IMG/VR virus record: IMGVR_UViG_3300011113_000366
Coordinates: 1 to 32,168 of that record
From: a virus
Length of the DNA: 32,168 nucleotides
Reading direction: 5' to 3' (one strand)
The notes below the pieces were generated by a model. That model made no database searches. It was not told where the DNA came from and saw only the letters and a list, made by a program, of their open reading frames with translations. The position numbers and the translations under genes are program-made. Below are positions 1 through 32,168 of this stretch, one piece after another; position 1 is the stretch's first letter, and each line of letters starts with the position of its first letter.

Positions 1-323
1 ATTAAATCTTTGATTCTCAGTGCTTCAACTACCAATCGTTGAACTTCGTTGGTATCTGCTCCTAACCAGCTGAGGAATTTTCGATATTTAAAACTAAGAG
101 GTCTACCCGGAGTGTATCCTGTTTTAAATCCACAATTGAAACAATGCCAGCTTACTCCCCCGTCTGTATTAACTATTAGACCGCCGCGGCCTCTTGTGTC
201 TTGACTGTCGCCATTGTGAGTACAACAAACAGCATTGCCTGACAACCAACCAGATTGGGCCTTTTTAGTTTTGCGACCCTGGGTCCATAATTGCTGGGTG
301 TAGTTTGCTACTTCATGTATCAA
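1..323 (-). CDS. DNA primase, zinc-binding N-terminal part (runs off the left edge)
   Basis: An open frame on the minus strand runs from a stop at 365-363 to the left edge. It encodes a CHC2-type zinc-binding region: a C-C-x-H cluster (AVCCTHNGDSQ), then a glycine-rich stretch and WHCFNCGF (C-x2-C), then PGRPLSFKYRKFLSWLGAD. Primases of T4-like and Twinkle-like phages begin with such a domain, which binds template DNA before RNA primer synthesis. The frame has no ATG upstream of the zinc region. The only nearby start is TTG at 323-321, with a GGAAAG sequence 9 nt ahead of it inside the preceding endonuclease gene. The first residues are therefore uncertain. The true beginning of the gene is probably the fragment at 1056-988, separated from this part by the GIY-YIG cassette. 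The zinc motif is seen directly; the primase assignment is by family resemblance. Confidence 0.72.
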   Translation of the reverse strand, partial: MIHEVANYTQQLWTQGRKTKKAQSGWLSGNAVCCTHNGDSQDTRGRGGLIVNTDGGVSWHCFNCGFKTGYTPGRPLSFKYRKFLSWLGADTNEVQRLVVEALRIKDL

Positions 324-972
324 GACGAGTGACTTTCCAGTTGTTTTGATTTTTTGTTTTTCTTATAGTTACTGTGTTAGTATAACACTTTCTGTAAGCA
401 GAAAACAACTGCCAGTAGCTTACTTTTAACTCGTTTTTGTATTGTTCGGCAAAATCTTTCAAACCAACACTAGTAGTCCATACTTTTCCTTCTGGGGACT
501 CGATCCTGTACGTTCCTTTATGTGAGTCACTTTTTCGTTGCTTAGTATGTTGCGAGTCGGGCGAACTTTGATATCTCTTCTTTTGGCCGGTGCTACAATT
601 TTGACTTCTTGATTGTTTCTTTTCTTCTGTCATTGATGCGTGGTGTTTTAGTGCATTGTTTCTTGCACAGTTCGAATCGACTCCCTCACCGCCTGTTGTC
701 ATATTGTATCCAAGCTCAACGGAGTTATAGTACGCTATCCAGTATATTTCTCTGTTGTTCAGTTCTTCTTTTGTCCAATCATCGTTTCTTTCAATGACTT
801 CGAACTGCATACTATTCCAGGTATATTTTCTGATAGCATTTACTATTTTTCTGTCGGTGGTATCTTTATGTTCAAGTAAGCTATACCAATATTTCTTTTT
901 ATTATAGCTGACTTTTGACTGCCCAACATAATGTTTACCTGATGGGGAAGTAATAAGATAAATGTACTTCAT
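313..972 (-). CDS. GIY-YIG homing endonuclease (copy 1), inserted in the primase gene
   Basis: The protein has 219 residues from ATG 972. The GIY-YIG nuclease domain starts almost at residue 1: YIYLITSPSGKHYVGQS carries the degenerate GIY...YIG motif, and NNREIYWIAYYN supplies the conserved glutamate helix, followed by GYNMTTGGEG. The C-terminal third (TYRIESPEGKVWTTSVGLKD) resembles the NUMOD-type DNA-binding repeats of phage homing endonucleases. A TTG at 987 would add five residues, but the ATG is preferred because it lies exactly 5 nt after a GATAAATA late box. No Shine-Dalgarno is visible. The TGA stop lies inside the coding frame of the downstream primase fragment. Such enzymes nick or cut intronless or cassette-free alleles and spread by recombination. 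Confidence 0.88.
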   Translation of the reverse strand: MKYIYLITSPSGKHYVGQSKVSYNKKKYWYSLLEHKDTTDRKIVNAIRKYTWNSMQFEVIERNDDWTKEELNNREIYWIAYYNSVELGYNMTTGGEGVDSNCARNNALKHHASMTEEKKQSRSQNCSTGQKKRYQSSPDSQHTKQRKSDSHKGTYRIESPEGKVWTTSVGLKDFAEQYKNELKVSYWQLFSAYRKCYTNTVTIRKTKNQNNWKVTRLDT

Positions 973-977
973 ACATT

Positions 978-985
978 TATTTATC
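978..985 (-). promoter_or_regulatory. Late-type promoter box GATAAATA, leaderless geometry
   Basis: GATAAATA matches the T4 late -10 box (TATAAATA) at 7 of 8 positions and ends 5 nt before ATG 972. In T4 late promoters the box spans -13 to -6, so +1 would be the A of the ATG. The same box with the same spacing precedes the other GIY-YIG gene (9277-9270). Confidence 0.5.
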
Positions 986-987
986 AA

Positions 988-1056
988 TTAACAATTAAAA
1001 CAAATATTGTCAGGCGGCAGTATGCTTAGGGTAAAATCTTGAACCGTATTGAACAT
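988..1056 (-). CDS. Short open frame, likely displaced 5' end of the primase gene
   Basis: This is a 22-codon frame beginning MFNTVQDFTLSILPPDN and ending at TAA 990-988. Its ATG sits 6 nt after a consensus TATAAT, the same geometry used by two other genes in the window (starts at 14675 and 12158). That makes it a believable start codon rather than chance. Joining its LPP to GRKTKKAQSGW in the downstream fragment would give a plausible primase N-terminus. I infer that the GIY-YIG cassette separated this start from the rest of the primase. It could instead be a genuine tiny peptide. Confidence 0.45.
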   Translation of the reverse strand: MFNTVQDFTLSILPPDNICFNC

Positions 1057-1062
1057 CCAACT

Positions 1063-1091
1063 ATTATACAGAATTATTTGAGCTAAATCAA
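1063..1091 (-). promoter_or_regulatory. Sigma70-like promoter (TTGATT-17-TATAAT) for the primase region
   Basis: The -35 box TTGATT is at 1091-1086, followed by a 17-nt spacer and the -10 box TATAAT at 1068-1063. The ATG at 1056 follows after 6 nt, so the predicted transcript starts at or next to the start codon. It separates the primase region from the structural gene that ends at 1098. Confidence 0.72.
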
Positions 1092-1097
1092 ATGGTA

Positions 1098-2759
1098 TTA
1101 CGTCATTTCCTGCCATTCAATGCTGGCGTAAATGTCTTGATTTGTACCTGTTGTAGCCATAGTGATAACATACTCATAGGGTGTGCCAGTAAATGGTTCG
1201 CGTTCCAACTGATAGATAAATGAGAACTGTTCTTGTGTAGGGGCGCCGGCACTTTGATTGGTACTGTTGAAAAAACTCTGTTCCACGATATCGCCCGACA
1301 CCAAAGCTGTAGGAGCTAGGTTGTATTGTACTGCACTGTCGGCCGCTGAATCAACCCAACTGCCGCCGCTGGTAATGGCATATTTGTAAACTCTGAATTG
1401 GAATAAACTCTGCGCCGCCGGCACAAGACTATAGTTAATGGGCACAACCACTGCATCTAACATAGTGGATTTGAGTCTGATGGCTATCACAGGCACAAAG
1501 CTCGCATCATTAGGCAGACGTCGTGGAGTACCTATCAAATGGGAGGCTGCTCTGGGATTTCCCAACAACTGATAGCCACCTTCTGAAATCACACTGGCGC
1601 AGATTTGTCGCAGGGTACTAGGTGATGCTGTGATACCTGTGTTTGTGATTTCCAAGCGTAGAGGCAGTGTGGCTGTGGTCATGTAAGTTGTGGTGTTATT
1701 GACATATGCTGTGCTGGGAATATTAGCGTGATGAAAATGATGACATTCAACATAGTTACCATCAATAATAAATCCCACCCGCACAGTGCCTGAGCCTAAC
1801 CATTCGATGTCACAGAACCAGATTTGGATCAGTGCGGGATTGAGAGTAATGCCCGAAGGGTTAGTGCCTATGCTGTTGCTGAGACTGTTGATGTTCCAGT
1901 TGGCTTGCGCCACACGATCTTCAACTATTGCGCCAGAACTGTAGCTGCGAATCACCATATATAGGTTAGAGCCGTCGACTTCAAAATATATGCCATTCTG
2001 TGCACCAAAATACCCCACACGCTGACGCAGATTGGCTTTGGATGCATTCATACAAAATGACTGATAGATCAACAAGCTCTTGCCTGGCTGATAGGTAAAT
2101 GTTCTCACTGTTTCTCTCAGCACCTGATCGCCCGATGCTGTACCCACTGAACATAAAAAAGTGCTGGAGTTGGCATTGTAGACCACATTAGCTGTAGCAC
2201 CAGTAATGGATGAACTGAACTGTTCGTGATCGTAGTATCTGGCCTGTGTGTCAAACAAGGTCAAAGGATTGCTCACACGCAACCGACCAAATGCATCTTT
2301 GAGCCCGTCTTGAAAGCCACTGACTTCTACACTGCCGCTAGTAATGCTGACATTGGTTGTGCCAGTGATACCAACATTGCCATCCACAGTAATACTGCCA
2401 CCACCATCTACTACAGTTACATTAGAGTTAATACTGCTTATGGTTAGGTTATTTGTTATGGCTGCATTAGTATTACTAATTATCCAAGGTACATTGCCCT
2501 GAAACGCAATGACATTACCGCCAATTGGCATGTAAGAAACATTATTTGCCAATAGATTGCCACTGGTGCCAATTTCAGTTATATGAACATGCACAGGGTT
2601 CTCTGAGCTACTGGCCACATTAACTGTAGTGGGCACTGATATGTTTCCGATGATGTTAATGTTGGCTGAACCTAATGTAACAGGCAAAGGATTTACAGTA
2701 GTAATAGCTGATCCATTACTTTGAAAAATTGAACTAGTATTACTAAACAAATATGTCAT
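1098..2759 (-). CDS. Virion structural / tail-fibre-type protein, 553 aa
   Basis: This is a large Ser/Thr/Asn/Val-rich beta-type protein. Residues 1-150 are short repeats full of N-V-T-V and G-N-V/I steps, such as NVTVVDGGGSITVDGNVGIT, typical of fibre shafts. A conserved-looking segment DAFGRLRVSNPLTLFDTQ near residues 155-175 opens a C-terminal domain of about 380 residues; I have seen this motif in virion proteins of marine phages. No enzyme motif is evident. Its ATG overlaps the TGA of the upstream gene (ATGA at 2759-2756), so it is translationally coupled and is the last gene of the structural block. The virion role is inferred from composition and neighbours; fibre versus baseplate is unresolved. 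Confidence 0.75.
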   Translation of the reverse strand: MTYLFSNTSSIFQSNGSAITTVNPLPVTLGSANINIIGNISVPTTVNVASSSENPVHVHITEIGTSGNLLANNVSYMPIGGNVIAFQGNVPWIISNTNAAITNNLTISSINSNVTVVDGGGSITVDGNVGITGTTNVSITSGSVEVSGFQDGLKDAFGRLRVSNPLTLFDTQARYYDHEQFSSSITGATANVVYNANSSTFLCSVGTASGDQVLRETVRTFTYQPGKSLLIYQSFCMNASKANLRQRVGYFGAQNGIYFEVDGSNLYMVIRSYSSGAIVEDRVAQANWNINSLSNSIGTNPSGITLNPALIQIWFCDIEWLGSGTVRVGFIIDGNYVECHHFHHANIPSTAYVNNTTTYMTTATLPLRLEITNTGITASPSTLRQICASVISEGGYQLLGNPRAASHLIGTPRRLPNDASFVPVIAIRLKSTMLDAVVVPINYSLVPAAQSLFQFRVYKYAITSGGSWVDSAADSAVQYNLAPTALVSGDIVEQSFFNSTNQSAGAPTQEQFSFIYQLEREPFTGTPYEYVITMATTGTNQDIYASIEWQEMT

Positions 2760-3217
2760 ATTATTCTCCAGCCGCCATTTGTAAAGATCATATCAACGGC
2801 TGCATTATTAAGTGCCAATATAGCACTTGATTGATTGTCTATGGTATCTGAGCCTTGTGGCTGAATAGTTAAATGATGTACACTACAATTACTGCTTTGA
2901 TCTTTGACCACACAGATACGACCTTCTTCTCCAGGCGGCAGTGTTATAGTAACTGCGGCGTTGGACATCACACCCACATAATAGTCGGATTCCACAAAAG
3001 TATAGTCTGTATAAACTGTTCTTACATTATAGTTAAATGTACCAGAGCCGTTACCACCAAATCCAATGATTCTACCGCCGGGCAAGCCATTACCAACTCT
3101 TATAGTGTTTGTTATTGGATCATACCAAAGACGATCCATTTGTCCTATACGAACATTACCGTCCGCATAATTTCGTCTATCTGTGAAAAAGTCTTGAGTA
3201 TAAGTGTTAGCAGACAT
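2756..3217 (-). CDS. Small tail-fibre/adhesin-type protein, 153 aa
   Basis: Residues 25-55 (MDRLWYDPITNTIRVGNG) resemble the N-terminal repeat found in phage fibre and tropism-determinant proteins, where W-Y-D-x-x-T-N-x-I-R-V forms a beta hairpin. The C-terminal half (VTITLPPGEEGRICVVKDQS, then LTIQPQGSDTID and FTNGGWRII) follows a pattern common at the ends of phage fibres: an L-P-x-G-x-x-G turn, a T-I-x-P-x-G-x-D-T-I-D strand and a terminal GW. It lies between the 109-aa gene and the 553-aa gene and is coupled to the latter by a 4-nt overlap. Confidence 0.7.
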   Translation of the reverse strand: MSANTYTQDFFTDRRNYADGNVRIGQMDRLWYDPITNTIRVGNGLPGGRIIGFGGNGSGTFNYNVRTVYTDYTFVESDYYVGVMSNAAVTITLPPGEEGRICVVKDQSSNCSVHHLTIQPQGSDTIDNQSSAILALNNAAVDMIFTNGGWRII

Positions 3218-3228
3218 GGCGGGACCCT

Positions 3229-3558
3229 TTACGAGTCTAACGGTTCGTCGTCGCCTGCGTCGAAAATTGTGGCAGTTGGTACTCCTGCAATTTTCAAAAT
3301 TTGATCCAGCTCATCTTGTTGATCAACTTGATTATACATATTATCTACACCTACAGCTCGCTTTAATAGTTCTAATTTTTGCTGTAAAGGAGCAACCATT
3401 GTATTAGTGTCTGTTCTATCTTCGGTGTCGGCTTCAACTTCGTGTACATCGGGTCTGTTTTGAATTTCTATATTGATCCCACCGATAATAGGTTGTTCAG
3501 CTTGTTTTGGCTGACCAAAAATGTCTACTAATTCGCCAATCAAGTCTGAAATTTTCAT
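3229..3558 (-). CDS. Conserved-looking acidic phage protein of unknown function, 109 aa
   Basis: The protein is acidic with a helical middle (VAPLQQKLELLKRAVGVDNM) and an acidic end (DAGDDEPLDS). There is no transmembrane segment, cysteine or catalytic motif. It lies inside the structural block, 3 nt from the neighbour ending at 3562, so it may be a virion, chaperone or scaffold-like protein. I have an impression of similar LQQKLELLK...EPLD proteins in other marine T4-like phages but cannot name a family. Confidence 0.65.
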   Translation of the reverse strand: MKISDLIGELVDIFGQPKQAEQPIIGGINIEIQNRPDVHEVEADTEDRTDTNTMVAPLQQKLELLKRAVGVDNMYNQVDQQDELDQILKIAGVPTATIFDAGDDEPLDS

Positions 3559-3561
3559 TTA

Positions 3562-3876
3562 TCAAGCATTCAAGAACGTTGTACTATTTTGATTTACAGC
3601 ACTTTGGTAAACTGTGCCGCATTCAGTTACTGTAATGGCAGTACTGCCGCCTGCAACTGGCAACACTGAAATTCTGTTTCCTATGCCAGTCATGTTTATG
3701 TATGTGGGAAAGTTTGCGGGAATCATTGCGCCAACGTTAGCTGTCAATGTCGCTGGAGCGTTGATAGCATAAACACAGGCTGCATTTGCTACCACTTTGA
3801 CTTTGGTGCTGTTAATTGTGTTACCGTTACCAGCTACATTTGCTGCGGTTGATGTTACTATTGTATATGAGGCCAT
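3562..3876 (-). CDS. Small beta-rich virion-type protein, 104 aa
   Basis: The protein is rich in Ala, Thr, Val and Asn with very few charged residues. Strand-like steps such as KVKVVANAACVYAINAPATL and ISVLPVAGGSTAITVTE suggest a single compact beta domain. Two cysteines lie near residues 34 and 86. The composition resembles small head-decoration or fibre-associated proteins. Its ATG is preceded by AGGA about 9 nt upstream and by an ACTAAATA late-like box. Function is unknown. Confidence 0.62.
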   Translation of the reverse strand: MASYTIVTSTAANVAGNGNTINSTKVKVVANAACVYAINAPATLTANVGAMIPANFPTYINMTGIGNRISVLPVAGGSTAITVTECGTVYQSAVNQNSTTFLNA

Positions 3877-3898
3877 ATCTAAAATCCTGTTATTATGT

Positions 3899-3906
3899 TA
3901 TTTAGT
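3899..3906 (-). promoter_or_regulatory. Possible late promoter box ACTAAATA
   Basis: ACTAAATA differs from TATAAATA only in its first two bases. It sits in the gap between 3910 and 3876 and would give a leader of about 17 nt containing the AGGA ribosome-binding site of the 104-aa gene. An identical octamer occurs at 30642-30635, ahead of the metabolic operon. Confidence 0.3.
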
Positions 3907-3909
3907 AGT

Positions 3910-5298
3910 TTACCATGAGGAAAGGTTGGCTCGGCGCCATACATTATTAGCTACGCAAACATACACATAATCACTGTCATAGGTAATTTGTCCTTTTGTG
4001 CCTGTGCTAGTAGCAGTGCTGGGCACGTAAGTATTGCCAGTAATTAAATTGCCTGTAATTATGCTGTTGCTGATCCACAACTCTTTCCATTGTCTTGTAG
4101 CACTGCCTAAATTATAAGTAACATTGGCCCCGGGCAATAGTCCGGTGCTGTCCACTACTGTAACAACATTTGCTTCCGCAGTATTACCAATGAATGTTTT
4201 AACTAATCCGTTAGTACTGCCTATTATTAAATTACCCACATTACCTGTACTTGGGCCGGCTTGATCATATCCTGTAACATAAAGATATGCATCATTAAAT
4301 GTAGATGTATCCCCAAAGAAGTTTGGATCGGTATGTAAATTACCTGCAATACCCAAATCAACATAATATCTTGTATCAGTGCCATTGTTGGAAGTGGCCA
4401 CAAAATCTGAGCTAGATAAAGCACCTCCGTTTAAATTCTGATGCACTATTTGACTATAAGTATTGACATTGGAATAAACTTGTACAAATGCAGTGGGGAA
4501 GCTGCCGAATACATTTGCACTAGATGAAATAACTAAATTACCAATGGTTTCAGTGGTGTAATTTGCATAAAATTTAGTGTAATCGATGCCATCATGTGTA
4601 ATTTTTATATAAGACGGGGGACCGTTTACATGTACAAAACCCGAAAGTCCTTCGCCGGGGGTGTAGAACGAATATCCAGTTGCACTACTTTTACTGGCAG
4701 TAAAATCAGTGGCACTGAGTTGTCCATTAAAGTTAAAGTCAAACGCATTAGAAACTGTGTTAAAACTCATGCGGCCGTTATTGGCCCAAAGATAAATCGA
4801 TGAATTACGAACTCCGTCAGAAGCCACTAGTTGTGCATCTTTATTTTGTGAAAAGAAAAATGATCTAGCAACGTTTGATGTTATTAATAAAGTATTTGCT
4901 AATTCTATCCTATTTGCAGAAAGATTTCCTGTATAAGTAAGCAGATATGCTGCTACATTGGCATTTCCGTAATTAGTGGTACCTGTTAATAACGACCCGT
5001 TACCAACAAAATAAGATGCTGTTATATTCCCATCTGTGGCCACACCGTTGTTTAATACAACAATTCCGGTCCCATTAGGATCAATAACAATGTTGGCATT
5101 AGATACTGTTCCGGATATAGTTTGAGTGGAAATATCGAGATTTCCAAGATTAACAGTGGCCGGGTGGCCGCCTGGGGTAACCCCGTCGTGTATATTCAAG
5201 GTCCAGTTAGTTGTATTAACCGTAAGTTCACCTTCTGGTCCTGTATAAGTAGAACTTACATTAGCGTTGCCACGCTTCCATTGGACTGTTTTGCTCAT
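3910..5298 (-). CDS. Tail fibre with tropism-determinant-type N-terminal domain, 462 aa
   Basis: Residues 1-50 (VQWKRGNANVSSTYTGPEGE, then LTVNTTNWTLNIHDGVTPGG) match the N-terminal repeat of major-tropism-determinant and phage fibre proteins (R-G-x...G-x-x-G-E-x-x-x-D/N-T...H-D-G). A long Asn/Gly/Ser-rich shaft follows. Near residue 395, YNLGSATRQWKELWISNS is the N-L-G-S-x-x-x-x-W-K-x-L motif common before fibre tips. The C-terminus (TKGQITYDSDYVYVCVANN, W-R-R) is a typical terminal hairpin. It has a good GGAAG ribosome-binding site 6-10 nt before ATG 5298 and its own late-like box. It is probably a distal receptor-binding or fibre protein. Confidence 0.82.
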   Translation of the reverse strand: MSKTVQWKRGNANVSSTYTGPEGELTVNTTNWTLNIHDGVTPGGHPATVNLGNLDISTQTISGTVSNANIVIDPNGTGIVVLNNGVATDGNITASYFVGNGSLLTGTTNYGNANVAAYLLTYTGNLSANRIELANTLLITSNVARSFFFSQNKDAQLVASDGVRNSSIYLWANNGRMSFNTVSNAFDFNFNGQLSATDFTASKSSATGYSFYTPGEGLSGFVHVNGPPSYIKITHDGIDYTKFYANYTTETIGNLVISSSANVFGSFPTAFVQVYSNVNTYSQIVHQNLNGGALSSSDFVATSNNGTDTRYYVDLGIAGNLHTDPNFFGDTSTFNDAYLYVTGYDQAGPSTGNVGNLIIGSTNGLVKTFIGNTAEANVVTVVDSTGLLPGANVTYNLGSATRQWKELWISNSIITGNLITGNTYVPSTATSTGTKGQITYDSDYVYVCVANNVWRRANLSSW

Positions 5299-5327
5299 TT
5301 ATATCTTCCAAACATTTGTTATACACA

Positions 5328-5335
5328 TACTTATC
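5328..5335 (-). promoter_or_regulatory. Possible late promoter box GATAAGTA
   Basis: The octamer lies between the 246-aa gene and the fibre gene starting at 5298, giving a predicted leader of about 24 nt with a GGAAG ribosome-binding site. It differs by one base from the GATAAATA boxes elsewhere in the window. Confidence 0.3.
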
Positions 5336-5346
5336 AAATATTCCTA

Positions 5347-6087
5347 TTACTTTGTGTTCAATGCCGAGCACAAATTGTCAATAAAAGAATAATTTTGATT
5401 AAACCCTACAAAGAAATTAACATCGAGTACAGATATTACTGCACCAGATGGAGCTCCTGTTAAACTACCAGTTTCCCACATAGCTGCAACATATTCTGAT
5501 CCTGTAAATGCACTAGTCATTGCAGTGCCTGTACCCAAGCTAGTAAAAGTCCCCGGTCTTCCAAAAACAATACTATTAGAATTATTAGCTATTAAAAATT
5601 CAGGCTGTACCGTGACTGCTGCGCTATATGTATATTCCGTTAAACTTCTGACAACATTGCCACCGCCTATACTAGTTACAAAAGTGTCAATGGCATCATC
5701 TCTTACTCCTAAATTGCTATTTTCGCCTAGTATAAACATGGCGCCGCCTGACTGTAAATAACCGAATAATTTATTAGTAGGATTGTTGGGGTTTGTCAAA
5801 TATGGGCTTGCATAACCAATATCCCAAATATGTGCAAATTGTGACAAGTTTAATGTGTTTAAATCTGCATAACTTTGAACTAATGAAGTTGTAAATCCCA
5901 AAGTTGCTTCTCTTGCCTGTATCACAGGATATATGTTCGTCGCAGGATTTATGTCTCCAGAATTATAATAATCAGTGTTTCCCCCTGGACCAGCAGTTAA
6001 AGGGTCATAAAAAACTAGAACATTTTTTCTATACCCTCTATTAGCAGGTCTATTATACATAAAACCCAGTCTACTTGCTCCTATCAT
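5347..6087 (-). CDS. Virion-associated protein with a possible ThuA/GATase1-like fold, 246 aa
   Basis: The order of elements suggests an alpha/beta Rossmann-like domain rather than a fibre: NVLVFYDP near residue 24, a middle segment FAHIWDIGYASPYLT, then LFGYLQSGGAMFILGENSNL with a conserved-looking G-E-N and R-D-D. ThuA-like and class I amidotransferase-like domains have the same pattern of an early strand, then y-L-x-x-G-G-x-x-x-x-x-G-E. No Cys-His-Glu triad can be identified, so catalysis is not supported. It sits between the collagen-like fibre and another fibre gene and overlaps the former by 1 nt. It may be a host-binding or carbohydrate-binding component. The fold call is tentative. 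Confidence 0.6.
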   Translation of the reverse strand: MIGASRLGFMYNRPANRGYRKNVLVFYDPLTAGPGGNTDYYNSGDINPATNIYPVIQAREATLGFTTSLVQSYADLNTLNLSQFAHIWDIGYASPYLTNPNNPTNKLFGYLQSGGAMFILGENSNLGVRDDAIDTFVTSIGGGNVVRSLTEYTYSAAVTVQPEFLIANNSNSIVFGRPGTFTSLGTGTAMTSAFTGSEYVAAMWETGSLTGAPSGAVISVLDVNFFVGFNQNYSFIDNLCSALNTK

Positions 6088-7067
6088 TATACATACCCAG
6101 TTGTTAGTGTAACATAATATATCGAACCATCGTAAAACATGTTTAACATATCAATGCTGTTAGCAGCAGTACTTAAAGTTTTAAAATTTCCGGCAAATTT
6201 ATAATTTGAATTAGGAGTTAGTAAACGATTTCCAGTAGCATCTTGAGTAAAAATCAATGTTAAACTTTGTCCAAGTGTCATATTTGTTGGAGCAGACAAA
6301 GTTACATTTCCGATTAATGTTGCAGATTGAACCGACGCATTAGCCCTATTAGGAGCAAATGTGCCAGAAATATTACCTATAGAATATAATGTATCAATTG
6401 ATCCTGGAATAGTTACTGTTACTACATTAGCCACATTGGTTGTAGTAACTCCGTCGCCTACAAAATTCAAAGTAGAAACATTACTGGTAATTGCAGTTCC
6501 TTCATCTTCTACAGTAATTTCTGATCCGGGGCCTTGTGGTCCCTGTGGTCCTGGTACGTTACTACTGCCAGCTGGTCCTTGCGGGCCCTGCGGGCCCTGC
6601 GGTCCGCTTCCCTGAGGGCCCTGCGGGCCTTGTGGACCTTCTGGTCCTTGTGGGCCCGAACTACCAGTAAAGCCTACTGGTCCAGTAGGTCCTTGTGATC
6701 CTTGTGGACCAGTAGGTCCTTGTGATCCTTGTGGACCAGTAGGTCCTTGTGGACCTTGAACTCCTATACCAGTAGGTCCTTCTGGTCCAGAAGGACCTTG
6801 ATTACCGATAGGACCTTGTGGCCCTTGCGGTCCAGTTGGGCCTTGCACTCCTTGTCCCTGTGGTCCCTGTGGTCCCTGTGGTCCAGTATCTCCAGAAGGG
6901 CCTTGCGGTCCAGTTGGGCCTTGCACTCCCCGTAATCCAGTTGGGCCTTGTGGTCCCTGTGGTCCCCGAGGACCTTGTGGACCTTGTGTTCCCTGTGGTC
7001 CTCGAGGACCTTGCGGACCTTGCGGACCTGTCGGACAAGGAATCCCTAATAGGTTTTCTAAACTCAT
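6087..7067 (-). CDS. Collagen-like fibre protein, 326 aa
   Basis: Residues 11-180 are almost uninterrupted G-P-Q / G-P-x triplets, predicted to form a collagen triple helix. They are followed by [14 protein letters not shown] and a beta-rich C-terminal domain of about 140 residues ([20 protein letters not shown], later [17 protein letters not shown]) that is probably the trimerisation or tip domain. Phage collagen-like repeats occur in tail and head fibres, form trimers and change repeat number readily. The N-terminal [12 protein letters not shown] stretch may anchor it. A TAAGGAATAAAC sequence provides the ribosome-binding site at 7067. The repeats create long antisense shadow frames that are not genes. 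Confidence 0.88.
6682..6751. repeat. 27-bp tandem repeats in the collagen-like gene
   Basis: Two identical 27-bp units (6682-6708 and 6709-6735) and 16 bases of a third encode nine-residue collagen blocks. Identity at the nucleotide level suggests recent slippage or unequal recombination. More diverged GPQ-coding repeats extend over about 6530-7035. Confidence 0.85.
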
Positions 7068-7076
7068 GTTTATTCC

Positions 7077-7640
7077 TTAAATTGTTCCAAAATCATACAT
7101 TGCGCTGTTTATTCCGTCGCCCACTGATCCAAGATCCAAGGCTGCAGGCTGATCTACCGGATAAGCCGAATTGCTTACATATAATTGTCCAGCTCCGCCG
7201 TAATTGTCATCAACATATGATGCCACATTACCCCAGCAAGTTTGTATTTTTACATTATAATTATATTGTTCTCTATCTAACTGCACCAAATCTAATCCAG
7301 TTAGTGTGACGTATCCTAAACCAGCAGCAGCATTGCTCATTATCACATTTGCACTTAGTACAACGTTGGCATTAGAAAAAACATAGTCATCGACTATGTT
7401 AAACGTGAGTAAGTGGCCTGTTACATCAATGGGTTTTTGATCTGCATTTTTTACTGCAATCTTAACAACATTGGTAATGCCTTTGTAAATTTGTAATGGT
7501 CTGGTATACACAACTCTGTTCCTTTGAGGGATTTCTACTGGTATCAAACAAGTTGAACTGATGTCAAATTGTACATCCACAGTATTGTCATAATAGTAAC
7601 TTATAACGGTTTGCATCACATATTTAGTTGCTTTTTCCAT
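7077..7640 (-). CDS. Virion/baseplate-type protein with BppU-like N-terminal region, 187 aa
   Basis: After a short helix ([17 protein letters not shown]), residues 45-90 read [20 protein letters not shown] then [17 protein letters not shown]. This is the pattern of N-terminal Ig-like domains of phage baseplate and fibre-carrier proteins (ligand-free strand, D-x-x-G-K/P-I-D-x-T-G, then T-F-x-I-x-D). The rest is beta-rich and ends MYDFGTI. ATG 7640 is preferred over TTG 7655. It begins the structural block and diverges from the plus-strand gene at 7679, with only 38 bp between them. Confidence 0.68.
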
Positions 7641-7665
7641 ATTCAATATAGACAAAATTTTCGAA

Positions 7666-7673
7666 AATAAATA
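7666..7673 (+). promoter_or_regulatory. Late-type promoter box AATAAATA for the plus-strand gene, leaderless geometry
   Basis: AATAAATA ends exactly 5 nt before the GTG start at 7679. It is the only plus-strand example of the box-N5-start arrangement seen at 985, 9277 and 20101 on the minus strand. Confidence 0.45.
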
Positions 7674-7678
7674 TCATT

Positions 7679-8053
7679 GTGGATTTATCTTACCAAAAAT
7701 TATTAGACCAGTACCCCTTTTTAAGTTTCCTTACCTACGGGGGTAATGAATACATAGGAATTATTCAAAACTTAGACGATGTGATTACCAGCGTCTATGA
7801 TTTTGGTCTACTTAAAACCCCCGATCAAAAAAGATTGTATCTGGAACTAGGGGAAGTATGGTGGTGGGAGTCGAATAGGTTAATACCTATTAATATTTTT
7901 TTAAAGGCGGATTGGGGTTTGTTCAGGCCTACACTCAAGACCTTCAACAGCAAAGACGTAGAATTAAAATACGGGCCTGCGTTGAGTCTTAAAGAGTCTG
8001 CACAAAAACGCAGTAAACGTCGTAGTATTACACTGGTTCGAAGAATTGTTTAA
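7679..8053 (+). CDS. Only plus-strand gene; conserved-looking protein of unknown function, 124 aa
   Basis: The protein has a convincing globular composition: LLDQYPFLSFLTYGGNEYIG, then LDDVITSVYDFG and GEVWWWESNRLIPINIFL, ending in a very basic tail (SAQKRSKRRSITLVRRIV). It starts with GTG, has no Shine-Dalgarno, and is preceded by a late-type box 5 nt upstream. No other gene occupies this interval. Its last 26 bp overlap convergently with the DnaE-like gene on the minus strand, so the two transcripts are complementary at their ends. I do not recognise a family. Position beside the structural block and a late box suggest late expression. The basic tail might bind nucleic acid. Confidence 0.8.
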   Translation: MDLSYQKLLDQYPFLSFLTYGGNEYIGIIQNLDDVITSVYDFGLLKTPDQKRLYLELGEVWWWESNRLIPINIFLKADWGLFRPTLKTFNSKDVELKYGPALSLKESAQKRSKRRSITLVRRIV

Positions 8054-8648
8054 GATTATCTTCTGAATTAGTCAGCAAATTCATGTGAACCACAACTAAA
8101 TGAGCATATGATATCGCATGTGCCTTTTTAAAATAGTATACGTCGTCTTGGGGTCTTTCAAACACTGTCTTAGCAACTTCTGCCCAGGGTAGTCCTATTA
8201 GATGGCGTTTTGCTGGTCGAATCACGCTTAAAAACATGGCCATCCTGGGAATACTGTTGACAGCTTCGGGCATTTTAGTTAAAGTCTCGTAGTGAGAACC
8301 TATGTGAATTAACTGCCCACAGAACTCAGAATCATATAATTTAGTCCAATCTGGTTCTTGCTGCATTAACTGTACTAAATGATCTTCATTTTTTACCTGT
8401 TGATATAAATTAACATTCAAAAAATCTAACTTTAAATATCCTCGATCTTCGGCTATTTGATAATCCAAACTGCACTGCCCAGTGTAAGGATCCACTGGGA
8501 TATCTGTAAAGTACACACCTGTATTGTGTTTAGTTAGTTTTTCGTCCCGTATAATACTAGCAGGTGTGTGTTTTAACAGCGACAGAATTTGATTTCTATC
8601 TCCAAAATCTATGTCGATGTCGCTGGCGAATCGTTTAATTTCCTGCAT
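8028..8648 (-). CDS. Miniature DNA polymerase III alpha (DnaE)-like protein, 206 aa
   Basis: Landmarks of the C-family polymerase palm appear in the right order. SDIDIDFGDR (D10, D12, D14) corresponds to the P-D-I-D-x-D-F motif. KHNTGVYFTDIPVDPYTGQ corresponds to the K-H-A-x-G-V region. GYLKLDFLNVN (D75) matches G-L-x-K-F-D-F-L-G-L. SVIRPAKRHL (near 142-150) matches L-F-R-P-G-P. YYFKKAHAISYAH (near 171-183) matches F-N-K-S-H-S-A-A-Y-A. Bacterial DnaE has over 1,100 residues; this protein lacks PHP, fingers, beta-binding and OB domains. The two palm aspartate sites are kept but the spacing is greatly shortened. ATG 8648 is chosen because the upstream extension only overlaps the endonuclease gene. 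Whether it polymerises, binds DNA ends or is regulatory is unknown. Confidence 0.62.
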   Translation of the reverse strand: MQEIKRFASDIDIDFGDRNQILSLLKHTPASIIRDEKLTKHNTGVYFTDIPVDPYTGQCSLDYQIAEDRGYLKLDFLNVNLYQQVKNEDHLVQLMQQEPDWTKLYDSEFCGQLIHIGSHYETLTKMPEAVNSIPRMAMFLSVIRPAKRHLIGLPWAEVAKTVFERPQDDVYYFKKAHAISYAHLVVVHMNLLTNSEDNLKQFFEPV

Positions 8649-9264
8649 TGTTTTTCTTGCCTTTATTATGAGGAATATGTCCGACTGTCGCTTTTCTTTT
8701 TGCCCAGCCATCTTTCATTTTTTGTTTCTCCTCTTCGGTCCTGGATCTGCCTTTGTTCCACGCTGTTTTACCCGTATTCGCTTTACTAACTGCTTCCTTA
8801 ACTTTATCGTCTCGCGGGATTCCAAGGTTCCATGCAACTTTTCCTTTGTTGGCTCTGCTTATAGCGTCCTTTACTGCTTGAGATCTAGGAACTCCTTTGT
8901 TCCATGCCGGCAGTCCTCTAAGAGACTCTGACAACTTTCGTCTTGTTTCGTCGGATGTTTTGTTACCAGGGACATTACCATCTATACCATTCTCTACTAT
9001 TAGGTTTGCCCATTCAGCTGAATTAACGATATTGTGTTGCATTGAGAAATTTAATGCATACTCGATTAATGATTCTCGATCAGTAAACAATTCAGCCCAT
9101 ACCGTTATCACATTATTACCGTGCTTTTTAATGTGGTCTTTCCAATACTTTCCAGACCCTCTATACAACAACGGATCTTTAGTTGTTTTTCCAAAATACT
9201 TTAATCCTGTTATGTTATGTTGCTTAATGTAAAGCCATGTTGGGATAAAATTATTAGTTTTCAT
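8635..9264 (-). CDS. GIY-YIG homing endonuclease (copy 2) with NUMOD3 repeats
   Basis: The protein has 209 residues from ATG 9264. The N-terminal nuclease domain (WLYIKQHNITGLKYFGKTT, then YRGSGKYWKDHIKKHG) is a degenerate GIY-YIG motif; RESLIEYALNFS carries the conserved Glu helix. From about residue 110 there are three NUMOD3-type DNA-binding repeats of the form R-K-L-S-E-S-x-R-G ... A-W-N-K-G (RGLPAWNKG, KGKVAWNLG, TGKTAWNKG), then HNKGKKNN. The ATG at 9264 lies 5 nt after a GATAAATA box, as in copy 1; an upstream ATG at 9306 is inside the previous gene and is not favoured. The TAA stop overlaps the first 14 nt of the DnaE-like gene, so the cassette sits exactly between two coupled genes. 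Confidence 0.88.
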   Translation of the reverse strand: MKTNNFIPTWLYIKQHNITGLKYFGKTTKDPLLYRGSGKYWKDHIKKHGNNVITVWAELFTDRESLIEYALNFSMQHNIVNSAEWANLIVENGIDGNVPGNKTSDETRRKLSESLRGLPAWNKGVPRSQAVKDAISRANKGKVAWNLGIPRDDKVKEAVSKANTGKTAWNKGRSRTEEEKQKMKDGWAKRKATVGHIPHNKGKKNNAGN

Positions 9265-9268
9265 ATTA

Positions 9269-9502
9269 TTATTTATCCGCAAAGTCAATATCAATATATC
9301 CTGCATATTTCAATGAAAATAACGTAGCATAACTTTCTACATGATCTTCAAAATAAAACACAGTTACATTTTCATCCGATTTAAACTGCCAACTATAATC
9401 TTTATTCAATTTTAGACCTTGTTCTTCACACCACTTGTGCAATAAAATCGAATGAGATGATCCAACAAATCTATGTAGCCATCGTATTTCTACTCGCTTC
9501 AT
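9269..9502 (-). CDS. Small protein of unknown function, 77 aa
   Basis: The protein reads MKRVEIRWLHRFVGSSHSIL, then a mixed alpha/beta sequence with YSWQFKSDENVTVFYFEDHV and a C-terminus YIDIDFADK. No known motif is recognised. It overlaps the upstream gene by 4 nt (ATGA type). Its last codons GAT AAA TAA form the GATAAATA late box of the endonuclease gene. The ending IDIDFADK resembles the start of the DnaE-like protein (DIDIDFGDR) on the other side of the endonuclease cassette. Confidence 0.7.
   Translation of the reverse strand: MKRVEIRWLHRFVGSSHSILLHKWCEEQGLKLNKDYSWQFKSDENVTVFYFEDHVESYATLFSLKYAGYIDIDFADK
9270..9277 (-). promoter_or_regulatory. Late-type promoter box GATAAATA for GIY-YIG copy 2, leaderless geometry
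   Basis: The box is identical to the one before copy 1 and ends 5 nt before ATG 9264. It overlaps the stop codon of the 77-aa gene. Confidence 0.45.
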
Positions 9503-10182
9503 AAACCGGCTTTTTCTAATATATCCTTAGCCCATTCAGAATCAGCCATATAGTCTTGAAACTTTTGCTGCCAAAAGTCTGGATCTATACAGGGCATTAT
9601 AATTTCTAATTGTTCAGAATTGGCTCCATTAAGCCAATCAATTCCACTGGTACAATTATATAATACCCAAGGACTGATGCGTCCGTTTGAAATATGATGT
9701 GAAATCCGATTGCTGGATCCAAGTTTAAAATAATTATTAAATTTATTATCTAGAATTGGATCTGAATCGGCATAGTCTTGCATTTCTTTCAGTGCTCGTT
9801 CGATGGCATCTTGCACGTTTTCTTTTTTAAGATACTGATGCAACCATTCCAAGTACAATGTGTCTTTGCACCAATGATCCAATTTTTTATTATTTTTCAA
9901 TAACCATTCAGTAAAACTGTTGCTGTTAACTGCCCTGATGCCAACTAAATGTCTGCCATATTTGACAAAAGCAGAATAGTAAGGACTGTCTGCAAAGTCT
10001 TCGTATGTTTTCAGTTTAGCACTGCCCTGAGTGATCTCGTAGAATTTTAAGTACGATTTAAAACCAAGCTGAACTCCTGTTTCATTTTGTTGTTGCCACC
10101 TGCGTTTAGGCTCGCACAAATGCGCCAGCAATGTACTTTCTTTTAAGTACGACTTTTTGCAGTATTTGCAGACAAAACTCAA
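9499..10182 (-). CDS. Phage protein with N-terminal C2H2-like zinc finger, 227 aa
   Basis: Residues 5-28 (CKYCKKSYLKESTLLAHLCE, then KRRW) form a C-x2-C...H-x-C finger with a basic end, typical of small DNA- or RNA-binding fingers. The remaining 190 residues are largely helical and Trp/Tyr-rich (YYSAFVKYGRHLVGIRA, WLLKNNKKLDHWCKDTLYLE) and match no enzyme I know. I recall a conserved T4-like phage family with the same finger followed by F-Y and W-C motifs, but no established function. It overlaps its neighbours by 4 nt on both sides within the 12158-8028 operon, which otherwise contains replication-flavoured genes. It may be a nucleic-acid-binding accessory protein. Confidence 0.75.
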   Translation of the reverse strand: MSFVCKYCKKSYLKESTLLAHLCEPKRRWQQQNETGVQLGFKSYLKFYEITQGSAKLKTYEDFADSPYYSAFVKYGRHLVGIRAVNSNSFTEWLLKNNKKLDHWCKDTLYLEWLHQYLKKENVQDAIERALKEMQDYADSDPILDNKFNNYFKLGSSNRISHHISNGRISPWVLYNCTSGIDWLNGANSEQLEIIMPCIDPDFWQQKFQDYMADSEWAKDILEKAGL

Positions 10183-10643
10183 CCCAGTTCCTTTTTAATC
10201 TCACTGTCACTCATTCCCATGTCTTTGGCCATGATTTTAATTTCTTTTTCAGTGTTTAGTTCGGCCATAAGAGCAATGTCATTTGATTTCATTGCAGGAT
10301 AAAGCTTACTTAAAAATTTAATAATTTTAGTATTTGATCCTTCTTTCTTTTTACTGCTCAACCAATAATGGCGTTGCTTGCCCATACCCGGACTTACTGA
10401 TGTACACATTAACCATTGAAGTTTTGTATGCTTGTTAAAATCGAAAAAATTTATATTCACCCGCTCATTACTGGCCAACAAGTACCAAGCTTGAAGATCG
10501 CTGCTGCCTTCAACGTTAGCACTGTATTTCATCATTAAGTATGTACTGAACTTTTTACGTTCTTCATCTGTGAGCTCATCATAAAATTCTCGATTTTTTA
10601 TGTCGAGTTGAGCCATTTCATTGTTTATCGAGAGTTTATCCAT
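10179..10643 (-). CDS. Conserved phage protein, possibly clamp-loader small-subunit (gp62)-like, 154 aa
   Basis: The protein is largely helical. Key stretches are DELTDEERKKFSTYLMMKYS, HTKLQWLMCTSVSPGMGKQR, HYWLS and IIKFLSKLYPAMKSND, then a helical C-terminus ending IKKELG. T4 gp62, the small subunit of the sliding-clamp loader, also has a short helical body with an N-x-L/M-x-M-x segment, a G-K-R/Q-x-x-x-W motif and an I-I-K-L-L-A-K-R-Y stretch in that order. Its place in an operon with a zinc-finger protein and a DnaE-like protein agrees with a replication role. The resemblance is weak and judged by eye, so the name should be treated as a hypothesis. Confidence 0.7.
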   Translation of the reverse strand: MDKLSINNEMAQLDIKNREFYDELTDEERKKFSTYLMMKYSANVEGSSDLQAWYLLASNERVNINFFDFNKHTKLQWLMCTSVSPGMGKQRHYWLSSKKKEGSNTKIIKFLSKLYPAMKSNDIALMAELNTEKEIKIMAKDMGMSDSEIKKELG

Positions 10644-11236
10644 GTGTACAATTCTTCTGCAATTAATCTGTGACCTTCTTCATTTGGATGACTGCTCCGC
10701 TTTATCATGTATTTTCGATTCACATTCGCCCAATCTACTTGGTAGTCTGGGTTGCAGGGCCCAGCACTTATCATTTGCATAAACGTTTTTGGAGACCATT
10801 GCGTAATATCTAGTAGATTATGAAATGGCAGTGGATCCCAGTTAGACGCAAAGTATACAGGAATTTTTTTATTTTTGCAAATTTCTTGCACTAACAGACA
10901 GTTTTTAATTCTATTAAGTTTTCCTAGTTCGTCTGAATATAATCTTGTGTAGTACCACTCCATAGCAGCATCTTGTGGGTGTACTTCAAAAATGTATGGT
11001 CCAGCGATTCTCATTGATCTTGCATAACCTGTGGCGCAAAATAAAACCATTGAATCTGTTAAATCTGCCTCCATAAATGAAACTACCGCATGATCTATGC
11101 TCGTGCCTCTTTGGCTTAAATTTTTACAGTTTAAGTTTAATTTTTGAGCTAGTACTGTAGGGAACGAGTCTTTTTGCGGATCCTGCAAATCAGCGCCAGC
11201 TGGCCAGCTGTCCCCAAACACTATTAGATTTTTCAT
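10625..11236 (-). CDS. SGNH/GDSL-type hydrolase, 203 aa
   Basis: Block I is at the N-terminus (LIVFGDSWPAGADL, nucleophile Ser10). A later segment with RGTSIDHAVV fits the glycine/asparagine oxyanion blocks loosely. Block V is SSHPNEEGHRLIAEEL near residues 183-198, where the catalytic His follows S-S rather than the usual D-x-x-H. Such enzymes remove acyl groups from polysaccharides or lipids, or are esterases. It is cytoplasmic as written (no signal peptide). It overlaps the upstream gene by 4 nt and the downstream gene by 19 nt. A deacylase for host or phage surface glycans is possible; the substrate cannot be inferred. Confidence 0.8.
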   Translation of the reverse strand: MKNLIVFGDSWPAGADLQDPQKDSFPTVLAQKLNLNCKNLSQRGTSIDHAVVSFMEADLTDSMVLFCATGYARSMRIAGPYIFEVHPQDAAMEWYYTRLYSDELGKLNRIKNCLLVQEICKNKKIPVYFASNWDPLPFHNLLDITQWSPKTFMQMISAGPCNPDYQVDWANVNRKYMIKRSSHPNEEGHRLIAEELYTWINSR

Positions 11237-11499
11237 ACCGGATGATGCGGTATTTCTACCGCATTTCCCTTCATTAAAAGATAAAATATCTTAACACGTT
11301 CTAGTTCTGACTGTAAAGCAGGATGGAATTCACTTTGCTCAACTATTTCTTTCCATAAGTCCCAATCGAGTCGATCTTTTGTTACACGGTCTGCGGTTCT
11401 GCCCATTTCAATTCTTTCAGTAGACAGCGATTCCCTGGCATATATTATGCCATCCACTTGCTCATAAATGTAAGTAGCCCCAGGCTTAAGGTTGCTCAT
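11233..11499 (-). CDS. Small phage protein of unknown function, 88 aa
   Basis: The protein begins MSNLKPGATYIYEQVDGIIY and has a central WDLWKEIVEQSEFHPALQSE helix region. It has no cysteines or membrane segment. The G-A-T-Y-I-Y-E-x-V-D-G-x-x-Y-A-R-E opening is familiar from T4-like phages but no function is known to me. It overlaps the 55-aa gene upstream by 14 nt and the SGNH gene downstream by 4 nt. Confidence 0.7.
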   Translation of the reverse strand: MSNLKPGATYIYEQVDGIIYARESLSTERIEMGRTADRVTKDRLDWDLWKEIVEQSEFHPALQSELERVKIFYLLMKGNAVEIPHHPV

Positions 11500-11653
11500 C
11501 TAAGAGATCCGTCTTAAAATCGTATCCATATTGGGTATACGACCATCTCATAAACCTCAATAATTCTTCTTTGTCTTCGGGATAGCTTTCTAAATAGATT
11601 CTAATCAATCTATTAAAAATCTGAAACATTTCGGGTTCTGTATATTTGGACAT
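11486..11653 (-). CDS. Small protein, 55 aa
   Basis: The frame encodes MSKYTEPEMFQIFNRLIRIY, then LESYPEDKEELLRFMRWSYT and a C-terminus ending DLLDEQP. It is predicted to be mostly two helices. It fills the only gap in the 12158-8028 operon. The ATG lies 1 nt after the upstream stop, with AAGGTG 8-13 nt ahead as a ribosome-binding site, and the 3' end overlaps the next gene by 14 nt. That tight fit and the sensible composition support it as real. Function unknown. Confidence 0.72.
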   Translation of the reverse strand: MSKYTEPEMFQIFNRLIRIYLESYPEDKEELLRFMRWSYTQYGYDFKTDLLDEQP

Positions 11654-11654
11654 A

Positions 11655-12158
11655 TTACCACACCTTAGAATAATTAACTACTTCGCTTTGACGACTAATA
11701 TCTTTGACAAAATAAACACACATTGGCTTTTCTGTTCCCGTTTCTAAGGGCACAGCCAACATTTGTCCAGGTTTAAGTTTGGGAAAGTACCATTTAACAT
11801 CTTGATATATGTCAATTACTTCTACAGGATAGAACTCAGGACGAAAGCTAGCCATAGGATTAAAAGCAAATGCACTAAAACCTCGATCATTGATGCTAGT
11901 AAGCGGAACAACTTCTAAATCTCCTAAGTCAGGTTCACCTATAAGTAATTGCCAGTCTATAGGCATTTTAACTATGTTATTTCCTATTTTAAGAACTAGT
12001 GCAGGACTGTTAAAGCTTTCTAAAAAAATTAAAGGAATAAAAAAGTAATCAGGTTCTTTGGGATCTGAATTATCTAATACGCAGAATCTAATGTCATCTA
12101 CTTCTTCGGGTATCTCATTTAATTCGTAACTGGTGTTTTCTAATGTAAGTAATCTCAT
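11655..12158 (-). CDS. Conserved phage protein of unknown function, 167 aa; first gene of its operon
   Basis: The protein is acidic and mixed beta/alpha: VDDIRFCVLDNSDPKEPDYF, then PLIFLESFNSPALVLKIGNN, DLGDLEVVPLTSINDRGFSA and WYFPKLKPGQMLAVPLETG. The D-R-G-F-x-A-F-x-F-N-P motif and KWYFPKLKPG appear well structured. I recall similar proteins of unknown function in marine T4-like phages. ATG 12158 lies 6 nt after a -10 box, so the mRNA is predicted to be leaderless; no Shine-Dalgarno is present. Its promoter's -35 box overlaps the uvsW stop codon. Confidence 0.75.
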   Translation of the reverse strand: MRLLTLENTSYELNEIPEEVDDIRFCVLDNSDPKEPDYFFIPLIFLESFNSPALVLKIGNNIVKMPIDWQLLIGEPDLGDLEVVPLTSINDRGFSAFAFNPMASFRPEFYPVEVIDIYQDVKWYFPKLKPGQMLAVPLETGTEKPMCVYFVKDISRQSEVVNYSKVW

Positions 12159-12164
12159 ATTGTT

Positions 12165-12193
12165 ATAATAATATCTTTGCTAGTATAAGTCAA
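12165..12193 (-). promoter_or_regulatory. Sigma70-like promoter (TTGACT-17-TATTAT), leaderless geometry
   Basis: The -35 TTGACT at 12193-12188 contains the TGA stop of uvsW. A 17-nt spacer leads to TATTAT at 12170-12165, and exactly 6 nt later comes ATG 12158. It would separately drive the operon 12158-8028. Confidence 0.68.
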
Positions 12194-13635
12194 CTCTGCC
12201 ATTCGGTCTTCTCTACACTAAATGGGTAGTTTGCTTCTTTATAAAATTGCTTACGTTTGGTCAGATGTCGTTTGGCAAATTTACAGGTACTAGTTATGTC
12301 CCAGATTTGAACGAAGTCTTTGTCTTCAGCTTTTCTAATGCCTCGCCCAATGCTTTGTATAACTCTTGTAAAGCTTTTTCCGGACTCCACAAGAACCAAA
12401 TTAAAAATCCTAGGAATATTAATACCCACAGCGGCCACACCGTAAGTCGCCACAGCAACCTTGTCATCAGTAATCGCAAATTCATCGTACTCATCTTTTC
12501 TTGCCTTTGATTTAGTAGCTCCCGACACAAAAACTGCATTTTTTATTTTACTGGCTAACTTCTTACCTGGATCTACCCTGTCAACCAGAACCAGAGTGTT
12601 TCCCGATTCAGAAATCTTATTAATCAGATCAGCAATGTAATCTATACGTGATTCTGTCTCTAACAAATATTTTAGTTCTTGTTGATAATCTTTGTACTCG
12701 ACATAGTCAACCATTTGTATTACATTTACATGACAGTTGCTTAAATGTCCTTGCTCTTGTAGCTCGCTGGCACTGAGTTGTCCTATCACTGGACCGATGC
12801 AACAATTTAGTGCTTGATATGCATAATCTTCTTTAGGTACTGTGCCCGTTAATCCCCAACGAATGGGCACACGAGCAAAGATGGTGGTCAACATAGACTT
12901 CAATGCATCTGCTTTGGCGCTGTGTGCTTCGTCTACCATGACGCAGACAACATCCTCGATAAAGTCATGTATAGTTACATCTGCTTCATAGTTCTTTGTA
13001 TTTTTTACCAAAGCATTCAAACTTTGCCATGTGCAGATTGTGTGTTGTTTAGTGTATTCTTTACGGTCTCCAAACAGCACACCAACATCTAGTCCCATGG
13101 TTTTGTAGTCCGTTTCTGTTTGTGTAACGAGACTCTTAGAAGGAACAATGACAATGCTTCGACCCAAATGTTGCACACTCGCAGACAAGGCCGCTGTCAT
13201 AATAGTTTTACCAGCCCCAGTGGCCACTTCCTGAATACACTGCGGATTCTTTAAAAAGCGATTGATAATTTCAACTTGATAATCTCGCAGTATAATAGGT
13301 TCACCGTTAGGCCATTGTTTATGAGCGAAACTATCTTCAACTACTTGCCCAAGTTCTAATGTAGTACTGTACTCGCGCACATCATCAACATCGATGTCGT
13401 AGCCCCGTTCTTCTAAGTACGGAAGAATGTCAGGCAGTAAGTTAATGTAGGTTGTGCCACCCAAATTGAAATAAGGTACCTTGCCATCCCATCTTCCAAG
13501 TCTGACTGCTGGTAAATATCTTGCTCCAGGAATTTCGTATTTGAATTTTTCCACTAATCGTTTTCGATCAGTGAGTTCGAGCCCTTCGATCTTTACATTA
13601 ACTTCGTCGCGAATAATTAATTTTGCTTGATTCAT
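12190..13635 (-). CDS. uvsW: UvsW-type superfamily 2 helicase, 481 aa
   Basis: The N-terminal ~110 residues form the substrate-binding region (PGARYLPAVRLGRWDGKVPY is the characteristic segment). The helicase core follows: the Q-like motif RDYQ near 117, Walker A VATGAGKT near 137-144, the DEAH box VDEAH near 234-238, motif III GLTGT near 261-265, motif V ATYGVAAVGINIP and motif VI QSIGRGIRK near 427-435. T4 UvsW (about 500 residues) branch-migrates and rewinds stalled forks, unwinds R-loops and switches replication from origin- to recombination-dependent mode. This length is close to it. The gene overlaps the HARP-like gene by 4 nt (ATGA) and is co-transcribed with it. Confidence 0.95.
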   Translation of the reverse strand: MNQAKLIIRDEVNVKIEGLELTDRKRLVEKFKYEIPGARYLPAVRLGRWDGKVPYFNLGGTTYINLLPDILPYLEERGYDIDVDDVREYSTTLELGQVVEDSFAHKQWPNGEPIILRDYQVEIINRFLKNPQCIQEVATGAGKTIMTAALSASVQHLGRSIVIVPSKSLVTQTETDYKTMGLDVGVLFGDRKEYTKQHTICTWQSLNALVKNTKNYEADVTIHDFIEDVVCVMVDEAHSAKADALKSMLTTIFARVPIRWGLTGTVPKEDYAYQALNCCIGPVIGQLSASELQEQGHLSNCHVNVIQMVDYVEYKDYQQELKYLLETESRIDYIADLINKISESGNTLVLVDRVDPGKKLASKIKNAVFVSGATKSKARKDEYDEFAITDDKVAVATYGVAAVGINIPRIFNLVLVESGKSFTRVIQSIGRGIRKAEDKDFVQIWDITSTCKFAKRHLTKRKQFYKEANYPFSVEKTEWQS

Positions 13636-14675
13636 TCTAGAATTATAATCTTTTCAGCATTAGAAACCCAACTTTGTTTTTTACTACCTATCATCAAACT
13701 AGTGGTAGTTACTAATAACTTGGGGCGTACTTCGGGTCCTATTCCCCGATTCAAGTAGATAATATCTTCAGTATTAGATTTTGGTAACCCAGTTTCATAA
13801 ACATGAATGGGTAATCTATTTACCTTCCTTGCATATTCTAACACTTGCTCTATGGATATTTTTTCTTTGTTGCAAGTAGTTTTTCGATTTATCAAAAATC
13901 TACGGTCGTGTCCATAATCTAACTTATCGATCTGTTTTATTAAAGTGTCATCGACTTCAAAGCCTAGTACTGAACTAACATCAATTAATTTTAATAGGTT
14001 GCTCATGGTAACGCCACCAACAGTCTCTATATAATCCAATAAGCTAGATTCGGCATTTTCTAATATTAATTGATCATCTACCAGCCTTAGGCAAATTTTG
14101 TAGCTGATTTTTTCTACCGATAGCATCTTTTCGTGTAGTGCTGTAACAGAATCATGAATAGTAAACTCATTGGGCGGGCAAATTGCCATAATCCAATTTA
14201 AGTTGTTTTCAGTCATGCCCAGTAACCATATTTTTTTATCATAATTAAATCTGACCGAGCCCTCACCTTGCCGTGCCTGTTTTTTTAATAAATCAATTAA
14301 CTTAGTATCATATGGAAATTTAACTACAAATTGATTATCTTCGATATATACAGATTTTGTTCGATCAACTAAACGAATTCCTAATCTAAATGATTCGAGT
14401 TTTTCAGGAACAACAACGGGAGTGACTAGACCTGCTAACTGTCTTCTATACTTGTCTACTAGTTTTACTGCTAATGCGCTTTGTTTATCTGTATAAGGAT
14501 TATTTAATTCGCAGGTTTGTGAGGACAAACTATCAATGATAGATACGTCATATCTTGCTAAGTTTATGGGAGGCGGGGCATAGTTAAATATTCCAAAAAC
14601 TTTTCCGTCAACACTTCGGCGGCCACCGATAAACTCTATATAGTCTTCGACATAATTAAAAGTGGGCTGCTTCAT
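13632..14675 (-). CDS. Protein with a HARP-like domain, coupled to UvsW, 347 aa
   Basis: Residues about 108-165 (VYIEDNQFVVKFPYDTKLID, then SVRFNYDKKIWLLGMTENNL) resemble the HARP domain of SMARCAL1: a strand, F-P-Y-D/H-x-x-L-I, a short loop, then R-F/Y-D-x-x-x-K-x-W and a final helix. HARP domains position an annealing helicase on fork DNA. The rest is not recognised; it has DTLIKQIDKLDYGHDRRFLI in the middle and a C-terminal beta region ending AEKIIILE. It is translated from a leaderless-type start and overlaps uvsW by 4 nt. This suggests a two-protein annealing-helicase unit in which the targeting module and the motor are separate. The HARP call is by pattern and moderately secure. Confidence 0.72.
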   Translation of the reverse strand: MKQPTFNYVEDYIEFIGGRRSVDGKVFGIFNYAPPPINLARYDVSIIDSLSSQTCELNNPYTDKQSALAVKLVDKYRRQLAGLVTPVVVPEKLESFRLGIRLVDRTKSVYIEDNQFVVKFPYDTKLIDLLKKQARQGEGSVRFNYDKKIWLLGMTENNLNWIMAICPPNEFTIHDSVTALHEKMLSVEKISYKICLRLVDDQLILENAESSLLDYIETVGGVTMSNLLKLIDVSSVLGFEVDDTLIKQIDKLDYGHDRRFLINRKTTCNKEKISIEQVLEYARKVNRLPIHVYETGLPKSNTEDIIYLNRGIGPEVRPKLLVTTTSLMIGSKKQSWVSNAEKIIILE

Positions 14676-14681
14676 ATTGCT

Positions 14682-14710
14682 ATTATAGCAATATTTAATT
14701 CACAAATCAA
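14682..14710 (-). promoter_or_regulatory. Sigma70-like promoter (TTGATT-17-TATAAT), leaderless geometry
   Basis: TTGATT at 14710-14705, a 17-nt spacer, then TATAAT at 14687-14682, and 6 nt later ATG 14675. The -10 is flanked by a small palindrome ATTGCTATAATAGCAAT. Confidence 0.75.
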
Positions 14711-14722
14711 ATGTATTGATAG

Positions 14723-15250
14723 TCAGACATTGTATTCTTGCAGAATTCTAATAGCCCAATCAAAGGCTAGGTTAGCTTCGTCTGCCATGCTGTCATCTAA
14801 CTTTGATCTAATTGTACTAATCAATTGATCCTTGTTTTCAAACTCAAGTGCAATGTGACTGCCAGGAATTAATCGCTTAATCATTTGTCCACCGTAGAGA
14901 TCGCCCATGTGCCAGACATATAAGTGAGCCATTATTTTGGCCGAATCTTTGTTAATGCTTAACAGATAATTGTGATAATCAACGGCGGCATTCTTAAAAG
15001 AATATTGTTTGTTATCGACGTTCATTATCTGATAGTCTTGAAATAACTTAAACGCTCTAGGTATGTCTGGCAAGTCTCTTAATAAGCCATTCATGCCTGC
15101 AGCACCTTCTATGGTTTTGTAGAATAACATCTTCTGATATGTATAATCTATCCAATGATCCACGGGTAATGTTCCTGCAAATATTGCTCGCATGAATTGT
15201 GTGGATTCGGCTTGTTTATGTTTTTCTGCCGTAAGTTCTTTAAGACTCAT
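14723..15250 (-). CDS. Heme oxygenase, 175 aa
   Basis: The start LKELTAEKHKQAESTQFM carries the proximal heme ligand His (His11) in the usual L-x-x-x-T-x-x-x-H-x-x-A-E-x-T/S-x-F-M context. HLYVWHMGDLYGGQMIKR (GDLYGGQ near 116-122) is the distal-helix signature Y-x-x-x-G-D-L-x-G-G-Q. Heme oxygenase opens heme to biliverdin, releasing iron and CO using reduced ferredoxin. It is slightly shorter than most bacterial enzymes (about 200-240 aa). Some marine phages carry it for bilin synthesis or iron release; no bilin reductase gene is in the window. It stands alone between an upstream terminator and a downstream promoter. Confidence 0.9.
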   Translation of the reverse strand: MSLKELTAEKHKQAESTQFMRAIFAGTLPVDHWIDYTYQKMLFYKTIEGAAGMNGLLRDLPDIPRAFKLFQDYQIMNVDNKQYSFKNAAVDYHNYLLSINKDSAKIMAHLYVWHMGDLYGGQMIKRLIPGSHIALEFENKDQLISTIRSKLDDSMADEANLAFDWAIRILQEYNV

Positions 15251-15255
15251 ATCTT

Positions 15256-15263
15256 TACTTATT
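15256..15263 (-). promoter_or_regulatory. Possible late-type box AATAAGTA before heme oxygenase
   Basis: AATAAGTA ends exactly 5 nt before ATG 15250, the same geometry as the AATAAATA/GATAAATA boxes, with one changed base. No Shine-Dalgarno precedes the ATG. Confidence 0.3.
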
Positions 15264-15280
15264 AAGATGATTTAACAGTC

Positions 15281-15305
15281 AAAAAAAAGCCCTACATTGT
15301 AGGGC
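15281..15305 (-). terminator. Intrinsic terminator ending the SPFH operon
   Basis: On the minus strand GCCCTACAATGTAGGGC forms a 6-8 bp GC-rich hairpin (15305-15289) followed directly by eight U residues (15288-15281). It closes the unit that ends with the 140-aa gene (stop at 15356) and isolates heme oxygenase. The remaining 50 nt up to 15355 hold no gene that I can see. Confidence 0.88.
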
Positions 15306-15355
15306 TTTAAAGAATCGCCACAGGAGCTGTCTGATTAATTGGCGACCCGAAAAAC

Positions 15356-15778
15356 TTAATGTGCTTCGTTATTTAAAGTAATATTGCTTAGTCCGGCAAG
15401 AATTTGAAAACGCTCCCAAGCTTCTTTTACAGCTGGCCTAGACTCTAACTCACTGTCAGGCAATGCAGTTTCTAACCAGTAATAAGGCATGCGGCGAGGA
15501 TAAGAACCAAATTTACGGGGCTGGTGTAGCTTGCCATCGGCCCAGAGATTCAGCGTAGCATCTCGAAATTCCTGTTCACGATCTTCGTCATAGTGCGCCC
15601 ACTCACGTGCCGTACCAAATGCGCCGCGACCGCGATAACCATCCCAAATGTTTTTCCACTGCTCATCGTTGTGTGGGTCAAAGTCTGTGCGTGAAATAAT
15701 GATCAGCACATCGTCAGGATCCACTACGCGATCCACAATGTCGCGAACACATCGGCTATAACTCAGTCCAATTTTCAT
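15356..15778 (-). CDS. Protein of unknown function, 140 aa; last gene of the SPFH unit
   Basis: The N-terminus MKIGLSYSRCVRDIVDRVVD leads into VLIIISRTDFDPHNDEQWKN, WDGYRGRGAF and a C-terminal LHQPRKFGSYPRRMPYYWLE segment. The opening strand and S-x-S-R-C-x-R-D-I-V followed by an R-T-D-F pattern look like a nucleotide- or ligand-binding alpha/beta protein, but I cannot assign a family. It starts 2 nt after the SPFH stop, so it is co-translated with it, and is followed by the terminator. Confidence 0.75.
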   Translation of the reverse strand: MKIGLSYSRCVRDIVDRVVDPDDVLIIISRTDFDPHNDEQWKNIWDGYRGRGAFGTAREWAHYDEDREQEFRDATLNLWADGKLHQPRKFGSYPRRMPYYWLETALPDSELESRPAVKEAWERFQILAGLSNITLNNEAH

Positions 15779-15779
15779 A

Positions 15780-16577
15780 TTACTTGGGCATCATCAATGC
15801 ATTGAAATTAGCAGGAACAACAATAGTCTGCACTTTACCATTTTTAATACCTTCGCTGATATTCAGCATGGCCTGTGCCTGCATAAACTGAATAGAACTT
15901 TGACTGTTGTTTGCCAGTGCAGCCATTCGCCTTGATTCGGCTTCAGCAGTTTTAACTTCGATTTCTTTCTGCTTGAGTTCATTCTTACTGCGAACTAATT
16001 CGTTGGCACTAGCCACAACACTGTCAGCAGGAACCACATTACGAATTAGAACCTGACTGATAGTAAGACTGCCATCAAGTTTTTCTTCCGCTAGATTGCG
16101 AACGATTTCTTCCTTGATGAAGTTCTCCATCTCTGATCGATTGTCAGCCATGTCAAGTGCTTCGTATTTACGAGCTGCCTTGTATACGGCATTACGAGCA
16201 TTTTGAACGATGTAATTGTACATCAAATAAACGTCGCCGCTTTTTTCGGTGGCATGAAAAGCACGGTTCTTGGAACTGTACAGTTCGGCCACTTGTTGCG
16301 GGTTAATGTTGTAAACAACAACAGCATCAAAGTCCTTCATAGTACTATTGTCTTTGGCCACTGGAGTCATATTTTCCAGCGTGACGTTGACATCCTTGAC
16401 TGGGAAGGTTAGCACATCGCCAACCAGGACCTGATTGAAAGTGCCGGGCAATAGTTCGCCAGGCTTAACTTGTTTGTCAAAGCCTACACGAACACCAACT
16501 TCACCAGTTTCAATTCGAGTGCAGCCTGTGGCAAGAACTGCGGCGGCGATAAGACTCAAAGTAGCAAAACGTTTCAT
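15780..16577 (-). CDS. SPFH/Band 7 (prohibitin-like) lipoprotein, 265 aa
   Basis: From ATG 16577 the protein starts with a lipoprotein signal: MKRF, a hydrophobic stretch LSLIAAAVLA and the lipobox L-A-T-G-C (Cys19), with Thr at +2. The SPFH domain follows: ETGEVGVRVGFDKQVKPGEL and then VGDVLTFPVKDVNVTLEN, DFDAVVVYNINPQQVAELY and the IVQNARNAVYKAARKYEALD helix. A charged coiled coil (ELKQKEIEVKTAEAESRRMA) comes near 205-235, and the C-terminus is SEGIKNGKVQTIVVPAN. SPFH proteins form membrane-associated rings; bacterial HflC/HflK restrain FtsH protease. An in-frame start 52 codons upstream is rejected because it lacks a ribosome-binding site and destroys the signal; ATG 16577 has GGAG 8 nt before it. 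Confidence 0.93.
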   Translation of the reverse strand: MKRFATLSLIAAAVLATGCTRIETGEVGVRVGFDKQVKPGELLPGTFNQVLVGDVLTFPVKDVNVTLENMTPVAKDNSTMKDFDAVVVYNINPQQVAELYSSKNRAFHATEKSGDVYLMYNYIVQNARNAVYKAARKYEALDMADNRSEMENFIKEEIVRNLAEEKLDGSLTISQVLIRNVVPADSVVASANELVRSKNELKQKEIEVKTAEAESRRMAALANNSQSSIQFMQAQAMLNISEGIKNGKVQTIVVPANFNALMMPK

Positions 16578-16678
16578 TAGATAACTCCATAAGTAAAAAG
16601 AAGAATTGTAACAACCGCTCCCAACATCATGTAGGAAATGCGGCCTAGCACTTCTAGCGCAATCTGATAAATTTTCAT
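16577..16678 (-). CDS. Micro-membrane protein, 33 aa
   Basis: The sequence is MKIYQIALEVLGRISYMMLG followed by AVVTILLFTYGVI, a single transmembrane helix with a short polar N-terminus. Its TAA shares an A with the SPFH ATG (TAATG), which couples the two. The SPFH ribosome-binding site GGAG is inside this gene. It is below the size limit of most gene finders but fits the spacing of the operon exactly. Confidence 0.72.
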   Translation of the reverse strand: MKIYQIALEVLGRISYMMLGAVVTILLFTYGVI

Positions 16679-16681
16679 AGT

Positions 16682-16858
16682 TTAAAATAACAGATAAATG
16701 ATTAAAAGACTGACTGAAGCAATCAGTCCACACAGTATAGCAACTAATACAATTTTAGTCAACTGCCAACGTTCTTTGTCTGAAGCAATGTTCCATCCGT
16801 AAATCAGTAGGCCAATCACAGCAGACATCATGACCCACACTTGCAGAATTTTTAGCAT
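16682..16858 (-). CDS. Small two-helix membrane protein, 58 aa
   Basis: The two hydrophobic segments are VWVMMSAVIGLLIYGW (near 7-22) and IVLVAILCGLIASVSLLIIY (near 36-55), joined by a charged loop NIASDKERWQLTK. GGAAA precedes the ATG by about 9 nt. It lies 3 nt before the 33-aa gene and 3 nt after the 61-aa gene. A helical-hairpin inner-membrane protein is predicted; function unknown, but the shape recalls small holin-like or regulator proteins. Confidence 0.75.
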   Translation of the reverse strand: MLKILQVWVMMSAVIGLLIYGWNIASDKERWQLTKIVLVAILCGLIASVSLLIIYLLF

Positions 16859-16861
16859 TAA

Positions 16862-17047
16862 TTAATTTCCTTGTTTAACACAGACAAACTTTACTTCTTT
16901 TGTAGTTCGTCTGACAAGAACTTCAGATTGTTTACCGGCAGATTGGCAAGCGGCTTCTGTGGCAAAGCCAGGAACATTGGTTAGTGCCATGCTGTCTTTG
17001 TCACTTAGCATTCCAGCATGAACAAATAAAATTAATACCCAACTCAT
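16862..17047 (-). CDS. Small exported-looking protein, 61 aa
   Basis: A short hydrophobic N-terminus (MSWVLILFVHAGMLS) precedes a polar domain with two cysteines (ATEAACQSAGKQ and VKFVCVKQGN) that could form a disulfide outside the cytoplasm. AAGGA lies 9 nt before the ATG. It is placed among membrane proteins and 10 nt after the 131-aa gene. No family recognised. Confidence 0.72.
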   Translation of the reverse strand: MSWVLILFVHAGMLSDKDSMALTNVPGFATEAACQSAGKQSEVLVRRTTKEVKFVCVKQGN

Positions 17048-17057
17048 ATTATATCCT

Positions 17058-17453
17058 TTACTTTACAAGTTTATCAACTTGATCTTCAGTTTTATCTGCC
17101 AACGCGGCAAACATCTTACGTTTTTCTAAACGTTCTGCTTCTACTCTTTGACGCTCACGCTCTTTGTCTTCGAATTTCTTGCGTCTCTTTTCATCTGTTA
17201 ACCGCAACATATAGTCATACTGTTGAGCCTTGGCCCACCCATTCAACCACACTTCTAGTTCTCGAAAAGATCCAACAAAAAGTTCAGCGTCACGAGAATA
17301 TATAGGCAAGCTGTCATCTAGTGGAAAAACTGCAACATACTCTGTGCCATCTCGACTAGTGTATCCGTGTTTAGGGTTGCCCAATCTAAAGCCAAGTAGT
17401 TTTGCTTGATCTTCGATTTGTTGCAGTCGAAGATAAGTTTTGTATCCGCTCAT
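17058..17453 (-). CDS. Protein of unknown function with C-terminal coiled coil, 131 aa
   Basis: The N-terminal ~70 residues form an alpha/beta domain: LRLQQIEDQAKLLGFRLGNP, DGTEYVAVFPLDDSLPIYSR, FVGSFRELEVWLNGW. A highly charged helix follows (RLTDEKRRKKFEDKERERQR and VEAERLEKRKMFAALADK), clearly a coiled coil. Its ATG shares a base with the stop of the 34-aa gene (TAATG). It may pair with the AAA+ ATPase or the SPFH coiled coil; that is inference from location. Confidence 0.78.
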   Translation of the reverse strand: MSGYKTYLRLQQIEDQAKLLGFRLGNPKHGYTSRDGTEYVAVFPLDDSLPIYSRDAELFVGSFRELEVWLNGWAKAQQYDYMLRLTDEKRRKKFEDKERERQRVEAERLEKRKMFAALADKTEDQVDKLVK

Positions 17454-17557
17454 TATATCACCGCTACTAAAAAGATAAAAAACGCCGCTACAGGGTAGCC
17501 GAACAACAAGGCCATCATGGCAAGTATAGTGCCAAAGAAGGCCTTGTCACTGTCCAT
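17453..17557 (-). CDS. Micro-membrane protein, 34 aa
   Basis: The sequence MDSDKAFFGTILAMMALLFG followed by YPVAAFFIFLVAVI is nearly all transmembrane, with the acidic start M-D-S-D-K outside the helix. It overlaps the ATPase stop by one base (TAATG at 17559-17555) and the next gene by one base (TAATG at 17455-17451). Being nested between two such junctions makes it very likely to be translated. Confidence 0.72.
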   Translation of the reverse strand: MDSDKAFFGTILAMMALLFGYPVAAFFIFLVAVI

Positions 17558-18585
17558 TATGCTGCCTTCATGCAAGTAGTCGCTGCCATGGCCTTCCAAC
17601 GCAGGGGAAAGCTCTTACGCAGATCCGCAATCTTCAGTGCCATACGCAGGCTCATTTCACGAAGCTTAACCTTGTTAGAGTCCATGAACTCAAGGATCTC
17701 GTCACGGCCAATGTCGCCAAAGTCGTAGTCTTGAAACAATTCGCCGTCAGTGGCAATCTGCTTGATACGCAGGAACTTGTCACGCATCGTATCCAAAGTC
17801 AGATCCAAATAGTGGCAACGACTTTGCAGTGCATCCAAGTGATCCCGCAGTTTCTGCGACTTCATAGTGTCAAACTTCAAGTTGGTGATAAAAATCACAC
17901 TTCCGTTGAAGTTGAACTGATCTGGCACACCTTCACGACGAAGCATGTTGCTGTCAGCAAGCCAAGAAATTTTACGCTTCTTGCCGCTGTCCAGAGCACC
18001 CTTGAGCAAGTTAAGAGCAACATCGTCAAGCAGAATGCTGTCGCAGTCGTCAAACACAAGAACGCAATTGGGGTCGCTGTATTTGTACAGAGTGCAATAC
18101 AGACCCAGTGCAGTGGCGCTACCTTTAACAACTTCTGCACGAAGTTTCTTGCCAGCAATTTGGTCAAACAGGCAAGCCTTCTCTACAATGGACTCAACAC
18201 CGTAGCTCTTGCCAACACCTGGAGGGCCACTGACAATCATTGCACGAATGTCGCCGTTAGTTGCAGCCTTGGTCATTTCGTCGAGGATATCAAAACGCTC
18301 ACGGATGCGAGCAATGACTTCTTCATCAGTCTCAACGCTGACTGCTTCGCGCACTTCTGCGTCATGTTGAATAGCTTCGCTGCCAGTCACAAATTCGTAG
18401 GCAGCAACACCTGCAACTTTGATACGAATAGTATCGGGCATGTCAGGGAAAACACCGCCATTACGAACAGTAACATGTCCGCCACTAGCAGTTTTCTTGT
18501 ACTGCTCAACCAGCTCAAAAACTTTGCCGTCAACGGGTTTGTTGCGGTAAGTGCCCTTACGAATAAGAATAGTTGCTTTCGACAT
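17557..18585 (-). CDS. AAA+ ATPase, 342 aa; first gene of the SPFH unit
   Basis: Walker A is GPPGVGKS (near 120-127), Walker B VLVFDDCD (near 175-182) and sensor 1 VIFITNLKFD (near 230-239). An arginine-containing segment LDALQSRCHYLDL follows, and a helical lid with DKFLRIKQIA and FMDSNKVKLREMSLRMALKI. The first ~95 residues are an extra N-terminal domain (KGTYRNKPVDGKVFELVEQY) of unknown function. Such single-domain ATPases act as remodelling or loading machines. Operon mates are four tiny or coiled-coil proteins and an SPFH lipoprotein, so a membrane-linked remodelling role is inferred. It has a strong promoter and AGGAG ribosome-binding site. A long antisense frame in this gene is a codon-bias shadow. 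Confidence 0.9.
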   Translation of the reverse strand: MSKATILIRKGTYRNKPVDGKVFELVEQYKKTASGGHVTVRNGGVFPDMPDTIRIKVAGVAAYEFVTGSEAIQHDAEVREAVSVETDEEVIARIRERFDILDEMTKAATNGDIRAMIVSGPPGVGKSYGVESIVEKACLFDQIAGKKLRAEVVKGSATALGLYCTLYKYSDPNCVLVFDDCDSILLDDVALNLLKGALDSGKKRKISWLADSNMLRREGVPDQFNFNGSVIFITNLKFDTMKSQKLRDHLDALQSRCHYLDLTLDTMRDKFLRIKQIATDGELFQDYDFGDIGRDEILEFMDSNKVKLREMSLRMALKIADLRKSFPLRWKAMAATTCMKAA

Positions 18586-18616
18586 ATCAGCTCCTGTTTT
18601 GTTACGCTATGAATGT

Positions 18617-18645
18617 ATTATAGCAGTTCTACCAATTTCGGTCAA
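18617..18645 (-). promoter_or_regulatory. Sigma70-like promoter (TTGACC-17-TATAAT) for the AAA+/SPFH unit
   Basis: TTGACC at 18645-18640, a 17-nt spacer ending in TGC, and TATAAT at 18622-18617. The leader of about 25 nt contains AGGAG before ATG 18585. A 20-nt sequence upstream (18674-18693) forms a GTGTTG/CAACAC hairpin without a U-tract, in the gap after the 222-aa gene. Confidence 0.82.
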
Positions 18646-18664
18646 ATACCCTATATTTTGGTAG
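18629..18664. repeat. Inverted repeat CTACCAA/TTGGTAG around the -35 box, possible operator
   Basis: The 7-bp arms at 18629-18635 and 18658-18664 flank the -35 box. The core half-site TTGGT/ACCAA recurs at the neighbouring promoter (19431-19442). This is suggestive of a shared repressor site but could be chance. Confidence 0.3.
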
Positions 18665-18709
18665 GATATTATAGTGTTGCTCAAAAACAACACATTTTCT
18701 GCCTATTTT

Positions 18710-19378
18710 TTAAGCAGATTTTACAAAATTCAGCGTGGTAACACGGGCACCGTTATGAAAACTGCTAGTTTCAACCCGCTTAACTTTGGCAGTATAGCGG
18801 CCGCTACGAGTGCATTCTTCCTTACTGGTAAAGTAAGAAATCAGATTGCCTGAATTATCTTTGGCATTCACAGACCAGCAACCAAACTGCTGAACAAACC
18901 GGGAATTCAACACCGTGATTTCCGCAGTAATTTTATCGCCCACCTTGCCCAAAAATTCACTGATATGGGCCAATTCTGCTACTTCTTGTTCGCGAGCTTG
19001 ACGCTGACGAATTTGATCAGCCATGGAAGGCAGAAATGCCATAAGTCCTGCATCACTCATAGTGCATTCAGTCTGCACTATAAGATTAGTCAGCGTATTT
19101 TGGAAATCGGCAACTTTGAGTCCTTTAAGGATTCGCATCATGCGATCCTGACTCAGGGTATCAATGGCCGACTGAGCATCCGTACGATCCTGCTCAGTGA
19201 CTTGAAGATTACCTTCGCGCATCAGAACTTTATTAGGAGTCACAGGCACCACAGAATCTGTGACTTTGTCAAAGTAAGTCGGATCCTTGCGAACGTTCGA
19301 CTGATTATGACGAAATGCTGCAAAAGACAGAGCAGCCAAATCCACCGTAGAAATCTTAACTGGAGTGTAACGAGCCAT
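18710..19378 (-). CDS. Protein of unknown function, 222 aa
   Basis: The N-terminal half is helical (DLAALSFAAFRHNQSNVRKD, RTDAQSAIDTLSQDRMMRIL, LPSMADQIRQRQAREQEVAE). The C-terminal part (FVQQFGCWSVNAKDNSGNLI, YFTSKEEC, GRYTAKVKRVE, VTTLNFVKSA) is a beta-rich domain with the look of an OB or Ig-like fold. I do not recognise a family. It is a single-gene unit with a consensus promoter, AGAGGA ribosome-binding site and early-type regulation, so strong early expression is likely. A single-strand nucleic-acid-binding role is possible but not shown. Confidence 0.8.
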   Translation of the reverse strand: MARYTPVKISTVDLAALSFAAFRHNQSNVRKDPTYFDKVTDSVVPVTPNKVLMREGNLQVTEQDRTDAQSAIDTLSQDRMMRILKGLKVADFQNTLTNLIVQTECTMSDAGLMAFLPSMADQIRQRQAREQEVAELAHISEFLGKVGDKITAEITVLNSRFVQQFGCWSVNAKDNSGNLISYFTSKEECTRSGRYTAKVKRVETSSFHNGARVTTLNFVKSA

Positions 19379-19409
19379 TTTGTTTCCTCTTGTTGCTTAC
19401 TATTCCATT

Positions 19410-19438
19410 ATTATAGCAAAATTGGGAATATTGGTCAA
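19410..19438 (-). promoter_or_regulatory. Sigma70-like promoter (TTGACC-17-TATAAT) with overlapping TTGGT-CA-ACCAA palindrome
   Basis: TTGACC at 19438-19433, 17-nt spacer ending in TTTTGC, TATAAT at 19415-19410. The 12-bp palindrome at 19431-19442 covers the -35 box. The nearby AT-rich inverted repeat at 19460-19485 (CGTTATAAAA/TTTTTTAACG) may end the 51-aa transcript. The gap to 19497 has no other gene. Confidence 0.8.
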
Positions 19439-19497
19439 CCAAAATTTGGCCTGATAAATCGTTATAAAAATAATATTTTTTAACGTATATTTAAGTA

Positions 19498-19653
19498 TTA
19501 CTCTTCCGATTTATTATCAGCGTCAATATATTGTTTAATAACTCGCATCAATTTTCGGCTAGTATCGTAAACATATTCCTTGGCTTCGTCTTCGGTGTTA
19601 ACAACTAAAATAAAACCATTGGCGGCTTTACGAATTTCGATTGATTCAAACAT
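19498..19653 (-). CDS. Small acidic protein, 51 aa
   Basis: The sequence MFESIEIRKAANGFILVVNT continues EDEAKEYVYDTSRKLMRVIK and ends DADNKSEE. The pattern of two strands and one amphipathic helix (S-I-E-I-R-K-A-x-N-G-F-I-L-V-V) resembles small modulators of about 50 residues found in many phages. AAGGA lies 7 nt before the ATG, and a good promoter precedes it. It fills what would otherwise be a 340-bp gap. Confidence 0.78.
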   Translation of the reverse strand: MFESIEIRKAANGFILVVNTEDEAKEYVYDTSRKLMRVIKQYIDADNKSEE

Positions 19654-19682
19654 ACAGTTCCTTAAGGATTAATTGAACTGCA

Positions 19683-19711
19683 ATAATAGCATAATATTTA
19701 AATTAAGTCAA
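19683..19711 (-). promoter_or_regulatory. Sigma70-like promoter (TTGACT-17-TATTAT) for the 51-aa gene
   Basis: TTGACT at 19711-19706, a 17-nt spacer ending in ATGC, and TATTAT at 19688-19683. The leader of about 23 nt includes AAGGA. Like its two neighbours it carries GC just ahead of the -10. Confidence 0.7.
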
Positions 19712-19716
19712 TGACT

Positions 19717-20088
19717 TTAACCAATTCTTTTAAAAACTGTGTGCAACACTTTGCTGGCATTTTCGAAATTTTGTTCCATCAAAGTTAAATTGGCCATACC
19801 GTAGGCAATGGTGCCCATTTCAATATAATATGTATCGCTGGGCCAGCGTCTTTTTTTCAAAGGAAAACTGTTTATAAGCAAACACTCATCACCGATAGGT
19901 TGATAATTGTTAGTGGATAGTATTTGTATTGCCACAGGGGTATTCCCTATGTCTGTTCTATTAAAGTTTTTAGCGAACAGATGTACTACATATGCTTCTA
20001 CTTCGTGATCCAAAAAGGTAGCACTTAGACCTTCACTTTCGATTATCAGATCATACGCTGCACGTACATATTCCTGCCAATACACCAT
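19717..20088 (-). CDS. Protein of unknown function, 123 aa; last gene of the metabolic operon
   Basis: The protein has helical ends and a beta-rich middle: LDHEVEAYVVHLFAKNFNRT, TPVAIQILSTNNYQPIGDEC, LLINSFPLKKRRWPSDTYYI, ANLTLMEQNFENASKVLHTV. No catalytic motif is recognised. A TGTAAATA box lies 5 nt before ATG 20088, overlapping the upstream gene's stop, so it may also be made from its own late transcript. It ends 6 nt before the -35 of the next promoter. Confidence 0.75.
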   Translation of the reverse strand: MVYWQEYVRAAYDLIIESEGLSATFLDHEVEAYVVHLFAKNFNRTDIGNTPVAIQILSTNNYQPIGDECLLINSFPLKKRRWPSDTYYIEMGTIAYGMANLTLMEQNFENASKVLHTVFKRIG

Positions 20089-20093
20089 AAAAG

Positions 20094-20101
20094 TATTTAC
20101 A
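20094..20101 (-). promoter_or_regulatory. Possible late-type box TGTAAATA, leaderless geometry
   Basis: TGTAAATA ends exactly 5 nt before ATG 20088 and includes the TAA stop of the ThDP gene. An identical octamer lies at 28348-28341 ahead of the NAD synthetase gene. Confidence 0.35.
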
Positions 20102-20840
20102 CATTTTTTATAATCATTTCTTGTTCTAGTTCAGTTTGACTGAGAAATGGTGTCATGTCGTGCAGGCCAGCTTGTTTGCCATTTTTTAATGCCTGGGCGG
20201 GCAATATTTCCTGTTCGGAAAGACATTGGCAGTCTATAATAACTGGTCCTTTTTTCTTAAGGGCTCTAGGGAACTGAAGTCGCAGATCCTCTTTTGTTCT
20301 GATGTCCACACAGGGCATGCCAAATGCCGTGGCAATATTTTTCATGCTGGGAAACCAAAGACCAGTTTCACCGCTGGTACCGTAGACTCTGCCATTGAAA
20401 TATTTTTGTTGGGTGTTTTTAATACTCAAGTAACCGTTGTTATTTAATATAACAAATTTGATGTCTAGTTCATGCTGTTTAACTACAGCTAACTCTTGAA
20501 CATTGCTCATAAAACTGCCATCGCCTATGATACTGATCACAGGTTGATTACTGGCCATGCTTACTCCAACCGCAGCAGGCAGCGCCCACCCCATATCTGC
20601 TTGCGCGGGGCTAAAGATAAAACGCTGGCCTTGTTTGGCATTGAGTGCCACAGGCCCTGCATAGCTAATACTGCCAGCATCGCCCATTAAAATATCATCA
20701 GCTGAACTATGCTGATTGATTGCATCCAGCACAGCATAAATGTTTAATCGGAATTGACTATCAGCAGGACGATATTCCTCCTGCATCACAGGCCATTTAT
20801 TTTTCCATTCATTGCATTTTTGAATCCATTGGTGTTTCAT
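20097..20840 (-). CDS. ThDP-dependent enzyme, C-terminal (PP) half of an acetolactate-synthase-like protein, 247 aa
   Basis: This is the cofactor-binding half: QADMGWALPAAVGVSMAS, then the ThDP/Mg motif GDGSFMSNVQELAVV (GDGS near 106-109) ending in LNNNGY (near 132-137), the expected G-D-G-S-x(~25)-N-N spacing. The C-terminal TRP-less segment ends TELEQEMIIKNV. The first 45 residues (WIQKCNEWKNKWPVMQEEYR) are the usual linker from the middle domain. It is read from ATG 20840, overlapping the TGA of the N-terminal half by ATGA, so the halves are made in fixed ratio. Together they make 584 residues, the normal length of one acetolactate-synthase-family subunit. Substrate is likely an alpha-keto acid; the acceptor may be a keto sugar. 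Confidence 0.88.
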   Translation of the reverse strand: MKHQWIQKCNEWKNKWPVMQEEYRPADSQFRLNIYAVLDAINQHSSADDILMGDAGSISYAGPVALNAKQGQRFIFSPAQADMGWALPAAVGVSMASNQPVISIIGDGSFMSNVQELAVVKQHELDIKFVILNNNGYLSIKNTQQKYFNGRVYGTSGETGLWFPSMKNIATAFGMPCVDIRTKEDLRLQFPRALKKKGPVIIDCQCLSEQEILPAQALKNGKQAGLHDMTPFLSQTELEQEMIIKNV

Positions 20841-21850
20841 AATAGCATAGCCTCAAAAAAGTTTTCTAAGTAATCGTTATACTTGAGATCAATTGGTACA
20901 ATGTCTTTGTTTAATTCGTTCCAGTCGATATCTATTAGAATTTTAGTGCTTGCTGGAGAGAATTGTTTAGGATCATATCCTATGACACTGGCATTCAAAC
21001 TGCTACCTAGGATCAACAATAAATCTGCGTTCTGCATGGCAAAGTTTCCAGCTCTCGACCCCTTGATACCCACTGCCCCGATACTTAATAGATGACTGTT
21101 TTCTGTATAATCTCTAGCACCATATGTACTTACATAAGGAATTTGATATTTTTCAACGAACTTAACAAAATTATCAACTACGTTTGCCTGTCTAATACCG
21201 TAGCCTGCCAATACAACAGGGCGTTCGGCTTTATTCAACAATTCTTTAATTAAAGCATAGTCCTGCGCTTTAAGTGTACTTGCAGGGGGTTGAAATTGCG
21301 AAGGATTTTCAGGCATTTGTGCTACCTGAACATCTCCTGGAATGTCAATCCAGACTGGACCAGGTCGTCCCGTTGTTGCTTTCCAAATTGCTTCTTGTAG
21401 TCTATATGCAACTTCATCGGGGCTTTCGATAAAGTAGGCCATTTTTGTCATGCTCTGGTATGTTTCAATTACATCATGCTCTTGAATGCCGTATTTTCGA
21501 ATATTAATATTTTTTGTCTGATTAATGTGTCTACTGCAAGTTGCTGTTCGAACATTGCCACTGATAAACAATACAGGCACACTGTCTTGCCAAGCATTGA
21601 GAACACTGGTAGCACAATTGGTACCTGCACAACCTGTGGTAGGATTAACTACTGACAACTTTCCTGTAAATTTGCTTTCGCCAATGGCTGCATGGCCGGC
21701 ACCTTGTTCGTGGTGATAGCAAACGTAGCCGATCTTTCCATTTTTGATGAAACCGTCATTGAGGCCACTGGCTCCGCCGCCCATCAATCCATGAACACGT
21801 TCAACTCCAATTTGATACAAATATTCAGCGATCCAATCACAGACTCTCAT
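20837..21850 (-). CDS. ThDP-dependent enzyme, N-terminal (Pyr plus middle) half, 337 aa
   Basis: The Pyr domain carries the activating glutamate in VCYHHEQGAGHAAIGES (Glu48; the family consensus is H-E-Q-x-A-x-H-x-A). NPTTGCAGTNCATSVLNAWQ follows, which is the G-P-G-x-x-N motif region. Residues about 190-330 are the middle domain (PVVLAGYGIRQANVVDNFV, ADLLLILGSSLNASV, TKILIDIDWNELNKD), which in this family binds FAD or a nucleotide remnant. The protein stops cleanly at the domain boundary and the PP half follows in an overlapping frame. A natural fission is more likely than a sequencing frameshift because ATGA coupling is also used at neighbouring junctions (23016 and 21850). Confidence 0.88.
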   Translation of the reverse strand: MRVCDWIAEYLYQIGVERVHGLMGGGASGLNDGFIKNGKIGYVCYHHEQGAGHAAIGESKFTGKLSVVNPTTGCAGTNCATSVLNAWQDSVPVLFISGNVRTATCSRHINQTKNINIRKYGIQEHDVIETYQSMTKMAYFIESPDEVAYRLQEAIWKATTGRPGPVWIDIPGDVQVAQMPENPSQFQPPASTLKAQDYALIKELLNKAERPVVLAGYGIRQANVVDNFVKFVEKYQIPYVSTYGARDYTENSHLLSIGAVGIKGSRAGNFAMQNADLLLILGSSLNASVIGYDPKQFSPASTKILIDIDWNELNKDIVPIDLKYNDYLENFFEAMLL

Positions 21851-23016
21851 AATTTACTGGCCCATTCATTAATTCGTTTAACTGCACTCATTATACTATA
21901 AGTGTCAGTGGCATAGCAAAGCCTAATATGACCTTGCCCATACTGTCCGAAACAACTGCCCGGTACAGTTACTACTCCTGCTTTATCCATTAATTGTTCA
22001 CAGACTTCAACGTCAGTGAGTCCGGTTTCTTCTATATTAGGAAACACATAAAACGCACCGCCCGGGGATTTACATCGAAATCCTGGTATCTCATTGAGAC
22101 CTTTGACAAGAATATCTCGCCGACTTCGATATTCAGCCATCATTCTATACACAGAATCTTGTGTTCCACGTATTGCTTCAACACCAGCATGTTGAATAAA
22201 AGGACTGACACAGCTACTGGTAGTTTGTAACAATGCAGCCATACGTTCCATGACTTCAGTGGGGCCAATCAGTGCGCCCAATCTCCATCCTGTCATCGCA
22301 AATGCTTTACTAAAACCATTACTTAATATAACGTGAGATTTACACTTATCATACTGACTGGGACTTGTGAATTCATAGTCATCGTAAATCATTCGACTAT
22401 AAATTTCATCGCTGTACAAGTAAATGTCCTTTTCCACGCATAGGTCGTAGATAGCTTTAAGCTCTTCTTTTGACATTACTGCGCCAGTGGGATTATTAGG
22501 ACTGTTGATAATTAGCAGTCTTGTACGGTCAGTGATCAGTTTACGAACATCATCTGCTTGCATCCGGAATCCGTGTTCTTCTTTGAGGGGGACTCGAACA
22601 GCATTTGCACCGCACATCTTAATTGTGCTGTAGTAAGTGGCAAATCCAGGGTCAGGCACTAACACATCGTAGCCCGGATCACACAGTGTAAACACGGCAT
22701 AAAATATGCCAACATTGGCACCAGGTACTACCAACACTTGATTCAGGTCAGGCATAAAGTGTCTACTATTAAATGTAGCAACACGTATGGCTTCTCTAAA
22801 TTCTAGCTCGCCCCAACTGCTGGTATAATGAGTGCGGCCTTCAGTCAATGCTCGTACTGCTGCCATGGTAATATTATCCGGAGTATTAAAATCAGGATCG
22901 CCAATCTCCATGTGAATCATACTTCGACCTTGAGCTTCCAGTTGCCTAGCTCGATCCAAGTATTTGAACATAGGTTGGCCGTCAATATTGGCGGCAGCAA
23001 TACTTAATCTTTTCAT
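21847..23016 (-). CDS. Class I/II PLP aminotransferase (aspartate-aminotransferase family), 389 aa
   Basis: This is a complete fold-type I enzyme. MIHMEIGDPDFNTPDNI opens the substrate-binding region, and LIINSPNNPTGAVMSKEEL carries the conserved N-P-x-N-P-T-G. YSDEIYSRMIY contains the Asp/Tyr that hold PLP, and SNGFSKAFAMTGWRLG has the Schiff-base lysine (Lys237). The C-terminal IRLCYATD holds the substrate-carboxylate arginine. Such enzymes act on amino or keto acids, not sugars. In this operon it could supply or remove the keto acid used by the ThDP enzyme, or make an amino acid that decorates a glycan. It overlaps both neighbours by 4 nt. Confidence 0.92.
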   Translation of the reverse strand: MKRLSIAAANIDGQPMFKYLDRARQLEAQGRSMIHMEIGDPDFNTPDNITMAAVRALTEGRTHYTSSWGELEFREAIRVATFNSRHFMPDLNQVLVVPGANVGIFYAVFTLCDPGYDVLVPDPGFATYYSTIKMCGANAVRVPLKEEHGFRMQADDVRKLITDRTRLLIINSPNNPTGAVMSKEELKAIYDLCVEKDIYLYSDEIYSRMIYDDYEFTSPSQYDKCKSHVILSNGFSKAFAMTGWRLGALIGPTEVMERMAALLQTTSSCVSPFIQHAGVEAIRGTQDSVYRMMAEYRSRRDILVKGLNEIPGFRCKSPGGAFYVFPNIEETGLTDVEVCEQLMDKAGVVTVPGSCFGQYGQGHIRLCYATDTYSIMSAVKRINEWASKL

Positions 23017-24332
23017 GCAAACAAACTCATAAAACCATCAACCTTCTCACCGATGTAAGCAATTTGTTCTGGTGTAATCACAGGGCTAGTGCCATGAAAA
23101 TATGTATGAGTCATAGCATGGGTAGCGTTAGGATAATTATCTTTGGCTAGCTGCGGATCCATTAAATGACTGTAGGCCGGCTGTAACATAATATTACCAG
23201 CAAAATAAGGTCTTGTTTGGATTAGGTTTTCTTCCAAGTAATCTACAATGTCACTGCGTTTAAATGGCGCATCTTTTCTAACAGTCAATGGAAATGCAAA
23301 CCAACTTGGATTACTTTTATCTTGCGCTCTTGGCAAATGAAAGAATTCTTCGTAACGTTCGTAGATGCTGAATAAAAGAGCATGGTTTCGTCTACGCAAT
23401 GCATGAATCTCAGGCAATTTTTTAAGTTGCTCTAATCCCATGGCACATTGTAGTTCGATGGGCTTGAGATTATACCCAATTTCATCGTATACATATTTGT
23501 GATCAAATATTTCGTCAGGCAGTGTAGGAATCCAATTATTGAAACGTTTGCCACACGTTCCGCATTTTAGCTTGTTAGCTTCAGGCCCCACACAGTAGCA
23601 TCCACGACCCCATTCACGGAAGCTACGAAGAATTACATCTGTGTTAGCATCATCTGTGGCAACATACCCGCCTTCGCCCATGGTCATATGATGTGCTGGA
23701 TAAAAACTACATGAAGACATTAATCCAAATGATCCCAGGGGCTTGCCGTCATAGGTACTGCCCAAGGCATCACAACAATCTTCTAATAGAATCAGATTGT
23801 ATTTGTTTACCACACGCATGACTTCATCCATATTGGGAGGATTACCCAATACATGAGCAAAAGTGATTACTCGAATGTCTGGATTGTCTATTAGAATTTT
23901 TTCTAATTGTGTGGTGTCCAAGTTCAGCGTGTCTAATTCAATGTCTACAAACACTGGAACGAAACCCACTTGCAGTGTAGGATTAAGTGTAGTAGGGAAG
24001 CCAGCGATAGGCATTAAAACTTTAGTGCCTTTAGGTAAGTTATAACCACGCTTACTGGTCAGTGCTGACATCATCAACAGATTACTTGAACTGCCGCTGT
24101 TAGTGACAATGCCTTTTGTTTTACCAAATTGTCTAGGAAATTGCCTTTCGAATTGCAGTCCTTGGTCTCCCATGGCCAGCCATCCGTTGAGTAGAGATCC
24201 TACTCCGGCTACGAATTCGTCTTCGTTGTAATATGCACCTGCATAATTAACAAAGTCTCGTCCTGCCTGCCATGTTTTGTTTGCTTGTTTTTCGCGAATG
24301 TATTCACGTACCTGTTGAAGAATTTGTTCCAT
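23013..24332 (-). CDS. rfbH: RfbH-type PMP-dependent NDP-4-keto-6-deoxyglucose 3-dehydrase, 439 aa
   Basis: The protein has the DegT/DnrJ/EryC1 fold with the diagnostic change of the 3-dehydrase (E1) group: SCSFYPAHHMTMGEGGYV (near 207-224) has His where ordinary sugar aminotransferases have the PLP lysine. So it eliminates the C3 hydroxyl using PMP instead of transferring an amine. A cysteine group (CYCVGP...CGTCGKRF, near 245-263) corresponds to the [2Fe-2S] site of RfbH/AscC. DHKYVYDEIGYNLKP also matches RfbH. The reaction needs a reductase (E3), which is not in the window and may be the host's. The product would be an NDP-3,6-dideoxy-4-keto-hexose. It lies 3 nt after the dehydratase gene. 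Confidence 0.9.
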   Translation of the reverse strand: MEQILQQVREYIREKQANKTWQAGRDFVNYAGAYYNEDEFVAGVGSLLNGWLAMGDQGLQFERQFPRQFGKTKGIVTNSGSSSNLLMMSALTSKRGYNLPKGTKVLMPIAGFPTTLNPTLQVGFVPVFVDIELDTLNLDTTQLEKILIDNPDIRVITFAHVLGNPPNMDEVMRVVNKYNLILLEDCCDALGSTYDGKPLGSFGLMSSCSFYPAHHMTMGEGGYVATDDANTDVILRSFREWGRGCYCVGPEANKLKCGTCGKRFNNWIPTLPDEIFDHKYVYDEIGYNLKPIELQCAMGLEQLKKLPEIHALRRRNHALLFSIYERYEEFFHLPRAQDKSNPSWFAFPLTVRKDAPFKRSDIVDYLEENLIQTRPYFAGNIMLQPAYSHLMDPQLAKDNYPNATHAMTHTYFHGTSPVITPEQIAYIGEKVDGFMSLFA

Positions 24333-24335
24333 GTA

Positions 24336-25283
24336 TCACCAAATAAAATTTTCTTTGTAGTATTCTACTATCTTTACTAGTTCTTTGTCAAATATTGCTT
24401 CAGGCTTCCATCCCAATTGACGTAGTTTACTGTCGTCAATACTATACCGAACATCCTGTCCAACTCGTACCATATGTTCAATATAATCTTCTAAAGGGTC
24501 AGTGAGTTTCATTAAATCGATTATTTTCTTAACTACATTGATATTTTCAGTTTCGTAGTTTCCGCTTATGTTATAAATTTCATTTACGGCACCCGATTCG
24601 ATAATTTTAATCACAGCCTGAGCTGTATCACCTGCATATAACCATGTACGCACCGGAGTACCGTTATTGTGTAGATCTACTCTACGCCCCACACTTAAAT
24701 ACTTTACCGTTTTAGGAATAAGTTTTTCAACATATTGTCCTATACCGTAGTTGTTGGTTGGACGAATTATAACATAGGGTAAATTATATGTTCTGCCCCA
24801 ACTTGTAACAAGATGATCCGCAGCAGCTTTGGTTGCACTATAAGGGTTGCTGGGTTTTAACAGATCTGTTTCTGTGTGACTGCCTTCTGCTATATCTCCA
24901 TAAACCTCGTCCGTACTGAAATGTAGGAATATAGGTTTTTTATTTTTCTTTTTGTTTATCAACTTGAGTAAATTATGCACCCCGTTGATATTGCTGTGAA
25001 CAAATAAATCACTGTCTTCTATGCTGTTGTCGACGTGAGTTTCAGCAGCAGTATTAATAATATAGTCACAGTCATACAGTCTTGTTAAATCATTGATATC
25101 GCTTTTAATAAAATGAAACTGATCACTGTATCTCATTGACCAACTGTCAATCCATGCAGAGTTGCTGGCATAAGTGCATTTGTCTACACCAATGACATAC
25201 CATCCCTGTTTTAAACAAGTTTCAGTGACATGACTTCCGATAAATCCCAAACACCCTGTAACATAAACAATTTTTTTAGACAT
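24336..25283 (-). CDS. NDP-glucose 4,6-dehydratase-type SDR enzyme (RmlB/RfbB-like), 315 aa
   Basis: Rossmann motif VTGCLGFIGSHV (near 8-19), an early NAADETHVDN-like stretch written as NTAAETHVDNSI, and FSTDEVYGD (Thr124-Asp125-Glu126, the 4,6-dehydratase proton-transfer triad). NPYSATKAAADHLV holds Tyr148 and Lys152. IRPTNNYGIGQY and VRTWLYAGDTAQA are typical RmlB substrate-binding segments. It converts an NDP-glucose to NDP-4-keto-6-deoxyglucose, the substrate of the RfbH-type enzyme encoded next. dTDP versus CDP cannot be told by eye; RfbH partners usually use CDP. It overlaps the RmlD-like gene by 8 nt. Confidence 0.9.
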   Translation of the reverse strand: MSKKIVYVTGCLGFIGSHVTETCLKQGWYVIGVDKCTYASNSAWIDSWSMRYSDQFHFIKSDINDLTRLYDCDYIINTAAETHVDNSIEDSDLFVHSNINGVHNLLKLINKKKNKKPIFLHFSTDEVYGDIAEGSHTETDLLKPSNPYSATKAAADHLVTSWGRTYNLPYVIIRPTNNYGIGQYVEKLIPKTVKYLSVGRRVDLHNNGTPVRTWLYAGDTAQAVIKIIESGAVNEIYNISGNYETENINVVKKIIDLMKLTDPLEDYIEHMVRVGQDVRYSIDDSKLRQLGWKPEAIFDKELVKIVEYYKENFIW

Positions 25284-26073
25284 AATTTTTTATTCCTTGT
25301 TCTAGCCCTTGTAAGTCAATTCCCAATTGAGCGAGCTTTTTTCCACTACCGGTATAATAGCACCATTGTGTATCATTGATAGTAAATGCAATATTAGTAC
25401 CGTGAAAAGAATTTAACATTTTTAAATAATCGCTAAGAAAATATTTTTCTAAATAAACACAATTAATATCTTTAAATTTAGGTTTTTCTTCTTTGCAATA
25501 ATATTCTACAATCTTTGCAAAATCTAATGCACTAATGTAGTCAAAAAATTTATCTTCAATTGAAGTAATTTTACCTGATAGAAATTTTTTAAACAATCTA
25601 ATGTCTGGTTCACTGGAATCAAAACATCCAAACAATCGCAGAGTATAAAAATTGTCACGATTTAATATTGCACGAGCGATGATATTTTTAGCGAATCCAT
25701 AACTTTCTAAGGGGGTGTTATTTACAACATTTTCTTCTTTGACATTGTGTATAACATTTCTTCTATCAAATTCAGCTCCACTGCCAATGTTGATAAATCT
25801 AGGACATTTCGAATTATTATAAAAATTGAAAAAGATACCTAAGTCAGTTTGCACGTCGGTGTAATTAATGTCGTTTATCTTTGTGCCGCCGCCACTGGTA
25901 ATTGCATTAATTATTATGTCTGGTTTAACCTGAGTCAGCCATTGATCCACTTCAGCATAGCTGCTTAAATTTAAAGTTTCCCTAGTGACCGGAATCACCG
26001 AATGATCATGCGAAAAATATTTGTGCAAATAACTACCGAGGTAACCCCTTGCACCTAGAACAGCTATTTTCAT
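25276..26073 (-). CDS. RmlD-like SDR (NDP-4-keto-sugar reductase/epimerase family), 265 aa
   Basis: The cofactor motif KIAVLGARGYLGSYLHKYF and the short alternating strand-helix pattern with LTQVKPDIIINAITSGGG match the RmlD/GDP-fucose-synthase-like SDRs. FINIGSGAEFD is the catalytic-serine strand, and SYGFAKN (Tyr125, Lys129) is the active site. The FINIGSGAEFDRR segment is more like SDRs of the NAD-dependent epimerase group. It would reduce the C4 ketone of a dideoxy or branched sugar. It overlaps its neighbours (4 and 8 nt). Shorter than average RmlD (about 290), but complete in motifs. Confidence 0.85.
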   Translation of the reverse strand: MKIAVLGARGYLGSYLHKYFSHDHSVIPVTRETLNLSSYAEVDQWLTQVKPDIIINAITSGGGTKINDINYTDVQTDLGIFFNFYNNSKCPRFINIGSGAEFDRRNVIHNVKEENVVNNTPLESYGFAKNIIARAILNRDNFYTLRLFGCFDSSEPDIRLFKKFLSGKITSIEDKFFDYISALDFAKIVEYYCKEEKPKFKDINCVYLEKYFLSDYLKMLNSFHGTNIAFTINDTQWCYYTGSGKKLAQLGIDLQGLEQGIKNYV

Positions 26074-26840
26074 TTAAATTCTGTTAACAAAGGAACATTC
26101 AATGCTTCATTTACTTGTCGCATACATTCTAGTTTAGTAGGACTATGTCGACTGCTATGCCAATGTATGACATGTGCATCTACATACTTACAGCGATTCC
26201 ATTCGTCTTGCATTTCAATAGATTGCCATGGCAACCATTGTGCTTGATAGAATAAATCGGGTCTATGTGCTTGTTCCCATGGCAATTCCTGGCTCCAAAA
26301 CATAGTATTATGAATAATTTGTTGATTATTGTAACTACTCATGCCATCACTGTTATCCCATGCAGCTCGCATTTCACGTTCTACTGTCCATAGGCCTTTA
26401 TCCATTGTGTGCGGATAATACTGCAAATCATTGTTAAACAAATTATCAAAACTTTGATTATATTGGTTGGGTTCATTCCAGCTTTTAGGATCGGTCCAAT
26501 TAAATAACCTAAACTCATTGAATTCACCGAACAATTTAGTGGGTTTCACAAACTGTACATCGGGTCCAACCCACAAAATATTACAGGGTTCTTGGTGCCA
26601 CAACTTATAAACTCTGTCGTTGTTTAAAGGCATGGCATCATTGATGCTTTCGATTTCTTCGTCGAATAAAATATATTCCCATTCGCCTTCGAGAAAATGT
26701 CGGGCACTGCTCAAACTATGCAAACACATCTGTTTGTAAGTTTCATAGATGTCGCCCTCGTCTTTGGTATCTTTCCAAACCCACTTGGTACTTTTAATTT
26801 TGCGGTGAGCACACACCACATAGTTTTTTACATTTGTCAT
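26070..26840 (-). CDS. Glycosyltransferase-like protein (GT-A type suggested), 256 aa
   Basis: Acidic and Trp-rich, with CNILWVGPDVQFVKPTKLFG (near 87-106), where G-P-D-V-Q occupies the place of the D-x-D metal site of GT-A enzymes. FRLFNWTDPKSW and NTMFWSQELPWEQAHRPDLF follow, and the end HVIHWHSSRHSPTKLECMR has an H-W-H pattern also seen near the active end of some GT families. There is no transmembrane segment. In a cluster of sugar-nucleotide enzymes, transfer of the unusual sugar is a reasonable guess. A metal-site Asp is present but the family is not certain. Confidence 0.6.
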   Translation of the reverse strand: MTNVKNYVVCAHRKIKSTKWVWKDTKDEGDIYETYKQMCLHSLSSARHFLEGEWEYILFDEEIESINDAMPLNNDRVYKLWHQEPCNILWVGPDVQFVKPTKLFGEFNEFRLFNWTDPKSWNEPNQYNQSFDNLFNNDLQYYPHTMDKGLWTVEREMRAAWDNSDGMSSYNNQQIIHNTMFWSQELPWEQAHRPDLFYQAQWLPWQSIEMQDEWNRCKYVDAHVIHWHSSRHSPTKLECMRQVNEALNVPLLTEFK

Positions 26841-26852
26841 TGAAATTAAAGT

Positions 26853-27293
26853 TTATAGTTGTATATATTCATAGTTAACACTTTCATGATTAACTCTGAA
26901 TACGTTGGCACCGTTTTTCAAATGAAACTTTCGAGCCATGTCTGTGGTAGGACTTAGTGTTACAAACCGTTTAACGTTGGGCATGGTCTTTTGTAATTCT
27001 TTAAGACCTTCTCTTATTAATTTTTGGCCGGCGCCCGGATGATAACTCCATATTGTATAAAATACTGCGGTATCTGGCATGTCAGAATTATCAGACAATA
27101 ACTCTTGTTCATCTTTGGGGATTATACTGCACAGCCTGGCACAAACAACTGCGCGAACGGTGTTGTCTTCTGTTAGTGCCAAGACTTGACGGTTTGCGCC
27201 AAATCGTTGCTCGTGTGGTATATGTGGTCTGACAGGGTCATCTTTAAGATAAGATGCTAGAGGATCAGATAAATCTTTTATGGTGTAAATCAT
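26853..27293 (-). CDS. GNAT-family N-acetyltransferase, 146 aa
   Basis: A strand AVVCARLCSIIPKD, the strand VFYTIWSYHPGAGQKLIREG (the acetyl-CoA pyrophosphate loop, R/Q-x-x-G-x-G/A written here as H-P-G-A-G-Q) and the C-terminal DMARKFHLKNGANVFRVN (A-R-x-F-x-x-x-N-G) identify the fold. It could acetylate an amino group on the sugar or another small molecule. It follows a TATAAATA late box, giving a 16-nt leader; no clear Shine-Dalgarno. Confidence 0.8.
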   Translation of the reverse strand: MIYTIKDLSDPLASYLKDDPVRPHIPHEQRFGANRQVLALTEDNTVRAVVCARLCSIIPKDEQELLSDNSDMPDTAVFYTIWSYHPGAGQKLIREGLKELQKTMPNVKRFVTLSPTTDMARKFHLKNGANVFRVNHESVNYEYIQL

Positions 27294-27314
27294 TTTGAAG
27301 GCCAGTTATAACCA

Positions 27315-27322
27315 TATTTATA
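27315..27322 (-). promoter_or_regulatory. Late promoter box TATAAATA (exact T4-late consensus)
   Basis: Exact match to the T4 late -10 consensus, located in the gap between NAD synthetase (ends 27350) and the GNAT gene (starts 27293). Predicted +1 is about 27309. Confidence 0.5.
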
Positions 27323-27349
27323 ATAGTAGTATAAAATAGCCTTATTATT

Positions 27350-28318
27350 TTAAACGTTCCACAAAGAACTGTCAATTGATTTTAATCCACTATATCTGAA
27401 ATTTTGGTGCGGATGATCTAAATTATAAGGATTCTGTCGTTTAAAAGCACTGCCTTTAATTCTATCCAATATACGATTCACTTTTTCTAAATCGGCCGCA
27501 GGAACTTCAAGATATTGAATTATAGAATTTCTATTGTCGAATACAGTACTGGAATTACACAATGACATTAATACTGTGTCAAATTCTAAATAACTAAAAC
27601 CAAATTGATCTTCGTCTCCGCTGCTAATACCGAGACCATCAGTGGGTGTAGCAAAAACAGTAGATTCGGGTACCCCATATAGTTCAGCTAATTTGGGAAC
27701 TTCCCAACTCTTGTTCAAACTTTGAATTGGGGCCAGATCGCCCACGTCCCCATGTAGTGTCCAAAAACCTGCTGCTAGTTCACTGAAATTGTCGGTGCTG
27801 CCCACTAAACCTTTGATAGCACTTGCTTCATTGTACACTGTCATCATTCGCAGACGAACTCTTAGATTTCCTCGACGAAGACTTTGATCAGAAGACATTA
27901 TTTCTGGATCATGTGCTTTTATACTTTTTAATAAATCATCATAGTTTTTAGTTAAATCTATATGTTTATGTGCAATACCCAGTACTTTACAGGCTTCAAT
28001 GCCTCTTTCTGTTTCTTCATTTTTTTGGTGTATAGGCATAGTCAGCCCTACAACACGCCAACCCGCAGTTTTAAACAAAGCTGCTGTTAACGCACTATCG
28101 ACTCCGCCACTCATGCCTAATGCAACCGAATGTATATTATATTTTTTAGCGTATGATATTAATCCGCTGACTAATTTCTTTCCAGTTACTTCTAGTGTAT
28201 TAATATCTGTATACACACCACTGTCAATTAGTTCTTGTAATTTAAATTCAAACCAACTACTCAGTGGAGACATTGTTTCTTGTCGACTATATCTTAAAAT
28301 TTCTTGTTTGATACTCAT
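27350..28318 (-). CDS. nadE: NAD synthetase-type PP-loop enzyme, 322 aa
   Basis: The PP-loop ALGMSGGVDSALTAALFK (SGGVDS near 70-75) binds ATP. LVGSTDNFSELAAGFWTLHG and VGDLAPIQSLNKSWEVPKLA carry the G-T-D-N-x-x-E, G-D and D-x-x-P-x-x-x-L-x-K motifs specific to NAD synthetase, which amidates deamido-NAD using ammonia. The glutaminase domain of long bacterial enzymes is absent, so it is the ammonia-dependent type. A TTG at 28339 is possible, but ATG 28318 is more natural. It may boost host NAD during infection. It could also amidate a sugar acid, though the NadE-specific motifs favour NAD. Confidence 0.9.
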   Translation of the reverse strand: MSIKQEILRYSRQETMSPLSSWFEFKLQELIDSGVYTDINTLEVTGKKLVSGLISYAKKYNIHSVALGMSGGVDSALTAALFKTAGWRVVGLTMPIHQKNEETERGIEACKVLGIAHKHIDLTKNYDDLLKSIKAHDPEIMSSDQSLRRGNLRVRLRMMTVYNEASAIKGLVGSTDNFSELAAGFWTLHGDVGDLAPIQSLNKSWEVPKLAELYGVPESTVFATPTDGLGISSGDEDQFGFSYLEFDTVLMSLCNSSTVFDNRNSIIQYLEVPAADLEKVNRILDRIKGSAFKRQNPYNLDHPHQNFRYSGLKSIDSSLWNV

Positions 28319-28348
28319 GATTATAGAACCTATATACAAATATTTACA

Positions 28349-29092
28349 TTAAAAATTTAGCTCTTCTAAATTTTCTAATTCTTTCTGCCCGTGAACATCC
28401 ACAATCAGATGCACTCTTCCTTGGTCACTGTTATTGTGTACCCAATGAATATGTCCTGCGTTTAAAAAATAAATTCTGCCATCTGCAGGTAAATGAATTC
28501 CGCGCTCTATTCCGTGATTATCTTTGGCAAAGAAAATTACTCCAGGATTGGTTATTAACGGAATATGATATCGAGTAATATAGCTAGGATCGTAGTCTCT
28601 ATGGGGGCCGAATTTATGATTTTCTTTCATGTACGCAAATCTTACTCGTTTTACTGAGCTGGTAAACATATCTAAGAGTTTTTCAATTTCGCCGGTTACC
28701 AACGAATTTCGAACACCATAATTATGCTCGTCTGCTTCTGGCACATAACTGGCTCTCGAAGGATCAATTCTTTTACTGCGATGAAGCACTGTTGTAGGAG
28801 TAGATTCGAAAACATTACCTGTGCGTTTACTTTCATCGAAATCTGTTAGTGCCAACTGTTTATAACTTTCCATGTTTTCGCAATCTTCATCAGCGGCCAT
28901 AATGTAGTCATGACAATGATGATGATTCATTTTTATAAAATCTTCGTACCCTGTTTTATTTTTTACTTGAATAGAGTTATATTTGTTGGGATCTAATAGT
29001 TCTTGCTGAATACAATGATTAAGTAGTGCGTTAATATCTACTTTAAGGTCTCGAAGGTATCCAAAGCTAGGTAAATCTTTTCTTGTTTTCAT
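28349..29092 (-). CDS. Aspartyl/asparaginyl beta-hydroxylase-like (2OG/Fe) protein, 247 aa
   Basis: The C-terminal half has a cupin-type 2-oxoglutarate oxygenase pattern: KFGPHRDYDPSYITRYHIPL (His164, Asp166; the H-x-D metal pair, then the H-I-P-L strand), ITNPGVIFF, then DGRIYFLNAGHIHWVHNNSD with the distal histidine (near 216) and GRVHLIVDVHG (Arg226 for the 2OG carboxylate). This order matches the AspH family (H-x-D...H-x-x-L...N...W-x-x-x-N...R-x-x-L-x-x-D). Substrates of the family are peptides, amino acids or lipids; here none is known. It overlaps the desaturase gene by 4 nt. Confidence 0.83.
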   Translation of the reverse strand: MKTRKDLPSFGYLRDLKVDINALLNHCIQQELLDPNKYNSIQVKNKTGYEDFIKMNHHHCHDYIMAADEDCENMESYKQLALTDFDESKRTGNVFESTPTTVLHRSKRIDPSRASYVPEADEHNYGVRNSLVTGEIEKLLDMFTSSVKRVRFAYMKENHKFGPHRDYDPSYITRYHIPLITNPGVIFFAKDNHGIERGIHLPADGRIYFLNAGHIHWVHNNSDQGRVHLIVDVHGQKELENLEELNF

Positions 29093-29823
29093 TTTTTAAT
29101 CCATTCAATAATATATGCTGTGATATCGAATTCGTACCACTTCTTACCGAATCGGTAATCTGCTGGAAATGCATGATGATTATTATGCCATCCTTCTCCC
29201 CACATGATTATACCATTAAACCAATGATTGGTGCTGGTGTCTTTTGTCTGATGATCTTGCCAACCTATTGAATGACTAAAAGTATTGATACTACTACCAG
29301 CATGCCATAATATAACAGCCGGCACTAACCATGCATATATCAGTGCAAAAGGATCTATGCTCCACAATATTGTAGCGTAGATAGCATGTATTAACCAATA
29401 ATATTTGTGCATGGCTAAATGAAAATTACTACGCAATAAGTCCGGCACATATTTAAGATTCACGTCGTGAAACATACTCAAAAATTGAACTTTAAAAAAT
29501 CCTAGATGATGGGGGCAATGTGGATCTTTGTCTGTATCAGTGAATCTGTGATGCTCCCGATGAACTGAGCACCAAGCAATTGAACTACCTGTGCCTCCCA
29601 AAGTAGCCAATATAGTCCCCAAGTACATCCACCAATTTGGAGCTTGATAACTTTTGTGGCTAAGTAACCTATGGTAAGTTCCGCTCATACCAATACTGCC
29701 TGTTAAAAAATAAACAAAAAATGCGATCAACCAGTGATACCACAATCCGTAAATAATCATCGGAATTAAACTTAAATGCGTGATTATTTGAAATGTAAAC
29801 AATAAATTTATTTTAGATTTCAT
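29089..29823 (-). CDS. Fatty acid (acyl-CoA delta-9-type) desaturase, 244 aa
   Basis: All three di-iron histidine boxes are present: HRLLSH (51-56), HREHH (88-92) and HNNHH (213-217), with the surrounding GMSGTYHRLLSHKSYQ and EGWHNNHHAFP typical of membrane stearoyl-CoA/acyl-lipid desaturases. Hydrophobic segments near 8-25, 30-48, 60-80, 145-160 and 165-185 provide the membrane helices. It is shorter than the usual 280-350 residues but retains the catalytic core; the missing part is mainly the C-terminal tail. It would introduce a double bond in host acyl chains using oxygen and reduced ferredoxin. It overlaps both neighbours by 4 nt. Confidence 0.92.
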   Translation of the reverse strand: MKSKINLLFTFQIITHLSLIPMIIYGLWYHWLIAFFVYFLTGSIGMSGTYHRLLSHKSYQAPNWWMYLGTILATLGGTGSSIAWCSVHREHHRFTDTDKDPHCPHHLGFFKVQFLSMFHDVNLKYVPDLLRSNFHLAMHKYYWLIHAIYATILWSIDPFALIYAWLVPAVILWHAGSSINTFSHSIGWQDHQTKDTSTNHWFNGIIMWGEGWHNNHHAFPADYRFGKKWYEFDITAYIIEWIKK

Positions 29824-30491
29824 TCTCTGATTATTTCTCCGTAAATTCTTCTAGTATTACTACCAACAAGACTAACTATTTCATTTTCTTCGACATCTCT
29901 GAGTACAGTTATTCGAGGATGAATAACACTATTGCTTCCCACAGTTTTAGCTTTCGATACCACAGAATCAAAACCTATATGCACATTTTCCCCTACATTA
30001 ATACAGCCGGTAACAAACGCACGTCTTTCAACCACACTGTTTTTGCCTAGTACACAATCGTGCGCTAACGCAGAGTATGTGTGTACTTGACTGTGTGGCA
30101 TCAATATCGTTTGATATCCAACCCCGCCACAAAACCCAACATAACATCCAGGATGAAGAACTGCACCCTTACTTATTTCACAAAATTTATTAGTTAGAGT
30201 TGCTAAATTGAGGTTAAATTTATCTACCAAGTTGATCATTTTTCTTCTTTTAACTTTGTCTTTAAGACTAACAGGCACCACTGATGCACTAACAAAAAAT
30301 AAGTAATTGTCTCGTTCAAGTTCAAAATTAAAATTTTCCTCACTTCCGACCAATGGTACACCACTCATAAAATCTGTATTTCCAAAATAATTATCATCTA
30401 AAACACCTGCGACAGTGATTCCCATGTTTTCTGCCGTTTCTGCGAACAAAGATAAATTATAATTTGTCCCTAAAAATAATAATTTAGTCAT
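29820..30491 (-). CDS. NeuD/PglD-type sugar O-/N-acyltransferase, 223 aa
   Basis: Residues 1-90 form the Rossmann-like N-terminal domain (KLLFLGTNYNLSLFAETAEN, VAGVLDDNYFGN). From about 105, hexapeptide repeats build a left-handed beta helix: ISKGAVLHPGCYVGFCGGVG, ALAHDCVLGKNSVVERRAFV, GCINVGENVHIGFDSVVSKA. The A-H-D-C-V-L-G sequence matches the catalytic His region (S-H-D-x-x-I-G) of NeuD and PglD. It would transfer an acyl group from acyl-CoA to a (nucleotide-)sugar. First gene of the metabolic operon, after the 30685 terminator. No strong Shine-Dalgarno. Confidence 0.85.
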   Translation of the reverse strand: MTKLLFLGTNYNLSLFAETAENMGITVAGVLDDNYFGNTDFMSGVPLVGSEENFNFELERDNYLFFVSASVVPVSLKDKVKRRKMINLVDKFNLNLATLTNKFCEISKGAVLHPGCYVGFCGGVGYQTILMPHSQVHTYSALAHDCVLGKNSVVERRAFVTGCINVGENVHIGFDSVVSKAKTVGSNSVIHPRITVLRDVEENEIVSLVGSNTRRIYGEIIRE

Positions 30492-30659
30492 AATTAGATT
30501 ATGTTAGTGATTACAGTTGCTAGTAGAATTAATATCTACACACGGTCGGCGTTCTGAGCATAGTTATGTCAGTAAAGAAGTCACTACTTCAAGCGTCAAT
30601 TTGATCCGACGTCGAAATATTCGGCGTTGCAATGTATTTAGTTTTATGTTATTTTAGTC
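30492..30659 (-). promoter_or_regulatory. Upstream region of the metabolic operon; ACTAAATA box at 30642-30635 and a hairpin
   Basis: No gene or tRNA is visible. The minus strand has an ACTAAATA late-like box at 30642-30635. Just downstream is a hairpin CGCCGAA-TAT-TTCGACG with one wobble pair (about 30610-30626). The octamer AACGCCGA appears twice about 80 nt apart. The last 20 nt before ATG 30491 contain CATAAT 6 nt from the ATG but no recognisable -35. Confidence 0.35.
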
Positions 30660-30685
30660 AAAAAAATAGACCCCGAAGGGTCTAT
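30660..30685 (-). terminator. Intrinsic terminator with UUCG tetraloop after the metallophosphoesterase gene
   Basis: On the minus strand ATAGACCC-TTCG-GGGTCTAT (30685-30666) is an 8-bp hairpin with the very stable UUCG loop, followed by a U-tract to 30660. It begins at the stop codon of the metallophosphoesterase gene. Confidence 0.92.
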
Positions 30686-31291
30686 TTACATAATAGGACC
30701 GTTGCCATTTTTAAATCCAATTTCGCCGCCTTCTTCTTTAATACGCTTTAACACATCTTCAAATAAGATAGGAGCAAAATCAGGAAGTTGTTCTACGCAA
30801 ACACAATGGTAGCGGGGATCAATGTCCTCACTGTACAAGATTTCTCCTGTACGCACATCTACACCACGAGCCTTTTTTACACGGTTGGCATGTAAGTGTC
30901 CGTGAATGTTAACACCAAAACGACCCATGCTGTCACTGTGCAACGGGATATGACTTAAGATCATTCCGTTCATAACATGATATGCTCGTAATTCTCTAAA
31001 GTACTGCCTATACTCGTCATCGCGGAAGATGTCGTGGTTGCCACGGATTAAAACCTTGTCGCCGTTTAAGCGGGCTAACGTAGATAATGCTCTGCGGTTG
31101 ATAACAACATCACCTAAATGGTAGACCTTGTCAGTGGGTTTGACTCGTTGGTTCCATGCCTTGACCATGGCTTCATCCATTTCTTCTGGACTGTCCCAGG
31201 GACGAAGTTTTGTAACACCATCGTTACGTGTGAAGCGACAAACACCCATGTGGCCAAAGTGCGTGTCGCTGACTAAAAATACACTGGGCAT
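30686..31291 (-). CDS. Calcineurin-like metallophosphoesterase, 201 aa
   Basis: The five blocks are present: SDTHFGH (Asp9, His11), LGDVV (Asp61), RGNHD (84-87), SHIPLH (His114) and NIHGHLH (129-135), the two-metal site of the family. T4-like phages often encode such enzymes, which cleave phosphodiesters in nucleic acids or nucleotides. ATG 31291 is chosen over one nine codons upstream because AAGGA lies 7 nt before it. Last gene of its operon. Confidence 0.93.
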   Translation of the reverse strand: MPSVFLVSDTHFGHMGVCRFTRNDGVTKLRPWDSPEEMDEAMVKAWNQRVKPTDKVYHLGDVVINRRALSTLARLNGDKVLIRGNHDIFRDDEYRQYFRELRAYHVMNGMILSHIPLHSDSMGRFGVNIHGHLHANRVKKARGVDVRTGEILYSEDIDPRYHCVCVEQLPDFAPILFEDVLKRIKEEGGEIGFKNGNGPIM

Positions 31292-31292
31292 A

Positions 31293-31481
31293 TTATTTCC
31301 TTCCAATTCTTTCTGCAATCAACAGTTTCAATTTTTGCCGATATTCATTGTGCCAGCTGAACTCAAACTGCGGATGTTTTTCTACAAACTCAGTGGCCTT
31401 CTTCAACAAGGATTCGAGTTCTTTTGTTGACTTGGAAGCATAGTAGGCTTCGTGATCAAAGTGTTTTGTATTGTAACCCAT
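31293..31481 (-). CDS. Small helical protein, 62 aa
   Basis: The protein reads MGYNTKHFDHEAYYASKSTK and then ELESLLKKATEFVEKHPQFE, an acidic-basic helical hairpin. AAGGAG lies 9 nt before the ATG. Its last codons carry the ribosome-binding site of the next gene. Function unknown. Confidence 0.78.
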   Translation of the reverse strand: MGYNTKHFDHEAYYASKSTKELESLLKKATEFVEKHPQFEFSWHNEYRQKLKLLIAERIGRK

Positions 31482-31496
31482 ACTAGACTCCTTTCT

Positions 31497-31958
31497 TTAG
31501 ACATACCAAATTTCCTTAAAGCCTTCTTCTTCTGTGGGCATTTCAAAACTATGAATCATTGATTTCATTACCGAGTCAGGAATGTTTTTTCCTGGTCGAG
31601 CTGCAAGTCTCCTAGCAAGCTCTGCTGCATCAGGCATCTTAAACACCACAGCAATGTGGTCATAATCTGGCAGCATATGAAACTTCTTAGCACGACTTTT
31701 TACTGTGGTACTAGTTTGATCCCAGATAATGTCTCTGCCCAACTCGTGAGCCACAACAACTTCTTTGGCCATTAATTCTACAGCAGTGGGCATAAATGCT
31801 TCGAACACTTCACTGTAGGTTAGACCAACTTCTCTTGCGTAGATATCAACCCATTTATCTGTGCTAATTTTAGCACAGGGCACAGCCCAATCCTGTTTAG
31901 ATATCCATGTGCTTTTACCCGAACCCGGCACTCCAACAAGTTGATAACATTTAGGCAT
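31497..31958 (-). CDS. P-loop kinase, polynucleotide-kinase-like (AAA_33 type), 153 aa
   Basis: The P-loop is LVGVPGSGKSTWIS (GSGKST near 12-17). STDKWVDIYAREVG holds the conserved Asp, DIIWDQTSTTVKSRAKK the D-x-T/N segment of PNK-like kinases, and VFKMPDAAELARRLAARPGK the lid arginines. T4 Pnk's 5'-kinase domain shares these features; the 3'-phosphatase domain is absent. Substrate may be a nucleic acid 5' end or a small molecule. ATG 31958 (TAATG with the previous stop) is preferred to a TTG two codons upstream. Confidence 0.88.
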   Translation of the reverse strand: MPKCYQLVGVPGSGKSTWISKQDWAVPCAKISTDKWVDIYAREVGLTYSEVFEAFMPTAVELMAKEVVVAHELGRDIIWDQTSTTVKSRAKKFHMLPDYDHIAVVFKMPDAAELARRLAARPGKNIPDSVMKSMIHSFEMPTEEEGFKEIWYV

Positions 31959-32149
31959 TACCAATTCTCCACACCAGAGATAGTTACAATAAAGTCACCT
32001 TCGACATTGTTTACTGTTGTAGAAAACTGCATCGTGGTCGTTGTGCCGATACCTGAACTACCATCTTGTTCAATTTTTACTGTTTCTGTGTCAGGAAACT
32101 TTTGCAAAATTTCCAACATCTTTTCTAGTTCTCGTTTATGCAAATACAT
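31958..32149 (-). CDS. Small protein of unknown function, 63 aa; first gene of its operon in this window
   Basis: A helical N-terminus (MYLHKRELEKMLEILQKFPD) and a beta-rich C-terminus (TTTTMQFSTTVNNVEGDFIV) give an alpha-beta mini domain. AAGGGA lies 8-12 nt before the ATG. It couples to the kinase gene by TAATG. Its promoter, if any, is to the right of the window. Confidence 0.78.
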   Translation of the reverse strand: MYLHKRELEKMLEILQKFPDTETVKIEQDGSSGIGTTTTMQFSTTVNNVEGDFIVTISGVENW

Positions 32150-32168
32150 TATATGTCCCTTTTTGTAT

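Follow-up and report, generated by a model that had tools for sequence, protein, structure and literature searches.

Gene organization of the locus

The window analyzed here spans 32,168 nucleotides of viral DNA (positions 1 to 32,168 of IMG/VR record IMGVR_UViG_3300011113_000366). Its minus strand carries eight closely packed open frames, with junctions that overlap (TAATG) or almost touch, bounded by a promoter with an extended -10 element and an intrinsic terminator (Table 1). The number and sizes of the genes given in a first-pass annotation were confirmed, as was the strong terminator, whose stem is conserved in near relatives; in loci L034, L087, and L090, both sides of the stem change yet stay paired. 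The ‘one strong promoter’ of that annotation is also present and conserved, with both hexamers retained in L006, L087, and L090 and only the -10 kept in L034; however, it is not alone, and a second, sigma70-type promoter lies within the 58-aa gene. A promoter-like site at 17077-17048 was dropped because its -35 is not conserved.

Table 1. Features of the operon and of the adjoining AAA+ neighborhood.
Feature	Coordinates	Strand	Remarks
Operon promoter, TTGACC-N17-TATAAT, extended -10 (TGn)	18617..18645	-	11/12 match
AAA+ ATPase, 342 aa, T4 NrdC.10 family (phrog_1250)	17557..18585	-	
34-aa one-helix membrane peptide	17453..17557	-	mainly near relatives; dN/dS 0.13
131-aa charged, coiled-coil-like protein; cargo	17058..17453	-	dN/dS 0.12
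61-aa small exported-looking protein	16862..17047	-	phrog_20786 / phrog_3766; dN/dS 0.07
58-aa two-helix membrane microprotein, partner gene of SPFH	16682..16858	-	dN/dS 0.37
Sigma70-type promoter within the 58-aa frame, TTGACT-N17-TATACT, TGn	16734..16762	-	offset 96
33-aa one-helix membrane peptide	16577..16678	-	26/80 SPFH loci; dN/dS 0.23
SPFH/Band-7 lipoprotein, 265 aa (phrog_200)	15780..16577	-	lipobox LATGC
140-aa soluble protein; cargo	15356..15778	-	dN/dS 0.16; position varies among other loci
Intrinsic terminator, 10-bp stem and T run	15286..15308	-	
347-aa protein, syntenic neighbor of the AAA+ gene	13632..14675	-	72/80
UvsW-like helicase, end of the AAA+ module	12190..13635	-	69/80

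The small frames can be taken as real genes because, among close relatives, their dN/dS values of 0.07-0.37 indicate purifying selection. No family was matched by the 131-aa or the 140-aa protein, the 347-aa protein had no PHROG or Pfam match, and a DNA-level search of cultured phages returned no match.

AAA+ and SPFH neighborhoods

Although first described as self-contained, the gene set falls apart outside its nearest relatives (L006, L030, L034, L087, L089, and L090), the only loci in which all eight genes are kept together. Among 80 relatives of the AAA+ protein, the gene for the 347-aa protein lies downstream in 72 and a UvsW-like helicase in 69, while SPFH is nearby in 12, as cargo in a gap; conversely, an AAA+ gene is found near SPFH in five of 80 SPFH relatives. 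Gene order thus assigns the AAA+ gene to a separate block, arranged as AAA+, cargo gap, 347-aa gene, and UvsW-like helicase. The AAA+ protein matches phrog_1250 with 280 bits over residues 5-340 and has an invariant Walker A motif (GPPGVGKS). A search of the PDB by sequence found no match for it, and its model bears a weak resemblance to the ORC/Hda/RFC clamp-loader clade in a fold search (TM about 0.4).

These counts bear on the earlier proposal that the cytoplasmic AAA+ drives an SPFH lipoprotein complex via tiny bridging membrane proteins. The single promoter-to-terminator unit and the intact gene order of the nearest relatives speak for such an eight-gene machine, which we nevertheless consider highly improbable: the two genes rarely occur together, each has a far stronger partner elsewhere, and the AAA+ family is widespread in T4-like phages, with 1238 records versus 198 for SPFH. 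By synteny counts, the machine is largely refuted, and with it the AAA+ end of the bridge, while the 58-aa protein is still a plausible partner of SPFH. In summary, the eight-gene operon exists, but comparative gene order indicates that it unites two conserved modules that are unrelated to each other.

The SPFH assignment itself was borne out by Pfam, with a Band_7 match of 65.9 bits against a curated cut-off of 23.6. The protein begins with a signal peptide containing a lipobox with a Cys near residue 20 (MKRFATLSLIAAAVLATGC), where LATGC occupies residues 15-19 and Thr the +2 position; this lipoprotein signal supports the location outside the cytoplasm that had been predicted. A lipobox is found in 66 of the 79 window-clade SPFH loci, and lipid and membrane-helix anchors swap among SPFH relatives. 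No match in the PDB was found by sequence. In the SPFH model (mean pLDDT 80.6), the SPFH domain is followed by helices at residues 185-223 and 227-245, and the closest folds are human prohibitin (9o9z/8rrh), HflC (9cz2), stomatin, and QmcA (8z5g), with TM-scores of just 0.5-0.6 for the full-length model against PDB chains. The predicted prohibitin/HflC-like fold would fit a membrane ring, in line with the likeness to membrane cages noted in the first-pass annotation. Relatives in host genomes amounted to two contigs only, which shed no light on function. Phage SPFH lipoproteins are already known, and their function has been called unclear (PMC7760394, PMC13239085).

Recurrent pairing of SPFH with a two-helix gene

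The gene for the 58-aa two-helix protein lies immediately upstream of SPFH in 77 of 80 SPFH relatives, while the flanking genes vary, with 40 families in 78 upstream slots and 33 in 75 downstream slots; the 33-aa peptide, by its distribution, is an optional third member of this cassette. With redundancy removed and equal rules for SPFH and control genes, a small two-helix gene is found just upstream of 109/129 phage SPFH genes versus 12/429 controls, bearing in mind that loci of one clade are not independent in such linkage counts. The arrangement is found in all five divergent SPFH clades and, among cultured phages, in Ackermannviridae, Straboviridae, Schitoviridae, Kyanoviridae, and a Vibrio phage. 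Distances between SPFH proteins correlate with those between microproteins (Mantel r 0.36, 57 loci, p about 0.002). Genomic context thus indicates that the microprotein and SPFH genes are recurrently linked. The charge pattern predicts a cytoplasmic loop for the two-helix proteins of the window, Kyano, and Kutter clades and a periplasmic loop for those of the CKB and Acinetobacter clades; with patterns opposite between clades, the two-helix proteins may not form a single family. A tblastn search of cultured phages with the 58-aa protein as query found no match, so the equivalence of partners across clades rests on position and two-helix form.

A sigma70-type promoter sits at a fixed place in the two-helix gene in 41 of 49 non-redundant homologues, against 10.6 ± 2.8 expected from synonymous resampling. 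Codon choice is fixed exactly at the -35 and -10 (TTG 35/36, AGT 31/31, and ATA 30/30), which indicates that the embedded promoter is kept by codon choice. SPFH is therefore probably driven from a promoter of its own. In the Kyano, CKB, and Kutter clades, the embedded promoter is missing. Most Acinetobacter-phage loci also have a promoter matching at 10-11/12 positions 35-50 nt before SPFH. That the 58-aa gene has an upstream promoter to itself was considered and rejected, since such a site is present in 10/76 loci versus 8.8 expected and is thus not enriched.

Proposed role and comparison with known systems

On balance, we favor a scenario in which two independent modules share one transcript and the mobile SPFH-microprotein cassette encodes a pair that would remodel or protect the inner membrane. 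The cargo gap of the AAA+ block would here hold small genes together with the mobile cassette (58-aa, sometimes 33-aa, and SPFH). SPFH would be exported, held at the periplasmic face by its lipid (or a membrane helix in some relatives), and assembled into a prohibitin/HflC-like ring or cage, with the 58-aa microprotein as its inner-membrane partner in an NfeD-like role. Early expression driven by host RNA polymerase would then produce a phage-made membrane microdomain that stabilizes or guards the inner membrane and its proteins; as a likely outcome, FtsH-type proteolysis would be restrained or a second phage excluded. Speaking against a ring at the periplasmic face of the inner membrane, position +2 of the lipobox is in most cases occupied by Thr, Ser, or Gly; in E. 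coli, such a residue would direct sorting to the outer membrane.

Alternatively, the microprotein may adjoin SPFH merely as a promoter carrier, or since small membrane genes abound in early phage regions. The embedded promoter is strongly kept and would explain the linkage in the window clade, and the 58-aa protein, at a dN/dS of 0.37, is evolving more rapidly than its neighbors; however, the same arrangement occurs in clades without this promoter, the background frequency is 3%, and the protein sequence is itself conserved, with a C-terminal F in 44/44, all of which makes this reading rather unlikely. An exclusion or immunity cassette, whose early envelope lipoprotein would block further infection in the manner of T5 Llp, is suggested by the early-type promoters, by the SPFH protein being an envelope lipoprotein, and by a nearby Ackermannviridae gene annotated ‘superinfection exclusion’. 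We regard it as unlikely: the label of that gene is annotation only, defense-system models gave no match, and the architecture of Llp is presumably unrelated to that of SPFH.

A lysis module, in which the SPFH lipoprotein would regulate the two-helix protein acting as a class II-type holin, would agree with the two membrane helices and the size below 100 aa, and spanin genes are close to the pair in Kuttervirus and in Erwinia phage Bue1. Yet spanins are near only in Ackermannviridae, so that a lysis-cassette location is not general; elsewhere, the pair adjoins NAD genes, a DprA-like gene, tRNAs, or DNA polymerase, and the promoters are early and host-type, making a lysis module quite improbable. 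A virion-associated protein aiding DNA entry across the envelope is very doubtful as well. Mass spectrometry has identified SPFH proteins in particles of Vi01-like Sajous1 (PMC10892097), RisingSun (PMC6034870), and Eneladusvirus phages (PMC7760394), but peptides were few where counted (3 and 1), contaminating membrane may have contributed, the window locus has an early-type promoter, and the cassette does not belong to a structural gene block. The Sajous1 lipoprotein also weighs against the infected-cell role that we favor, which does not require presence in virions.

More broadly, we give about even credence to the idea that many unrelated phages encode an SPFH ring protein with a minimal two-helix NfeD stand-in and that, in one large group, SPFH is driven independently by an early promoter lying within the sequence that codes for the partner's second membrane helix. 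We found no description of a two-helix partner of phage SPFH or of the embedded promoter in the literature. SPFH lipoproteins are repeatedly unexplained entries in phage genomes, and the partner gene and nested early promoter offer a concrete handle, indicating which two proteins to co-express, the timing, and a cellular comparison system (NfeD-SPFH). With only 58 aa, the minimal partner may also serve as a simple model of the way in which SPFH rings interact with membranes.

Each module has counterparts in known systems. The AAA+ protein is 35-42% identical to the family of T4 NrdC.10 (phrog_1250) over 95% of its length but, unlike NrdC.10, stands ahead of the cargo gap, after which come the 347-aa gene and the UvsW-like helicase. 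The window SPFH shares family, signal, size, and fold with the phage SPFH lipoproteins of phrog_200, found in Kuttervirus, Acinetobacter phages, and cyanophages; the SPFH protein of cyanophage BUCT-ZZ01 shows 43% identity. Similarly, HflK/HflC and prohibitins are its closest solved folds and have the SPFH domain right after an N-terminal membrane anchor, with an expected periplasmic topology. Unlike HflK/HflC, the phage has one SPFH gene rather than a pair (the 32-kb record, which may be a fragment, contains a single Band_7 match), and most phage members are lipid-anchored. NfeD proteins are the partners of cellular SPFH proteins (PMC2636767), and QmcA-YbbJ forms a cage of 26 heterodimers (cited in PMC13086221). 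As in such NfeD-SPFH operons, a small membrane-protein gene adjoins the phage SPFH gene, and QmcA is among the fold matches. In contrast, the phage partner is about 52-93 aa long and has no NfeD/OB domain (no Pfam match), and the cage of QmcA itself faces the cytoplasm.

Gene neighbourhoods of the AAA+ and SPFH genes

The first-pass annotation of the window, a virus record of 32 kb, described eight overlapping genes between one promoter and one terminator, and was right for the most part, as all of these features were found, on the minus strand (table). In four near relatives, the -10 element of the operon promoter is conserved in all and the -35 element in three, and the terminator stem carries substitutions on both sides with pairing retained. 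Judged by their sequences, the small frames are genes rather than chance.

Features of the window. dN/dS (Nei-Gojobori) compares window genes with close relatives; the SPFH and 140-aa values come from one comparison.
Feature	Position	Strand	Evidence
Operon promoter, TTGACC-17-TATAAT, extended -10	18645-18617	-	sequence
AAA+ protein	17557-18585	-	dN/dS 0.06
34-aa peptide	17453-17557	-	dN/dS 0.13
131-aa protein	17058-17453	-	dN/dS 0.12
61-aa protein	16862-17047	-	dN/dS 0.07
58-aa two-helix protein	16682-16858	-	dN/dS 0.37
Embedded promoter, TTGAC(A/T)-17-TATA(A/C)T, nucleotide offset 96 of 58-aa gene	16762-16734	-	conserved across loci
33-aa peptide	16577-16678	-	dN/dS 0.23
SPFH lipoprotein	15780-16577	-	dN/dS 0.03
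140-aa protein	15356-15778	-	dN/dS 0.16
Strong terminator	15308-15286	-	sequence
AAA+/347-aa cargo slot	15281-17557		
Heme oxygenase gene	14723-15250		Pfam PF01126, 57.7 bits
Collagen-like Gly-X-Y repeat protein, tail/fibre region	6087-7067		
Two GIY-YIG homing endonuclease-like frames	313-987; 8635-9306		by eye
Two adjoining frames resembling a split thiamine-diphosphate enzyme (C-terminal half, N-terminal half)	20097-21850		by eye
Aminotransferase, nucleotide-sugar and epimerase-like genes, the run holding the split-enzyme-like frames	21847-26073		by eye
NAD-synthetase-like and fatty-acid-desaturase-like genes	27350-29823		by eye

The AAA+ protein matches the T4 NrdC.10 family (phrog_1250, 280 bits), which has matches in 1238 phage records. 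The SPFH protein is a Band_7 protein (phrog_200, 'lipoprotein'; 198 cultured-phage records), and the remaining six products gave at most weak matches in PHROG and Pfam, all to uncharacterised families. Because its close relatives are nearly absent from bacterial genomes (2 contigs), the phage SPFH is taken as a phage lineage.

We sampled 80 SPFH and 80 AAA+ relatives from IMG/VR, locating homologues of window genes with iterated profiles. The AAA+ loci contain the 347-aa gene in 72/80 cases, the UvsW-like helicase in 69/80, and SPFH in 12/80, each time within the gap separating AAA+ from the 347-aa gene. At SPFH loci, the 58-aa protein is present in 77 of 80, the 33-aa peptide in 26, and AAA+ in 5. 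The full eight-gene order is retained only among the nearest relatives, and the 58-aa/SPFH pair is flanked by 40 families across 78 upstream slots and 33 across 75 downstream slots. By gene order, the conserved unit is the 58-aa/SPFH pair, and the AAA+ gene belongs elsewhere. So rare a co-occurrence leaves the proposed single machine of AAA+ with SPFH unsupported; the membrane-microdomain idea survives for the smaller, more widespread two-gene cassette, not for the eight-gene unit.

The cargo slot varies across related phages from zero genes to several kilobases. The heme oxygenase gene lies directly past the operon terminator, and in 7/80 AAA+ loci from other phages a similar gene occupies the cargo gap. 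In the near relative L006, ~430 bases are inserted between the 61-aa and 58-aa genes, at the boundary of cargo and cassette. Elsewhere in the window, the desaturase-like gene could bear on membrane remodelling.

Predicted promoter within the 58-aa gene

The embedded promoter matches at no fewer than 10/12 positions in 66 of 77 loci. After removal of redundancy, it was observed in 41/49, against 10.6 +/- 2.8 expected when the 58-aa genes were resampled with synonymous codons. Codon usage becomes fixed precisely at the hexamers: TTG for Leu33 (35/36; pool 30%), AGT for Ser40 (31/31; 30%) and ATA for Ile41 (30/30; 25%). The majority of Acinetobacter-phage loci carry a 10-11/12 promoter 35-50 nt ahead of SPFH, and no pre-SPFH enrichment was found in the Kyano, Kutter or CKB (Vibrio phage CKB-S1) clades. 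Window-type and Acinetobacter-phage SPFH genes thus probably have their own predicted promoter, read by host RNA polymerase, a type that points to early expression. All extended -10 promoters of the window lie within 14.7-19.7 kb; we infer activity of these and the embedded sites from their sequences.

The two-helix partner and cellular SPFH systems

In cultured phages with SPFH proteins 25-43% identical, the gene immediately upstream again encodes a two-helix protein (53-92 aa), as found in Kuttervirus, Straboviridae, Schitoviridae, Kyanoviridae and Vibrio phage CKB-S1; this pattern does not hold in Acinetobacter phage AM24. Erwinia phage Bue1 (locus L169) has, directly upstream of 2501, a 64-aa two-helix frame that lacks annotation and overlaps the start of the SPFH lipoprotein gene. 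With four further SPFH clades added, and under equal, non-redundant rules, 109/129 SPFH genes have a two-helix neighbour versus 12/429 controls; the linkage is seen in all five clades, counts inside a clade being related rather than independent. Judged by charge pattern, the loop between the helices would be cytoplasmic in the window, Kyano and Kutter clades but periplasmic in the CKB and Acinetobacter clades. We therefore call the partners analogues in position and form, not demonstrated members of one family. In the window clade, 58-aa and SPFH protein distances correlate (Mantel r 0.36). The SPFH family is already known; searchable papers seem to contain no account of the two-helix partner or of the nested promoter.

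The cassette might restrain FtsH, exclude superinfection or protect the membrane. Published suggestions for phage SPFH proteins, not put to test there, are lysogeny control (PMC4936722, PMC8540360) and adsorption or DNA entry (PMC13239085), and work on one prophage-borne HflK/C-like protein from Pasteurella examined it as an inflammatory factor of outer-membrane vesicles (PMC9872710). Some relatives bear a membrane helix in place of the lipid anchor, an interchange which argues that either keeps SPFH at the inner membrane; counter to this, the Thr at +2 of the lipobox would, under the +2 rule of E. coli, predict sorting to the outer membrane.

The SPFH structure model (mean pLDDT 80.6) matches human prohibitin, HflC of the FtsH-HflKC complex, stomatin and QmcA. 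Its SPFH domain begins directly past the lipid cysteine, just as that of HflC comes after the membrane helix. The simplest reading is that the phage SPFH protein would assemble as a ring, with the two-helix protein acting as a minimal membrane partner. Cellular SPFH proteins are often paired with NfeD membrane proteins (PMC2636767), and 26 QmcA-YbbJ heterodimers assemble as a cage, according to Tan et al. 2024 as cited in PMC13086221.
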